A stretch of DNA of 64,000 nucleotides from Bacteroidales bacterium (lineage in GTDB: Bacteria > Bacteroidota > Bacteroidia > Bacteroidales > JAQUTK01). The number at the start of each line of letters is the position of its first letter. Position 1 is the first letter of the stretch. A program made the position numbers and the translations under genes. Shown piece by piece: positions 1-64,000 of the stretch. The DNA lies in the NCBI GenBank assembly GCA_028709785.1, contig JAQUTK010000020.1:1-64000 (forward strand), in the 5' to 3' direction. The notes under the pieces are model-generated. The model searched no databases and was not told where the DNA came from. It saw only the letters and a list, made by a program, of their open reading frames with translations.

Positions 1-1086
1 CATCACCGCACAGGAAATACATGGAAAGCCTATCCGATGTATGATTTCGCACACGGTCAGTCAGATTTCTTTGAAGGAGTGACTCACTCTCTCTGTACGC
101 TGGAGTTTGAGGTACATCGCCCGCTTTACGACTACTACATCGACATGTTACAAACCGGGAATTACCGCCCGCGACAGATAGAATTTAACCGATTGAATCT
201 GACATATACAGTCATGAGCAAACGAAAGATGTTACAGCTCGTTCAAGAAGGTGAAGTAAACGGATGGGATGATCCCCGTATGCCAACCCTGTGTGGATTG
301 AGACGCCGCGGATACACACCTGCTTCCATCAAAGATTTTATCAATCGGATTGGATATACCAAATATGACGGACTTATTGATGTCGCCTTGCTTGAAAACT
401 CGATTCGTGAAGAATTAAACAAGACAGCCACACGAGTCAGTGCCGTTTTACACCCCGTCAAACTGATCATCACAAACTATCCCGCAGGTCAAGTTGAATG
501 GCTGGAGACTGCAAATAATCCGGAAGACGAATCCATGGGTTCACGCAACATACCCTTTAGCCGGGAACTATACATTGAACGTGACGATTTCATGGAAGAA
601 CCGCTCAAAAAATTCTTCCGTCTCTCGCCGGATAAAGAAGTCAGGTTAAAAAGTGCCTACATCATCAAATGTACCGGATTTAAGAAAAATGATCAGACAG
701 GAGAGATTGAAGAAATCTATTGTGAATACGACCCAGAAACGAAGAGTGGTATGCCCCAAAGCGAAAGAAAAGTGAAAGGAACACTCCACTGGGTAAGCGC
801 TGAACAGAGCATCCCAGCTGAAGTGCGACTCTACGACAGACTATTCAAAGTGGAAGATCCGGCTTCAGAAAAAGAGACTGATTTTCACAACCTGCTGAAT
901 CCCGACTCTCTGGAAGTTTTGACCAACTGCCGTTTGGAGCCCTCTCTTTCTGATGTAAAACCATTGGATCATTTCCAATTCCAACGAACAGGTTACTTCA
1001 ATGTGGATTATGATTCAACGCCTGATCATCTTGTTTTTAATTGCACAGTGAAGCTAAAAGACAGCTGGGCAAAAAGCGCTAAATAA
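1..1086 (+). CDS. glnS: Glutaminyl-tRNA synthetase, C-terminal part (5' end outside window)
   Basis: Class I aminoacyl-tRNA synthetase that charges tRNA-Gln with glutamine in the cytoplasm. The frame is open from the first base, and the residues before the first ATG (HHRTGNTWKAYPMYDF) already match the GlnRS catalytic core, so the gene begins upstream. A KMSKS-type loop appears as VMSKRKM near bases 208-231, followed by the conserved DDPRMPTLCGLRRRG stretch and the C-terminal beta-barrel anticodon-binding region. About 360 residues are present against roughly 550 for the family, so the N-terminal third with the HIGH motif is missing. A TPR gene starts 10 bases downstream and may be cotranscribed. 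Confidence 0.97.
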   Translation, partial: HHRTGNTWKAYPMYDFAHGQSDFFEGVTHSLCTLEFEVHRPLYDYYIDMLQTGNYRPRQIEFNRLNLTYTVMSKRKMLQLVQEGEVNGWDDPRMPTLCGLRRRGYTPASIKDFINRIGYTKYDGLIDVALLENSIREELNKTATRVSAVLHPVKLIITNYPAGQVEWLETANNPEDESMGSRNIPFSRELYIERDDFMEEPLKKFFRLSPDKEVRLKSAYIIKCTGFKKNDQTGEIEEIYCEYDPETKSGMPQSERKVKGTLHWVSAEQSIPAEVRLYDRLFKVEDPASEKETDFHNLLNPDSLEVLTNCRLEPSLSDVKPLDHFQFQRTGYFNVDYDSTPDHLVFNCTVKLKDSWAKSAK

Positions 1087-1096
1087 TAAACGGTCC

Positions 1097-2554
1097 ATGA
1101 ACGAAACAAACGAGGCAAACGAGTCAGTCGAAGTCATCCAATTGGTTGAAAAATACGAAAGGGCACTGGCACAAAACATAACTCCCTATTTTGACATTGA
1201 AGAGATAGACACTCTTCTTGATTATTATGATGAGGATGAAAACTCCAGTATCGATGATTTGATTAAGATCGTTGACTTAGGTCTCCAACTTCACCCTGAT
1301 GATCCTGAGTTTAAAGTTCAAAAGATTGAATTGCTATCCAGGGCAGATCGTCATGAAGAAGCGAAAGCATTGTTAAGTCAGGCGGATTTTGATCCTTTTG
1401 ATACTCTTTTGGTAAATATCATCATCTACACAGAGAAAAAGGAGTTTGGCGCTCTCTATGACCTCTTTCTTACAGAGAAGGTCTCCCTCAGTGAAGAGCA
1501 GTGGGAATATGCATGGCAACACCTTTGTATGAAACTCTTTGATATGGAAGAATATCAGGAAGGGCTCATTTGTCTCAACAAGTTTTCCGATAAAGCACCT
1601 GAAGATGAGTCGGACCATATAACCCGCCTTCGAACCAATTTGCTAATCAGAACGGATCAATATAAAGAAGCGGTCAAATTTGCAAATATAATTATTGATA
1701 GAAAACCATACGAAGAGAATTCATGGCTGACCCTGGCAAGTATTTATGCCAATTTAGGTAATTATCCGAAGATGAAAGATGCTTTGGAGTATGCACACGC
1801 CATCTCTCCGGACGATCCTAAAATAACATTCATGCTTGCCACCTGTCTGGAGACACTCGACCTTAATAAAGAAGCCACCGAGTTACTGGAATCTTTTGAG
1901 GGAATGAATATATTAAAAAAATATTCGTCACAATGGGAAGAAGAACCAGGCAAAAATAAAATGGAATTAAGCGCAATGCTTACTCTCTTTGATCATCTTT
2001 GTGGCGAAAAGGTTCACGAATCAATGCTTCCTCTCTTTTATGCCATGAAGGAAGAATATATTTCAGAGGAATTGATGATTCTCATTAATGAACGCATTGA
2101 TCGGGACCCAATGAACGGCAACCTGTATTTTATCAAAAGTCTTATCTTCATGACTGAAAATCGTACAAATGAAGCTATAAATGCTTTTGATTTTTATCCA
2201 ATGAGCGAGACTGGCATCAATGACTTTGACGATTATGTTTTCACCGCCGTGATGCACTATCTGAGTGGAAACAGAAGTGGTGCCGTGAATTCAATCGCAG
2301 AATGCGCCCAAACAATGGGAATTGAGACCTTCTCTACAATAATGAAACAGCTCAGTCCGTTGATAGAAATGAACAACTATATCTACTCACTGTTTGTTTT
2401 TTACTTCTGGAATAATGATGAATTAGCTGACTCCGTCGATGAGTTTATAACAACTCTCGTGATTGAAAACAAAAAGATATATCCAAAAGAATTACTTATT
2501 GACGCACTGAAAGATTTACATTACAAACTGATTCAACTACATCGAGCTAACTAA
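1097..2554 (+). CDS. Tetratricopeptide repeat protein
   Basis: A 485-residue acidic protein with helical repeats of TPR type, for example the stretches around DQYKEAVKFANIIIDRKP and NSWLTLASIYANLGNYPKM, where the spaced Trp/Leu/Gly/Tyr/Ala/Pro pattern is visible. No signal peptide or membrane segment is seen, so it is probably a cytoplasmic scaffold or adaptor. It lies 10 bases after glnS and 13 bases before a DedA gene. The partner is unknown; family membership is clear but the function is not. Confidence 0.85.
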   Translation: MNETNEANESVEVIQLVEKYERALAQNITPYFDIEEIDTLLDYYDEDENSSIDDLIKIVDLGLQLHPDDPEFKVQKIELLSRADRHEEAKALLSQADFDPFDTLLVNIIIYTEKKEFGALYDLFLTEKVSLSEEQWEYAWQHLCMKLFDMEEYQEGLICLNKFSDKAPEDESDHITRLRTNLLIRTDQYKEAVKFANIIIDRKPYEENSWLTLASIYANLGNYPKMKDALEYAHAISPDDPKITFMLATCLETLDLNKEATELLESFEGMNILKKYSSQWEEEPGKNKMELSAMLTLFDHLCGEKVHESMLPLFYAMKEEYISEELMILINERIDRDPMNGNLYFIKSLIFMTENRTNEAINAFDFYPMSETGINDFDDYVFTAVMHYLSGNRSGAVNSIAECAQTMGIETFSTIMKQLSPLIEMNNYIYSLFVFYFWNNDELADSVDEFITTLVIENKKIYPKELLIDALKDLHYKLIQLHRAN

Positions 2555-2567
2555 TAGTTTTATTTAC

Positions 2568-3203
2568 ATGGAAACTGCTTCTTTTATTCAATGGTGTCTG
2601 GACAATCTGAACTACTGGACCATCACTATTCTGATGACAATTGAAAGTTCATTCATCCCCTTCCCGTCAGAAGTAGTCGTTCCACCTGCTGCCTATAAGG
2701 CTGCAAGCAACGGTGAAATGAATATTTTCTTAATCATTCTTTTTTCTACAATCGGAGCAAATATCGGGGCGCTGATTAACTACTTTTTAGCGAAATGGGT
2801 GGGACGTCCTATTGTGTACAAATTTGCAAATAGTCGCATCGGACATGTTTGTCTTCTGGATGAACACAAAGTGAAGCATGCTGAAAAATACTTTGACGAT
2901 CATGGAGCAATTTCCACCTTTGTCGGTCGACTGGTTCCTGCCGTCAGACAGCTGATCTCAATCCCTGCCGGACTGGCAAAGATGAAGCTCTCCACATTTT
3001 TACTATATACAACAATCGGAGCCGGTTTTTGGAACTCTATCCTCGCCGCTATTGGCTGGTATTTACAATCTATTATTCCGGAAGATCAGCTAATGACAGA
3101 GGTTTACAAATACAGCCACGAACTCAGTTATGGTTTTATCGTCGTAGGTGCATGTGTTGTAGGCTATCTGATTTACCAGGGAGCAAAGAAGAAAAGCAAC
3201 TAG
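2568..3203 (+). CDS. DedA family inner-membrane protein
   Basis: A 211-residue membrane protein of the DedA/SNARE-associated superfamily, which in other bacteria includes transporters that flip undecaprenyl phosphate or phospholipids. Visible signatures are ESSFIPFPSEVVVPPAA (residues 26-42) and the re-entrant-loop motif GRLVPAVRQLISIPAG (residues 120-135) with its conserved arginines. Hydrophobic segments lie at about 51-75, 143-170 and 186-204. It ends one base before the convergent recO stop. The exact substrate cannot be read from sequence. Confidence 0.9.
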   Translation: METASFIQWCLDNLNYWTITILMTIESSFIPFPSEVVVPPAAYKAASNGEMNIFLIILFSTIGANIGALINYFLAKWVGRPIVYKFANSRIGHVCLLDEHKVKHAEKYFDDHGAISTFVGRLVPAVRQLISIPAGLAKMKLSTFLLYTTIGAGFWNSILAAIGWYLQSIIPEDQLMTEVYKYSHELSYGFIVVGACVVGYLIYQGAKKKSN

Positions 3204-3204
3204 T

Positions 3205-3948
3205 TTATTCAGAATCAAAAACCTCTTTCAGTATCTCCAATGACTGTATCTCCGGAAATTCCGGCAGATGCAGTCTATAGTACTGAATGATATAACGAAG
3301 GATATCTACCCGTTCCACACGGGAAAACGAAAAGAAACGCATATTTTCATACGTCATCCGCACCAACTTTTGAAACAAAACAGTCTCACCCGATGCCAAA
3401 AAGTGAGGATGAGAAGGTGCAATATGAGAAAAAGTACCACTCAAAAGATCAAAATAGAGATTATCACACCTCTCATCCCTGTCAATATGTGGATAGTACC
3501 CCAGATAGCGGGTTAACTGTATCAGAAAAACGAGATGAAAATTCGCAATACCATTCTCTACTAAATCAAGTACCTGAATTGAATTCTCCAAAAAGGAAAA
3601 CAGATCCGGATCCCGATCTGTACCTCTCAAAACACGATAAAGAACCTCAGAAAGAAATATGGAGAGTACCGTTTTGATTGGACTAAACAAGATACCACTT
3701 TGTGAAAAAGCCGGACGAAGTTCAGTAATATGATGCAGTTCTTCATTATTTCTTCTTTTTACTTCCATCTCAACAACAGAAAAGGGCTGCATAAAAACAC
3801 TCTTCAAGCTGCTTCTTTTCGCTTTACTTCTATACACGATAAATGATTCCCTCCCGTTGTCCTTTGTATATACACAAAGAATATTAGCAGCCTCACTATA
3901 CCTAACACATTGAAGAATAATTCCTTTCGTTTTCTGTTCTTGCGCCAT
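3205..3948 (-). CDS. recO: DNA repair protein RecO
   Basis: A 247-residue protein of the RecO family, which helps load RecA on SSB-coated single-stranded DNA in the RecFOR gap-repair pathway. The N-terminus (KTKGIILQCVRYSEAANILCVYTKDNGRES) has the OB-fold pattern usual for RecO, followed by a helical C-terminal domain. Length fits the family. It is convergent with dedA, with a single base between the stops and no clear terminator hairpin, so the two messages may overlap. A promoter -7 element lies 27 bases upstream. Confidence 0.92.
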   Translation of the reverse strand: MAQEQKTKGIILQCVRYSEAANILCVYTKDNGRESFIVYRSKAKRSSLKSVFMQPFSVVEMEVKRRNNEELHHITELRPAFSQSGILFSPIKTVLSIFLSEVLYRVLRGTDRDPDLFSFLENSIQVLDLVENGIANFHLVFLIQLTRYLGYYPHIDRDERCDNLYFDLLSGTFSHIAPSHPHFLASGETVLFQKLVRMTYENMRFFSFSRVERVDILRYIIQYYRLHLPEFPEIQSLEILKEVFDSE

Positions 3949-3974
3949 AATGCTAATAAAAAGATAAAACCGGA

Positions 3975-3982
3975 CAAATATA
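3975..3982 (-). promoter_or_regulatory. Candidate -7 element for recO
   Basis: On the minus strand this reads TATATTTG, matching the Bacteroidetes -7 consensus TAnnTTTG, 27 bases before the recO start. No good TTTG -33 element is seen at the expected distance, so the call rests on one box. Confidence 0.45.
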
Positions 3983-4003
3983 CCTATAAAATCGGTTGAA
4001 AAC

Positions 4004-4034
4004 TTGTGTATTACAAAAAGTTGCTTTACCTTCG
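4004..4034 (+). promoter_or_regulatory. Upstream candidate promoter for tRNA-Glu/rpsT
   Basis: TTG (4004-4006), 20 bases, then TACCTTCG (4027-4034), one base off the TAnnTTTG consensus. It is followed by CAGCGCAAA, resembling the CAGCCGCAAA after the downstream promoter, so the two promoters may share origin or be used together for the stable RNA. Confidence 0.45.
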
Positions 4035-4111
4035 CAGCGCAAAAGGGAAAAGATCAACCTCAAGCCATCATCCGTAGAGATTTGATAGTATTAAAAAAGT
4101 TTCCTCAAAAA

Positions 4112-4142
4112 TTTGGAAAGTAAAAATAATACACTACCTTTG
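4112..4142 (+). promoter_or_regulatory. Promoter of tRNA-Glu and rpsT
   Basis: TTTG (4112-4115), 19 bases, then a perfect TACCTTTG (4135-4142). Spacing and both boxes fit the Bacteroidetes sigma-ABfr consensus. The predicted start lies a few bases before the tRNA 5' end at 4163. Confidence 0.8.
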
Positions 4143-4162
4143 CAGCCGCAAACAAAAACAAT

Positions 4163-4234
4163 GGCCCATTCGTCTATCGGTTAGGACGCAAGATTTTCAT
4201 TCTTGAAAGAGCAGTTCGATTCTGCTATGGGCTA
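4163..4234 (+). tRNA. tRNA-Glu (anticodon UUC)
   Basis: A full 72-base cloverleaf can be drawn: acceptor GGCCCAT/ATGGGCT (first pair G-U), D stem GTC/GAC with GG in the loop, anticodon stem CAAGA/TCTTG with loop TTTTCAT (anticodon TTC at 4196-4198), four-base variable region, T stem AGCAG/CTGCT with loop TTCGATT, and discriminator A. CCA is not encoded. It lies 41 bases before rpsT and appears to share its transcript. Confidence 0.95.
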
Positions 4235-4275
4235 CAATAAATAAGAACAATAACGTTTTAAGGCATTTGGTCGAT

Positions 4276-4527
4276 ATGGCAAATCACAAATCTTCAGTCA
4301 AGAGAATCAGACAGACTAGTGTAAGAAGATTACACAACAGATATTATGGAAGAACTGTAAGAAATGCAGTTAAAAAGTTCCGCAACCTGACTTCTAAAGA
4401 AGAAGCTACAAAGTCTTATCCGGCAGTTGCATCTATGCTTGACAAGCTTGCAAAAAAGAATGTCATTCACAAGAAAAAAGCAAGTAATCTAAAGTCTAAA
4501 CTGGCTATTTTCGCCAACAAGCTTTAA
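4276..4527 (+). CDS. rpsT: 30S ribosomal protein S20
   Basis: An 83-residue basic protein starting [18 protein letters not shown], the standard start of bS20, which binds 16S rRNA early in 30S assembly. The ATG was chosen over an in-frame TTG three codons upstream because MANHKS is the family N-terminus. A strong hairpin terminator follows 36 bases after the stop, so tRNA-Glu and rpsT form a closed unit. Confidence 0.97.
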
Positions 4528-4563
4528 GAAGGAAGCATCCTCTTTATTTAAATAAGCATATAT

Positions 4564-4596
4564 AGGCCATTCTGTACAAGAATGGCCTGTTTTATT
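4564..4596 (+). terminator. Rho-independent terminator after rpsT
   Basis: A perfect 10-base-pair stem (AGGCCATTCT with AGAATGGCCT) around the five-base loop GTACA, followed by GTTTTATTT. Confidence 0.9.
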
Positions 4597-4670
4597 TGCA
4601 CATATGCCTACCTTTCAAAATATCAAGCACATTTTTCACGGAGTATGCATTCCATTTCCCCGATTTTGAG

Positions 4671-4678
4671 TACATTTG
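4671..4678 (+). promoter_or_regulatory. Candidate -7 element for the gyrB operon
   Basis: TACATTTG is a perfect TAnnTTTG match, 46 bases before the gyrB start and after the rpsT terminator. The -33 region is not clear. Confidence 0.6.
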
Positions 4679-4724
4679 CTAGGTTTTACACACACAATCA
4701 AAACAGATCAATAATTAGTTCCAT

Positions 4725-6683
4725 ATGTCAGAAGAAAGCAAAAAAAACGAAAGAGAATACTCCGCCGACAGTATTCAGGTACTGGAAGGTTTGGAAGCAG
4801 TAAGAAAGCGTCCTGCCATGTATATTGGAGATACGGGTCTCAAAGGATTACACCATTTAGTTTATGAAGTCGTTGATAATTCTATTGATGAAGCGTTAGC
4901 TGGCTTTTGCAATAAAATAGATGTTTTCATAAATGAAGACAACTCAATAAAAGTTTGTGACAACGGTCGCGGTATTCCTGTCGGGATGCATGAAAAAGAA
5001 CAACGATCAGCATTAGAGGTCGTATTAACCGTACTTCATGCGGGTGGAAAATTTGACAAAGGCTCCTATAAAGTCTCCGGCGGTTTGCATGGTGTCGGAG
5101 TCTCTTGTGTGAATGCACTATCGATCTATCTTCGTGCGGAAATTCACCGTGAAGGCAAGGTTTGGATGCAGGAATATTCAAAAGGGAAACCAGTAGCTAG
5201 TGTAGCACCTATTGCGGACACCGACAAGTCTGGAACAATCATCATATTCAAACCCGATGATACGATCTTTTCAACAACAGAATACAAATATGACATTCTG
5301 GCGAACCGGATGCGCGAACTGGCCTTCTTAAATGCCGGTCTTTACATCACACTAACCGACAGACGTACTATTGATCCTGTAACAGGAGAATTCAAATGCG
5401 AGGTATTCCACTCAACGGAAGGTCTTCGTGAATTTGTGAGATATGTGGATCAATCAAGAGAAAAACTGATCCCCGACGTTATATATATCAGCACAGAGAA
5501 ACAAGGTATCCCTGTGGATGTAGCCTTGATGTACAACACATCATACAATGAGAATATTCACTCGTATGTCAACAACATCAACACAATTGAAGGTGGTACT
5601 CACCTTGCCGGCTTCCGGAGAGGATTAACCCGTACGCTGAAGAAATATGCGGAAGATAACAAGATGCTGGAAAAGATGAAAGTTGAGATTAACGGAGATG
5701 ACTTCCGTGAAGGTTTGACAGCAATCATCTCGATTAAAGTAGCAGAGCCGCAATTCGAAGGACAAACAAAGACCAAACTCGGCAATAACGAGGTTATGGG
5801 AGCGGTTGACCAGGCTGTGGGTGAAGCATTAGGAACCTATCTGGAAGAACATCCAAGAGAGGCAAGAACGATTGTGGATAAAGTGATCCTTGCCGCTACT
5901 GCACGCGCAGCGGCACGTAAGGCACGCGAACTGGTTCAACGTAAATCACCTCTTTCCGGAGGGGGACTTCCCGGTAAACTTTCCGACTGTTCCTCTCGTG
6001 TAGCTGAAGAATGCGAACTCTTCCTGGTCGAGGGAGATTCTGCAGGTGGTACAGCAAAAGCCGGACGAAACCGAAAGACTCAGGCTATCCTGCCGTTGCG
6101 TGGTAAGATTCTGAACGTAGAAAAAGCGATGCAGCATAAAGTATTGGAGAGTGAAGAAATCCGCAATATTTATACCGCATTGGGAGTGACTATCGGAACA
6201 GAAGATGACTCGATGGAGCTCAACATCGCAAAGCTTCGCTATCACAAGGTAATCATCATGACCGATGCCGATGTGGACGGTTCGCATATCGCCACACTGA
6301 TACTCACGTTCTTCTTCCGTCACATGAAGAAGCTCATTGAAAACGGACATGTCTATCTTGCAACTCCTCCGTTGTATTTATGTAAAAGAGGAAAAGTGGA
6401 GGAATATTGCTGGACAGAAGCTCAACGTCAGGCATTCATCATGAAGTACGGCGGCGGAGATGAAAAATTAATACGCACCCAACGTTACAAAGGTTTGGGA
6501 GAGATGAACGCCGATCAGCTTGCTGAAACTACAATGAATCCGGAACACCGTATCCTGAAGCAGGTGACCATAGAGAGCGTTGCCGATGCAGACATGGTCT
6601 TCTCTATGCTGATGGGTGAAGATGTCGGACCACGCCGCGAGTTCATCGAAGAGAACGCTACATATGCAAAAGTAGATGCTTAA
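4725..6683 (+). CDS. gyrB: DNA gyrase subunit B
   Basis: The ATPase subunit of the type IIA topoisomerase that negatively supercoils DNA. The GHKL ATPase domain shows Glu48 in EVVDNSIDEA, DNGRGIP (79-85) and GGLHGVG (119-125). The TOPRIM domain shows EGDSAGG (from Glu436), PLRGKILNVEKA and TDADVDGSH (from Thr513). The length of 652 residues and the IRTQRYKGLGEMN stretch near the C-terminus favour GyrB over ParE, though the two families are close. It heads a unit with ldcA (3 bases on), an M28 peptidase and sufE. Confidence 0.95.
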   Translation: MSEESKKNEREYSADSIQVLEGLEAVRKRPAMYIGDTGLKGLHHLVYEVVDNSIDEALAGFCNKIDVFINEDNSIKVCDNGRGIPVGMHEKEQRSALEVVLTVLHAGGKFDKGSYKVSGGLHGVGVSCVNALSIYLRAEIHREGKVWMQEYSKGKPVASVAPIADTDKSGTIIIFKPDDTIFSTTEYKYDILANRMRELAFLNAGLYITLTDRRTIDPVTGEFKCEVFHSTEGLREFVRYVDQSREKLIPDVIYISTEKQGIPVDVALMYNTSYNENIHSYVNNINTIEGGTHLAGFRRGLTRTLKKYAEDNKMLEKMKVEINGDDFREGLTAIISIKVAEPQFEGQTKTKLGNNEVMGAVDQAVGEALGTYLEEHPREARTIVDKVILAATARAAARKARELVQRKSPLSGGGLPGKLSDCSSRVAEECELFLVEGDSAGGTAKAGRNRKTQAILPLRGKILNVEKAMQHKVLESEEIRNIYTALGVTIGTEDDSMELNIAKLRYHKVIIMTDADVDGSHIATLILTFFFRHMKKLIENGHVYLATPPLYLCKRGKVEEYCWTEAQRQAFIMKYGGGDEKLIRTQRYKGLGEMNADQLAETTMNPEHRILKQVTIESVADADMVFSMLMGEDVGPRREFIEENATYAKVDA

Positions 6684-6686
6684 AAA

Positions 6687-7586
6687 ATGATTGTACCAAA
6701 GCCCTTACAAACAGGAGACAAAGCAATTATCGTCTCCCCGGCCGGAAAGATTGATCCGGAATATGTACAAAGAGCTTCAGAACTCTTGACATCCTGGGGA
6801 CTTATTGTTGAGCAAAGCCCTGTTTGTCTGGGAGAGTACGGTCGGTTTTCCGCCTCCGCAGAAGAACGGTTGGAAGATTTGCAGAAGGCGTTTGATCGCG
6901 AAGACATCCGATTGATCCTCTGTAGTCGGGGAGGTTACGGCGTGATGCAATTTCTTGACAAACTTACTCCCGACAGTCTGTTGAAGAATCCCAAATGGAT
7001 AATTGGCTACAGCGATATTACCGCACTGCATGCGATGCTTCAGAAAAATGGTCTGGCATCACTCCATGCACCCATGGCACGACACCTCTCTTTATCCGGC
7101 CCCGACGACGTGGCTGTCAACTATCTGAAGAGCATTCTTTGGGGTAAGACCCCCGATTATACAATAGCTGAACATCCTTTTAACCAGACAGGCAAAGCAA
7201 GTGGAATACTCAGGGGAGGCAATCTGTCTCTTCTTTATGCACTCAGGGGAACCCCCTTTGACTTCGATCCGGAAGGAACTATTCTATTTGTGGAAGACAT
7301 AGGAGAAAGAGCCTATCATATCGACCGTATGTTTCAGAACCTGCGGATGAGTGGTATTTTAGAACGGATCAGCGGACTGATTATTGGTGAGTTTACAGAC
7401 TGCGAAGAAGACCCGTTTATGAAACAGAGCATCTATGAAGGAATCTACAAGATGGTTGCACCTTATTCCTATCCTGTTTGCTTTGGTTTTCCTGTGGGAC
7501 ACTCAGACAACAACTATCCCTTGCTATGTGGCAATACATCCACGCTGATCGTACAAGATGACCAGGTGATTTTGAAACAAAACTGA
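6687..7586 (+). CDS. ldcA: LD-carboxypeptidase (peptidase family S66)
   Basis: A 299-residue serine peptidase of family S66, which removes the terminal D-alanine from murein tetrapeptides in cell-wall recycling. The catalytic triad can be placed as Ser109 (IIGYSDITALHA), Glu203 (FVEDIGERAYHIDRM) and His272 (FPVGHSDNNYPL). The motifs CSRGGYG and SGILRGGNLSLL are also typical. No signal peptide is seen, consistent with a cytoplasmic recycling enzyme. It begins 3 bases after gyrB, so translation is probably coupled. Some S66 members cleave microcin C instead; the context does not separate these roles. Confidence 0.92.
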   Translation: MIVPKPLQTGDKAIIVSPAGKIDPEYVQRASELLTSWGLIVEQSPVCLGEYGRFSASAEERLEDLQKAFDREDIRLILCSRGGYGVMQFLDKLTPDSLLKNPKWIIGYSDITALHAMLQKNGLASLHAPMARHLSLSGPDDVAVNYLKSILWGKTPDYTIAEHPFNQTGKASGILRGGNLSLLYALRGTPFDFDPEGTILFVEDIGERAYHIDRMFQNLRMSGILERISGLIIGEFTDCEEDPFMKQSIYEGIYKMVAPYSYPVCFGFPVGHSDNNYPLLCGNTSTLIVQDDQVILKQN

Positions 7587-7604
7587 TAATCCGCTATTCA
7601 TCCA

Positions 7605-8618
7605 ATGAAAAGATCTGTATGCCTTACACTCCTGGCTTTTAGTCTTCACTTTTTGACAATAAGCTGTTCCATGTCCAAAGAGAAAGCCTCCGTGAAAGAG
7701 ACTCCCGGCGAAACAGCACAGTCTGTCGCCATCCAGTTTGACGCAGACAGTGCCTATCACTATATAGAACAACAGGTAGCCTTTGGTCCCAGAGTACCAA
7801 ACACAACTGCACATGTGGCTTGCGGAGACTATCTCGTCAGCAAACTCAAATCGTACAAGGCTGAAGTCATTGAGCAAAAGATGACCGTAAAAGCGTATGA
7901 CGGCACTCCTTTAAAAGCCCGGAATATCATTGCTTCTTTTCAACCGGAGAATAACAACCGTATCCTTCTGTTTGCGCATTGGGACACACGGCCGTATGCA
8001 GATGCAGACGCCGATAAAAAGAACTGGCAGACGCCTATTGACGGAGCCAATGACGGAGGCAGCGGTGTAGGCGTGCTACTTGAATTAGCCCGCCTTCTGA
8101 AAGAGAATAAGTCTGCTATAGGTGTGGACATCATTTTCTTTGACGCAGAGGATTACGGCACACCGGAGTGGCTTGATAAAGATGATGAAGAAACTGCCAA
8201 TACCTGGTGCCTTGGTACACAATACTGGACAAGAAACCCTCATAAACCAGGATACAAGGCCTCTTACGGCATCTTGCTCGACATGGTCGGTGGCACGAAT
8301 GCTACATTTCGAAAAGAACAGGTATCCATGCATTTTGCCTCATATGTGGTCAATCAGGTATGGGACAAAGCCTCAAAATCGGGTTACAGTTCCTGTTTTC
8401 TGCAATCAGAAGGTGGAGCGATTACCGACGATCATCTCTATGTAAACGAAGGAGCAAGAATCCCAAGTATCGACATCATTGACTATGATCCGGCACGCAA
8501 GAATGGATTTCCGGATACCTGGCACACGTTGGACGACACAATGAATAATATCAGCAAAGAGACACTGAAGGCCGTCGGTCAGACACTGGCCAACATTCTC
8601 TTTGAAAATAACAAGTAA
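7605..8618 (+). CDS. Peptidase M28 family lipoprotein (glutaminyl cyclase-like)
   Basis: A 337-residue exported zinc enzyme. A lipobox (LTIS-Cys21) follows a short hydrophobic signal, so it is probably anchored on an envelope membrane. Likely metal ligands are Asp150 (GANDGGSG), Glu182 (FFDAEDYG) and His307 (DTWHTLDDT), with His125 in FAHWDTRP. The WHTLDD and DDHLYV motifs resemble glutaminyl-peptide cyclotransferases, which form N-terminal pyroglutamate, more than M28 aminopeptidases. Bacteroidales export many proteins with Gln exposed after signal cleavage, which fits that role, but aminopeptidase activity is not excluded. Confidence 0.88.
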   Translation: MKRSVCLTLLAFSLHFLTISCSMSKEKASVKETPGETAQSVAIQFDADSAYHYIEQQVAFGPRVPNTTAHVACGDYLVSKLKSYKAEVIEQKMTVKAYDGTPLKARNIIASFQPENNNRILLFAHWDTRPYADADADKKNWQTPIDGANDGGSGVGVLLELARLLKENKSAIGVDIIFFDAEDYGTPEWLDKDDEETANTWCLGTQYWTRNPHKPGYKASYGILLDMVGGTNATFRKEQVSMHFASYVVNQVWDKASKSGYSSCFLQSEGGAITDDHLYVNEGARIPSIDIIDYDPARKNGFPDTWHTLDDTMNNISKETLKAVGQTLANILFENNK

Positions 8619-8632
8619 AAAAGTAAACCTAT

Positions 8633-9055
8633 ATGACTATCAACGAAATTCAAGACCAAATCATTGAAGAGTTCTCCGATTTTGACGACTGGATGGATCG
8701 CTATCAGTTATTAATTGAACTCGGCAACTCCTTAAAGCCTTTGGATGAAAAGTATAAGACTCCCGAAAACCTGATCGAAGGTTGCCAGAGCCGTGTATGG
8801 CTACAAGCAGATTATAAGGAGGGTATTCTTACATTTCAGGCCGAAAGCGATGCCGTTATCGTCAAAGGAATTGTCGCACTGTTGGTGCGCGTTTGTTCCG
8901 GACATACCCCCGATGAGATATTAAACAATGAACTCTACTTCATTGAGAAGATCGGATTGAGAGAACATCTCTCTCCAACGCGTTCAAACGGACTTCTCTC
9001 TATGGTCAAGCAGATGCGCTTCTACGCCATTGCCTTCAAAGCCAAAAGCGAATAA
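8633..9055 (+). CDS. sufE: SufE family sulfur acceptor protein
   Basis: A 140-residue cytoplasmic protein that takes persulfide sulfur from the cysteine desulfurase SufS and passes it to the SufBCD scaffold. The acceptor cysteine is Cys51 in EGCQSRVWL, at the same position as in E. coli SufE. Length fits the family. It is the last gene of the gyrB unit and lies about 19 kb from the sufBCDS operon in this window, so it is regulated apart from its partners. A terminator follows at once, inside the rnhB 3' end. Confidence 0.93.
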   Translation: MTINEIQDQIIEEFSDFDDWMDRYQLLIELGNSLKPLDEKYKTPENLIEGCQSRVWLQADYKEGILTFQAESDAVIVKGIVALLVRVCSGHTPDEILNNELYFIEKIGLREHLSPTRSNGLLSMVKQMRFYAIAFKAKSE

Positions 9056-9064
9056 AACGATAAA

Positions 9065-9712
9065 TCAAAGATGCCTGCCAACACGCAGGCATTTTTGATC
9101 TTTGAAATCTTCGGACGCAAACAAATCCGGTTGTCGTTCAAGCAACTGAAAAGTCATCCTGTGATAGGCAGTCGTACCATACATTTGAATGCCGCTGCGG
9201 TGCTTCTTAGTTGGATAACCTTTGTTATTATTCCAATCATACATCGGATACTCTTCGTGCAGACGAAGCATATAATCATCTCGATACGTTTTTGCCAGGA
9301 TTGAAGCCGCGGCAATGGAAAGATACTTCCCATCCCCTTTGATCACACACGTATGCGAAATCTCCTTGTATTTCTTAAACCGGTTGCCATCGATAATCAG
9401 AGTCTGCGGTCTGACTTTGAGCTGATCAACGGCACGATGCATCGCAAGAATAGATGCATTCAGTATATTTATTTTATCAATCTCTTCCGGTGACACAACT
9501 CCCACAGCCCAAGCCAATGCCTCTCTCTCAATAACCGGACGAAGGAGATAACGTTGCTTTTCCGTGAGCTGTTTGGAATCGTTCAGCAGTTCATTACGAA
9601 AATCTTTTGGCAAGATTACAGCAGCCGCAAAGACAGATCCGGCAAGACATCCCCTGCCGGCCTCATCACAACCGGCTTCGATCAGATCTGTATTTAAATA
9701 GGGTAATAACAT
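9065..9712 (-). CDS. rnhB: Ribonuclease HII
   Basis: A 215-residue enzyme that cleaves RNA in RNA-DNA hybrids and removes single ribonucleotides from DNA. Catalytic acidic residues are visible as Asp16-Glu17 ([11 protein letters not shown]), Asp108 (LIIDGNRF) and Asp145 (KTYRDDYM), with the [10 protein letters not shown] motif of RNase HII. The last seven or so residues (CLRVGRHL) are encoded by the hairpin that also terminates sufE on the other strand. Hemolysin III lies upstream on the same strand. Confidence 0.95.
9071..9097 (+). terminator. Terminator of the gyrB-sufE unit, inside rnhB coding sequence
   Basis: An 8-base-pair stem (ATGCCTGC with GCAGGCAT) with loop CAACAC, followed by TTTTTGATC. 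It lies between the sufE stop and the body of rnhB and encodes the last residues of the opposite-strand rnhB. Confidence 0.85.
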
Positions 9713-9728
9713 CGTTCAATTCGTTTGA

Positions 9729-10376
9729 TTACGGGATGGAGATAATTGCCAGAAAATGGCAGACGGTGCCACCGAGCACAAACAAATGCCAGACAGCATG
9801 ATTGTACAATGGTTTGCGGTTGGCGTAAAAAACCGTTCCGACACTGTAGGACAGTCCGCCAGCAATAAGCCAGAGGAAGCCATCAGCAGGTAACGCGGTA
9901 TATACCGGCTCAATAATAAAAACAACAATCCAACCCATCGCCAGATAGATGTAGAGCGACAGCTTCGGATATTTATGCCACCAAACCAGTTTGTAGACAA
10001 TCCCCAGTACGACCGCACCCCAGATGATGGAAAGAAACAAATAGTTGAGAGGTTGCTGCAAACAAAGTAACAGGAAAGGGGTGTAAGAGCCTGCAATCAG
10101 AAAATAAATGGAAATATGATCAAACAGGCGAAACATCCGCTTTAGTTCAATCGGCTTTACCCAATGATAGATCGTCGAAACACTATACATTTCAAACATA
10201 CATACCACAAAGACCCAAAGGCCCAACCGACTTCCGGAGGAAATCGCCGGATGCAACAGCAATCCGATAGCCACACACACACTCAAGACAACGCCAAAAG
10301 CATGGGTGATGCTATTGGCTATCTCGGCTTTACGGGATGGAAAAACATAAGAATCAGGAGATATTGCAAGCGCCAT
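9729..10376 (-). CDS. Hemolysin III / PAQR-type membrane protein
   Basis: A 215-residue protein with seven hydrophobic segments, of the HlyIII family (PAQR superfamily, putative metal-dependent hydrolases). Conserved His residues are seen in NSITHAFG, STIYHWVKP, FDHISIYF and the C-terminal HAVWHLFVLGGTVCHF. The start at MALAISPDS was preferred; an in-frame ATG 24 bases upstream would leave only about 11 bases between the predicted transcription start and the codon. Despite the name, true haemolysis is unproven for most members. Confidence 0.88.
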   Translation of the reverse strand: MALAISPDSYVFPSRKAEIANSITHAFGVVLSVCVAIGLLLHPAISSGSRLGLWVFVVCMFEMYSVSTIYHWVKPIELKRMFRLFDHISIYFLIAGSYTPFLLLCLQQPLNYLFLSIIWGAVVLGIVYKLVWWHKYPKLSLYIYLAMGWIVVFIIEPVYTALPADGFLWLIAGGLSYSVGTVFYANRKPLYNHAVWHLFVLGGTVCHFLAIISIP

Positions 10377-10417
10377 TGTTGATTGTGTTTGAAGGATCAT
10401 ACTCTTTTTCTCTCTTG

Positions 10418-10425
10418 CAAAAGTA
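10418..10425 (-). promoter_or_regulatory. Candidate -7 element for the hemolysin III-like gene
   Basis: The minus strand reads TACTTTTG, a perfect TAnnTTTG match, preceded by a T-rich run. No clear -33 box is seen. Confidence 0.5.
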
Positions 10426-10478
10426 GCAAAAAAAACTTTTTGTACTTCACTGAACAGATGACACTCATTCTCGTAAAG

Positions 10479-12185
10479 TTACTTTTCTTGTTTACTCTTC
10501 CTCTTTTGCTTTTTATCAGTAGCGTTTTTTTCAAAAAGAGGAGAAGTTACCAATGGACTCTTTTGATTGTATCTTATTCCATCTTTACTTACTTCAATAT
10601 CTTCAAGTAAGATGGAAGAAGGATATATCAATGAATTTAGTACTGATGAATGAATGTTATTGGAGAGTATCTGATCGGAGGAGATTCCAGCCATGTGTTT
10701 CAACATCTGAACAGTGATCGTCTGCGTCGTGAGTCCACGTACAAGTTGTTCACTGCCATCACTCACATTTACTTTATAATACAGACCATTACGGACAATA
10801 TATGCATAATCCAACCCTTCTTCAATCGCCAGACGAATCAAATTGTTTTTTAGTTGAGCTTTCGTTTCGCCTCCATCTGTTACATACATATGAAGGACAC
10901 CCGATCCCAAATCCATTTTTGCACCGGAGCTTTCAGCTGTTGTAATGTTATGTCCATTGGACAAGGGAGTTTTCAGGGTTGCAAAACGCCCGTTTAATAC
11001 ATTACGAAGCATTCCCTTTTCCACCAAAATTAATGTATCAGGTGGAACTACTCCTTCCGCATCAATCTCATACGTACCCCATAACTGTTTCCCTTGAAAC
11101 TCTTTCAATCCCGGTTCACTGATGATATTTATGTTGGAAGGAAGTATCCTCCTATTCATTAGATTTTCCAATGACTTTCCTTCATTATCTGTTTGGTACG
11201 CTTTATAGGCTGTTAAACCTGTTCGATATTCTAAGAATAGTCGAATAAGGCTCAAAGAATTATCGAAGAGCACCGGCCCATAATATGTCTCACTCACTTT
11301 GGGAGCACTCTTCAGCGCATAGATTTTTTGAACAACATTTTTTGCAGCTCTAATCAGAGAATCTTGAGACGGAAACAGTGCTTCATCCAACTCTTGATAT
11401 CCGATCCCTGAAGAGATTTCTTCTCCTTCTTCAGTTCGGGCAGAAGCACTTATATTCAGCGATGAAAAATCCTGCGCATTGATAACCTTACTTCCTTCAC
11501 TACTCAAAAAGTATATATCCGCGGAATTTACAGAAATCCGAGCATCACAATCAATGATATCGGGATATTCTGCAAAGACAGAAGAAACTGCATTTAATGT
11601 TTTCTCCCAATATGCTCTGCGATTAGGTTTGAATTCGATACGATGTGCCACTTTTTTTTCAACAGGTGAGATCTTTGCATAATCATCCAAGGCTTCCGTC
11701 TCTGGGGAAAGATTCATTTGTTTCAGGCTGCTCATCTTTTTATCATAATCAGTAGCGGCTTTTATATACATTTTATCGGTTGCTTGCCATAATAATCTTC
11801 TTGTTTCACTGTAGTCAAGATCATCCGGCAATTCTCCCGATTGATCGAGAAAAAAAGCAAGCATCCCTGTAAGACTGGCCATGATATTACAACGATGATA
11901 GTTACCAACATACATATCCACTCTAAAATTGTTTTTGCAATAGATATCACCATCCGTTGCAGACATGATAGCTCCATACGATGATTTAATATCGTATCCC
12001 TTGGATCGTTTAACCGTATAGGCCAAATAAAACGGTTTTTGCATCTTCGGCAGAGAGAGAGAATCCATCGAACGTTTCAGTTCATCATTCATGGCCCGGA
12101 AAAGAAGTGGTTCCACATCCTTTTGCGCACAAATGGTATATGAAGCAGTCAGCAATAGCACAAACAATATCTTTATTGGTTTCAT
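10479..12185 (-). CDS. Exported TldD/PmbA-family protein lacking the metal motif (TldE-like)
   Basis: A 568-residue protein of the PmbA/TldD modulator-of-gyrase fold, with an N-terminal signal (MKPIKILFVLLLTASYTICAQ) that predicts export. It has no HExxxH motif, matching the non-catalytic TldE half of TldD/E proteases. The C-terminal half keeps family features such as GTYEIDAEGVVPPDTLILVEKG and a conserved Gly/Ala-rich region. The C-terminus is rich in Lys and Gln. It follows its catalytic relative by 28 bases, so the two probably form one heteromeric peptidase. Substrate unknown. Confidence 0.85.
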   Translation of the reverse strand: MKPIKILFVLLLTASYTICAQKDVEPLLFRAMNDELKRSMDSLSLPKMQKPFYLAYTVKRSKGYDIKSSYGAIMSATDGDIYCKNNFRVDMYVGNYHRCNIMASLTGMLAFFLDQSGELPDDLDYSETRRLLWQATDKMYIKAATDYDKKMSSLKQMNLSPETEALDDYAKISPVEKKVAHRIEFKPNRRAYWEKTLNAVSSVFAEYPDIIDCDARISVNSADIYFLSSEGSKVINAQDFSSLNISASARTEEGEEISSGIGYQELDEALFPSQDSLIRAAKNVVQKIYALKSAPKVSETYYGPVLFDNSLSLIRLFLEYRTGLTAYKAYQTDNEGKSLENLMNRRILPSNINIISEPGLKEFQGKQLWGTYEIDAEGVVPPDTLILVEKGMLRNVLNGRFATLKTPLSNGHNITTAESSGAKMDLGSGVLHMYVTDGGETKAQLKNNLIRLAIEEGLDYAYIVRNGLYYKVNVSDGSEQLVRGLTTQTITVQMLKHMAGISSDQILSNNIHSSVLNSLIYPSSILLEDIEVSKDGIRYNQKSPLVTSPLFEKNATDKKQKRKSKQEK

Positions 12186-12213
12186 CGTTCTTCGTTTTAT
12201 TCTACTTGATATT

Positions 12214-13914
12214 CTAAGGTCTGGGGAGAATTGGAGTCATATTGCTCGACTTGGATGCTTTTTGAGTCTCTATATTTTTAATAAAGAGCTTTGGAGAGAT
12301 GGCTGTAACTGGAATTTCTCCTGATTCCGCACCACAAATCCCGGTAAAAATGCCGGATGTATCTCCCGCGTTACTAATCTGTGAGAACATGGACAAGGGT
12401 GTTCCGATTAAAGTAACTCCTCGAACAAGTTCATCCTGTCGCTCATCCGCAAAAACGCGGTAAACCTCTAACGGGGTTATATTGAATGCATTTGGTCTCA
12501 CTCGGCCGGTTTGTGTAAAGCCTCCGGATACTTTTGCAAAATAATAACCATAATCCTTGCCTTGCTTCTTTACTTCTGCTTTTAAGAGTGTACGCAGTTC
12601 GTCGTCTGTTTTAGGTGCGGTGGTCGTGACGATTAAATTGGATTGGCGTGTGACCGGATTCTTACCGGGAGCCGCTCTTCCGTGACCATTGGAAGCCGGG
12701 AAGCCGGCAATAGGAACACGAGACATCAGAAATCCTTTCAGAATTCCATTCTTAACAATTTCCACCTTTTGTGCCTTTACCCCCTCTTCATCATACAGAT
12801 AAAACCCATTCAGATCCCGGCCATTATAGGAACGAAGTGTCGGATCCATACTAACAGAAAGATCAACAGGCAACACCTCTTCGCCTAATCTCTTTTTAAA
12901 TGTCTGACCGTCAGACTCACTCTTCAGGCGCTGGCCTTCAATGCGGTGACCAAAGATCTCATGAAAGAAAACGCCGGAAGCCTCCGCTGAAAGAATGGCC
13001 GGACCGGTATAGGAATCACCAACAGGAGCGGTCCGAAGCTGGATTAGTTTTTCTGCCAGGGCACGGGTTTCCCTGAGAATAGTCTTATGGTCTGTAAGAT
13101 CATCTGGAGTAAAAGCAAAATATGAATTATACAGCGGAAGACGCATGCCATCATCAGCAACAACGTTCGCCTGAATAATTAGCCGGGCATAGCGCAGATT
13201 TTGCACAATTTGAGTTCCTTCCGTTGAAACATAATACTTACGATAATTCTCAAAAACATACTGTGCCGTCCCTGATTGGATTTCAGGATATTCCTTAAAG
13301 ATAGCGGAATATTCCTTGATCCGTTGCTCCCAAGCTGTTGTATCAAAACGCATTTGATCAGTAGTTAATCTCTTTTCAATGAATGTAACAGGTTTCTCCA
13401 TTGAATAGTCATCCGATTGATCTTCACTTTCTATACTGACTTGTGCATTTGAATTTATTTTAACAAACATATCCAGATTTTCGTTCCATGCTTGCTGTGT
13501 TCCTTTCCAAAGCGTCATACGTGTTGCGTCACCCTTTTTATCTTTGATCGGAAGCATTATATAGGTATCAAAACGATATGAATCATTTTCGTGATAACTA
13601 TCTTTCTTCAATGATCCGAGACGAACCATTGGAGTACACGCGATTTTATGAGTTCCCAGAGTCTTCTTCTGGAGACTGCCAAAACTAGCACTGGCAGATG
13701 CCGCGGAAACATCATCTACACGATAAGACATAAAATAGGGAAAAGAGCCTCCCGAAACTTTCATCTGATCATAATTCCGTCGTAGTTCACTTTGCATAAT
13801 TGAAAGGAGTGGATCGTTTGCATAGATTCCATTCGTAAATCCAAAGGAGAAAACTCCCAAGAGGACAAAGAAACTGAAAAGCCGATGTTTTATGTAGGAA
13901 TACGCTGTGATCAT
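12214..13914 (-). CDS. Exported TldD-type metallopeptidase
   Basis: A 566-residue member of the TldD/PmbA family carrying HEIFGH (HExxxH, His318 onward), the zinc-binding motif of the active TldD subunit. DEEGVKAQKVEIVKNG and the GHGRAAPGKNPVTRQSNL region are also family features. The N-terminus has a hydrophobic signal (about residues 10-32), so unlike the cytosolic E. coli TldD it should act in the envelope. It lies upstream of the HExxxH-less paralog and 55 bases after the pectin gene. Known TldD/E targets are unfolded or modified peptides; the substrate here is unknown. Confidence 0.88.
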   Translation of the reverse strand: MITAYSYIKHRLFSFFVLLGVFSFGFTNGIYANDPLLSIMQSELRRNYDQMKVSGGSFPYFMSYRVDDVSAASASASFGSLQKKTLGTHKIACTPMVRLGSLKKDSYHENDSYRFDTYIMLPIKDKKGDATRMTLWKGTQQAWNENLDMFVKINSNAQVSIESEDQSDDYSMEKPVTFIEKRLTTDQMRFDTTAWEQRIKEYSAIFKEYPEIQSGTAQYVFENYRKYYVSTEGTQIVQNLRYARLIIQANVVADDGMRLPLYNSYFAFTPDDLTDHKTILRETRALAEKLIQLRTAPVGDSYTGPAILSAEASGVFFHEIFGHRIEGQRLKSESDGQTFKKRLGEEVLPVDLSVSMDPTLRSYNGRDLNGFYLYDEEGVKAQKVEIVKNGILKGFLMSRVPIAGFPASNGHGRAAPGKNPVTRQSNLIVTTTAPKTDDELRTLLKAEVKKQGKDYGYYFAKVSGGFTQTGRVRPNAFNITPLEVYRVFADERQDELVRGVTLIGTPLSMFSQISNAGDTSGIFTGICGAESGEIPVTAISPKLFIKNIETQKASKSSNMTPILPRP

Positions 13915-13969
13915 TTTATTCGTTAGATTATTATGAAAGAAGATGGGAAAGAACGACCTTGCAAGTTAC

Positions 13970-16900
13970 TCAGAAGCGTTTGCTGCAAGGAGTAATCCGC
14001 ACCGGACCAAGGAGTCCGGAGGGAATCGTTTCCCATTTGCTGAAATCTGATTCCTGATAGGTTATACTTACAAAGTTGATCTCTTCGAAAATACGCCAGT
14101 TTACCTTGCGGCGATCATAATCAGCAATCCGGTTGGCAGGGAGATTGGAGACAATCACTTCCAGTGTATTCTCTCCTTTCCGAAGATATTTCTTGATATT
14201 GACCTCGAAAGGAACAGCAAACAATGTAGCGACCTCCACTCCATTCACACGTACCCGGGCACTCTCACGAACATCACCCAGTTGCAGAAGATAATCGGCG
14301 GCAGAAAGGTCATCCATCACAAAAGAGGTTTTATAGATACCTTTGCCCATGTTTCGCTTCAGATCCGGATTGGACAGCGTTGTCCAGGAGCAAGGCGCAT
14401 TGATCGGGAAGGTCTGCGTTATTGCCGGTTCGCTCTCCTCAAAAGACAAAGCCCATCCGCTGTTCAACTCACGCGACTCTTTGTCCGGCATCAGATACGT
14501 CCATTCATTCTCCCTGATCGTTTGATCCGTAAATGTTTTCAGGATCAAAGACTCACCGGGTTTGAGTTGGAGATAGACCTCTGTCACTCCTTTACGCGTA
14601 CGGATCTTCGCCTTTCCCGAGGTACCATCCATCGGATTAAAAAGCATCGCGGACTTCGCTTTCACAGCCAGAGGTACCCATCCATCAATCGGCTTATTTT
14701 GCAACATCGCAAGGAAATAATGATACCCGGTAGCATTCTTGCGACGAATGGCCTGCCCGCCGAGTTCAGAGACAAAAGGTTCTTTTGCCACTTTCGTAGC
14801 CGCCAGGAGCTTTTCTAAATCAGTTCCGGTCAGCACCCTTCCCTTTCCCATGTCAAAAGCAGCAACGGGTTCAAAAGACGAAGCCTCCGGAAAAGCCATC
14901 AATGTCTGTTTGAAGGCAGCAAGCCGTTCAGTCACCGCAGATAATCCCGGAACATCCGAAGGATAGTGATTCATAAAAACAATGGTCGCACCTTTTTCGG
15001 CCAACTCCTTCAGTTTGGTAAGAGTCGCCGGAGTCATCCGTTTAACGGCAGGAATAATCAGCGCCTTGTACGTAGTACCACCCACCGTCTTAATCCGTCC
15101 GTTTTCAACGGTAGCAGACTGGATATATTTGTCTGAGATATAATCTTCTCCATATCCGAGACTGCGAATATCTTCAACGGCTTTATAGAAATCAGGTAGC
15201 CGATCGCGCATGCCATGAATAACCAGCTGAAAGTAATACGACCCTTTTTGTTCGGCCCAAACATCATACACAGGAAAGTACAACAAGAAATCATTGTCCG
15301 GCGTCCCTTCTTGCAAAAAAGACTGCGTACGGGCAATGTAACGATAGAAAGCCGGTGCATCTTTCCACCAGTTATCCGTCGGCGACATATTGACAGAAGC
15401 ATAAAACCGCCATCCCGGCCATGCAGCCTCTTGTGGCGAATAAGCCGCCCCATGAAAATAGACATGATTAATGCCAGAAACAAAAGCCAGATCAATCTCC
15501 GGTTTGCACTGAGACAGCGACGTGCGGAAGTGCTCCGTAAGCCAGGTGAACGTTTCGCAAGAGGTATATTTCTTACCGGCCACATGAGCGGCAGAAGAGG
15601 CATAACGCAACGTAGCAGGATCGCCATCATTCGGACGTTTGATGCTGTCTTTGCGAAGACCCGGAATATCAAAATCGGTGATACCATACGTCTCCGTCTC
15701 GGGAATATCCACAGCCGCATACAAATCAAAGATATTAGCAGGCGAACCATGTGCCTGGTTGCGCGTCACCGTGCCATGGCGGTGCGCCCACGCATTCCAC
15801 ACGAGTGTAAAGTTGTCCATCAATATCTCGCCTATCGTCTCCCGATAGTCGGATATTACCCGCTGAGACTGCTCGGTTGCTCCTTCCGCCAACAAATCCT
15901 GGAAGTAATTCTCCAGTTTGTAGCCCCTTCTCCGCTCAAACTCTTGCAGCAACGAAGGGGTCCAGTTGGCACCATACACTTCATACGAATCATTGAACCA
16001 GTTGTGCGGATACCGTTCTTTCTTCTCACCAAAAGCCTCATCAAAACGTTGGAAGTAGTGAGTCACCGCCTCTTTATTGAGATGATCAAGCACCAAACCC
16101 TGTCCGCCGGGAGCTGCCCGCTTCACCTGTTGCAAGGTCTTGCCGCAAAACAGAGCAATCAGCTCATAGTCACCGTCTGTCGGAGACCAGTTTAACGTGT
16201 TGTCTTTGTCCACATACGAAGTCACGTCAACCGCTTTGCCGGAAGGATCATAAGCCATCACCCTTTGCAAAACCGCCACCTCTTTCTGACGGCGATCATT
16301 GACTTCTATTTTTTCGGACAGTCGTTGCCCCTTTTTCAATGGATAATTCTGAAAGATCGCTTTGGAAGCGGCATACTCCGTAGTGATATTCGGTCCGCCG
16401 AAAGGCCATCCGGTACCATTATTCAGATCCACATCCATACCAGACTTCCGACTCTTATCCTGTGTAAAAGCAACCATCTCCATCCATTTGGGTGAGAGAT
16501 ATGCGATGTTATTCGCTTCGTTATTTTTGACTCCATAGATCGGTGTGATCTCCACGCCACCAATGCCCGCCTTGGCCATTTCACCGAGGTTGTAGTCCAG
16601 TCCCTTCTCATTAACCGCACTTCCCAGCCACCACCAACGCACCCAAGGCTTTGCTTCTTTAGTTATTGAAGGCCAGTCGGTAATCTTATTCTCCATCTGC
16701 GTGAACACAACACCCTGACTATTTGTAACAGAAACCGGTTTGCCGTCATCCGTGACAATCTTCATGTTGGTCATGGTCCAGTTACGACCATAATTGACGC
16801 TACCGGCCTGTTGCGCATGAATATCCATATTGTCGAAGAAGAAATCTTCCATGTTTGAATTTTCACTTCCTGTCACCGACATCACCCGTTTGGCCGTCTT

Positions 16901-18163
16901 AATGCGGATATTAGAGAGATAGACATGGTTAAAATACGGGATGCCGCGCTCTGCAGGTTCTACTTTCGCGAGCATACTAACCCAATGATCCGGCAGCTTC
17001 TTTCCTTCAAACTCCTTGGGAAGCTCTGAGTAACTGTAAGAAGGATTCCAGTTATTGGTCGCATCAAAAGCAATACCCACTTCATCCATGGTAATGTTTT
17101 CCACATAAATATGCGAGGTCGTTCCACCGCGGGTCATCGCCGACTTCAGACGAATACCGGAAGAGGTTCCTTTCGCTTTCAGATCATGAGCATACACATA
17201 ACGAATACCCCCCGAAGTCTCACTGCCACAAGTCAGGAGTCCGCCACCAGCACGTGAGAGACAGTTGCGGATCACAATATACTCCGTCGGACGGTTGACG
17301 CGCAAACCATCAGCATCGCGGCCGGCTTTCAGGCAGAAATTGTCGTCATTGCAATCGATATCGCAATCTTCAACAAGAATCCGTGAGGAAGAATCAATAT
17401 CAACCCCATCCGTACTTGGACCATGACCCTCTATATTGTTTTGAATAACAAGTCCGCGCACAGTACAATATTCCGAATAGAGAATCTGAACCGTCCAGAA
17501 TCCCGCTTGCTGCAACGTAAGTCCTTCCAAAGTCACATCAGAAGAGTTGGATACAAGCAATGTACGCGGCCGCTTGGCATCATAATCCACAATCCACCGG
17601 AGTCCCTTGGCATCATACTCTTTACGCATGCTCCAGTAAAGTTCCCAAAACACCTTTCCCTGTGCATGAACTGTACCTTTTCCACTGATCTTTACATTCT
17701 TCGTGTTCATCACATTAATCAACGCGGAAGGCCATTTCATCTCTATTCCTGCCACACGTGTGTCTATCTCCGGATAATCCTCGATGTGTGTGCTTCCCCA
17801 TAACGTCGCCCCTTGCGAAAGTTTGAGATGCACCCCTTCTTTCAGATAGATCGATCCCGTCAGGAAATTGCCGGGAGGCACGATTACAACGCCACCCCCT
17901 TGTTTGCTGCACGCATCAATCGCCGCCTGAATAGCCTTTGTGCTCAGCACAGTCTTGCTGTCAACCGCGCCAAAATCTTCAATACGGAAGCTCTTCTTTC
18001 CTTTGGGAAGCGTTCTTGCACCCACCTCTTTTGTCCATTTCAACTCTTTTTTCCAGGAAGAAGCCGCTTCCTGCACGTTAGCAACAAGAGGAAGGGTCAG
18101 AAGTAAAGACAGACAGAGTGCCACCACCCTTGTCTGCGAACAATCATATCTTTTATATATCAT
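13970..18163 (-). CDS. GH28-GH106 bifunctional glycoside hydrolase
   Basis: A single frame of 1397 residues with an N-terminal signal. Residues about 45-485 are a GH28 right-handed beta-helix (polygalacturonase/rhamnogalacturonase type), with STDGVDID (where many members have NTD), DCNDDNFCLKAGRD, CGSETSGG and SGIRLKSAMTRGG as the active-site strands. From about residue 494 (DWPSITKEAKPWVRWWW) a GH106 alpha-L-rhamnosidase begins, with AGIGGVEITPIYG and NNGTGWPFGGP, running through a C-terminal beta-sandwich (RVNGVEVATLF). No second signal peptide occurs at the junction. It lies 15 bases after a CE12 esterase. Together these predict attack on the GalA-rhamnose backbone of rhamnogalacturonan. 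Confidence 0.9.
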   Translation of the reverse strand: MIYKRYDCSQTRVVALCLSLLLTLPLVANVQEAASSWKKELKWTKEVGARTLPKGKKSFRIEDFGAVDSKTVLSTKAIQAAIDACSKQGGGVVIVPPGNFLTGSIYLKEGVHLKLSQGATLWGSTHIEDYPEIDTRVAGIEMKWPSALINVMNTKNVKISGKGTVHAQGKVFWELYWSMRKEYDAKGLRWIVDYDAKRPRTLLVSNSSDVTLEGLTLQQAGFWTVQILYSEYCTVRGLVIQNNIEGHGPSTDGVDIDSSSRILVEDCDIDCNDDNFCLKAGRDADGLRVNRPTEYIVIRNCLSRAGGGLLTCGSETSGGIRYVYAHDLKAKGTSSGIRLKSAMTRGGTTSHIYVENITMDEVGIAFDATNNWNPSYSYSELPKEFEGKKLPDHWVSMLAKVEPAERGIPYFNHVYLSNIRIKTAKRVMSVTGSENSNMEDFFFDNMDIHAQQAGSVNYGRNWTMTNMKIVTDDGKPVSVTNSQGVVFTQMENKITDWPSITKEAKPWVRWWWLGSAVNEKGLDYNLGEMAKAGIGGVEITPIYGVKNNEANNIAYLSPKWMEMVAFTQDKSRKSGMDVDLNNGTGWPFGGPNITTEYAASKAIFQNYPLKKGQRLSEKIEVNDRRQKEVAVLQRVMAYDPSGKAVDVTSYVDKDNTLNWSPTDGDYELIALFCGKTLQQVKRAAPGGQGLVLDHLNKEAVTHYFQRFDEAFGEKKERYPHNWFNDSYEVYGANWTPSLLQEFERRRGYKLENYFQDLLAEGATEQSQRVISDYRETIGEILMDNFTLVWNAWAHRHGTVTRNQAHGSPANIFDLYAAVDIPETETYGITDFDIPGLRKDSIKRPNDGDPATLRYASSAAHVAGKKYTSCETFTWLTEHFRTSLSQCKPEIDLAFVSGINHVYFHGAAYSPQEAAWPGWRFYASVNMSPTDNWWKDAPAFYRYIARTQSFLQEGTPDNDFLLYFPVYDVWAEQKGSYYFQLVIHGMRDRLPDFYKAVEDIRSLGYGEDYISDKYIQSATVENGRIKTVGGTTYKALIIPAVKRMTPATLTKLKELAEKGATIVFMNHYPSDVPGLSAVTERLAAFKQTLMAFPEASSFEPVAAFDMGKGRVLTGTDLEKLLAATKVAKEPFVSELGGQAIRRKNATGYHYFLAMLQNKPIDGWVPLAVKAKSAMLFNPMDGTSGKAKIRTRKGVTEVYLQLKPGESLILKTFTDQTIRENEWTYLMPDKESRELNSGWALSFEESEPAITQTFPINAPCSWTTLSNPDLKRNMGKGIYKTSFVMDDLSAADYLLQLGDVRESARVRVNGVEVATLFAVPFEVNIKKYLRKGENTLEVIVSNLPANRIADYDRRKVNWRIFEEINFVSITYQESDFSKWETIPSGLLGPVRITPCSKRF

Positions 18164-18178
18164 AACAGGTATTGTTTA

Positions 18179-19477
18179 TCAGTTACCATCAGGTTTGACA
18201 GAGGAACTAAACGGAGTCGCCGGTATAGAGAAAGTATCAAACTCATCGGGATGAGCCGGATCAAACATTCGATAATCCTCACGGAGATACTTACACAAAG
18301 GAAGTTTCAGATCAGAAATACCTTTCAAGATACAATGCATGATCTGATAACCTCCATACGAATTAAAATGGGTGTTATCCGCCAGAGGTTTATCCTGATT
18401 GGGATAGGTGCCGGCAGGATAATGAACAAAAGCCAGTTTGGATTTCTCCGGACCCCATGCCTCATACAAGATCGCGCTCATGTTGGTCAGATCAATCAAA
18501 GGCACCTTTTCTTCCTTCGCCAGCAAGCGGACCGCATCGGGAAAGTCGCCGTGCGTATTAATGACTTTGCCATTCTCATCAAAACTGCGACGGTGCATGG
18601 AAGTAACAAGCACCGGAATGCCCCCCTTCTTACGAGCCTCATCCACCAGCACTTTCATGTTTGCTTTGTAGGTAGTATAAGCTCCGACACCTTCCCCCTT
18701 TTGTTTCTCGTCATTGTGTCCAAACTCGATGAAGAGATAGTCTCCCTTTTTCATCACGGAAAGCAGTTTGGCGAGCCGCTTGGCAGATACAAAGGAATTG
18801 GCTGCTTCACCCGACTCAGCATAGTTAGCAACAGCAACCCGATTGGTAAAGAAACGGGGAATCATCTGTCCCCAGCCACACCACGGTTCTTCATCCTGAT
18901 CCACCACCGTCGAGTTGCCTGCGAGGAAGAGTGTAACAAGATCTGTGGCCGGAGTGATCTCGATCCTTGCTACTGAGGGATTGACTCCATTAAACTCCAG
19001 GGTGAGTTTATTATCCCAGTTCAGCTTCGTAAACTCCCGTGGTTTGAGGCGAACCGAATCACTCTTTCCAATGTATTTGTTTCGGATATTGACGGCAAAC
19101 TCAACCGTGGTATATGCTCCGGCTTTGGTCGCAACGGATTCGACCATCAGCCGACGCGACTCAGCCTTGATTGTGGTACAAGCGTTCTTTTTGCCTCCAA
19201 TAAGCACTTTCACATTATAATTGCCTTCCGGAAGATCGACTGAAAAGAAGTAGGGTTTGCCTGTTGCAGGTGCCGTATTGAATTCATACCCGTAGCTGTT
19301 GCCGGACACTCCATAAGTACAATCGGGCGACACAATGACTGCGTTCTTTTTGTTGCCCGGTGCAGACTGATCCAATATGAATACTTTTTCATTCTTTACT
19401 GATGCTAAGCTCTTTGCCTGAGCTTCAGGGAAAAGCGCCAAACAACACAACAGGAATAGATAGAGCAGCTTATTCAT
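18179..19477 (-). CDS. Rhamnogalacturonan acetylesterase (CE12, SGNH fold)
   Basis: A 432-residue exported esterase expected to remove acetyl groups from galacturonic acid in rhamnogalacturonan. A signal peptide (about residues 1-21) and a beta-sandwich domain (about 30-178) precede the SGNH catalytic domain. Block I is LAGNSTVVDQDEEPWCGWGQ with nucleophile Ser189, block II ESGEAANS with Gly223, block III EFGHND with Asn255, and block V DNTHFNSYGG with Asp367 and His370. It is first in a two-gene unit with the GH28-GH106 enzyme and has a good promoter just upstream. Confidence 0.92.
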   Translation of the reverse strand: MNKLLYLFLLCCLALFPEAQAKSLASVKNEKVFILDQSAPGNKKNAVIVSPDCTYGVSGNSYGYEFNTAPATGKPYFFSVDLPEGNYNVKVLIGGKKNACTTIKAESRRLMVESVATKAGAYTTVEFAVNIRNKYIGKSDSVRLKPREFTKLNWDNKLTLEFNGVNPSVARIEITPATDLVTLFLAGNSTVVDQDEEPWCGWGQMIPRFFTNRVAVANYAESGEAANSFVSAKRLAKLLSVMKKGDYLFIEFGHNDEKQKGEGVGAYTTYKANMKVLVDEARKKGGIPVLVTSMHRRSFDENGKVINTHGDFPDAVRLLAKEEKVPLIDLTNMSAILYEAWGPEKSKLAFVHYPAGTYPNQDKPLADNTHFNSYGGYQIMHCILKGISDLKLPLCKYLREDYRMFDPAHPDEFDTFSIPATPFSSSVKPDGN

Positions 19478-19500
19478 GATAATAGTACTTGATTATTACG

Positions 19501-19531
19501 CAAACATACGTATTTCTTACATTTATTACAA
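19501..19531 (-). promoter_or_regulatory. Promoter of the CE12 / GH28-GH106 operon
   Basis: On the minus strand TTG (19529-19531), 20 bases, then TATGTTTG (19501-19508), a perfect -7 match 23 bases before the esterase start. No regulator gene or SusC/SusD pair lies beside it. Confidence 0.75.
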
Positions 19532-19701
19532 GAGAAAACGGCTATTTCGTTCAGAAGCAACGAAGTAGTGACATCCTCTGGAAGATTTGAGAAGGTATTA
19601 GACGCGATACTAACGGGTCAGTGGTATTCTCTTCAATTACTTCGTGGCATCTTCTTAGATTAGTACTTACAGTTCAAACTCAGAATCCGGTGAAACACCT
19701 G

Positions 19702-19723
19702 AATCGGTGTTTTAGAACAATTT
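19702..19723. repeat. 22-base direct repeat, copy 1 (left of palindrome)
   Basis: Starts AATCGGTGTTTTAGAACA and is identical over 22 bases to 19997-20018. The 5' end of this copy forms a hairpin with the preceding AAACACC. The two copies enclose 273 bases with a perfect palindrome near the centre. Confidence 0.85.
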
Positions 19724-19872
19724 GGAAAGAAATGAAAAGAGGTATGATCCGACCGGGCTGAGCGTAGAAAGAGTGTTTTTTGCCACTTTTGAAGATTTTC
19801 ATTTTTTCTATACTTCTGGTAAATAGCAAGTTATAGTTTTTAGAAATGCGACCTGATGGGTGGAAAATTTCT

Positions 19873-19900
19873 ACCTGATGAAATATATATTTCATCAGGT
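19873..19900. repeat. Perfect 28-base palindrome
   Basis: ACCTGATGAAATAT is followed directly by its exact reverse complement. Related CCTGAT motifs occur just upstream (about 19852) and downstream (about 19916). It could be an operator, a cruciform or a remnant of a mobile repeat. Confidence 0.9.
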
Positions 19901-19996
19901 TCCGATGAGACAAACGACCTGATATCTTTCCAAAAACTATTAGAAGTTTTTCGGCTCTTTTCAGGCCGTTATTTTCGAGAGTGTAGGAATATTTTA

Positions 19997-20018
19997 AATC
20001 GGTGTTTTAGAACAATTT
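19997..20018. repeat. 22-base direct repeat, copy 2 (right of palindrome)
   Basis: Exact copy of 19702-19723. Both copies are followed by a near match (GGAAA, with one extra C here), so the shared block is slightly longer than the exact core. Confidence 0.85.
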
Positions 20019-20131
20019 CGGAAATAGTATAATCTCCTTACTAATCCCTTAACTATTGAAGAATCCATTGACTACTAGAAAAAAAATAACGAAGTCTTGC
20101 ATTAAATTCGGTTTTATTCATAATGATTGAT

Positions 20132-20139
20132 TACATTTG
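20132..20139 (+). promoter_or_regulatory. Candidate -7 element for the first thioredoxin-like gene
   Basis: TACATTTG matches TAnnTTTG perfectly, 77 bases before the start codon. The -33 region is weak. Confidence 0.5.
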
Positions 20140-20216
20140 ACGCCGAAAAGAATAATTGTTTTTAAGATAAAGCTTAAATCCTTGATGTGTAAACAGTGTA
20201 AAAAACTATCAAAGCC

Positions 20217-22259
20217 ATGAAACATATTTTTAGTGCATTTATCGCACTCGTTTTAGTCTTGAATCTAAGTGCATCACCACAAAAACTTCAGAACTCATCC
20301 ACTAACCTTCCAATGACGACCAGTGATTTAAATATACAGGCTGTTTTAGGTAACTGGTATGAGCCTTCAAAGAACGAATGGACCTACGGGTTTTTTGAAG
20401 AATCTGCTATTTACGATGGGAAGTTCTGGACATACAAAGAGCTGAAAATAAAAAAGAATAAGGGTACTGCTACCCTGCAAAACGGAAATGAGACACTTCA
20501 GCTAACATTCAAAAAGACGAATGATAGCACCTTACAAATTGCATCGCGCAAACATAAAGCAATTACGTACAAACTGGCAGGTCGTACGCTTCCAGATTAC
20601 AAAACAGCTGATACAACACGCTTTGCCGACAATCATTTTGCCAGAGTAGATACAGCTTACATTACTGGATACGTAAGAAACAGAAAGAAATTGAGTCCCT
20701 TTGAAATTTCGATTAACGATATGTTAATTGGAGAAAGCGTTTCGTATTATGGCGAAGTGGATAGTATGGGACGTTTCCAGATGAAAGTGCCATTGTACAA
20801 CAGTTCGGGGGTATTCCTGGATTGGGATTGGGAATGGGAACGAATGCAACAAAGAAATGTATTGGAACCAAACGAGCACTTTTTCTTATTCTACGATGAG
20901 AATACAAAACAAACGTTGTTTATGGGAGAAAATGCCCGTATCCACAATGAATTAGCTTCGTTTGATTTTTCCGGTATTCGGGGGTATAATTATCAAAGGG
21001 GAATTAAACCGCTCGATTTCTTAACATCAAAACAGCAAGAGTACAAAAAGGCGAAAGAGTATACAAATGCGATAATTGAAAAGATGCCAAATCCTTCGGA
21101 CAAACTGCACTACTATCTTGCCAATTACAATAAATACGGAGTCGCATCTACAATTATGCAATATCGCTTTCAGTTAAACCGAAATACAAAAGAAAAGCTT
21201 CCCGATCTATTCTTAGAATATGTTCGGGACTCTTTACTCCCTAATCCTGTAAAACCGATCACTTTAACCGACGACTATTTCTCTTTTATGAGGGATTATG
21301 TAGGCTATTTCGCAGACCAGAAAGAGAATCTATCCATTCACTCAAGTGAACTGATTATACCGTTGTTAAAGAATGGGAAATTGAAATTAGACAAAGCGGA
21401 TAGTAATTTGGTAGAGTTGATTTCCGACTACTCTTTAGCATTAAAGAATAAAGCCGATACCGTCGAACTCAAAAAAATGGCGAGTAAAATTTCAGAAAGG
21501 GATTATGAAAGATATAATGAAATATTTACACAAAACAAAGAACTGGTTGAAAAAGAGATCAGTCGAATGTTTGCCGAAATGAGCTTGAATAGAGATTATG
21601 AAGGAATTAATGCAGTTACATCTGATAAGATTGTTCGCGACTATTATTTGGCTTCTGAATTATACAAAACGCTGGATAATGAACGTAAACCGATGGATAG
21701 TGAGTTGTTCAACGAGATGATAGGCCGGATAGAAACGCCCATACTCAAAGATAAAATTTTGGCCACACAGAAATTCTACAGCGAATTATCAGGCAAAAGT
21801 CTGGAACATACCGAGAGCCTTAAAAACACTGATCATTTGAAGGAAGCAAAAGATGTCGATGCCTTGTGGAAGGAACTGATCAGCCCATATAAAGGAAAGA
21901 TTATATACGTTGATTTCTGGGGTACGTGGTGCGGACCCTGTAAAATGCAGATGAAGTATGTTGCCGACATAAAAAAACAGTTTGTCGGGAAAGATGTCAT
22001 TTTCATGTATTTTGCCAATAACTCACCCGGAGAAAGTTGGGAAAATGTGATTAAAAGTTACTCTCTTACCGGTGAGAATATTGTACACTACCGTTTGCCC
22101 GATCAACAACAAGGTATGCTTGAAAAACACTTTGGGGTCAATTATTACCCGACCTATCTACTGATTGACCGGGATGGAAATGTAGTGGACAAAAATCCGC
22201 CTCGTCCGATGCAGCAAGAACAAACGATTGATTATTTGAACAACTGGTTATCGAAATAG
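20217..22259 (+). CDS. Exported TlpA-like thioredoxin-fold protein, copy A
   Basis: A 680-residue protein with a signal peptide and a C-terminal thioredoxin domain holding the redox motif WCGPC (Cys572, Cys575) and a cis-proline loop (NYYPTYLLIDRDG). It should act as a thiol-disulfide protein outside the cytoplasm. The N-terminal part has one beta-rich G-x-W unit (GNWYEPSKNEW from residue 45), then a Bacteroidetes DUF4369-like beta region and a long helical linker. Its paralog downstream is very similar, but copy A has Ser20 where the paralog has lipobox Cys20, has one rather than three G-x-W units, and keeps about 84 residues (roughly 380-463) missing from the paralog. Partner unknown. Confidence 0.88.
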   Translation: MKHIFSAFIALVLVLNLSASPQKLQNSSTNLPMTTSDLNIQAVLGNWYEPSKNEWTYGFFEESAIYDGKFWTYKELKIKKNKGTATLQNGNETLQLTFKKTNDSTLQIASRKHKAITYKLAGRTLPDYKTADTTRFADNHFARVDTAYITGYVRNRKKLSPFEISINDMLIGESVSYYGEVDSMGRFQMKVPLYNSSGVFLDWDWEWERMQQRNVLEPNEHFFLFYDENTKQTLFMGENARIHNELASFDFSGIRGYNYQRGIKPLDFLTSKQQEYKKAKEYTNAIIEKMPNPSDKLHYYLANYNKYGVASTIMQYRFQLNRNTKEKLPDLFLEYVRDSLLPNPVKPITLTDDYFSFMRDYVGYFADQKENLSIHSSELIIPLLKNGKLKLDKADSNLVELISDYSLALKNKADTVELKKMASKISERDYERYNEIFTQNKELVEKEISRMFAEMSLNRDYEGINAVTSDKIVRDYYLASELYKTLDNERKPMDSELFNEMIGRIETPILKDKILATQKFYSELSGKSLEHTESLKNTDHLKEAKDVDALWKELISPYKGKIIYVDFWGTWCGPCKMQMKYVADIKKQFVGKDVIFMYFANNSPGESWENVIKSYSLTGENIVHYRLPDQQQGMLEKHFGVNYYPTYLLIDRDGNVVDKNPPRPMQQEQTIDYLNNWLSK

Positions 22260-22484
22260 TCTTTTGTCTTTATCACCAGTGAAGGTGGCTCACCTAAGGA
22301 TGCTTACGATAAGTTTGTGAAAGATCAGGAACTGGTGAATACACATCGTTTATCAGATGATGAAGAGATATATCTCAGACAGCTATTCCAATTCAGTGTA
22401 ATTCCTCACTATGTGCTGATTGATAAGGATGGTAAAGTGGCGAATGCCGACTACTCGATGGGAAGTTTGAAAACGGATATTTAG
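22260..22484 (+). pseudogene. Thioredoxin-domain remnant after copy A
   Basis: Directly after the stop of the preceding gene, and in its reading frame, about 74 codons encode the end of a different TlpA-like domain: FVFITSEGGSPKDAYDKF, then LRQLFQFSVIPHYVLIDKDG with the cis-proline loop, then a stop. It has no start codon, no CxxC motif and no ribosome site. It looks like the 3' piece of a lost third thioredoxin-type gene joined to copy A by recombination. Confidence 0.75.
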
Positions 22485-22556
22485 AATCATCAGGATCAGT
22501 AGCAGAAGCCAATGACTACTGTTCGTATGGTGTTAGTAAAAGAAAGCCATTGAAAA

Positions 22557-22578
22557 GTGTGCGGTTTAGCAACAAGAA
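22557..22578. repeat. 22-base direct repeat before the permease
   Basis: Starts GTGTGCGGTTTAGCAACA and is identical to 25183-25204, so the pair brackets the permease gene. Here the repeat leads into a terminator hairpin; at the other copy it leads into a thioredoxin-gene remnant. Confidence 0.85.
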
Positions 22579-22579
22579 C

Positions 22580-22601
22580 GTGCGAAGCCGCACATCTTTT
22601 T
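22580..22601 (+). terminator. Small hairpin terminator before the permease
   Basis: GTGCG / CGCAC stem around AAGC, followed by ATCTTTTT. The 6-base GTGCGG in the preceding repeat can compete for the same CCGCAC arm. Confidence 0.55.
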
Positions 22602-22722
22602 AAACAGAGAAATATTGTTTATTTATTAATAATCAAATGGTTATGTATTTGGCAAGCAGTTTGTATAATCTATTGCGTAAAATATTACATACAGATGCTT
22701 TTAACCAAACAAAAATTATAAG

Positions 22723-25179
22723 ATGTTTTTACACAATCTGACAGTTGCACTTCGCAACCTGAGAAAGTACAAGACCCAAAGTTACGTCTCCATTCTCGGT
22801 CTGGCAGCAGGATTCGCCTGCTTCTCTCTCACCGCTATGTGGATACGCTATGAGAATAGCTTTGACCGCTTTCATCCGAAAGGAGATCGCATTTTCCAGA
22901 TCGTAAACGAATGGAAAGATGGAAAGGGAGGTGGAGGTATTGAGCCCATAATGATTGGACAAGTAGCATACCTGAAAGCAAACTTTCCTGAAGTGGAAGA
23001 GGTTTCAATGGTAATTGAAAAGAAAGGATTTGCCCCTTTCAAGCATCAAAATAATCCTTCCGTTGTAACATCTGTAACGATGGTGGATAGTGCTTTTATA
23101 AAGATGTTTGATCTGCCACACGAACTAATGACTCAGTTGCAACGCTCACCCTCCGGAGAATATCCCATCGCAATATCAAAATCCTTATCAAACAAGATTA
23201 CAAAGTATGGGATTAATCCAATAGGTCTTATTAGTGAACCTTTTTCTTACTCGTCATCAACTACATTAAAAAATGGTACCACAATACAAGATATATCAGG
23301 AAGTTTTAAGTTTGAAATACGGGCAATATTGCCGGAGTGGGATCGTACAGACCTTCTGATGAATGGATTAATGATCAAAAATGATCCGGATGATCATTGG
23401 ATAAATGAATCCGGAATCGGGCATATGTATGTTTTATTAAAAGAGGGTGCTGATGCAGAAGCATTCAGGAAAAAGATAGAAGAGATAAAAAAAGAAAATA
23501 GTATCAATTTTAAGCCTTCATTGAAAGCACTACGTCTATATGAAAAGCATAAATTAATACCTTCTGATAAATCAAAAATGCGTACCAAATATGAACATAT
23601 CCGCATCTTTTCATTTGCGGGTATGATGGTGATCATCTGTGCGCTATTTAATTACCTGATACTATTCATCACACGTCTGAAAATGAGAGGAAGAGAACTT
23701 GGACTTCGAAAAGTCAATGGAGCCACCAATGGATCACTTATGCGAATGTTGATTATTGAGTTCGGTCTAGTACTTCTGTTTGCTCTTTTTCTGGGCGAAT
23801 GCATGCTGGAAATCTCCCTTCCATTCTTTTTTATGGTCTCTCATGCACAGATGTTGCAAAGCGAAATCTACAAGGAGACATTACTCTTTGCAGGGATACT
23901 TTACGGAATCACATTACTGTTATGCACTTTCCCTATCTACTATTTCAAACGGAAAACCTTGTATGGGCATCTTAACAACATAACACAAAGTGGCATTCGA
24001 AATACATTTCAGAAAGTCATGTTGACTTCACAACTTGTGATGAGTACAATCATGATTTTTGCCACAACAGTTTTCTTTTTGCAAGTGAGTTATTTACAGA
24101 GTCGGAATATGGGATACTATCTCCATAATATTATTAGCCCGAATATTGTAGGTACCTATTCGGATAAACCTACTACAAAAAACGTGGAATGGGATTTAAA
24201 TCAGCTTTCAACCGACCTAGAGAAATTGCCATACGTAGACAAAGCGATTATGTTGTACGGTTCAAGCTTTCCTGGTCATTTTTACAGTATTTACGATGTT
24301 ACGAAAGTCAGTAGTGAAGGGGAATCAGATAAAAAGGATGAAACACAACCGAATATCTATCATGATTTTGCAGATTCCCGTCTATTTGAAATTGTCTCCA
24401 TGAAGCTCTTGGAAGGACGTATTTATCGACCGGATGAGACGCAGGCAGTTGTGATCAATGAGTCTGCAAAAAACCTACTGAAACAATATAATAAAAAAGG
24501 AAATCTGCTGGATGGGTATCAGATTGTTGGAGTGGTTGCCGACTGCTACGATTCACCTTTCTCAACTCCAGTTCCAATCATGTATCGCAATATTAATCAC
24601 AAAGATTGTAAGTCAAATCAATTGAGTATCTTGCTGAAGATAAAAGATGGTGCAATGAACACAAAACATAAAAAAAACGATATTCGTAATGGAATAGAAG
24701 AAGTGTACTCAAAAATAGATCCATCTGCTTTTGTCCAATATTCAGATTTTGAAGAGGATTTTGAAAAAGGATACCTCACCTCTGTAAAGAATCTGAGAAA
24801 CTTATTCTTGATCGTCTCCATCATCTGCCTGCTGATCTCCATCTTCGGCATCTATTCGTTGGCATCACTCACCTGTGAGCAACGTCGTAAGGAGATTGCC
24901 ATCCGAAAGATCAATGGAGCAACGATGAGCGTTATCCTGAAGCTCTTCTTCAAAGAGTTCTTTCTCCAGTTGGGCATCGCACTGGTCATTGCTTTCCCTA
25001 TCGGATATTATGCGATGAAACTCTGGCTGGAACAATATACAAGACGAGTACCGATGGGGATCCCACTCTTCCTAGGAGTGGCTTTGAGTCTGGCACTGGT
25101 CATCGTGGCATCAATCTTCTTACGGGTGTGGCGTGCAGCGTCGTCTAACCCGGCAGAGGTGGTCAAAGAAAACAACTAA
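22723..25179 (+). CDS. FtsX/MacB-like ABC transporter permease
   Basis: An 818-residue membrane protein with two FtsX-type halves. A MacB-type periplasmic domain follows TM1 (about residues 17-38, N-terminus LTVALRNLRKYKTQSYVSILGL). A first membrane block occupies about 295-415, a second periplasmic domain follows TM5 near 430-450, and a last membrane block lies at about 690-805 with ALTCEQRRKEIAIRKINGAT between its helices. Such proteins drive mechanotransmission for peptide, lipoprotein or drug export, but need an ATPase partner, and none lies in this window. The gene sits between two thioredoxin-like paralogs and is bracketed by a 22-base direct repeat. Confidence 0.88.
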   Translation: MFLHNLTVALRNLRKYKTQSYVSILGLAAGFACFSLTAMWIRYENSFDRFHPKGDRIFQIVNEWKDGKGGGGIEPIMIGQVAYLKANFPEVEEVSMVIEKKGFAPFKHQNNPSVVTSVTMVDSAFIKMFDLPHELMTQLQRSPSGEYPIAISKSLSNKITKYGINPIGLISEPFSYSSSTTLKNGTTIQDISGSFKFEIRAILPEWDRTDLLMNGLMIKNDPDDHWINESGIGHMYVLLKEGADAEAFRKKIEEIKKENSINFKPSLKALRLYEKHKLIPSDKSKMRTKYEHIRIFSFAGMMVIICALFNYLILFITRLKMRGRELGLRKVNGATNGSLMRMLIIEFGLVLLFALFLGECMLEISLPFFFMVSHAQMLQSEIYKETLLFAGILYGITLLLCTFPIYYFKRKTLYGHLNNITQSGIRNTFQKVMLTSQLVMSTIMIFATTVFFLQVSYLQSRNMGYYLHNIISPNIVGTYSDKPTTKNVEWDLNQLSTDLEKLPYVDKAIMLYGSSFPGHFYSIYDVTKVSSEGESDKKDETQPNIYHDFADSRLFEIVSMKLLEGRIYRPDETQAVVINESAKNLLKQYNKKGNLLDGYQIVGVVADCYDSPFSTPVPIMYRNINHKDCKSNQLSILLKIKDGAMNTKHKKNDIRNGIEEVYSKIDPSAFVQYSDFEEDFEKGYLTSVKNLRNLFLIVSIICLLISIFGIYSLASLTCEQRRKEIAIRKINGATMSVILKLFFKEFFLQLGIALVIAFPIGYYAMKLWLEQYTRRVPMGIPLFLGVALSLALVIVASIFLRVWRAASSNPAEVVKENN

Positions 25180-25182
25180 GAT

Positions 25183-25204
25183 GTGTGCGGTTTAGCAACA
25201 AGAA
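25183..25204. repeat. 22-base direct repeat after the permease
   Basis: Exact copy of 22557-22578, beginning four bases after the permease stop. Similarity to the other copy ends at its 3' edge, where the sequence switches to a thioredoxin-gene tail, marking a recombination joint. Confidence 0.85.
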
Positions 25205-25250
25205 AAAACGGTTGATCATTTGAACGACTGGTTATCGAAATAGTCTTTTT
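25205..25250 (+). pseudogene. Remnant of a thioredoxin-gene 3' end
   Basis: Encodes TVDHLNDWLSK and a stop, then TCTTTTT. This closely matches the last 11 codons and downstream bases of copy A (TIDYLNNWLSK). No upstream part of such a gene is present; the permease and the 22-base repeat lie there instead. Confidence 0.75.
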
Positions 25251-25291
25251 GCCAAGTCATTTTTAAGTTTACAAATAAAATTATTTAAGTC

Positions 25292-27598
25292 ATGAAACAT
25301 TGTTTTGTAGTATGTATGGCACTTGTTTTTGTAATGAATCTAAGTGCATGTGCGTCTGTTCCAAAAGAAGTTCCCCCTCAACTGCACGGTTATTGGCAGT
25401 TTAAACCAGACAATCAGAGTGGCTTGTTCGGTATGCAAGTTGGACCTAATTATGTTGAGATCAATAACCACATGATGACGGTTGACAGCATTAATCAATC
25501 GGAGAATGAATACACGATACTCTATCTGTCAAACAAAAAAGGAGAACATCTGTATTTCAAAATTAAGCAACAAGCTAATGATAGTGCTCTGTTTTACACC
25601 CCGGATGGGAAACAGCCATGGCGATGCAAGCATTTCGACCGTAACCCCAATATAGATTACCTGCCGGTAAGTGACTATTCAAAAGTTATTGTTGGGAAAT
25701 GGTTCGATAACAACAGTCGCAAAACACTTGCCATTGAAAAAGGGAAACTACTCTACGATGATAAACGATGGGATATCAATTGGCTGGGAGCGTCTATGAA
25801 ACAGGAATATCATGCATTAATCGAGAATAAAGGTGAGTATCGTCTGATTATTTTGGTAAAACAAGCAAACAATTCGTGGAATCTTACCTTTGATAATAAC
25901 TCTACCGCATTCCTTCCAATGAGTGATGACGTAGATAAATATGCTGTTTTTGGTAATTGGTATGAACCTTCAAAAAACGAATGGACCTATGGCTTCTTTG
26001 AACAATTTGCTATTTACGATGGAAAGTTCTGGACATACAAAGAACTGACTATTAAAAAGAATAAAGGTACTGCTACCCTACAAAACGGGGATGAAACACT
26101 TCAACTAACTCTCACAAAAACAGATGACAGCACCTTACTAATCGTATCGGGAAAGCAAAATGCGATTACGTACAAACTGGCAGGTCGTACACTTCCACAT
26201 TACAAAACAGCTGATGCAACACGCTTCGCCGACAATCATTTTGCCAGAGTAGATACAGCTTATATTACAGGATACATAAGAAACAGAAAAAGCGCTAAGC
26301 CCTTTGAAATTTCACTTCATGGCATGTTCACTGATGAAGATGTTTCGTATTATGGCGATGTAGATAGTATTGGACGTTTCCAGATGAAAGTACCATTGTA
26401 CAATAGTTTGATGGTATCGTTGGTTTCGCTACAAATGTATCAAACAGATGTTTTGGAACCTAACGAGCACTATTTCTTATTCTACGACGAGAACACGAAG
26501 CAAACGTTGTATATGGGGAAAAATGCTCGCATTCACAATGAATTAGCTGCGTTTGATTTTTCCGGGATTCGTGGCTATAGTATTCCGGCAGGTATTAAAC
26601 CTCTCGATTTCTTAGCAATGAGGCAGCAGCAATACAAAATTGCGAAAGAGTACACAAATGACATTATGAAACAGATGCCAAATCCTTCTGAAAAACTGCG
26701 CTATTTTCTTGCCAATTACGCTAAATACAACATAGCACAAGACCTAATGCAATTTCAATATAAATCATACAGAAATACAACAGAAAAACTCCCAGATGAA
26801 TACATGGATTATGTTCGAGATACGATGCTTGCCAATCCTGTAGCCCCAATAACATTAAACAGTGATTTCTTTATTTTTATGAGGGATTTTATGTGGTATT
26901 TTAAAAATCAGAAAGTGAGTCTATCTCTTAGCGCAGATGAAGTGATTAATGCTGTTACTTCTGATAAGATTATTCACGACTATTATTTGGCTTCTGAATT
27001 ATACAAAACGCTAGATAATGAACGTAAACCGTTGGAGAATGAGTTGTTCAATAAAATGATAAGCAGGATAAAAACACCCTTATTCAGGGATAAAATTTTG
27101 GCCACACAGAAGTTCTACACCGAATTACCTGGCAAAAGTCTGGAATATACCGAGAGTCTTAAAAACACCGATCATTTGAAAGAAGCTAAAGATGCGGATG
27201 CGTTGTGGAAGGAACTGATCAGCCCATATAAAGGAAAGATAATATACGCCGATTTCTGGGGTACATGGTGCGGACCCTGCAAAATGCAGATGAAGTATGT
27301 TGCCGACATAAAAAAACAGTTTATCGGAAAAGATGTCATTTTCATGTATTTTGCCAATAACTCACCCGAAGAAGGTTGGAAAAATGTGATTAAAAGCTAC
27401 TCCCTTACGGGTGAGAATATTGTACAATACCGTTTGCCCGATCAACAACAAAGTATGCTTGAAAGACGCTTTGGGGTCAATTCTTACCCGACCTATCTAC
27501 TGATTGACCGGGATGGAAATGTAGTGGATACTAATCCGCCTCGCCCGAGCCAGCAAGAACAAACTGTTGATTATTTGAATAGCTGGTTGTTGAAATAA
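25292..27598 (+). CDS. TlpA-like thioredoxin-fold lipoprotein, copy B
   Basis: A 768-residue predicted lipoprotein (lipobox LSA-Cys20) with a C-terminal thioredoxin domain (WCGPC, Cys660 and Cys663) almost identical to copy A. Before it come three beta-rich units that each start with a G-x-W motif: GYW (33-35), GKW (135-137) and GNW (221-223). The third matches the single unit of copy A. Relative to copy A about 84 residues are cleanly missing before VINAVTSDKI. Expected to be membrane-anchored and to work on disulfides or as a redox chaperone; partner and substrate are unknown. Confidence 0.88.
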   Translation: MKHCFVVCMALVFVMNLSACASVPKEVPPQLHGYWQFKPDNQSGLFGMQVGPNYVEINNHMMTVDSINQSENEYTILYLSNKKGEHLYFKIKQQANDSALFYTPDGKQPWRCKHFDRNPNIDYLPVSDYSKVIVGKWFDNNSRKTLAIEKGKLLYDDKRWDINWLGASMKQEYHALIENKGEYRLIILVKQANNSWNLTFDNNSTAFLPMSDDVDKYAVFGNWYEPSKNEWTYGFFEQFAIYDGKFWTYKELTIKKNKGTATLQNGDETLQLTLTKTDDSTLLIVSGKQNAITYKLAGRTLPHYKTADATRFADNHFARVDTAYITGYIRNRKSAKPFEISLHGMFTDEDVSYYGDVDSIGRFQMKVPLYNSLMVSLVSLQMYQTDVLEPNEHYFLFYDENTKQTLYMGKNARIHNELAAFDFSGIRGYSIPAGIKPLDFLAMRQQQYKIAKEYTNDIMKQMPNPSEKLRYFLANYAKYNIAQDLMQFQYKSYRNTTEKLPDEYMDYVRDTMLANPVAPITLNSDFFIFMRDFMWYFKNQKVSLSLSADEVINAVTSDKIIHDYYLASELYKTLDNERKPLENELFNKMISRIKTPLFRDKILATQKFYTELPGKSLEYTESLKNTDHLKEAKDADALWKELISPYKGKIIYADFWGTWCGPCKMQMKYVADIKKQFIGKDVIFMYFANNSPEEGWKNVIKSYSLTGENIVQYRLPDQQQSMLERRFGVNSYPTYLLIDRDGNVVDTNPPRPSQQEQTVDYLNSWLLK

Positions 27599-27663
27599 CC
27601 TTCTTTCCTATTCTCTGAAAAGCCTTTGGAGAAGTGTGGATTGTAAAGCACAATCCGGCATAC

Positions 27664-27711
27664 TTGTAGTATAATTAAGCATCTCATCTGTGGTGCTTAA
27701 TTGTACTACAA
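27664..27711. terminator. 18-base imperfect inverted repeat between convergent genes
   Basis: TTGTAGTATAATTAAGCA pairs with TGCTTAATTGTACTACAA around a 12-base loop, with one non-Watson-Crick position. It lies between thioredoxin copy B and the sufS end, so it may end transcription from both sides. No long T run follows, so a repeat-element or RNA-stability role is also possible. A smaller hairpin (GGATTGT/ACAATCC) lies at 27638-27656. Confidence 0.6.
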
Positions 27712-27719
27712 TATGTGAA

Positions 27720-28934
27720 TCAGAACATCTTCCGGACACGCTCAATGGCAGTAACCATGGAGTCAATTTCTTCTTTGGTGTTATAAAAGGCAAAAGAGGC
27801 GCGAACAGTTCCTTCAATGCCCAAACGAATCATCAAGGGCTGAGCACAATGATGACCGGTGCGAACAGCAATGCCCAGCCGATCGAGCAAGGTGCCCATA
27901 TCGAAGGGGTGAATATCCTGAACCAAAAAAGAAATCACACTGCCTTTTCGTTCGGCTTCACCAATAATACGCATGCCCTCTATGGTTCTGAGTCGCTCTG
28001 TGGCATAGGTCGTCAATTCGTGTTCATACGCCGCTATTGACTCCATCCCGATGGCAGATACATAATCCAACGCCTTGGCAAGAGCTGTGGTGCCTATATA
28101 ATCGGGGGTGCCTGCTTCAAACTTGAAAGGTAGTTCGTTGAAGACTGTCTTTTCAAAACTTACCGTCTGAATCATCTCGCCGCCTCCCTGATAGGGAGGA
28201 AGCTGATCGAGATACTGTCCTTTACCATACAAGATACCGACGCCCGTGGGACCGTAAATCTTGTGTCCCGAAAAGGCATAAAAGTCGGCATCAAGATCTT
28301 GCACATCCACCTGGATATGAGGCACAGACTGTGCGCCATCAATCAGAGCGGGTACGCCATGAGCGTGTGCGGTGGCAATCATCTCTTTGACCGGATTGAT
28401 CGTTCCCAGTACATTGGAGACATGTGTCACCGAGACAAGTTTGGTCTTTTCTGAAAAAAGAGATTCGTATTCATCCAAAAGTAACTCACCCTTGTCATTC
28501 ATCGGAATCACTTTGAGGGTGACACCTTTGCGTGCGGCAAGCATCTGCCAGGGAACAATATTGCTATGGTGCTCCATGACTGAGATAATAATCTCATCTC
28601 CCTCTGAACAAAAAGCCTCTCCAAAACTGGATGCAAGCAAATTAATGCTTTCTGTCGTTCCCCTGGTAAAGATTATCTCTGTGATAGAACGGGCATTGAT
28701 GAAGCGACGAACCGTCTCGCGGGATGATTCGTGCAGCTCCGTGGCTTGTTGAGAGAGGAAATGAACGCCTCTGTGCACATTGGCATTGACCGAATAATAT
28801 TCATCGGCAATGGATTCAACCACACAACGAGGCTTCTGCGTCGTAGCGCCGTTATCAAAATAGACCAATGGCTTGCCATACACCTGCCGTGAGAGTATCG
28901 GGAAGTCGGTTCGTATCTTTGCTATATCTATCAT
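27720..28934 (-). CDS. sufS: SufS-type cysteine desulfurase
   Basis: A 404-residue PLP enzyme that removes sulfur from cysteine to give alanine and an enzyme persulfide for Fe-S assembly. The PLP lysine is Lys225 (SGHKIYGPTG) and the catalytic cysteine is Cys363 (RTGHHCAQPL), the group II arrangement. It is last in the sufBCDS unit, 7 bases after sufD. Its expected partner SufE is encoded elsewhere in the window, in the gyrB unit. Confidence 0.96.
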   Translation of the reverse strand: MIDIAKIRTDFPILSRQVYGKPLVYFDNGATTQKPRCVVESIADEYYSVNANVHRGVHFLSQQATELHESSRETVRRFINARSITEIIFTRGTTESINLLASSFGEAFCSEGDEIIISVMEHHSNIVPWQMLAARKGVTLKVIPMNDKGELLLDEYESLFSEKTKLVSVTHVSNVLGTINPVKEMIATAHAHGVPALIDGAQSVPHIQVDVQDLDADFYAFSGHKIYGPTGVGILYGKGQYLDQLPPYQGGGEMIQTVSFEKTVFNELPFKFEAGTPDYIGTTALAKALDYVSAIGMESIAAYEHELTTYATERLRTIEGMRIIGEAERKGSVISFLVQDIHPFDMGTLLDRLGIAVRTGHHCAQPLMIRLGIEGTVRASFAFYNTKEEIDSMVTAIERVRKMF

Positions 28935-28941
28935 CTGATTT

Positions 28942-30285
28942 CTATTTACAGTTTTCGCAACCTTTACATCTGTTCAGTTCACCCCGGAAACGCTTTTCAA
29001 CCAACAGATGAAGTCGTTCACGTAAGGCATCGATGCGAATATTGTCAATCACTTCGTTGACAAACGCGAACATAAGCAATAAGCGTGCCTCCCGTTCGGG
29101 TATTCCCCGTGAACGCATATAGAAAAGAGAAGTCTCATCCAACTGTCCGACGGTAGCCCCGTGACTACACTTCACATCATCGGCGTAGATTTCGAGTTGG
29201 GGTTGAGTGAACATACGGGCTTTTCGTGTGGCACAAAGGTTGCGGTTGGTTTGCTGCGAACTTGTCTTCTGAGCTCCGGGGCGAACGAGTACTTTCCCTG
29301 CAAAAGCTCCGGTGGACTCATCGTCAAGGACATACTTGAAGAGCTCTGTACTGGTACAATCGGATGCTGCATGATCAATAAATGTCGAGTTGTCGACATG
29401 CTGATCCTTGTCTGCGATTGCCATGCCATTGAGACTGATCTCTGCTCCCTTTCCGGCAAGCACAACCTCTGTGCGGTTGCGTGTAGATCCGTTAGTCAGA
29501 GTGACGCCGTTGATAAGTACATTACTGTCCGCTTCCTGACGAACATACATATTGCTGATACGGGTAGAAGACATATTTGTTTCTTCCATCTCATAAAGGT
29601 CCAGGACCGATCCTTCACCTGCATAGACCTCGCAAACTTGTGTGGCAAGGAAATTGACATCATCCATCGTATGATCGCACACCAACAGACGCAACTGCGC
29701 ACCTTTACCCAGTACGATCAAGACACGACGATTAACCATAAAATCAACGGTTGAACGAAGAATATTGATTAGCTGCAACGGTTTCTCGACCACGACCCAA
29801 TCAGGAACATAGATGAAAAAGCCATCTTGCGCAAACATGGTATTGACCGCTGTAACCGCGTCTTTTGAAGAGTCGGCCAGTTGTCCGTAATAGTTCTTAA
29901 CCAGGTCAGGGTGACTTTCTGCCATCTCCTTCAAACTGCCCAGAAGAACTCCTTCCGGCAGAAAGGACTTTGGTAATTGTTCCTTGTAGAAGGTATCATT
30001 TACTACAAAATAGAGTGCGGTACTCATATTAGGAACATCGCACTTAAAGACTTCGTGCGGATTGACCGGTATATCCAGACGATTGAGATTGAGCCCATAG
30101 TCTGGTTCGAATAACTTCGCAATATCGGTATACTTATATTGCTCCTGTTTCTTATCCGGGAAGCCTGATTGCTCAAAGCTGGCAAAAGCTTTTGCTCTTT
30201 GAGCATTGAGCACACCCGCACTGTGCTGGCAAATCATCGCCTCATATCGGACAAAGAGATCAATATATTGTTGTTCCGGATTCAT
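28942..30285 (-). CDS. sufD: Fe-S cluster assembly protein SufD
   Basis: A 447-residue scaffold component that pairs with SufB and SufC in the SufBC2D complex. The C-terminal beta-helix has HVDNSTFIDHAASDCTS and CSHGATVGQLDETSLFYMRSRGI, both characteristic of SufB/SufD. It lies between sufC and sufS. The C-terminal end is rich in cysteine (NRCKGCENCK), which is not usual in E. coli SufD and could bind metal. Confidence 0.95.
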   Translation of the reverse strand: MNPEQQYIDLFVRYEAMICQHSAGVLNAQRAKAFASFEQSGFPDKKQEQYKYTDIAKLFEPDYGLNLNRLDIPVNPHEVFKCDVPNMSTALYFVVNDTFYKEQLPKSFLPEGVLLGSLKEMAESHPDLVKNYYGQLADSSKDAVTAVNTMFAQDGFFIYVPDWVVVEKPLQLINILRSTVDFMVNRRVLIVLGKGAQLRLLVCDHTMDDVNFLATQVCEVYAGEGSVLDLYEMEETNMSSTRISNMYVRQEADSNVLINGVTLTNGSTRNRTEVVLAGKGAEISLNGMAIADKDQHVDNSTFIDHAASDCTSTELFKYVLDDESTGAFAGKVLVRPGAQKTSSQQTNRNLCATRKARMFTQPQLEIYADDVKCSHGATVGQLDETSLFYMRSRGIPEREARLLLMFAFVNEVIDNIRIDALRERLHLLVEKRFRGELNRCKGCENCK

Positions 30286-30327
30286 AATTTAATGCTTTAA
30301 TAGAGAGAAGAAATCTCTCAGACTTTA

Positions 30328-31080
30328 TTATTCAGCAACTTCTTCTTTAATCCAATCGTATCCGCGCTCCTCAAGCTGAAGAGCAAGTTCGGGACCGGCT
30401 GTTTTTACAATGCGACCGTTGTACAAAACATGCACAATATCAGGCTTGATATAGTCGAGCAAGCGCTGATAGTGAGTGATCACAATCGTACTGGTCTCGG
30501 CACTTTTCAAGGTATTGACTCCCTGGGCTACAATACGAAGGGCATCAATATCCAAACCGGAGTCTGTTTCGTCAAGAATAGAAAGTCGCGGCTCAAGCAT
30601 GGCCATCTGGAAAATCTCATTCCGTTTCTTTTCGCCACCACTAAATCCTTCATTTACGGATCTGTTGGCTAGTTTATTATCCATCTCCACCACAGCTCGC
30701 TTCTCACGCATGAGTTTGAGAAATTCACTGGCGGAAAGTGAAAGCTGATTTCTGTATTTCCGCTGTTCATTAACAGCAGCGCGCATAAAATTAACCATAC
30801 TGACTCCCGGGATCTCAACAGGATACTGGAAGGAAAGAAATATTCCTTCGTGACTGCGATCTTCCGGACTGAGTTGCATCAAATCTTTTCCATAAAAAGA
30901 GATGCTTCCTTTTGTTACCTCAAAGGCAGGATTGCCGACCAAAACAGAAGAGAGTGTGCTCTTACCTGAGCCATTCGGACCCATGATGGCATGAACTTCA
31001 CCTGGTTTTACAACCAGGTTAATACCTTTGAGTATCTCTTTGCCATTTATAGAAGCGTGTAAATCTTTGATCTCTAACAT
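30328..31080 (-). CDS. sufC: Fe-S cluster assembly ATPase SufC
   Basis: A 250-residue ABC-type ATPase that drives conformational change in SufBC2D. Walker A is GPNGSGKST (34-42), the signature is [10 protein letters not shown] (about 146-155), and Walker B is [12 protein letters not shown] (167-178). Unlike transport ABC proteins it has no permease partner, which fits the neighbouring sufB and sufD. Confidence 0.97.
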
Positions 31081-31123
31081 ATCTTATTTTCCTTTTTATT
31101 TACGTATTAATTATCCGGATGCA

Positions 31124-32572
31124 TCATCCGACAGATCCTTCCAGACTGACTGCCAACAGTTTTTGTGCTTCCACAGCAAACTCCATGGGCAATTTATTGA
31201 TTACCTCTTTGGCATATCCATTCACGATCAGGCCGATGGCATCTTCTGTCTTGATACCACGCTGATTGCAATAAAAGAGTTGATCTTCGCTGATCTTGGA
31301 AGTAGTCGCTTCATGCTCCACAACTGCTGTTTCATTGTGAACATCCATGTAAGGGAATGTATGTGCCCCACATTTATCGCCCAGTAACAAGCTATCGCAC
31401 TGACTGTAATTACGTGCGCCGATCGTTTTCTCAGCCACGCGAACCAGTCCGCGATAAGAATTCTGACTATGCCCTGCCGATATACCCTTACTGATGATGG
31501 TACTCTTCGTATTGTTTCCGAGATGGATCATCTTGGTACCTGTATCTGCCTGCTGATAATTATTGGTTACAGCCACAGAATAAAACTCTGCGGATGAGTT
31601 GTCTCCGGTCAGAATGCAGCTTGGATATTTCCATGTAATTGCGCTACCAGTCTCCACTTGCGTCCAGGAAAGCTTGCTGTTTACTCCTTTGCAATTGCCG
31701 CGTTTGGTTACAAAGTTGAATACACCGCCTTTGCCTTCTGCATCTCCGGGATACCAGTTCTGAACGGTAGAGTATTTGACTTCTGCCCGATCGTGCACCA
31801 TTATTTCTACGATCGCTGCATGCAATTGATTTTCATCTCTCATCGGTGCCGTACAACCTTCCAGATAAGAAACGTAGCTATCATCGTCGGCAACAATCAG
31901 CGTTCGCTCAAACTGTCCGGTATTTGCGGCGTTGATTCTAAAATAGGTGGAGAGTTCCATCGGGCAACGTACTCCTTTGGGTATGTAAACAAACGATCCA
32001 TCAGAAAAAACAGCAGAATTAAGTGCTGCAAAGAAATTGTCACGATAACCGACTACTGTACCCAGATACTTTCTGACCAGATCAGGGTGTTCACGTACTG
32101 CTTCACTAAAGGAACAAAAGATGATACCTTTGTCCAAAAGAGTTTCTTTGAACGTCGTTTTTACAGAAACAGAATCCATAACTGCATCTACAGCCATTCC
32201 ACTGAGTGCAAGCTGCTCTTCGAGTGGAATACCCAACTTATTAAATGTCTTTAATAGCTCAGGATCTACCTCTTCTATGCTTTTGGGCCCTTTCTTCTTC
32301 TGTCTGGGATCGGCATAATAACTGATAGCCTGATAGTCTATTTCCGGGATAGTCAGGTGAGCCCAGGTAGGCATTTCCAATGTGAGCCAATGGCGGTATG
32401 CCTTGAGACGGAGTTCAAGAAGCCATTCAGGTTCTTCCTTTTTGAAAGAAATAAGTCGAATGACATCTTCACTCAAGCCTTTTTCAATAATGTCGGTATG
32501 TACATCGGTTGTAAAACCGTATTTGTACTTTTCCTTCGTAAACTTCTTTATAAGATTATTTCCCTTTTTCAT
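31124..32572 (-). CDS. sufB: Fe-S cluster assembly protein SufB
   Basis: A 482-residue scaffold protein on which the nascent Fe-S cluster is built. Typical blocks are [58 protein letters not shown] and [20 protein letters not shown]. Length matches the family. It precedes sufC by 43 bases. A short hairpin (CGGATG/CATCCG) overlaps its stop codon. Confidence 0.97.
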
Positions 32573-32584
32573 TCTGATACAGTT

Positions 32585-33121
32585 TCATTGATTAGGGGTA
32601 GTCAATTTTTTAACTTGTTTCTCAATATCGCTAAACCACTTTTCCGGTTCAGCCCAGACAAAGAAAAAAGAGGTGACTGTCACTACCGGTTTGTAAAGTA
32701 ACGAATTTTCTTTGAGCTCTCGTGTGATGAAACGATCTTTTTTATCAGCAGCATCTATAACAATAAATAGAATGCCAAGTACCAATACGGCTTTGATCAC
32801 ACCCAGTATAGCTCCGGATAGATGATCCAGCCAGCCAACACAAATTACATGAAGCGCCTTGTGGAGAGAAAGAACGATGATGTGACAACAGAAAAGGATC
32901 ATCGAAAAGCAGATGATGAAAGAGAGAATGGTAAGCGCTTTTTCGGGAATTTCAAACAGCCTGTTCATATAATAGGCCACATTATCAGCCAAATATCGGG
33001 TTGAAAAGAAGGCTATAACCAGGCCAACCAGTAAGCCGGCCTGAATAACAAATCCTTTTTTTATTCCGGATATGATTCCGAAAAGAATGAATAGACAGAT
33101 AATGATGTCAATACTTTTCAT
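32585..33121 (-). CDS. cvpA: CvpA family membrane protein
   Basis: A 178-residue protein with four hydrophobic segments, of the CvpA family (named for colicin V production; true role unsettled). It starts MKSIDIIICLFILFGIISGIKKG, with the family pattern of a short start, a hydrophobic run and a basic loop. The second ATG was chosen because AGAGG lies six bases before it, whereas the upstream ATG directly abuts that site. It lies just upstream of sufB and just after the infB terminator. Confidence 0.87.
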   Translation of the reverse strand: MKSIDIIICLFILFGIISGIKKGFVIQAGLLVGLVIAFFSTRYLADNVAYYMNRLFEIPEKALTILSFIICFSMILFCCHIIVLSLHKALHVICVGWLDHLSGAILGVIKAVLVLGILFIVIDAADKKDRFITRELKENSLLYKPVVTVTSFFFVWAEPEKWFSDIEKQVKKLTTPNQ

Positions 33122-33142
33122 ACGCATCCTCTTGTTTTAGGT

Positions 33143-33187
33143 ATAAAAAAACTGTCATCTCCCTAATGAAAGCGAAGATGACAGTTT
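33143..33187 (-). terminator. Terminator of rimP-nusA-infB
   Basis: On the minus strand a perfect 12-base-pair stem (AAACTGTCATCT with AGATGACAGTTT) around a 15-base loop runs straight into a T-rich tail (GTTTTTTTATACC). It lies 20 bases after the infB stop. Confidence 0.92.
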
Positions 33188-33206
33188 AGGGCCTATTGTC
33201 TGGTTA

Positions 33207-36200
33207 TTACAGTGTCTTTTTAATCTCTATCTGTTCAAAAGCCTCTATAATATCACCCACTTTTATATCGTTGTAATTCTGAAGGCTGATACCACATTCA
33301 TAGTTTACAGAAACCTCTTTCACATCTTCTTTAAACCGCTTTAAAGCATTCAGGTCGCCTGTAAAGATAACGATACCATCACGAATCAAACGAGCTTTAT
33401 TGGAGCGTTTGATCTTACCTTCTTTCACCATAGCACCTGCGACAGTACCAACCTTGGTAATATGAAATACATCTCTTACTTCGGCCGATCCAACTACTTC
33501 TTCTTTAATTTCCGGTGACAACATACCTTCCATAGCAGATTTCACCTCTTCGATCGCATCATAAATAACCGAATACATACGGATATCCACACCATCCTGT
33601 TCTGCCTGACGGCGTGCCTGAGCAGAAGGACGTACCTGGAAACCAATTATAATAGCTTCTGATGCAGCTGCCAAAGAGACATCAGACTCAGAAATCTGTC
33701 CAACTGCCTTATGTATTACATTAACCTGAAGTTCAGGAGTTGAGAGTTTTATCAGTGAATCGGACAGTGCTTCAATAGAGCCATCCACGTCACCCTTGAC
33801 AATGACATTCAATTCCTGGAAGTTACCCAAAGCAATACGTCTTCCAACCTCATCCAATGTAAGGAGTTTCTGAGTACGTAAACCTTGCTCACGTTGGAGT
33901 TGTTCACGTTTGTTCGCAATCTCACGGGCTTCCTGTTCCGTTTCAATCACATGGAATGTGTCGCCTGCAGTCGGAGCTCCGTTAAGGCCAAGAACTAATG
34001 CCGGTGCGGATGGACCCGCTTGCTTAATGCGTTGATTACGTTCATTAAACATCGCTTTTACCTTTCCAAAATTTGTACCGGCTAAGACAATATCACCTAC
34101 CTTCAATGTACCATTTGATACAAGAACAGTAGCAACATATCCACGTCCTTTGTCAAGTGTTGATTCAATGATTGAACCAGTGGCATTTCGATTTGGATTT
34201 GCTTTCAACTCGAGCATTTCTGCTTCTAAAAGCACCTTCTCCAAGAGTTCTTTGACTCCAAGTCCTTTTTTGGCAGAGATATCCTGAGATTGATACTTAC
34301 CACCCCAGTCTTCCACCAAATAGTTCATACCGGCAAGTTCTTCTTTTATCTTTTCCGGATTGGCTGTCGGTTTGTCAATCTTATTTATTGCAAATATGAT
34401 CGGTACACCAGCGGCTGATGCATGATTGATCGCTTCTTTCGTCTGGGGCATCACATTATCATCGGCCGCTACTATAATAATAGCGATATCAGTCACTTTC
34501 GCACCACGAGCACGCATTGCCGTAAAGGCTTCATGTCCCGGTGTATCCAGGAAAGTGATACGTCGTCCATCTTCCAACTTTACATTATAAGCACCAATAT
34601 GCTGGGTTATACCACCGGCCTCACCAGCAATTACATTCGCCTTACGAATATAATCCAGCAAAGAAGTCTTACCATGATCGACATGCCCCATCACCGTAAC
34701 GATTGGCGGACGGGATTCCAGGTCTTCCTCGGCATCTGCTGTATCCTGAATGGCTTCAGCAACTACTGCGCTTACATATTCTGTCTTAAAGCCAAATTCC
34801 TCCGCAACGATATTAATCGTTTCTGCATCCAGACGTTGGTTGATGGACACCATCATTCCAATGCTCATACATGTGGAAATAACCTGAACAACAGGGATGT
34901 CCATCATCCTGGCAAGATCATTAGCAGTTACAAACTCGGTAATCTTGAGTGTCTTGCTTTCCTGTAATTCCTGTTCTTCCTGCTCAGCCATGCGCTGATA
35001 ATTAGCATCACGTTTATCACGACGATGCTTAACACCCTTTCCTTTTCCTTTGTTAGTCAGGCGGGCTAATGTGTCTTTGATCTGCTTCTGAACATCACCT
35101 TCGTTTACTTCAACCTTCACAGGTTTCTTGAAACGGTTGTTCTTATGTGAGGCATTGTTGTTTGAAGAAGCCGTGTTAGGAGTTGTGGCAGAACGTGGCT
35201 GGGTATTGGTCAAAATGCCAACACTCTTTTCAATGTCTACACGTTCTTTGTTTATTCTCTTACGTTTCTTCTTCGGATCATTTGATTCAGTCACACCACC
35301 ACCAGTGGAGCGAACTGAAGATTGTTCTGTTTTTGGAGTAAAGACTTTTTTCTCACCCTCTTTAGCGGGTTGAAGCAGAGGTTTTCTTTGCGCAAGTCTA
35401 TCTTTTTCTTTCGTATCGCGCTCTTTCCTTCTTTCTTCCTTCGTCTTCTTTTTGGGACGTGTCTGTTGATTGATCGTATCCAAATCTATTCGACCAACAA
35501 CATTTATTTTATTCTCGAATTTTGCAACATCGATCTTGTATACATCATCAGATTTTACGGACGATTCATCTGCTTCAGGTTCTGATGCTTTTTTCTCTTC
35601 CGGTTTTTGCTGTTCTAATGTCGGCTGCAAAAGTTCTTTGGATTCCACTTTTTGGGGTTCAACGTTCTCAAGAACAGTTTCCTTCTTCTCAACCTTTTTT
35701 TGATCTGCATGCTGCACCACCGGAATTACTTCTTCAGCTTTTTTCGGTTCCGGTTTCTGTTCTGTTATTTTTGGAATCTCTTTCTTTGGATGCTCCACAT
35801 CCGGACGCTGAACTTTGGGCTCATCTTTCTTCACAGAATCAACAACAGCAGGCTTTATCACCTGTTTTTCCTTTTCAAAAGAAGGATCAGAAGAGGTTTT
35901 AGGAAGTACAGGAGTCACCACTTTCGGCTGCTCAACCGGGCTCACCGCATTGATCTTTTCAATATTCTGACGATTCTGAATGGATGTAGCTTCTGGAGCT
36001 AAAGAGGACACCTCTGCAACAGAGGACTTCTTCGTATTTAAAGCGTCAAGATCTATCTTATCAACAGTTTTAATTCTTGGCATTAAATCAGCCGGTACAT
36101 GAGATTTTTTCAGATCCGGTTGAGCAGGTGCTACATTAGGCACTTCTGCGACTGCTTCTTGAATCTTATTTCCACCAACTGGTTCAGCGGCAGCTTTTTC

Positions 36201-36410
36201 TCTATCAATGCGGATTTGCTCCAATTTCTTGAGTTCCTTATCGATATCAATCCCTTTACCAAATTCCTTAAGAAGAAGGACATATGCTTCTTCAGAGATT
36301 TTCGTGTTAGGATCTGCTTCCACTTTTATCCCCTTCTTGTGTAGATAATCAACCAAGGTAGTTGTTCCTACATTTAAATCTCTCGTTACTTTATTTAATC
36401 TTATTGACAT
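33207..36410 (-). CDS. infB: Translation initiation factor IF-2
   Basis: A 1067-residue GTPase that places initiator fMet-tRNA on the ribosome. The GTPase domain holds GHVDHGKT (575-582), DTPGHEAF and NKID. The C-terminal domains follow with the GSAEVRDVF and [13 protein letters not shown] signatures. The N-terminal half (about 80-470) is a long, low-complexity charged region rich in Lys, Glu, Pro and Val, which accounts for the size being above E. coli IF-2 (890). It is last in rimP-nusA-infB. Confidence 0.97.
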
Positions 36411-36443
36411 ACTTATCTTTTAACCATTCGCGATATCTCTTGT

Positions 36444-37697
36444 TTAATCCTCAAATTCGGCTTTTAAAATCCGAATGACATCATCTGCTGTTGTTTCTTC
36501 TAAATCGGCTTTCTCTATCAATTCCTCACGAGTCTTTGCCAAAACACTCTTTGCAGTATCACAACCTATGGCCTTCAAGGCACCAATTACCCATGAATCT
36601 ATTTCATCAGAGAATTCATCCAAATAGATGTCTTCCTCGTCAGTTTCATCAATATCACGGAATACCTCAATATTGTAACCTGTCAGCATGATGGCAAGCT
36701 TTATATTGAGTCCTTGTTTTCCTATCGCCAAAGATACTTCCTCCGGTTTGAGGTAAACTTCAGCTTTTTTCTCAATTTCATTCAGTCGGATAGACGAAAT
36801 CTTTGCCGGATTTAATGCCCGCTGAATGTATAGCGAAATATTGGATGTATAATTTATTACATCAATATTTTCATTTCGCAATTCTCTTACAATACCATGA
36901 ATACGAGAACCTTTCATTCCCACACAAGCTCCTACAGGGTCAATGCGATCGTCGTAAGATTCCACAGAGATTTTAGCTCTTACACCCGGAATTCGGGCAA
37001 TCCCTTTGATGGTTATTAATCCGTCGTTTATCTCTGGAACTTCCAATTCAAACAGTCGACGCAAAAATTCCGGCGAAGTGCGGGAAAGAATTATTTTTGG
37101 ATTGCTATTCTCATTAGTCACACTACTGATTACGGCTCTTACATACTCTCCCTTGCGATAAAAATCACTCGGAATCTGTTCTGTTTTTGGTAATAGTAAC
37201 TCTGTGCCCTCGTCATCCAATAAAAGAATCTCCTTCTTCCAAATCTGATAGACTTCAGCATTTACAATTTGACCGACAAGCTCTGAATATTTTGAGTATA
37301 CACTATCTTTTTGCAGTTCCAATATCTTGGAAGCTAAGGCTTGACGAAGATTCAAAATAGCACGTCGGCCAAAATCAGCGAAGAAAATCTCTTTAGAAAG
37401 CTCTTCACCTACCTGATAGGAAGGGTCAACCTCGCGCGCCTCAGAAAGTGAAACCTGAAGATTCGGATCTTCCAATTGATCGTCTTCTACAACTTCACGA
37501 TTCTGTCGGATTTCAAAATCCCCTTTTTCAAGATTGATAATTACATCAAAATTCTCATCAGTACCATACATTTTAGCGATGACGTTACGGAACGAGTCTT
37601 CCAACACATTTATCATTGTTTCCTTATCAATATTCTTGAGTTCTTTGAACTCAGAAAAGGTGTCAATCAAATTGACAGATTCTTGCTTCTTAGCCAT
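36444..37697 (-). CDS. nusA: Transcription elongation/termination factor NusA
   Basis: A 417-residue RNA polymerase-binding factor affecting pausing, termination and antitermination. The order is an N-terminal polymerase-binding domain, an S1 domain (about 130-200) and two KH domains, with RIPGVRAKISVESYDDRIDPVGACVG and SLAIGKQGLNIKLA as the landmarks. It lacks the acidic C-terminal repeats of E. coli NusA. It is between rimP and infB, the usual order. Confidence 0.96.
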   Translation of the reverse strand: MAKKQESVNLIDTFSEFKELKNIDKETMINVLEDSFRNVIAKMYGTDENFDVIINLEKGDFEIRQNREVVEDDQLEDPNLQVSLSEAREVDPSYQVGEELSKEIFFADFGRRAILNLRQALASKILELQKDSVYSKYSELVGQIVNAEVYQIWKKEILLLDDEGTELLLPKTEQIPSDFYRKGEYVRAVISSVTNENSNPKIILSRTSPEFLRRLFELEVPEINDGLITIKGIARIPGVRAKISVESYDDRIDPVGACVGMKGSRIHGIVRELRNENIDVINYTSNISLYIQRALNPAKISSIRLNEIEKKAEVYLKPEEVSLAIGKQGLNIKLAIMLTGYNIEVFRDIDETDEEDIYLDEFSDEIDSWVIGALKAIGCDTAKSVLAKTREELIEKADLEETTADDVIRILKAEFED

Positions 37698-37699
37698 TA

Positions 37700-38170
37700 C
37701 TACTTAAATCTAATTAGATATTTTGTATACTTAATTTCATCATATCCATAATGAACATCTTCTTCTTTTTCGATCGCTCTCTTACTTCCTTCAACTTTAA
37801 TTTTTCTCTTTACCTTGAGAAAAAAACCTGAATTATCAGCAGAAACTAAAATGCCGGCAACTTTTATACCTGAAGAAGCGAGAACTTCGACTTCATCGCC
37901 AACATGTTTGATGTATTGCTCAAAAACCTTGAAAGGTTGTCCTAATCCTGCAGAACCAACCTCAAGCTCATAATCTTCGATCTCACGATCCAACGCACTT
38001 TCTATTGTTTCATGTAAAGACACACAATCTTCAATAGTAACACCGGAAAAACCATCAATTTCTACAAGGATTGCATTGAGAGGATTAATAGTAATTCCAA
38101 CAATAAAAAAGCCACTCCTTTGAGATATCCAGGATTGAACTAGTTCGTTTACTCTACTATTTTCTATCAT
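37700..38170 (-). CDS. rimP: Ribosome maturation factor RimP
   Basis: A 156-residue factor for 30S maturation. The N-terminal domain ends in LEVGSAGLGQPF, the RimP landmark, followed by an SH3-like C-terminal domain. The frame is open for 34 codons upstream, but the start at MIENSRVNE was chosen because a promoter (-7 box 38242-38249) lies in that extension and the extension is not family-like. First gene of rimP-nusA-infB. Confidence 0.92.
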   Translation of the reverse strand: MIENSRVNELVQSWISQRSGFFIVGITINPLNAILVEIDGFSGVTIEDCVSLHETIESALDREIEDYELEVGSAGLGQPFKVFEQYIKHVGDEVEVLASSGIKVAGILVSADNSGFFLKVKRKIKVEGSKRAIEKEEDVHYGYDEIKYTKYLIRFK

Positions 38171-38241
38171 TATTTCGAATGTTTGAATCACATCGGGGAA
38201 AAAACGAGGGGGCTTTTGGCCCCCTTCCTTTTCTTCGGATG

Positions 38242-38273
38242 CAAAGATAAAGCATTCTTCTCTAACAACCAAA
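38242..38273 (-). promoter_or_regulatory. Promoter of rimP-nusA-infB
   Basis: On the minus strand TTTG (38270-38273), 20 bases, then TATCTTTG (38242-38249); both boxes match the Bacteroidetes consensus. A transcript from here would have a leader of about 65 bases before rimP. Confidence 0.8.
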
Positions 38274-38397
38274 CATTTAGCAGCTATTTATTATTTAGGT
38301 CTGTGGAAAACAAATTGTCAAGGGTAATGATTGCTGCATTTATATTCAAGTTTTAAAGACTTCTTTAAAAAACAGGATATACAAAATAGATAAACGC

Positions 38398-38429
38398 AAA
38401 GAAGCTGCCTCAATAGAGACAGCTTCTTT
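38398..38429 (-). terminator. Terminator of the ribosomal protein cluster
   Basis: GAAGCTGTCTC / GAGGCAGCTTC on the minus strand (11 pairs, one G-U) with loop TATT, extended by three A-T pairs. It lies 36 bases after rplQ. The tail in the transcription direction is TTTGCGTTTA, only moderately T-rich. Confidence 0.8.
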
Positions 38430-38464
38430 TGCCTATGTAAAATATTCTCAATCGAGAATATTAC

Positions 38465-38950
38465 TTATTCTGCTGCTGGAGCTTCTGCTTGTTTAACTTC
38501 TTCAACAACGGTTGCATTAGCAGCTGATTTCTTTCTTGAAGAACGACGAGTCTTAGTAGACTTCGCTTCAGCTGTTTCTTTCAACATATTATCATTGTAG
38601 TCAACTAACTCAATAAAGCACATTTGTGCATTATCTCCCAAGCGATAACCTGTTTTAATGATACGTGTATATCCTCCCGGACGATTTGCCACCTTTTGAG
38701 CTACATTCTGGAAAAGTTCTGTAACAACATACTTATCCTGAAGATGACTAAATACTAAACGACGAGAATTAGTTGTATCTTCTTTTGAACAGTTAATTAA
38801 TGGCTCAACGTAAATTCTCAACGCTTTCGCTTTTGCAGTTGTTGTAAAAATCCTCTTACTCTTAATCAAAGAGCAAGCCATATTAGACAGCAGCGCATCT
38901 CTATGAGCTTTAGTGCGTCCTAAATGATTAAATTTTTTATTGTGTCTCAT
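38465..38950 (-). CDS. rplQ: 50S ribosomal protein L17
   Basis: A 161-residue ribosomal protein with the bL17 start [23 protein letters not shown] and the [17 protein letters not shown] motif. The C-terminal 45 residues form a Lys/Glu/Ala-rich tail not present in E. coli L17 (127 residues). Last gene of the cluster, 4 bases after rpoA. Confidence 0.97.
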
Positions 38951-38954
38951 TACT

Positions 38955-39947
38955 TTATTCTTTTTCTAATTTGTATTTTGTAATATCCATTCCAAAAGAG
39001 AGATTTAATCTGGTAAGCAGCTCGTCCAACTCAGTAAGAGATTTCTTACCAAAGTTTCTGAACTTCAACAAATCAGTCTTATTGAAAACAACCAGCTCTC
39101 CAAGAGTTTCAACATCTGCAGCTTTCAAACAATTCAGAGCTCGAACCGAAAGATCCATATCTGCAAGTTTTGATTTAAGCTGCTGACGCATGTGCAAAAC
39201 TTCTTCGTCAAATTCTTCATTACCGTCGATATCACTGTTTTCAAGAGTAATTTTCTCATCTGAAAATAGCATAAAGTGATAAATCAGAATCTTTGCCGCT
39301 TCTTTTAAAGCATCTTTTGGATGAATAGAACCATCTGTAGAAATCTCAAGAATTAACTTCTCATAGTCTGTTTTTTGTTCTACACGAAAGTTCTCAATCG
39401 TATATTTTACATTTCTTATAGGAGTGTAAATAGAGTCGATTGCTATTACTTCTACATCTTTGTTAGCTATCCTGTTCTCATCAGCAGGAACATATCCCCT
39501 GCCTTTGTTAATTGTCAATGAGATCTGAAAATTTGCAGTAGTATCTAAATGGCAAATAACTAACTCTGGATTTAAGACTTCAAAGCCTGCTAATGCATTA
39601 CCAATATCGCCTGCTTTAAAGACCTCAGCATTGGAGACTGTAATTGTTACATCCTCTGATTCTACATCGTCACCAGTTTTCTTAAACCGAACTTTCTTTA
39701 AATTCAGAATAATATTTGTTACATCTTCTATTGCTCCGGGAATAGTAGCAAACTCATGTTGTACACCTGAGATTTTAATAGAAGTTATCGCAAAGCCTTC
39801 AAGTGAAGAAAGCAGAATACGGCGGAGTGCATTACCAATTGTAATACCGTAGCCCGGCTCTAAAGGACGAAATTCGAATTTTCCGTACTTGGAGTCAGCT
39901 TCCAACATTAAGACTTTATCGGGTTTTTGAAATGCTAATATCGCCAT
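38955..39947 (-). CDS. rpoA: RNA polymerase subunit alpha
   Basis: A 330-residue subunit that dimerises to start RNA polymerase assembly. The N-terminal domain carries [21 protein letters not shown] and [10 protein letters not shown]. The C-terminal domain (about 245-320) carries the helix-hairpin-helix [31 protein letters not shown], which contacts DNA and activators. Lies between rpsD and rplQ, as in the alpha operon. Confidence 0.98.
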
Positions 39948-39960
39948 ATCGAATCATTTA

Positions 39961-40566
39961 TTATTTAGAGTACAACTCTACGATTAACTGCTCTTTGATG
40001 TTTTCAGGAATATCTGCTCTGTCTGGAACGTGTAAGAATTTACCTGTTTTTGACGTTGCATCCCACTCCAACCAAGGATACTTACTATGATTAAAACCAC
40101 TTAATGAGTTTGATATAACTTCAAGAGACTTTGATTTCTCACGAACGCCTACAACATCACCTGGTTTAACAGAATAAGAAGGAATATTAACAACAGCTCC
40201 GTTCACAACAATATGTCGGTGGGAAACTAATTGACGTGCAGCAGCACGAGTATTTGCAATTCCAAGTCTAAAAACAACATTGTCTAAGCGAGCCTCCAGG
40301 AACTGAAGTAACACTTCACCTTTAATACCTTTAGTACGTGAAGCTTTCTCAAATAAATTACGGAATTGTTTTTCTAACACACCATAAGTGTATTTAGCTT
40401 TTTGCTTTTCGCGCAACTGAATTCCATATTCAGATGTTTTCTTCTTTCTGTTGTTACCGTGTTGTCCCGGAGGATAGTTCTTCTTTGACAGAACTTTATC
40501 CGGTCCGAAAATTGCTTCTCCAAACTTACGAGCAATTCTTGTTTTTGGTCCAGTATATCTAGCCAT
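39961..40566 (-). CDS. rpsD: 30S ribosomal protein S4
   Basis: A 201-residue primary 16S rRNA-binding protein. It starts [17 protein letters not shown] and has the S4 RNA-binding domain ([31 protein letters not shown]). Eleven codons upstream are in frame but not family-like, so the MARYTGP start was used. In several bacteria S4 represses its own operon; the 116-base spacer before this gene holds a hairpin that could serve that role. Confidence 0.97.
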
Positions 40567-40682
40567 TTTTTTAAAATTTAGTTGTTCATTCAGAATCAAG
40601 AATTATGCAGCCGCGATTACAGAGAGGTTGTATTGTAATCTATTCACAATCCAAAATTCGAGAATCTTAATAAGAAATAACT
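40567..40682 (-). promoter_or_regulatory. Possible structured leader between rpsK and rpsD
   Basis: A 116-base spacer in a cluster where most gaps are under 30 bases. It holds a 7-base-pair hairpin (GATTACA/TGTAATC, 40615-40640, 12-base loop), flanked by other weakly pairing stretches. It lies just before rpsD, whose product S4 is a known autoregulator. The regulatory role is inferred. Confidence 0.45.
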
Positions 40683-41072
40683 TTAAACTCTTCTTCTTTT
40701 TGGAGGACGACAACCATTATGTGGTAATGGAGTAACGTCTACTATCTCAGATACTTCAATACCTGCCCCGTGTATAGTTCTAATTGCAGACTCACGTCCG
40801 TTTCCAGGTCCTTTTACAAACACCTTTACTTTTCTAAGGCCAAGATCAAAAGCAACTTTTGCACAATCCTGAGCAGCCATTTGAGCTGCATAAGGAGTAT
40901 TCTTCTTAGAACCTCTAAACCCCATTTTTCCGGCAGATGACCAAGATATCACTTGCCCTTCGCTATTGGCGAGAGAAACAATAATGTTATTAAAGGAAGA
41001 ATGCACGTGGGCTTGTCCGACTGCATCAACTTTTACATTTCTCTTTTTAGCTGCGACTGTTTTTTTTGCCAT
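40683..41072 (-). CDS. rpsK: 30S ribosomal protein S11
   Basis: A 129-residue protein of the 30S platform. Landmarks are [36 protein letters not shown] (split over its first half) and the C-terminal [18 protein letters not shown], the invariant uS11 tail. 11 bases after rpsM. Confidence 0.98.
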
Positions 41073-41083
41073 ATTAACTATTC

Positions 41084-41464
41084 TTATTTAGTAGCTTTTT
41101 TCTTATTTGCAACTGTCTTTTTCTTACCCTTACGAGTACGAGCATTATTCTTTGTACTTTGACCTCGTAATGGCAGGCCTAAACGATGACGGATTCCACG
41201 GTAACAACCGATATCCATCAGACGTTTGATATTCATTTGTACCTCAGATCTCAAATCTCCTTCAACTTTTATTGTGGAGCCTATGATTTCACGCACTTTA
41301 GCAGCTTGATCATCAGTCCAATCTTTAACTTTCAGATCTCTATCAACTCCAGCACTTTCCAAAATTGTGTTCGCTCTACTACGGCCAATGCCATAGATAT
41401 AAGTCAAAGCAATTTCGCCTCTTTTATTTTGTGGTAAATCTACACCAACAATTCTTATAGCCAT
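41084..41464 (-). CDS. rpsM: 30S ribosomal protein S13
   Basis: A 126-residue 30S head protein that contacts the P-site tRNA. It starts [20 protein letters not shown] and has the family motif [28 protein letters not shown] near the end. Follows rpmJ by 31 bases. Confidence 0.98.
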
Positions 41465-41495
41465 AAACTTGATAATTTATCAGATTAAATTCATT

Positions 41496-41612
41496 TCAAC
41501 CCTGACGTACCTTGTACTTAGGGTTTTTCTTGTTAATAACGTACAAGCGACCTTCTCTTCTCACGATTTTGCAATCGGGAGTGCGCTTTTTTAGTGATGC
41601 TCTTACTTTCAT
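41496..41612 (-). CDS. rpmJ: 50S ribosomal protein L36, zinc-ligand-poor form
   Basis: A 38-residue protein. It starts [19 protein letters not shown] and ends [10 protein letters not shown], matching bL36 along its whole length. Only one of the four zinc ligands of the classic form (Cys14) is left, so this is a C-minus paralog type. It lies in the usual place between infA and rpsM. Confidence 0.95.
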
Positions 41613-41625
41613 ATCTTTATTAATT

Positions 41626-41844
41626 TTATTTGTATCTAAAAGCAATTCTTCCTTTTGTCAGATCATATGGAGACATCTCAACCCGAACTTTATCACCAGG
41701 AAGAATTTTTATATAATGCATTCTCATTTTTCCTGATATATGAGCTGTTATCTCATGACCATTCTCCAATTCGACACGAAACATTGCATTTGACAATGCT
41801 TCAATAATTACTCCATCTTGTTCAATTGCAGCTTGCTTTGCCAT
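41626..41844 (-). CDS. infA: Translation initiation factor IF-1
   Basis: A 72-residue OB-fold protein that blocks the A site during initiation. Landmarks: [21 protein letters not shown] and the ending [14 protein letters not shown]. Lies between map and rpmJ. Confidence 0.98.
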
Positions 41845-41858
41845 AAAGTATTCTAATA

Positions 41859-42641
41859 TTAAATTGCTCTATCCCCTAATTCTTTTTCAAGAAATTCAAA
41901 TGACGATAATATTTCCGCTTTCTTGGAACCAATTGCTATCGTATGCTCAAAATGAGCAGCCGGCAATCTATCCTTTGTTCGAACAGTCCAACCATCATTT
42001 TCTATTACAATCTGCCTTTTCCCTAAACAAATCATAGGCTCAATTGCAATTACCATTCCTTTTTTTAATAAAGGGCCAGAGCCACTTCTTCCATAATTAG
42101 GTACCTCGGGATCTTCATGCATTTTACGTCCAACGCCATGACCGACTAACTCTCTGACAACGGAATAACCGTTGCTTTCACAGTATGTCTGAATTGCATG
42201 ACCAATATCACCTATTCTATTTCCTTCAACAGCTTTTTCAATACCTAAATATAAAGACTCTTTCGTCGTTTTTAGAAGCTTCATTACTTGGCTATCAACT
42301 TCACCTACACAAAATGTGTAGGCGGAGTCTCCATAATAGCCATTTAATATCGTTCCGCAATCGATAGAAACAACATCTCCATCTTTAAGAACATAATTTG
42401 AAGGAAATCCGTGAACTACATTTTCATTTACAGATACACATAGAGTATAAGGAAAACCATTGTAACCAAGGAAACCCGGTATTGCTTTATTGTCCCGTAT
42501 AAACTCTTCTGCTATTTGATCTAGATATAGAGTAGTAATCCCAGGTCTAATAATCTTTGCAAGTTCACAGAGAGTCTTACCTACTAGTTGATTACTTTCT
42601 CTTAATAAATCTATTTCGTGTTCTGTTTTAAGAAAAATCAT
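41859..42641 (-). CDS. map: Methionine aminopeptidase, type I
   Basis: A 260-residue dinuclear metal enzyme that removes the initiator methionine. The five ligands align with the E. coli enzyme: Asp94 (SIDCG), Asp105 (GDSAYTF), His168 ([12 protein letters not shown]), Glu201 (AIEPM) and Glu232 (FEHT). There is no N-terminal zinc-finger extension. It lies between secY and infA, 14 bases from each. Confidence 0.97.
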
Positions 42642-42654
42642 TCTTCCCTATATG

Positions 42655-43995
42655 TTAATACGCAGCTACGCTACCTGTTCTTCCTTTAATGCGTCCTGAC
42701 TTCAACAATCCGTCATAATGATGCATCAATAAATGACTCTCGATTTGTTGCAATGTATCAAGCACAACACCAACAAGAATTAACAATGACGTACCACCAA
42801 AGAACTGAGAAAATTCTGAACTAATACCTATAACTTTCGTGAAGGCAGGTAGAACAGCTACAATTGCAAGAAATATTGACCCTGGAAGCGTTATTCTATC
42901 CATAATATTATCAATATAGTCTTTAGTCTGCTTGCCAGGCTTGATGCCAGGTATAAAACCATTATTGCGTTTCATATCTTCTGACATCTGAGTCGGATTG
43001 ATAGTGATGGCTGTATAAAAGTACGTAAATACTATAATAAGGAAGCCAAACACTAAATTATACAGTAGCCCCTGATTGTCCATAAACTGATTCAGGATCC
43101 CTGACGTTTGTGTACTTGAGAAACTAACAAAAGATATCGGAATAAACATGATTGCCTGCGCAAAAATAATTGGCATAACTCCAGCAGCATTCACCTTTAA
43201 AGGGATATACTGTCTAGCGCCACCATACTGTTTGTTCCCAACAACTCTTTTAGCATACTGCACAGGAACTTTTCGAGTTCCCTGAACAAGAAGTATTGCA
43301 GCTGCGATAACGAAAAGCAGAAAGACTATTTCAGCAAGGAACATAACCAAACCTCCACCACCATTATCAGTAGTACGCGAAATAAACTCAGCTGTTATAG
43401 CACGAGGCAATCTTGCAATAATACCTATTAAAATGATAAATGAGATTCCGTTTGTGATTCCTCTATCGGTAATTCTCTCTCCAAGCCACAAAATAAACAT
43501 ACTTCCAGCAGAAAGAATTATTGTTGCATAGAAAGCGAAGAAAAAACCGGATGGAATTGCCGATCCTACAGCTTTCATTTGATAATTCAAGTTAGTAAGA
43601 TAAGCAGGAGCCTGGAACAGTAAAATAAGCACAGTCAGATATCTGGTATACTGATTGATTTTACGTCTTCCACTTTCTCCTTCACGCTGCAACTTTTGGA
43701 ATTTTGGAATAGCTATGGCTGCAAGTTGTATCACAATTGAAGCAGATATATACGGCATAATTCCCAAAGCAAATATTGATGCATTAGAAAAAGCACCGCC
43801 AGAAAACATATCAAGCAAAGCTAACAAGCCCCCTTTTGTCTGACTCCTTAATGCATCCAAGGCTGAAGGATCAATACCGGGAAGCACTACAAACGAACCA
43901 AAACGGTATATTGCAACCAAAAGGGTAGTAATGAGGATTCGATTTCTCAAATCCTCAATCTTCCAAATATTTTTTATTGTTTCAACTGCTTTCAT
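42655..43995 (-). CDS. secY: Preprotein translocase subunit SecY
   Basis: The 446-residue channel-forming protein of the Sec translocon, with ten hydrophobic segments. Landmarks are RILITTLLVAIYRFGSFVVLPGID near the N-terminus, the plug region GGAFSNASIFALGIMPYISASI, and the C-terminal loop MSEDMKRNNGFIPGIKPGKQT. Lies 4 bases after rplO in the spc segment. Confidence 0.98.
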   Translation of the reverse strand: MKAVETIKNIWKIEDLRNRILITTLLVAIYRFGSFVVLPGIDPSALDALRSQTKGGLLALLDMFSGGAFSNASIFALGIMPYISASIVIQLAAIAIPKFQKLQREGESGRRKINQYTRYLTVLILLFQAPAYLTNLNYQMKAVGSAIPSGFFFAFYATIILSAGSMFILWLGERITDRGITNGISFIILIGIIARLPRAITAEFISRTTDNGGGGLVMFLAEIVFLLFVIAAAILLVQGTRKVPVQYAKRVVGNKQYGGARQYIPLKVNAAGVMPIIFAQAIMFIPISFVSFSSTQTSGILNQFMDNQGLLYNLVFGFLIIVFTYFYTAITINPTQMSEDMKRNNGFIPGIKPGKQTKDYIDNIMDRITLPGSIFLAIVAVLPAFTKVIGISSEFSQFFGGTSLLILVGVVLDTLQQIESHLLMHHYDGLLKSGRIKGRTGSVAAY

Positions 43996-43999
43996 TGTA

Positions 44000-44446
44000 T
44001 TATAACTTTACTACAGTTCCACCAACAGCTTCTATCGCCTTTATAGCTGATTGAGAAAAAGCGTTTGCTTCAACTTCCAATTTATTTGTCAAAACTCCTT
44101 TACCTAAAATCTTCACTAAATGTTTTGGTGATACATAACCAGCTTCAATCAACGTATCTACAGAAATCTTTGTCAAATTGTTAGTTTCAGCCAACAATTG
44201 CAACGTTTCAATATTAATTGATTTATACTCTATTCTGTTTATATTCTTAAAACCACATTTTGGGACACGACGTTGCAAAGGCATCTGGCCTCCTTCAAAT
44301 CCAATCTTTTTAGAATAACCAGATCTTTGTTTTGCACCTTTATGACCTCTTGTTGAGGTGCCACCCATACCAGAACCAGATCCACGTCCAACGCGTTTGC
44401 GCGTTTTTGTAGAACCAGTTGCTGGCTGTAAATTGCTCAAGTTCAT
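44000..44446 (-). CDS. rplO: 50S ribosomal protein L15
   Basis: A 148-residue late-assembly 50S protein. Landmarks are the Gly/Arg-rich start with RVGRGSGSGMGGTSTRGHKG and GFEGGQMPLQRRVPKCGF. Lies between rpmD and secY. Confidence 0.97.
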   Translation of the reverse strand: MNLSNLQPATGSTKTRKRVGRGSGSGMGGTSTRGHKGAKQRSGYSKKIGFEGGQMPLQRRVPKCGFKNINRIEYKSINIETLQLLAETNNLTKISVDTLIEAGYVSPKHLVKILGKGVLTNKLEVEANAFSQSAIKAIEAVGGTVVKL

Positions 44447-44466
44447 ATCGATTCTATTATTTATTT

Positions 44467-44643
44467 TTAATACTCAACTGCAACCAAATGTTTCACTTTT
44501 TCAATCATTCCCAGAATCTGGGGAGTTGCTTCATGTTCCTTCACTCGATTCAGTTTTTTTAGTCCCAGTGCATCCAAAGTTAACTTCTGAGTCTTTGGAC
44601 AATTAATTCTGCTTCTTACCTGCTTAACTTTTATTATTGCCAT
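44467..44643 (-). CDS. rpmD: 50S ribosomal protein L30
   Basis: A 58-residue protein. It starts MAIIKVKQVRSRINCPKTQ, continues with LDALGLKKLNRVKEH and ends LVAVEY. This matches uL30 ([21 protein letters not shown]-type pattern) in length and motif. 12 bases after rpsE. Confidence 0.95.
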   Translation of the reverse strand: MAIIKVKQVRSRINCPKTQKLTLDALGLKKLNRVKEHEATPQILGMIEKVKHLVAVEY

Positions 44644-44655
44644 AATGAACCTCCG

Positions 44656-45174
44656 TTATCCTTTAAATACTTTTTCTACAGAAATACCTCTATTTTGCGC
44701 AACAAGCCTTGCATCGCGTAACTCACTAAGAGCAGCAATTGTAGCCTTAACAAGATTGTGAGGATTAGAAGAGCCTTTGGATTTAGCCAAAACGTCTGTT
44801 ATCCCAACACTTTCCAATACTGCACGCATAGCACCACCAGCTTTAACACCGGTACCCTGCGATGCAGGTTTTAAAAACACCTGCGCTCCTCCAAACTTAT
44901 AAAGTTGTTCATGAGGAATAGTTCCTTTATGAATAGGCACTTTAATAAGATTCTTTTTCGCAGATTCCACACCTTTTGCAATAGCCGTGGTTACTTCGTT
45001 AGCCTTACCTAACCCCCAACCAATGACACCATCCTCATTTCCAACCACAACAATGGCTGAAAAACTGAAGGCACGACCACCTTTAGTAACCTTGGTTACT
45101 CTATTTATAGCAACTAATCTGTCTTTTAATTCCAGATCATTTGTTGATTTTACTCTATTATAAACTTCTGCCAT
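44656..45174 (-). CDS. rpsE: 30S ribosomal protein S5
   Basis: A 172-residue protein involved in decoding accuracy. Landmarks: [29 protein letters not shown] and [15 protein letters not shown]. Five bases after rplR. Confidence 0.98.
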
Positions 45175-45179
45175 CGCTA

Positions 45180-45524
45180 TTAAAATTTTAGTCCACCGTT
45201 ACGAGCCGCATCTGCCAATTCTTTAATTCTTCCGTGATATAAGTATCCGTTGCGATCAAACACAACAGAAGAAATACCTGACTCAAGAGCAGCTTTTGCG
45301 ACCTGAGCACCCACCTTCGACGCTTGTTCTTTCTTGGCAACTTTATCTTCAGCTTTTAATGAAGAAGCAGATACCAACGTTTTTCCTGACAAATCATCAA
45401 TAATCTGTGCATAAATCTGCTTATTGCTTCTGAACACACATAAACGAGGACGATTTTCAGTACCTCTAACCTTCACACGAAAGCGTGCTTTAATTTTTAA
45501 TCTTCTTTCTATTTTCGTTGTCAT
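45180..45524 (-). CDS. rplR: 50S ribosomal protein L18
   Basis: A 114-residue 5S rRNA-binding protein. Landmarks: [30 protein letters not shown] and [20 protein letters not shown]. The start MTTKIERR was used; a second in-frame ATG lies three codons upstream. Confidence 0.97.
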
Positions 45525-45545
45525 AATAATCACTTATTTAGCAAA

Positions 45546-46100
45546 TTATTTAGCACCTGCTGATTTACCTGATTTGCGGCGAATAACTTCACCAACAAAT
45601 TTAATACCTTTACCTTTATAAGGCTCTGGTTTACGTAAAGAGCGAATCTTCGCACACACCAAGCCAATAAGTTCTTTATCGCTTGATTCCAAGATAATCA
45701 GAGGATTCTTATTTCTCTCACTCTTTGTTTCAACCTTAACCTCAGCAGGTAAAGAGAAAAATATATTATGAGAGTATCCCAATGAGAGTTCTAACACTTG
45801 TCCTACATTGGAACAACGAAAACCGACACCGACTAATTCAAGTTCTTTTTTGTATCCTGTAGAGACTCCGATGACCATATTATTAATCAAAGAACGATAT
45901 AATCCGTGAAGTGCTCTGTGATTCTTTTCATCTGAAGGGCGAGACACAGTTACAACACCATCTTTCATATCAACAGTAATATCAGGATTGACAGTTTGTG
46001 TCATTTGTCCTTTTGCACCTTTAACTGTAACAACATTATCTTTCACTGTCACAGTAACTCCAGCTGGCAAATTTATGGGTAATTTTCCTATTCTTGACAT
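45546..46100 (-). CDS. rplF: 50S ribosomal protein L6
   Basis: A 184-residue protein near the GTPase centre. It starts MSRIGKLPINLPAGV and has the duplicated L6 fold, ending with KIRSLRKPEPYKGKGIKFVGE. 17 bases after rpsH. Confidence 0.98.
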   Translation of the reverse strand: MSRIGKLPINLPAGVTVTVKDNVVTVKGAKGQMTQTVNPDITVDMKDGVVTVSRPSDEKNHRALHGLYRSLINNMVIGVSTGYKKELELVGVGFRCSNVGQVLELSLGYSHNIFFSLPAEVKVETKSERNKNPLIILESSDKELIGLVCAKIRSLRKPEPYKGKGIKFVGEVIRRKSGKSAGAK

Positions 46101-46117
46101 TTCCTATTCCTCCTTAA

Positions 46118-46513
46118 TTAATAAACATAGCATAATACTTCACCACCGATCTTAAGATCTGCAGCTTCTTTATTAGTCATGACACCTTTAGAGGTCGACA
46201 AGATTGCTATTCCCAAACCATTTAATACTCTTGGCATGTCTTTATATCCGGTATATTTTCTCAAACCCGGAGTCGAGACTCTTGTTAAAGCTTTGATAGC
46301 ATTAACTTTGTTTACTGGATCATACTTCAAGGCAATCTTAATAGAACCTTGAGGACCCTCTTCTACAAACTTATAATTAAGGATGTAGCCTTTTTCAAAA
46401 AGGATCTTTGTTATCTCCTTTTTCAAATTTGACGAAGGAATTTCTACAACTCTGTGCTTTGCACTGATTGCATTCCTAAGTCTAGTCAGATAATCTGCTA
46501 TTGGATCAGTCAT
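46118..46513 (-). CDS. rpsH: 30S ribosomal protein S8
   Basis: A 131-residue central-domain protein. It starts MTDPIADYLTRLRNA and has STPGLRKYTGYKDMPRVLNGLGIAILSTSKGVMT. In E. coli S8 represses the spc operon; a small hairpin lies in the 52-base spacer just before this gene. Confidence 0.98.
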   Translation of the reverse strand: MTDPIADYLTRLRNAISAKHRVVEIPSSNLKKEITKILFEKGYILNYKFVEEGPQGSIKIALKYDPVNKVNAIKALTRVSTPGLRKYTGYKDMPRVLNGLGIAILSTSKGVMTNKEAADLKIGGEVLCYVY

Positions 46514-46534
46514 ATTTATAAATGTTTAAATTGA

Positions 46535-46549
46535 TCCCGAGAGTCGGGA
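46535..46549 (-). promoter_or_regulatory. Small hairpin between rpsN and rpsH
   Basis: TCCCGA / TCGGGA forms a perfect 6-base-pair stem with a 3-base loop in an otherwise A/T-rich 52-base spacer, 22 bases before the rpsH start. It may be an RNA control or processing site; not shown. Confidence 0.35.
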
Positions 46550-46565
46550 CAATATTTATACTAAA

Positions 46566-46835
46566 TTACCAGCTTGCTTTTTTAACGCCCGGGATAAGTC
46601 CATTAGAAGCCATCTCTCGGAATTGAATTCTCGAAATTCCAAATTGACGCATATAACCTTTTGGACGACCAGTCATTTTACAACGATTATGTAATCTGAC
46701 TTTGGAAGCGCCCTTTGGAAGATTCTGCAAACCCTCATAATTGCCTTCTGCTATAAGAGCATCTCTTTTAGCTGAATATTTTGCAACAAGTCTTGCTCTT
46801 TTAACCTCGCGGGCTTTCATTGATTCTTTTGCCAT
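46566..46835 (-). CDS. rpsN: 30S ribosomal protein S14, long zinc-free form
   Basis: An 89-residue protein, the long C-minus uS14. The end [40 protein letters not shown] is family-typical (quoted in outline: [12 protein letters not shown] ... [11 protein letters not shown]). Only one Cys is left, so it cannot form the CxxC zinc site of the short form. 3 bases after rplE. Confidence 0.97.
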
Positions 46836-46838
46836 ATT

Positions 46839-47399
46839 CTAGTTCTTTTTTGCATTCTTAAAAGGTAAACCAAATGCTTTCAATAAAGCGTACCCTTCTT
46901 CATCTGTTTTTGCAGAAGTCACAAAGGTAATATTCATTCCAAGAATTTTACTAATATTGTCGATATTAATTTCCGGGAAAATGATTTGCTCCTGAATACC
47001 TAGTGTATAATTACCCCTTCCATCAAGTTTGCTATCGATTCCTTTAAAGTCACGAATACGCGGAAGAGCAACACGAATCAATTTTTCCAAAAACTCATAC
47101 ATTTGTTCGCGACGTAAAGTAACCATAACTCCAATAGGCATTTTTTTACGCAACTTGAAGTTGGATATATCCTTTTTTGACAGCGTTGCAACTGCTTTTT
47201 GACCTGAAATAGCAGTAAGCTCTTTGATGGCAACCTCTACAATTTTCTTGTCGGCAACTGCGTCGCCAAGACCTTGGTTAATTACTATTTTTTTCAATAC
47301 CGGAACCTGCATAACAGATTTGTATCCAAATTCGGTCATTAATGCTGGAACAACTTGCTCCGCATAAATATTTTTTAGATTAGCTGTATTAGTCATCAT
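46839..47399 (-). CDS. rplE: 50S ribosomal protein L5
   Basis: A 186-residue 5S rRNA-binding protein. Landmarks: [38 protein letters not shown] (in outline) and FPEINIDN. The ATG overlaps the rplX stop as ATGA; a second ATG follows at once, so the exact start is uncertain by one codon. Confidence 0.97.
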
Positions 47400-47716
47400 T
47401 TAATCTCCTCTCCTGATTTCTTTGAATAACGAACCAATACTCCTTCGTCGTTCAATTTACGTCCGATGCGGGTAGGTTTGCCTGATTTAGGATCCAACAC
47501 GTTCAGATTTGAAATATGAATAGGAGCTTCTAATTTTACAATTCCTCCCTGAGGAGCTTTTGCATTAGGTTTTGTATGTTTAGACACGATATTTATGCCT
47601 TCAACTACAGCACGAGAGCTCTTAACAAGAACACTCAATACACGCCCGGTCTTGCCTTTGTCCTCGCCGGCATTGACATAGACAGTATCTCCCTTTTTGA
47701 TATGTAATTTACTCAT
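47396..47716 (-). CDS. rplX: 50S ribosomal protein L24
   Basis: A 106-residue assembly-initiator protein with a KOW motif ([22 protein letters not shown]). Its stop overlaps the rplE start, so translation is probably coupled. Confidence 0.97.
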
Positions 47717-47735
47717 TTTTTAAACAATTACAACG

Positions 47736-48101
47736 TTATAATACCTCAGGTGCTAATGAAACGATTTTCATATTAGAAGTACGAAGTTCGCGTGCAACAG
47801 GGCCGAAAATACGGCTTCCTCTGATCTCACCTGTATTGTTCAACAACACACAAGCGTTATCATCAAAACGAATATATGATCCATCTTGTCTGCGAATTTC
47901 TTTTTTCGTACGAACTATAACAGCTTTCGAAACTGCACCTTTTTTTACATCACTAGAGGGGATTACACTTTTGATTGCTACTACAATAACATCCCCAACG
48001 GAAGCATATCTTCTTCCTGTACCACCCAAAACGCGAATACACAAAGCTTCTTTTGCTCCACTATTATCTGAAACTGTAAGTCTTGATTCTTGTTGTATCA
48101 T
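47736..48101 (-). CDS. rplN: 50S ribosomal protein L14
   Basis: A 121-residue protein, starting [27 protein letters not shown] and ending with [23 protein letters not shown], both uL14 landmarks. One base after rpsQ. Confidence 0.98.
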
Positions 48102-48102
48102 A

Positions 48103-48360
48103 TTACTTAGCCCTCTCGATTATTTCTACTAGTCTCCATCTTTTTGTTTTGCTCAAAGGACGAGTTTCCATGATTTTAACTGTATCTCCAATATTGCAAT
48201 CATTTTTTTCATCATGAGCATGGAATTTCTTTGTCTTATTGACAAACTTACCATAAATAGGATGTTTCTCTTTCCATTTAACGGATATAGTGATTGACTT
48301 ATCCATTTTGTTGCTGGAAACAACACCAACTTTTTCTTTTCTTAAATTTCTGGTTTCCAT
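48103..48360 (-). CDS. rpsQ: 30S ribosomal protein S17
   Basis: An 85-residue OB-fold protein with [19 protein letters not shown] and [20 protein letters not shown]. The start METRNLRK was used. An upstream in-frame extension of 19 codons overlaps rpmC and is not family-like. Confidence 0.97.
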
Positions 48361-48370
48361 CAGACTCAAA

Positions 48371-48565
48371 TTATTTATTAAGTTCTCTGTGACGTAATTC
48401 AGTGCGCATTTTCGCAACGTCTTTGCGTAATTGTGTTATCTGAGCGGGATTATCCAATGGTGAAATGCTATGATTGATCTTCATTAGATCCAAACGTTTA
48501 ACTTCAGCATCAACTCTTTCTTTCAGTTCCTGTGCTGAAAACTCTCTGATTTCTGCGATCTTCAT
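48371..48565 (-). CDS. rpmC: 50S ribosomal protein L29
   Basis: A 64-residue helical-hairpin protein at the exit tunnel. It starts [18 protein letters not shown] and ends with the [15 protein letters not shown] helix. Lies between rplP and rpsQ. Confidence 0.96.
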
Positions 48566-48568
48566 AAT

Positions 48569-49003
48569 TTACACATTTTTATTTTCAACATCATAATCAC
48601 GTCTCACACAAAATTTTGTTGTAACAGGAAGTTTCTGAGCGGCCAAACGAAGAGCTTCTTTTGCTATTTCGTATGAAACGCCTTCAACTTCAATGATCAT
48701 TCTTCCTGGAGTCACCGGTGCGACAAATCCCTCTGGGCTACCTTTACCTTTACCCATACGCACTTCTGCAGGCTTTTTAGTAATTGGTTTATCAGGAAAA
48801 ATACGAATCCAGATTTGTCCCTGACGTTGCATGTAACGTGTTACAGCAACACGAGCAGCTTCAATCTGACGTCCAGTTATCCACTTTGACTGCAAGGATT
48901 TTATTCCGAAAGAGCCAAAAGACAACTGATTACCACGCTGGGCAAAACCTTTCATCCGACCTTTTTGAGATCTTCTGAACTTTGTTTTCTTTGGTTGTAA
49001 CAT
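48569..49003 (-). CDS. rplP: 50S ribosomal protein L16
   Basis: A 144-residue protein at the A-site side of the 50S. Landmarks: [36 protein letters not shown] and [19 protein letters not shown]. 3 bases before rpmC. Confidence 0.98.
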
Positions 49004-49025
49004 CTTATTTTAATTCAAATTTCGT

Positions 49026-49763
49026 TTAACGATTGTTGTTTCTTTTTCTCTTGAAGTTCTTTCCGGACGCAGCAGCTGAATTGCTATTACTACGATCAGA
49101 ATCTTTAGAGACAGCAAAAGATGGAGCCAAATCTTTCTTGCCATAAATCTCTCCACGGCAAATCCAGACTTTGATTCCCAATAAACCTACTTTGGTTAAG
49201 GCTTCAGCCTGTGCATAGTCAATATCAGCACGGAAAGTATGAAGAGGAGTTCTTCCTTCTTTGTACATCTCCGATCTAGCCATTTCAGCACCATTCAAAC
49301 GTCCTGAAATTTGAATCTTAATACCTTCAGCTCCCATTCTCATGGTAGAAGCAATAGCCATCTTTGTTGCACGACGATAAGCGATCTTTCCTTCTAATTG
49401 ACGAGCAATATTATTAGCCACAATCACAGCATCCAACTCAGGTCTCTTTACTTCGAAGATATTAATTTGGATGTCTTTATCTGTAATCTTTTTCAACTCT
49501 TCCTTTAATTTGTCAACTTCCTGACCACCCTTACCAATGATAATACCTGGTCGGGCAGTACATACGGTAATAGTAACTAATTTCAGAGTTCTTTCTATAA
49601 CGATACGCGAAATACTAGCTTTTGCAAGACGGGCATTTAAATACTTGCGGATTTTACTATCTTCTAACAAAGTATCGCCATAATCATTACCACCATACCA
49701 GTTAGAATCCCATCCTCTGATGATTCCTAAACGGTTACTAATTGGATTAACTTTTTGTCCCAT
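49026..49763 (-). CDS. rpsC: 30S ribosomal protein S3
   Basis: A 245-residue protein at the mRNA entry channel. It starts [20 protein letters not shown], with the KH-domain motif [18 protein letters not shown] and [20 protein letters not shown]. The C-terminal tail has Ser/Asn-rich and Lys/Arg-rich parts. Confidence 0.98.
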
Positions 49764-49769
49764 CTGGCT

Positions 49770-50180
49770 TTAAATTTGATTATCGTTATTACTTTTTGTA
49801 TCTACAAACAATGTTACATGATTCGAACGCTTACGAATTCTATAACCTCTTCCTTGCGGAGCCGGACGAAGTCGCTTCAGCATTGATGCCGAGTCAACAA
49901 ATACTGTAGAAACAAACAATTCTCCACTTTCAGCTTTACGTTCGTTTTTCTGTTCCCAGTTAGCGATTGCAGAGCGTAAAAGTTTTTCTATTCTCGCTGA
50001 TGCTTCTTTAGAAGAAAACTTCAATACACCCAAAGCGCGGTTAACTTCCAGCCCCCGAATCATATCTGCGACAAGGCGCATTTTTCGTGGGGAGGTAGGA
50101 ACATTTCGCAATTTTGCGAAATACATCGTCTTTTGTGCTTCTTTTCTAGCTTCAGCAGATATTCTTTTTCTTGCACCCAT
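49770..50180 (-). CDS. rplV: 50S ribosomal protein L22
   Basis: A 136-residue tunnel-lining protein. Landmarks: [20 protein letters not shown] and the end [17 protein letters not shown]. The beta-hairpin that lines the tunnel is in the C-terminal third ([13 protein letters not shown]). Confidence 0.97.
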
Positions 50181-50231
50181 TTTATTGTAATTTTTTATAT
50201 TTCAGATTCGTAGATTATACCTGTACGCTTC

Positions 50232-50501
50232 TTATTTTTTCTTATTACCACCATGGCCTCTGAATGTACGAGTAGGAGAGAATTCTCCTAACTTGTGCCC
50301 AACCATATTTTCGGTAACATACACAGGAATAAACTTATTTCCGTTGTGAACTGCAATTGTGTGGCCTACAAAATCAGGCGAAATCATAGAAGCTCTCGCC
50401 CAAGTCTTTACCACAGCTTTCTTGCCAGATTCATTCATAGCAAGCACTTTCTTTTCGAGCTTTAAATTAATATAAGGCCCTTTCTTTAATGAACGACTCA
50501 T
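50232..50501 (-). CDS. rpsS: 30S ribosomal protein S19
   Basis: An 89-residue protein of the 30S head. It starts [15 protein letters not shown] and has [22 protein letters not shown] and [16 protein letters not shown], standard uS19 blocks. Confidence 0.98.
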
Positions 50502-50521
50502 AACTTTCTCAATTAATCAGT

Positions 50522-51346
50522 TTACTTTTTTCTTCTTTCAATAATGTACTTAGTAGAAGCTTTTTTCTTCGATCTTGTTTTCAAGCCCTTAGAATATAAG
50601 CCCTTACGTGAGCGAGGATGACCTCCGGACTGACGTCCTTCACCACCACCCATCGGGTGATCAACCGGGTTCATTACAACACCACGGTTCCGAGGTCTGA
50701 TTCCCAACCATCTTGAACGACCTGCTTTACCTGATTTCTCGAGTGCATGATCCGAGTTACCTACACTACCAATCGTTGCTTTACAAGTAGACAAAATTTT
50801 TCTTGTCTCACCTGAAGGCAATTTTATGATTGCATATTTTCCTTCTCGCGAAGTTAACTGAGCAAAAGCACCAGCAGAACGAACTAACGCAGCTCCCTGG
50901 CCTGGTCTTAGCTCAATATTGTGTATAATGGTACCAATAGGAATATTCTGAAGTGGAAGTGCGTTCCCAATTTCAGGAGCGGCATTTTCTCCAGACATCA
51001 ACGTCTGTCCTACTTCCAAACCATTAGGTGCAACAATGTAACTTTTTTCTCCATCTACATAGTACAACAAAGCGATACGAGCCGATCTGTTCGGATCATA
51101 TTCAATTGATTTTACTACAGCTGGAACACCGTCTTTAGTTCTTTTGAAATCTACAAATCTGTATTTTTTCTTATGACCACCACCAATGTAGCGCATGGTC
51201 AAATGTCCCTCGTTATTACGACCTCCTGAACGAGTTTTACCTGTAACTAGGGATTTCTCTGGTGCGCTCGCAGTAATCTTATCAAAAGCACCAATAATTT
51301 TATGTCTTTGCCCCGGTGTTGTAGGCTTTAATTTACGTACTGCCAT
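50522..51346 (-). CDS. rplB: 50S ribosomal protein L2
   Basis: A 274-residue protein needed for subunit joining and peptidyl transferase. Landmarks: [41 protein letters not shown] and the conserved [16 protein letters not shown] loop. Confidence 0.98.
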
Positions 51347-51354
51347 TTTATTAA

Positions 51355-51645
51355 TTAAATATTACTATAAAAATCAATTTTATCACCTTCACGGACTGAT
51401 ACAATCGCTTTTTTAAATGCAGAAACACTACCTACCACAACACCACCTTTGGTGTAGCGCGATTTCTTTTTGCCTGCATAATTGATCGTATTTACGTCAG
51501 TGACTTTAACATTATACATCTCTTCAACAGCTTTCTTTATCTCGATTTTGTTAGCATCAGGACTAACACGAAAGCCGTAACGGTTCATTTTCTCGGAAAT
51601 ACCGGTCATTTTTTCCGTTACAATCGGTTTGATAATTATACCCAT
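51355..51645 (-). CDS. rplW: 50S ribosomal protein L23
   Basis: A 96-residue protein at the exit-tunnel mouth, where trigger factor and SRP dock. It has [12 protein letters not shown] near the start and [19 protein letters not shown] in the middle. Follows rplD by 15 bases. Confidence 0.97.
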
Positions 51646-51660
51646 CTGTTAAGTCTCCTA

Positions 51661-52290
51661 TTAAGCTTTTAAATTATTTTCAATCGAAGCAACGGAACTT
51701 TCAGTCAAAAGCAAGCAAGCTGCATCTAATATTTTATAAGTATTTAACTCGGAAACCGCAACAACAGAAGACTGTTTTAAGTTACGAGCCGACAAATATA
51801 CGTTTTTATTTTGTTGTGGGAAAACCAAAAGCAACTTTTTATCAGCCACTTGCAGGTTTTTGGTCAAAGAGATAAATTCTTTTACCTTTGGAACTTCAAA
51901 CGTAAAATCCTCTAAAACGATAATTGAGTTCGATTGGGCTTTGTAAGACAACGCTGATTTACGCGCCAACATTTTCACCTTCTTATTCAATTTAAAGCTA
52001 TAATCTCTTGGTACCGGACCAAAAATACGTCCTCCACCGACAAACACAGGAGACTTGATATCACCGGCACGGGCTCCCCCTGTACCTTTTTGCTTCTTAA
52101 TCTTACGCGTACTATGAGCGATTTCGCTTCTTTGTTTCGCTTTGGAAGTTCCCTGACGCGCATTAGCAAGATGCTGTTTAACATCAAGATAAAGAGCGTG
52201 ATCACTTGGCTCAATGCCGAAGATCGAATCGTCTAACGTAATCTTTCTTCCGGTGTCTTCACCTTTTACATTATATATGCTCAGTTCCAT
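51661..52290 (-). CDS. rplD: 50S ribosomal protein L4
   Basis: A 209-residue protein with an extended loop lining the exit tunnel ([23 protein letters not shown] in outline). Landmarks: [18 protein letters not shown] and [17 protein letters not shown]. In E. coli L4 represses the S10 operon. 2 bases after rplC. Confidence 0.97.
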
Positions 52291-52292
52291 AC

Positions 52293-52907
52293 TTATTCTT
52301 CGATTATTACAATTGAACCTTTAGCTCCCGGTATAGAACCCTTTATCAACAAAAGATTATGTTCCGGGATAACTTTTAACACCTGCAAATTTTGCACGGT
52401 TACACGAGCATTACCAGTTTGACCGCCCATTCTCATTCCCTTAAATACTTTTGCAGGATAAGAACATGCACCAATAGAACCTGGTTTACGACCACGGTTA
52501 TGTTGACCGTGGGTTGCCTGACCGACACCCCCAAAACCATGACGTTTTACAACTCCCTGAAACCCTTTTCCTTTAGATATACCAACAACATCCACATACG
52601 TGATGTCCGAAAATAATTCTACGGTAAGAACTTCACCTAAACTCATTTCTTTCTCATACTTGAACTCGGCCAAGTGTCTTTGAGGAGCTACTCCGGCTTT
52701 CTTAAAAAGCCCCATCTCAGGCTTGTTAGTATGCTTCTCAGTTTTTTCCTGAAAGCCCACTTGCACAGCCTGATAACCATCTTTTTCAACGGTTTTGATT
52801 TGAGTAACAACACAAGGACCTGCTTCGATTACAGTGCATGGGATATTCTTCCCCTCAGCACTGAAGACGGATGTCATTCCGATTTTTTTTCCTAATAATC
52901 CTGGCAT
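52293..52907 (-). CDS. rplC: 50S ribosomal protein L3
   Basis: A 204-residue protein near the peptidyl transferase centre. It starts [15 protein letters not shown] and has [19 protein letters not shown] and [21 protein letters not shown] blocks. Confidence 0.98.
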
Positions 52908-52926
52908 TTCACTTTGTTTTTATAAA

Positions 52927-53232
52927 TCATACTTTTATTTCTACTTCAACTCCACTTGGCAATTCAAGCTTCATCAATGCGTCTACTGTTTTTGATGTTG
53001 AACTATAGATATCAATCAATCTCTTGAAAGATGAGAGCTCAAACTGTTCTCTTGATTTCTTGTTAACGAAAGTAGAGCGGTTAACAGTAAAAATACGCTT
53101 GTGTGTTGGAAGAGGTATAGGACCGCTAACTACAGCACCTGTCGTCTTCACAGTCTTTACAATCTTCTCAGCAGACTTATCCACGAGATTATGATCGTAA
53201 GACTTTAACTTAATTCTAATTCTTTGACTCAT
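52927..53232 (-). CDS. rpsJ: 30S ribosomal protein S10
   Basis: A 101-residue protein, also the NusB partner (NusE). Landmarks: [21 protein letters not shown] and [17 protein letters not shown]. It follows fusA by only 25 bases, so the S10 group continues directly from the str group with no long leader. Confidence 0.98.
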
Positions 53233-53257
53233 GTTATTTCGACTATTAATATTTTTA

Positions 53258-55375
53258 TTACAACAGATCTACACGGCCCTTAGCCTCAGTCAGAATCTCT
53301 TTAGCAATCGATTTTGACACCTCAGCGTAGTGAGAGAACTCCATAGTGGATGTAGCACGACCAGACGTGATTGTACGCAGGGAAGTAACATATCCAAACA
53401 TTTCAGACAATGGAACCTTTGCTTTTACTACACGCGCCCCTGAACGATTTGAGTCCATACCTTCCAAATGTCCACGACGTTTGTTTAGATCACCGATAAC
53501 ATCTCCCATACTTTCTTCAGGGGTTACCACTTCGAGCTTCATGATCGGTTCTAAGAGGACAGGTCCTGCTTTTGCACACGCGCTTTTGAAAGCAATATTG
53601 GCACAAATCTCGAATGAGAGCTGATCAGAGTCAACCGGGTGAAAAGAACCGTCTATCAGCGTAACTTTCAATGAGTCTAGTTGATATCCTGCCAAAACAC
53701 CATTTTTCATTGCAGTGGTAAAACCTTTCTGAACAGCCGGGATAAACTCTTTTGGAACATTTCCACCTTTCACTTCATCCACAAACTGCAAACCTTCAAC
53801 ACCTTCATCTGCAGGACCAACTTTAACGATAATATCAGCAAATTTACCACGTCCACCGCTCTGTTTCTTGTAAACTTCACGAATTTGAACTTCCTTTGAA
53901 ATAGCCTCTTTGTAAGAAACCTGAGGAGCACCCTGATTACATTCCACTTTGAACTCACGTTTCAAACGGTCAATAATAATCTCAAGGTGAAGCTCGCCCA
54001 TTCCTTCAATAACAGTCTGCCCGGTCTCTTCATTCGTTTTAACATGAAATGTCGGATCTTCCTCTGCTAATTTTGCCAAACCATTTCCAAGTTTATCAAG
54101 ATCTTTTTGAGTCTTAGGTTCGATGGCAACACCGATAACCGGTTTCGGGAAATCCATAGATTCAAGCACAATTTGAGCATCTTCTGAGCACAAAGTATCA
54201 CCTGTACGAATATCTTTAAAACCGACTCCGGCGCCTATATCACCAGCTGAAATAAATTCTTTCGGATTCTGTTTGTTGGAATGCATTTGGAATAAACGTG
54301 AAATACGTTCCTTTTTTCCAGAGCGTGTATTATACACATAAGAACCAGCAGTCAGTTCACCGGAATATACTCTAAAATAGCAAAGACGTCCTACATACGG
54401 ATCCGTTGCTATCTTAAACGCTAATGCGCAAAGAGGTTCATCAGAGGTCGGATGACGTTCAATCTCGATGCTGGCATCATCCGGGCTTGTACCGATAATA
54501 TGACCATTATCCAATGGCGATGGAAGGTAAGCACAGACAGCATCCAACAAAGGTTGTACACCTTTATTTTTGAATGAAGAGCCACAAGTCATCGGTACAA
54601 TCTGCATTGCAATCGTTCCTTTACGAATAGCCGCTCTTATTTCTTCTTCAGTAATCGTTGTTGGATCATCAAAATATTTCTGCATGACAACATCGTCACA
54701 TTCAGCTATTTTTTCCAACATTTTATCTCTCCATTCATTTGCTTCCTGCAACATTGAAGCTGGAATTTCCTCTTCATCATATTCAGCACCAAGAGTCTCA
54801 TTATGCCAAAAAATAGCTTTCATCTTGACCAGATCCACGATTCCTGAAAAGGTTTCCTCCGATCCGACAGGTATCTGAATCGGACAAGCGTTCGCCTTCA
54901 AGACTTCATTGATCTGACGGCACACTTCAAAAAAGTTTGCGCCTGAACGGTCCATTTTATTAACATAACCGATGCGGGGAACATTATATTTGTCAGCCTG
55001 GCGCCATACAGTCTCAGACTGAGGCTCAACACCACCTACTGCGCAAAATGTAGAAACCGCCCCATCCAGGATACGGAGAGAACGTTCTACTTCTACAGTA
55101 AAATCTACGTGACCCGGAGTATCAATCAGATTGATCTTGTATTTATTTCCTGCATACTCCCAGAAGGTAGTAGTCGCAGCAGAAGTGATCGTGATTCCTC
55201 TCTCTTGCTCCTGTTCCATCCAGTCCATAGTTGCACCACCATCATGGACCTCACCAATCTTGTGAGTCAGACCGGTGTAATAAAGAATACGTTCTGATGT
55301 AGTTGTTTTACCGGCATCAATGTGTGCCATGATACCGATATTCCTATTGTAATTTAAATCTGTTCCTTTAGCCAT
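53258..55375 (-). CDS. fusA: Elongation factor G
   Basis: A 705-residue GTPase that drives ribosomal translocation. G1 is AHIDAGKT (17-24), with [22 protein letters not shown] and NKMDR following. The C-terminal domains end with [10 protein letters not shown]-type sequence ([17 protein letters not shown]). It lies between rpsG and rpsJ. Some Bacteroidetes carry a second EF-G paralog; this copy, in the str operon, is the expected housekeeping one. Confidence 0.97.
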
Positions 55376-55394
55376 TTGCTATATACTTATTCTA

Positions 55395-55871
55395 TTAAAA
55401 TCTGTAATGAGCAAAAGCACGGTTAGCCTCTGCCATTTTATGCATATCCTCTTTACGTTTAAATGCGCCACCTTGCTCATTAAAAGCATCAACAATCTCT
55501 GCTGCAAGTTTGTCAGCCATTGTTTTGCCTCCTCTTTTACGAGAATACAAGATAAGATTTTTCATTGAAACGGATTCTTTTCGATCAGGACGAATTTCTG
55601 TAGGCACTTGAAAGGTAGCTCCACCAACACGGCGAGACTTCACCTCTACTTGTGGAGTAATATTATCTAATGCTTTTTTCCAAATATCCAAAGCACTTCT
55701 TTCCTCGTTAGGCAACTTAGCCTTAACTGTCTCCAGTGCGTTGTAGAATATCTCAAAAGCGGTGTTCTTCTTTCCATCATACATCAGATGGTTTACGAAT
55801 TTAGATACTTTCACATCGCTAAATACAGGATCAGGTAATATGACCCTTTTTTTGGGAGTTGATTTTCTCAT
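55395..55871 (-). CDS. rpsG: 30S ribosomal protein S7
   Basis: A 158-residue primary binder of the 16S rRNA 3' domain. Landmarks: [43 protein letters not shown] and the end [20 protein letters not shown]. It follows rpsL after a 124-base spacer, long for this cluster; S7 is the repressor of the str operon in E. coli. Confidence 0.98.
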
Positions 55872-55995
55872 TTTAGGATAAAATTTCGATTCAGTTTTTG
55901 GTTGCCTCTTATAGCCTTCAATAACCCCTCTGGATTATTTACTCAACCTTTATGTAGTCTACTCCAATAAACTCAAACCAGCGTGAATTACTTAA
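55872..55995 (-). promoter_or_regulatory. Possible S7 control region between rpsL and rpsG
   Basis: A 124-base non-coding spacer where neighbouring spacers are mostly 2-30 bases. In E. coli the matching rpsL-rpsG spacer is the S7 repressor site. No strong hairpin stands out by eye, so the function is inferred from position and length only. Confidence 0.3.
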
Positions 55996-56424
55996 TTATT
56001 TCTTCTTTTTTGCAGGAGCGCCTTTAACCGGAGCACCTTTAGCTGCGGCTCCTGGTTTCGGACGTTTAGTCCCATATTTAGAACGTCTTTGTGTACGTCC
56101 GCCAACACCTGCTGTGTCCAATGTACCACGAACAATGTGATAACGTACACCCGGAAGGTCTTTAACACGACCGCCGCGGATCATAACAATAGAGTGTTCC
56201 TGCAAATTGTGTCCTTCACCCGGTATGTATGAGTTAACCTCTTTCGAGTTTGTCAAACGTACTCTGGCTACTTTACGCATTGCCGAATTAGGTTTCTTAG
56301 GAGTGGTCGTGTAAACCCTTACGCAAACGCCACGTCTCTGTGGAGACGAGTCTAACGCAGGAGATTTACTCTTTTCAACCAAAGTCACCCTTCCTTTTCT
56401 TACTAGCTGCTGAATTGTAGGCAT
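55996..56424 (-). CDS. rpsL: 30S ribosomal protein S12
   Basis: A 142-residue decoding-site protein. It starts [12 protein letters not shown] and has [16 protein letters not shown] (Lys43) and [13 protein letters not shown] (Lys88), both positions being the streptomycin-sensitive type. The C-terminal 15-20 residues form an unusual repeat tail ([14 protein letters not shown]). First gene of the cluster. Confidence 0.97.
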
Positions 56425-56485
56425 TTCTTTAGTGTTTAATTCTTAGTTTTTTACTTATTCTTTTAATCATTCATAAATCGGACTG

Positions 56486-56514
56486 CAAAAGTACGCTTTA
56501 TTTCTGAGATACAA
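56486..56514 (-). promoter_or_regulatory. Promoter of the ribosomal protein cluster (before rpsL)
   Basis: On the minus strand TTG (56512-56514), 18 bases, then a perfect TACTTTTG (56486-56493). It gives a leader of about 55 bases before rpsL. Confidence 0.8.
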
Positions 56515-56614
56515 GCGGCTCGCTCATATTATTTTCCCCGAAACGCCCTGAAAAGGAATTATTTAGAGCATATTTAATATTATTTAACTCGACTGGTTGA
56601 GCGAAAAAGTTTTA

Positions 56615-56923
56615 TTAAGCGTCTCCACCAAAGCCCATAACAGGAGGGATTCTCGTTTCCGGACCAGTGATCCGGATTGGTCCAAAATGTGCTTCATACT
56701 TGGCAATATTATCCTGCAAAGCTCCAAGCAATCGTTTTGCATGTTCAGGAGTCATTATCACACGCGACTTCACATTTGCTTTTGACATTCCGGGCATTAC
56801 ACTCACAAAGTCCATCACAAACTCAGACGATGAATGAGCAATAATAGCAAGATTCGCATACACTCCATCAGCGACCTCAGGTGCCAGCTCAATCTGCAAT
56901 TGATTATTTTTTTCTTCAGTCAT
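56615..56923 (-). CDS. DUF3467 domain protein
   Basis: A 102-residue acidic protein of the DUF3467 family, starting MTEEKNNQLQIELAPEVADGVYANLAIIAHSSSEF (in outline). MTPEHAKRLLGALQDNI is its other landmark. Function unknown; in Bacteroidetes the family is usually encoded between rpoC and rpsL, suggesting a link to transcription or translation. Here the neighbour on the far side is a divergent lipoprotein gene, not rpoC. The start was chosen just after the local promoter and ahead of a plausible N-terminus; five more codons upstream are in frame. Confidence 0.85.
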   Translation of the reverse strand: MTEEKNNQLQIELAPEVADGVYANLAIIAHSSSEFVMDFVSVMPGMSKANVKSRVIMTPEHAKRLLGALQDNIAKYEAHFGPIRITGPETRIPPVMGFGGDA

Positions 56924-56935
56924 AATTTTTTTTCG

Positions 56936-56965
56936 CAAAGATACGACTTAAGCAAACAAAACCAA
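56936..56965 (-). promoter_or_regulatory. Promoter of the DUF3467 gene
   Basis: On the minus strand TTG (56963-56965), 19 bases, then TATCTTTG (56936-56943). It lies right at the start of the gene, so it supports the downstream ATG and shows the gene is not just read from a distant operon. Confidence 0.7.
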
Positions 56966-57071
56966 CACATTGGCTAGATTTATCCAATTAGGTGCTATTA
57001 CGCCATTTAGCCCATCAAAGAATTTATTTCCAATATTATTCTCTCCGTCTGATTTGTATAAGAAAAAAATA

Positions 57072-57079
57072 TATCTTTG
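57072..57079 (+). promoter_or_regulatory. Candidate -7 element of the DUF3298-to-tatD unit
   Basis: TATCTTTG matches TAnnTTTG; it lies 40 bases before the first gene of an eleven-gene run. A TTTG lies 15 bases upstream, shorter than the usual gap. Confidence 0.55.
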
Positions 57080-57118
57080 TGTAAGAATAGTATCAATCAA
57101 CTTCGGAAATATTAATCT

Positions 57119-57955
57119 ATGAACAATAAGATCCTTCTATTCACTGTTGTTGTAATTTCAATTCTCAACAGCTGCAAAGACAAACCTATCCAAGAAAACA
57201 GGAAACTGGAATTTACTACGCATGAATCAAAAGACACTATTTATCTTTTTGATACGCATGAAAAAATAGGCTCAGCCTTATCACTCTCATTTACATATCC
57301 GGTTTCTCAAGATTCCCAAGATAGCCTTGGGCAGCTCCAACACGCGTTTATCTCTCTCTTCCTGGGTGAAGAATATGCTAATCAGACACCCGATATCGCT
57401 ATAGATCAGTATGTCAAAAAGTTTCAAAGCCAGAAAGCAAGTCTGGAAGAAGAGTACACTCAGCTATGTGAATATGCTAAAGAGGACAAACTGGAGCCAA
57501 GGAAAGACCTCGGATATTTCATGTCTGTCAAAGACTCCGTTATCTATAATGAGAACGGGATACTTTCCTTATTAGTTACCACCAGTTCTTATACCGGAGG
57601 AGCGCATGGTTCAACAACAAAGAAAGTACGGACGCTGACAACAAAGGGGACAATACTTACAGAAGACGATATCTTCGCAGAAAACTATACGGATGATTTA
57701 AAAAACATACTCGTTGATAAGTTGCTTATTCAGAACAAAGCAAAAGACATCAACGAATTGTCTGAATTGGGCTTTATCTTTACAGAAGGTATTGTTCCGA
57801 ACGGCAACTTTTATGTCACAAAGGAAGGTATAACCTATGTGTATGGAGCCTATGAAATTGCCTGCTATGCAATCGGAATTAGTGAAGTGTTTTTACCCTT
57901 TGATGATATCCGGATCTTGCTTCGGAAAAAGAGCCCTATCTCTTTTTTACTCTAA
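57119..57955 (+). CDS. DUF3298/DUF4163-type lipoprotein
   Basis: A 278-residue predicted lipoprotein (signal ending LNS-Cys19). The TSSYTGGAHGSTTKKVRTLTTKG block is the landmark of the DUF4163/DUF3298 (PdaC/RsiV-like) fold, and the C-terminal part (FYVTKEGITYVYGAYEIACYAIG, in outline) fits DUF3298. Such proteins include envelope sensors such as RsiV, which binds lysozyme, but no sigma factor or transmembrane anchor is here, so sensing is unproven. It opens a tight operon with rsmG 12 bases downstream. Confidence 0.82.
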   Translation: MNNKILLFTVVVISILNSCKDKPIQENRKLEFTTHESKDTIYLFDTHEKIGSALSLSFTYPVSQDSQDSLGQLQHAFISLFLGEEYANQTPDIAIDQYVKKFQSQKASLEEEYTQLCEYAKEDKLEPRKDLGYFMSVKDSVIYNENGILSLLVTTSSYTGGAHGSTTKKVRTLTTKGTILTEDDIFAENYTDDLKNILVDKLLIQNKAKDINELSELGFIFTEGIVPNGNFYVTKEGITYVYGAYEIACYAIGISEVFLPFDDIRILLRKKSPISFLL

Positions 57956-57967
57956 CTTAAGAAGACA

Positions 57968-58588
57968 ATGGAACAGATCATTCACTATTTCCCGGAACTT
58001 TCAGCTAAACAAAAAGAACAAATGCAGGCATTACAAGGTTTGTATGCGGACTGGAACACAAAGATCAATGTCATTTCGCGAAAAGACATTGACAATCTTT
58101 ACGAGCGGCACATCCTTCATTCGCTCGGCATTGCGAAAGTAATCAGGTTCAAGCCCGGCACCTCCTTGATGGATGTAGGGACAGGTGGCGGATTTCCGGC
58201 TATTCCCCTGGCTATCTATTTCCCGGAATGTCATTTTCATCTCGTGGACAGCATCGGCAAAAAACTCAAAGTCGCATCAGAAATAAGTAACGCGATCGGA
58301 CTTACCAACACCACCTTCCGTCATTGCCGTGCAGAAGAAGAACAGACAAAGTTTGATTTTATAATCAGCCGTGCCGTAATGCCTTTAAACGATCTGGTCA
58401 AGATCACGCAAAAGAATATACGAAAAGAGCAAATGAATGCATTACCGAATGGAATAATCTGCCTGAAAGGCGGGGAACTACAAGAGGAAATGGCACAGTA
58501 CATAAAAAAGGCACAACTGTTTCCTTTAAATAATTACTTTCAGGAGGAGTTCTTTGCAACAAAGAAAGTTGTATATTTGCCACTATAG
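57968..58588 (+). CDS. rsmG: 16S rRNA (guanine-527-N7)-methyltransferase
   Basis: A 206-residue SAM-dependent methyltransferase (RsmG/GidB) that modifies G527 of 16S rRNA near the decoding site. The SAM loop is LMDVGTGGGFPAIPLA (67-82), followed by DSIGKKLKVASEISNAIGL and the HCRAEE and ISRAVMPLNDL blocks. Length matches the family. Lies 6 bases before the metallo-hydrolase gene. Confidence 0.96.
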   Translation: MEQIIHYFPELSAKQKEQMQALQGLYADWNTKINVISRKDIDNLYERHILHSLGIAKVIRFKPGTSLMDVGTGGGFPAIPLAIYFPECHFHLVDSIGKKLKVASEISNAIGLTNTTFRHCRAEEEQTKFDFIISRAVMPLNDLVKITQKNIRKEQMNALPNGIICLKGGELQEEMAQYIKKAQLFPLNNYFQEEFFATKKVVYLPL

Positions 58589-58594
58589 ATTTTA

Positions 58595-59236
58595 ATGATG
58601 AAGATAAAACAGTTTGAATTTAATCCCTTTCCTGTCAATTGTTATTTAGTATTTGACGACACAAAACAGGCCGCATTAATTGACGCAGGCATGTGGACTG
58701 AAAAAGAAGAAGAGGAATTGGCGCGTTACATTGAGCAACACGATCTGACTCTCTCCTGTTTATTAAACACACACATGCACTTTGATCACTGCATGGATAA
58801 TGCATTTATTTTTCAGAAATATGGTTTGAGAACAACTGCCCATACAAGAGATGAATTCTTCGTTCAAAATATTGCTCTTCAGGCTGCTCAATTCAACATA
58901 AAACTTAGAAGAGACCCTCAAGAGATTGGTTCGTACATCAATGAAGGCGATGAAATACACTTTGGAAATACAACGCTCAAGGCACTGCATGTACCGGGTC
59001 ACTCACCGGGAAGTATTGTCTATTACTGCGAGAAAGAAGCAGTTATCTTTTCCGGAGATGTCATCTTCAAAAGAAGTGTAGGACGAGCAGACCTTCCGGG
59101 AGGCGACTTTCACACGTTGATAAAGGGAATCAAAGAAAAGCTTCTCCCTCTGCCCGATGAAACGGTGATCTATCCGGGACACGGTCCAAAGACAACCATT
59201 GGCGAGGAAAAAAGATATAATATGTACCTGATATAA
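58595..59236 (+). CDS. Metallo-beta-lactamase-fold hydrolase (glyoxalase II-like)
   Basis: A 213-residue zinc hydrolase. The metal motif is THMHFDH (59-65), with GHSPGSIVYYC and YPGHGPKTTIGEEK further on, the pattern of the hydroxyacylglutathione hydrolase group. It lacks the extra C-terminal domain of classical GloB, so the substrate is uncertain. Two successive ATG codons are possible starts. Cytoplasmic; within the rsmG-recA run. Confidence 0.92.
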   Translation: MMKIKQFEFNPFPVNCYLVFDDTKQAALIDAGMWTEKEEEELARYIEQHDLTLSCLLNTHMHFDHCMDNAFIFQKYGLRTTAHTRDEFFVQNIALQAAQFNIKLRRDPQEIGSYINEGDEIHFGNTTLKALHVPGHSPGSIVYYCEKEAVIFSGDVIFKRSVGRADLPGGDFHTLIKGIKEKLLPLPDETVIYPGHGPKTTIGEEKRYNMYLI

Positions 59237-59246
59237 TAATTAGACT

Positions 59247-59708
59247 ATGGCTATTCAGATTGGAGACAGGATTCCTGAAATACTCGGTAAAGATCAGGAT
59301 GGTAAGCTGGTTCGCAGCAGCGACTATGCCGGCAAGAAAATTGTATTGTATTTCTATCCGAAAGACAGTACGCCCGGTTGCACAGAAGAAGCATGCAGTT
59401 TCCGTGACAACTACCATACGATGATGCAAAAAGGATACGAAGTACTGGGAGTCAGTGTCGACAGCGCTAAATCGCACAAGCGATTTATTGAAAAGAACGC
59501 CCTGCCTTTCAATCTGATCTCCGACGAGGAACACGAACTCGTGCAACTGTTTGGTGTATGGGGCGAAAAGACGATGGCAGGTCGTAAATATATGGGCATC
59601 TTCAGAACCACCTTTCTCTTTAATGAGCAGGGGATCCTGGAGCAAATCATACATCCAAAGTCTATAAAGACGAAGGAGCATGCCACACAAATACTCGAAA
59701 TTAAATAA
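59247..59708 (+). CDS. bcp: Thioredoxin-dependent thiol peroxidase (BCP/PrxQ type)
   Basis: A 153-residue peroxiredoxin that reduces peroxides using thioredoxin. The peroxidatic cysteine is Cys45 in STPGCTEEAC and the likely resolving cysteine is Cys50, the C-x4-C arrangement of E. coli BCP. FYPKDSTPG and GVSVDSAKSHKRFIEK are typical blocks. It lies 9 bases before recA. Confidence 0.95.
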   Translation: MAIQIGDRIPEILGKDQDGKLVRSSDYAGKKIVLYFYPKDSTPGCTEEACSFRDNYHTMMQKGYEVLGVSVDSAKSHKRFIEKNALPFNLISDEEHELVQLFGVWGEKTMAGRKYMGIFRTTFLFNEQGILEQIIHPKSIKTKEHATQILEIK

Positions 59709-59717
59709 TAAACAGAT

Positions 59718-60743
59718 ATGAAAGAGAAAGAGAACGAGAAACAAGCCGCTGTAAACAACGAAAAGTTGAAGGCTTTACAGACAGCGATGGATAAGATAGA
59801 GAAAAGCTACGGCAAAGGCTCTATCATGAGAATGGGAGAGGAAAACATCGAAGCAATTCCTGTTATCCCGACTGGTTCTATCGGACTAAACGCTGCTTTA
59901 GGAGTAGGCGGTTATCCAAGAGGAAGAGTCATTGAGATCTACGGACCGGAATCATCTGGTAAGACGACATTGGCCATTCATGCCATTGCAGAAGCTCAGA
60001 AAGCAGGTGGTATCGCAGCATTTATTGATGCGGAACATGCTTTCGACCGTTTCTATGCCGAAAAGCTGGGCGTAAAAACCGATGATATCCTCATGTCACA
60101 GCCGGATAATGGTGAACAGGCTTTGGAGATAGCTGAACAACTGATCCGTTCATCTGCGATTGACATCATTGTGATCGATTCTGTTGCCGCACTGACTCCG
60201 AAAGCGGAGATTGAAGGAGATATGGGTGATTCTAAAATGGGATTACAGGCGCGTCTGATGTCTCAGGCATTACGCAAACTCACTTCGGCGATCAGCAAGA
60301 CCAATACGACTTGTATTTTTATCAACCAACTTCGCGATAAGATCGGAGTCATGTTTGGAAACCCGGAGACCACAACCGGAGGTAATGCACTTAAGTTTTA
60401 CGCTTCCGTACGTCTGGATATTCGAAAGATCGGACAGCTGAAAGACGGCGATGACGCCATTGGAAGTCAGACCCGCGTAAAAGTTGTAAAAAACAAGGTG
60501 GCACCTCCTTTCCGCAAAGCAGAATTTGATATCATCTACGGTCAGGGCATCAGCCGCGTCGGCGAGATAATAGATCTGGGTTCGGACTTGAACATCATCA
60601 AGAAAAGCGGTTCATGGTACAGCTATAATGACACCAAACTGGGTCAGGGACGCGAAGCTGCCAAAGATTGCGTCAAAGACAATCCGGAACTGGCTGAAGA
60701 GTTGGAAGGTTTGATATTTGAAGCTCTTAAAACAAAAAAATAA
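59718..60743 (+). CDS. recA: Recombinase RecA
   Basis: A 341-residue ATPase that catalyses strand exchange in recombination and repair. Walker A is GPESSGKT (76-83), and [37 protein letters not shown] (in outline) and [15 protein letters not shown] are strong RecA blocks. No LexA-box-like site was recognised upstream; the gene appears to be read from the operon promoter. A small acidic protein gene follows 8 bases later. Confidence 0.98.
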
Positions 60744-60751
60744 ATACGATT

Positions 60752-61084
60752 ATGAAACAAGAAGAGGATCTCATCGAATACAATGATGATGACGCTGTAA
60801 AGTACATTATCAACAGTCTGCCTCAAGAGTTGAAGGAAAAAGTCTCGAAAGAGATTATATACGACTTTCTGGATGTCATCTATGATTTTTATGACAGCAA
60901 AGGTGTGGCTGACGAGAGTCTGGAAGATGAAATTGACATCGATGAAGAAGAGATGACTCAGTTCGTATGCAAAAACGCGCCCAAAAAACTGACCAAACTA
61001 TTTTCTGAAGAAGAAATTCAGTTTATCGTTCAGGGCGAGATTGGCTATTGCGACTCGATCGGATTGTATGAAGACGAAGAATGA
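60752..61084 (+). CDS. Small acidic protein downstream of recA, unknown function
   Basis: A 110-residue, strongly acidic protein with a DEDE-rich middle and end, predicted helical and soluble. I did not recognise a family; the pattern EIIYDFLDVIYDFYDS and FSEEEIQFIVQGEIGYCDS is distinctive. Its stop overlaps the start of the chromate transporter gene (ATGA), so the two are translationally coupled, which hints at a link to that transporter or simply a compact operon. Confidence 0.75.
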   Translation: MKQEEDLIEYNDDDAVKYIINSLPQELKEKVSKEIIYDFLDVIYDFYDSKGVADESLEDEIDIDEEEMTQFVCKNAPKKLTKLFSEEEIQFIVQGEIGYCDSIGLYEDEE

Positions 61085-61635
61085 ATCTACAACTGACACT
61101 CTTTACGACGTTCTTTAAGATTGGAATGTTTACGGTTGGCGGAGGCCTGGCGATGCTTCCGCTGATCGAAAGAGATGTTGTAGACAAACACAAATGGATT
61201 GACAAAAAAGAATTTCTTGATTTGATGACTGTTGCTCAATCCATGCCCGGTATTTTTGCTTTTAACTTCGCCATTCTGATCGGTCACAAGATTGATCAGA
61301 CGAGAGGAAGCGTACTCTGCGGATTAGGCACTGTGATCCCCTCCTTTCTGATCATCCTGGCTATCGCCATCTCCTTCTCCGACTATAAAGACAACGAGTA
61401 TGTCGCCAAAATCTTCAAAGGGATGCGACCTGCCGTCGTGGCTTTGCTTCTGGTTCCACTGATCACAACTGCTAAAGCCTCGCACTTGACTCTAAAGAGT
61501 GGTATCTTAGCAATCGCTGTCGCTTTACTTATTACATTTGCAAACATCAATCCTGTTTATATCATTCTTGCCGTAGCGATATCCAGTATAATCTATGGTA
61601 ACATTGTATATAATAAGAGGAACAAAAAACGATAA
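61081..61635 (+). CDS. Chromate transporter (CHR) family protein, half 1
   Basis: A 184-residue membrane protein with about six hydrophobic segments. FFKIGMFTVGGGLAMLPLIERDVV (in outline) is the CHR landmark, and AQSMPGIFAFNFAILIGH is the related second motif. Full-length ChrA proteins have two such halves; here the halves are separate genes, the usual short-chain CHR pair. Substrate may be chromate, sulfate or another anion; unproven. The two genes are 3 bases apart. Confidence 0.9.
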   Translation: MNLQLTLFTTFFKIGMFTVGGGLAMLPLIERDVVDKHKWIDKKEFLDLMTVAQSMPGIFAFNFAILIGHKIDQTRGSVLCGLGTVIPSFLIILAIAISFSDYKDNEYVAKIFKGMRPAVVALLLVPLITTAKASHLTLKSGILAIAVALLITFANINPVYIILAVAISSIIYGNIVYNKRNKKR

Positions 61636-61638
61636 GTC

Positions 61639-62244
61639 ATGCTGATACTATTCGTGAAACTATTTATTACTTTCTTCAAAATCGGACTCTTTAATTTTGG
61701 AGGAGGGTATGCCATGATACCGCTTATTCAACATGAAATCGTTGAAAAGAACCACTGGATGACAAATAATGAGTTTACGGATATCATCGCTATTTCTCAG
61801 ATGACACCCGGTCCCATCGGAATAAACTCAGCGACCTACGCCGGCTACCAGGCGACGTATAACGAACTAGCCACAGCAACGGTCAGTGGTGAGATGAGTA
61901 GCCTTACACATTATTTACTCAGTATCACAGGATCCTTTATCGCAACCTTTTCGGTTTGCCTCCCCTCTTTTATTCTATTGCTGGCAATCGCGAAGATGCT
62001 GGTGAAATACATGGGCAACAGAAATGTGAAGCAACTGTTTGCCGGACTTCGTCCCGTTATCGTCGGACTCATCGCCGCCTCGGCACTACTGTTGATGGAC
62101 AGTTCGAACTTTGGTTTTGCAACATCCGAGCGAATCATAAGTGTGCTGATCTGTGCAGGAGTGTTTCTGGCCTCCTGGAAATACAAGATAGGACCTATCA
62201 CTCTTCTGATTGCGTCCGGACTTTTGGGACTACTAATTTATTAA
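61639..62244 (+). CDS. Chromate transporter (CHR) family protein, half 2
   Basis: A 201-residue membrane protein, partner of the preceding gene. FFKIGLFNFGGGYAMIPLIQHEIVEKN (in outline) and the second motif AISQMTPGPIGINSATYAGY are present. The two halves probably assemble as an antiparallel heterodimer. Next gene is rnpA, 13 bases on. Confidence 0.9.
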   Translation: MLILFVKLFITFFKIGLFNFGGGYAMIPLIQHEIVEKNHWMTNNEFTDIIAISQMTPGPIGINSATYAGYQATYNELATATVSGEMSSLTHYLLSITGSFIATFSVCLPSFILLLAIAKMLVKYMGNRNVKQLFAGLRPVIVGLIAASALLLMDSSNFGFATSERIISVLICAGVFLASWKYKIGPITLLIASGLLGLLIY

Positions 62245-62257
62245 TGACTGAAACAGA

Positions 62258-62644
62258 ATGAATCCAATTAACGGCTTCTGCAAAGAAGAACGACTCTGCG
62301 GGAAAACAAGTATTGACACCCTTTTTCAAAAAGGAAAGGGATTTATCGTGTATCCCTTCCGCGTGGTTTGGCTGACAGTGCCGAAAAAAGGAGAATTCCC
62401 TTGCGAACTGCTCATCAGCGTACCTAAAAGAAAGTTCAAACGTGCCAACAAACGTAACCGCATCAAGCGATGTGTCCGCGAAGCTTACCGACTCAACAAA
62501 GGAGTGCTTTATCAGGCACTGGAAAAGAAAGAGTACAATCTTCAGGTGGCGCTACTATATCTCGACAGCACGATTCTGGAATCACCTGAGTTTGATGTTC
62601 AGATGAAAACCATATTCAACAATCTGATCCAACGAATCCCATGA
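62258..62644 (+). CDS. rnpA: Ribonuclease P protein component
   Basis: A 128-residue basic protein that helps RNase P RNA process tRNA 5' ends. The landmark is the RNR block [25 protein letters not shown] (residues about 54-78, in outline). Its stop overlaps the yidD start (ATGA). The usual rpmH gene is not next to it, as is common in this phylum. Confidence 0.95.
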
Positions 62645-62862
62645 AAAAGATGTTCACATGGCTTTTGCTACTCCCGGTTTATTTTTACAAAGGATGCATT
62701 TCGCCTCTGACACCCGCTTCATGCCGTTTCACTCCCACTTGTTCGGAGTACGCCGTTCAGGCACTCAAAAAACACGGTCCGCTCAAAGGCGGCTGGCTCA
62801 CTATCAAACGTATCAGCCGTTGTCATCCCTGGGGTGGAAGCGGATATGATCCTGTGCCATGA
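62641..62862 (+). CDS. yidD: YidD family membrane protein insertion factor
   Basis: A 73-residue protein that assists YidC-dependent membrane insertion. It has one hydrophobic N-terminal segment, then the family blocks [23 protein letters not shown] (in outline) and [18 protein letters not shown]. It overlaps rnpA upstream and tatD downstream, so the three are translated as a coupled set. Confidence 0.96.
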
Positions 62863-63512
62863 CATACTTCAACGCACATACCCATCAACAGAGCGAAGAG
62901 GAAGATTGTATCACGCTCGTCAACCTGGAGATTCAGGTAAGACTCCTGACTGATTTCCCTGAGCCCGATTCCCGTGCCATCTACTCTTGCGGCATTCATC
63001 CCCGGGCCATTCCTGAGAGATGGGAAAAAGATCTTCAGACACTCGCATTGCTGCTGCAACAAAAGAAGTGCTCAGCCTTGGGAGAATGCGGACTTGACAA
63101 ACTCAGCGACACACCTATCGAACTTCAGGAAAAAGTATTCAACGCTCAAATCACGCTTGCCCACACACACCACCTCCCATTGATTATTCATTGTGTGAAA
63201 GCCTTTGATCAGTTGCTCTCCATTCGCAAGAAACACGCACACAGTTGTCCCATGATTATTCACGGATATCGCGGAGGTACAGGGCTTACCTCTCAACTCC
63301 TGAAAGAAAACAATCTCTTTTTTTCATTTGGCGCCAACTACTCCACCGAATCCTTAAAGATGGTCCCTCCTGAACGGCTTTTTATCGAGACAGACATCTC
63401 TCCTCTCTCCATCATTACCCTCTACAGACAAGTCGCCTCCACACTACAAATAAGTGAGCAACTGCTTGCAGAACAAATACTCAGCAACAAAAAAAGAGTC
63501 TTTCCTTTGTGA
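62859..63512 (+). CDS. tatD: TatD family hydrolase
   Basis: A 217-residue metal-dependent hydrolase, shorter than the usual 260 residues of E. coli TatD. Likely ligands are His7/His9 (NAHTHQ), Glu76 (GECGLD), His111 (IIHCVK), His135 (IIHGYRG) and Asp179 (FIETDISP). Family members act as DNases or D-tyrosyl-tRNA deacylase-like enzymes. The last gene of the operon before tyrS. Confidence 0.92.
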
Positions 63513-63537
63513 TAATAAGGGATATGTCGTACTTTTG
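63506..63537 (+). promoter_or_regulatory. Promoter of tyrS
   Basis: TTTG (63506-63509), 20 bases, then a perfect TACTTTTG (63530-63537). The -33 box overlaps the end of tatD, and the start codon lies 31 bases after the -7 box. Confidence 0.8.
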
Positions 63538-63567
63538 CACCTCATATTACTAAATAGAACTCATTCG

Positions 63568-64000
63568 ATGAACTTTGTAGAAGAACTAAGATGGCGTGGC
63601 ATGCTGCAAGACATGATGCCCGGTACAGAAGAACTGCTTGAAAAAGAAAAAATATCCGCATATCTGGGCATCGACCCAACTGCCGACTCTTTACATATCG
63701 GACACTTATGTGGTGTGATGATGTTGCGGCATCTGCAACGTTGCGGACACAAGCCATTGGCTCTGATCGGTGGAGCGACCGGTATGATCGGCGATCCCTC
63801 CGGCAAGTCTGCCGAGAGAAACCTACTGGATGAAGCGACCTTACACCATAACGAGGAGTGCATCAAAAACCAATTGGCCAAGTTTCTGGATTTCGAATCA
63901 GATGTTCCCAACAAAGCCGAGCTGGTCAACAACTACGACTGGATGAAAGACTTCACCTTTCTCGAGTTTGCACGTACAGTAGGCAAACATATCACGGTCA
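63568..64000 (+). CDS. tyrS: Tyrosyl-tRNA synthetase, N-terminal part (3' end outside window)
   Basis: Class I synthetase that charges tRNA-Tyr. The visible 144 residues include the catalytic motifs [16 protein letters not shown] (HIGH at 43-46) and [16 protein letters not shown]. The KMSKS loop and the anticodon-binding part lie past the window end. Confidence 0.96.

Follow-up and report, generated by a model that had tools for sequence, protein, structure and literature searches.

The question raised by this locus is whether one long reading frame that unites a GH28 and a GH106 enzyme is a genuine gene fusion and, if so, what the combined protein and its esterase neighbour would do together. 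The window, by which we mean the whole 64,000-nucleotide stretch of DNA that was analysed, carries the frame at positions 13970-18163 of the minus strand, with an ATG start, a length of 1397 aa and no internal stops. The encoded protein consists of a GH28 beta-helix (residues ~41-487), a nine-residue linker and a GH106 domain (residues 497-1391); its N-terminal stretch looks like a signal peptide, and none precedes GH106. A gene for a putative CE12-type (GDSL) acetylesterase lies on the same strand at 18179-19477 and ends 15 bp upstream of the fusion gene. A first-pass annotation had proposed a GH28-GH106 fusion with a single signal peptide, an adjacent acetylesterase, and thus three enzymes for one polymer. 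The intact frame and the Pfam and NCBIfam matches bear out the fusion, and the neighbour is indeed CE12-like, with matches to GDSL families and a weak one to rhamnogalacturonan acetylesterase. Judged by homology, all three enzymes would belong with those of the rhamnogalacturonan-I (RG-I) backbone. The fusion is genuine and sensible, and its parts are ordinary.

The junction might be suspected of being an assembly or sequencing artefact that unites two genes, since the assembly is a draft of 70 contigs. The sister genome (G001) lends the junction no support because its contig ends inside the fusion gene, 63 residues from the gene's 3' end. However, the structure of the junction makes an artefact highly improbable. 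The linker TQMENKITD (WPSITKEAKPWVRWWW; residues 488-496, positions 16676-16702, minus strand) was compared with the tails of unfused GH28 proteins and the signal-peptide starts of GH106 proteins. In the unfused GH106 relatives compared, a stretch resembling a signal peptide comes first and the conserved start of the mature protein, WPxx...KPWTRWWW, comes next. In the fusion this mature start (WPSITKEAKPWVRWWW) is found at residue 497, nine codons past the last GH28-like residue, so that the join is in frame and sits precisely in the gap that separates GH28 homology from the mature start of GH106. The linker contains no stop and no signal peptide or remnant of one, and is too short for the signal peptide of an unfused GH106. 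This makes it very unlikely that a stop or frameshift was missed; on the sequence, this candidate was rejected, as such an error would be expected to have kept the GH106 signal peptide. G+C content is also similar on the two sides of the junction (0.476 and 0.488), and relatives keep the GH28 and GH106 genes in the same order.

These relatives suggest a route by which the fusion could have arisen. Genome G955 (family f20, locus L109) has the gene order CE12, GH105, GH28, GH106, with 67% and 61% identity to the window for GH28 and GH106, respectively, and the GH28 stop lies within the GH106 start in an 8-nt overlap (ATGAATAA). In G1087 (family f59, L133), CE12, GH28 and GH106 are three separate neighbouring genes. 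Both genomes thus share the window's order of related enzymes; they differ from it in that the genes are separate and every GH106 has its own signal peptide, and G955 differs further in the GH105-family gene between CE12 and GH28. Adjacent unfused GH28-GH106 pairs were also found in G281 and G222, and in trees the GH28 and GH106 of the window are both placed near f20 relatives. The G955 arrangement likely represents a pre-fusion state. Since the unfused genes are already adjacent in relatives, the GH28 stop and one signal peptide, that of GH106, have to disappear for a fusion to form. The gene would have originated in this way, by in-frame joining of neighbouring GH28 and GH106 genes. It may be guessed that Met490 in the linker is what is left of the former GH106 start.

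The GH106 half (residues 497-1391, positions 13991-16675, minus strand) is an alpha-L-rhamnosidase of the BT4145 type. Pfam places GH106 at residues 642-1184, plus a jelly-roll end, and the NCBIfam model for BT4145-type alpha-L-rhamnosidases (NF049897) matches residues 495-1391 (1401.8 bits; cut-off 1300). The match covers model positions 3-896 of 897, essentially end to end, arguing that the domain is complete for its type. The predicted catalytic and metal-binding residues are Asp725, Ser726, Glu728 (acid) and Glu870 (base), which are invariant in all 38 of the homologues compared. They align with D458, S459, E461 and E593 of BT0986, a GH106 enzyme of known structure (PDB 5mqm) in which E461 and E593 serve as acid and base and D458 and S459 as metal ligands (PMC6828813). 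BT0986 is a distant relative (183 bits by phmmer) and differs in being an RG-II enzyme with a chain of 1105 residues, longer than the GH106 domain here.

The GH28 half (residues ~41-487, positions 16703-18043, minus strand) was delimited by the PF00295 match at residues 85-362 (78.6 bits, cut-off 22.9) and by conservation within its clade. Its assignment to GH28 follows from the right-handed beta-helix profile together with the catalytic aspartates D252, D273 and D274. Its motifs are STD (250-252), DD (273-274), GSE (313-315) and RLK (338-340), and none of the 18 clade members departs from S250, T251, D252, D273, D274, S314, E315 or K340. The STD motif had earlier been taken as a hint of altered specificity. 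This reading was not upheld: the invariance of STD across the clade makes it a trait of the GH28 subfamily rather than of this protein, and GH28-GH106 fusions in family f111, built with another type of GH28, carry STD as well.

The specificity of this half is less sharply defined. The best NCBIfam model is that of BT4153-type rhamnogalacturonidases (NF049899), with 234.6 bits against a cut-off of 650, and the model for BT4155-type alpha-D-galacturonidases gives 200.5 bits, also below its cut-off. None of the curated equivalog models for BT4153, BT4155 and BT4146 is passed, which sets the clade apart from these Bacteroides thetaiotaomicron enzymes. The closeness of the two scores leaves some room for a GH28 that acts instead as a side-chain alpha-galacturonidase, as a homogalacturonan exo-galacturonidase or on RG-II, in which case the two activities of the fusion would be related and not alternating. 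We regard this as unlikely, because the clade repeatedly adjoins BT4145-type GH106 and CE12 genes in relatives, as would be expected of an RG-I backbone enzyme.

The esterase, 432 aa long, carries a separate signal peptide and matches the Pfam GDSL families PF13472 and PF00657. Its catalytic residues, assigned by sequence, are Ser189 and Asp367/His370, and S189, G223, N255, D367 and H370 are invariant in 12 of 12 homologues. All elements expected of a GDSL enzyme are therefore present, namely the serine, the oxyanion-hole Gly and Asn, and the Asp-x-x-His motif. The block I motif is GNS instead of GDS in 11 of the 12 homologues. Matches in the PDB are to YxiM (2o14) and, weakly, to Aspergillus rhamnogalacturonan acetylesterase (1deo/3c1u, 34 bits).

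The reading that we favour, with a probability of roughly three in four, is that the two genes form a compact RG-I backbone unit, in which an in-frame GH28-GH106 fusion serves as an alternating exo-enzyme on RG-I oligosaccharides and the CE12-like protein deacetylates them. The fusion protein would be exported and carry out both exo-steps. GH106 would remove the non-reducing terminal L-rhamnose from an RG-I oligosaccharide, GH28 would then release the galacturonic acid so exposed, and the cycle would repeat; the esterase would strip acetyl groups from galacturonate that block the GH28 step. In B. thetaiotaomicron, BT4145 (GH106) and GH28 rhamnogalacturonidases act successively to finish RG-I oligosaccharides once these are deacetylated, acetyl groups being taken off by the esterase BT4158 (PMC8002723). 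The window shares with the set of BT4145, BT4146/BT4149/BT4153 and BT4158 the type of GH106 and the expectation that the enzymes act in succession. It differs in that the B. thetaiotaomicron enzymes are separate proteins from a large polysaccharide utilisation locus (PUL), whereas here they are fused in a minimal cluster without SusC/SusD. The model is favoured by the GH106 score above the BT4145 cut-off, by the presence of catalytic residues in all three proteins, by the unfused clusters of G955 and G1087 and the tree positions near f20 relatives, and by the PL11, GH105-family and rhamnose-operon genes on other contigs; it is disfavoured by the low GH28 score and by the paucity of SusC/SusD in the genome. 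The architecture, the intact catalytic motifs and the gene order are established. Activity of the fusion on RG-I oligosaccharides is the most likely reading of the homology, and we infer the substrate, the alternation of the two steps, a periplasmic location and any kinetic benefit of the tether.

The lack of SusC and SusD near these genes had been considered unusual for the phylum. The lack itself is real: no SusC/SusD pair, by which a PUL would be recognized, was found among the neighbours scanned, which comprise TldD/PmbA, thioredoxin-like, FtsX and housekeeping genes. However, only two SusC proteins in the whole genome score above cut-off, and SusD-like matches also number two; all are on contig C67, and so their absence from the locus is normal for this organism. 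Other RG-I genes are found on other contigs. C51 carries a PL11 rhamnogalacturonan lyase with an adjoining GDSL esterase, C43 another PL11-like protein, C26 and C52 two strong GH88/GH105-family enzymes, and C27 a rhamnose operon (RhaT, RhaA, kinase, aldolase) together with a further GH106. RG-I genes in this genome are therefore dispersed in small clusters, and the two-gene unit of the window matches that pattern. The PL11-like lyase on C43 (genome G000, locus L111, 3-4592) is at least 1530 aa long, its gene lying at a contig end, and bears passenger-associated transport repeats (PATR) and beta-strand repeats in an autotransporter-like layout that seems unusual among Bacteroidales.

Several features of the flanking DNA can be recorded here. 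Two secreted-looking TldD/PmbA-family genes (10479-13914) lie between the fusion gene and a hemolysin-III-like gene, and in the sister genome (L061) the hemolysin gene directly adjoins the 3' end of the fusion; the pair was therefore either inserted in the window or lost in G001. On the other side lies a divergent, A+T-rich intergenic region of 739 bp (19478-20216), in which a 27-nt sequence at 19702 recurs in direct orientation at 19997 (93%) and positions 19873-19900 form a perfect 14-bp inverted repeat. Beyond it, two paralogous proteins with thioredoxin domains (680 and 768 aa; 20217-22259 and 25292-27598) flank a gene for an FtsX/MacB-type permease. The CE12, GH28 and GH106 coding regions have a G+C content of 0.47-0.49, versus 0.41 for the window, and the higher G+C of 13970-19477 possibly reflects transfer or codon usage.

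How widespread are such fusions? The genomes surveyed numbered 393 for the order, 395 for the class, 125 for family f105, 101 for f20 and 399 for f59. No other fusion of the window's GH28 clade to GH106 was found in these surveys, the three largest of which scored two candidates per genome and may have missed some fusions; a single-sequence peptide scan of genome contigs yielded one relative only. The architecture is nevertheless not one of a kind, as the surveys, which covered the order, the class and four families, led us to conclude. Family f111 has two complete genes (L058, L071) that join a BT4153-type GH28 to GH106, with contig-end pieces in two more genomes, and the f59 genus g425 has such fusions too (L135, L137). 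These proteins share with the window the domain order and a junction at the mature GH106 start; they differ in that their GH28 comes from the BT4153-type branch and their GH106 from other branches, and L058 differs also in adjoining SusC/SusD. The earlier annotation would have given way if the architecture proved common in relatives, and it does so in part: the fusions recur, though with another type of GH28. As the f111 and g425 fusions fall on different tree branches for both domains, the GH28-GH106 fusions look independent, with at least three origins.

Other combinations of these enzymes were also found, including GH105-GH106 (L059, L136, L138), GH106-CE12 (L129), GH28-CE12 (L138) and a triple GH106-GH105-GH28 fusion (L134). 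In L138 (f59, 3857-9888), adjacent GH105-GH106 and GH28-CE12 genes place four RG-I activities on two proteins. In f20 genomes, members of the same GH28 clade as the window's are joined to DUF4450 (L055 5037-7172, L056 8333-10471 and L110 12069-14042; verified with Pfam in L055 and L056), a hint that DUF4450 takes part in breaking down RG-I. A search of the open-access literature, with CAZy and subscription papers outside its scope, found no described GH28-GH106 protein. A published counterpart is Segatella copri NQ544_01830, an RG-I-upregulated GH28-GH105 tandem that likewise places pectin-backbone exo-enzymes under a single locus tag, but with GH105 in place of GH106 and within a PUL (PMC11784079).

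The variety of combinations and orders could have come about because overlapping, co-directional genes are often joined neutrally, and the fusion would then be an accident whose domains work independently on the same oligosaccharides, with no functional coupling. We consider this quite possible though not probable; the recurrent fusion of enzymes for successive bonds of one polymer suggests selection, without proving it. At the other extreme, the RG-I end might be handed between GH106 and GH28 in a processive, two-site enzyme, such multi-enzymes having evolved repeatedly in Bacteroidales and the start of mature GH106 being favoured as the site of joining; this stronger proposal is speculative and on balance rather doubtful. 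Enzymes that cut successive bonds of a polymer are natural candidates for coupling, and the interest of the fusion lies in the apparent repeated origin of its type. With several apparently independent fusions among GH28, GH105, GH106 and CE12, and with close unfused controls, the effect of tethering on pectin-backbone breakdown is directly testable, and the fusions could serve as they are as bifunctional enzymes for processing RG-I.
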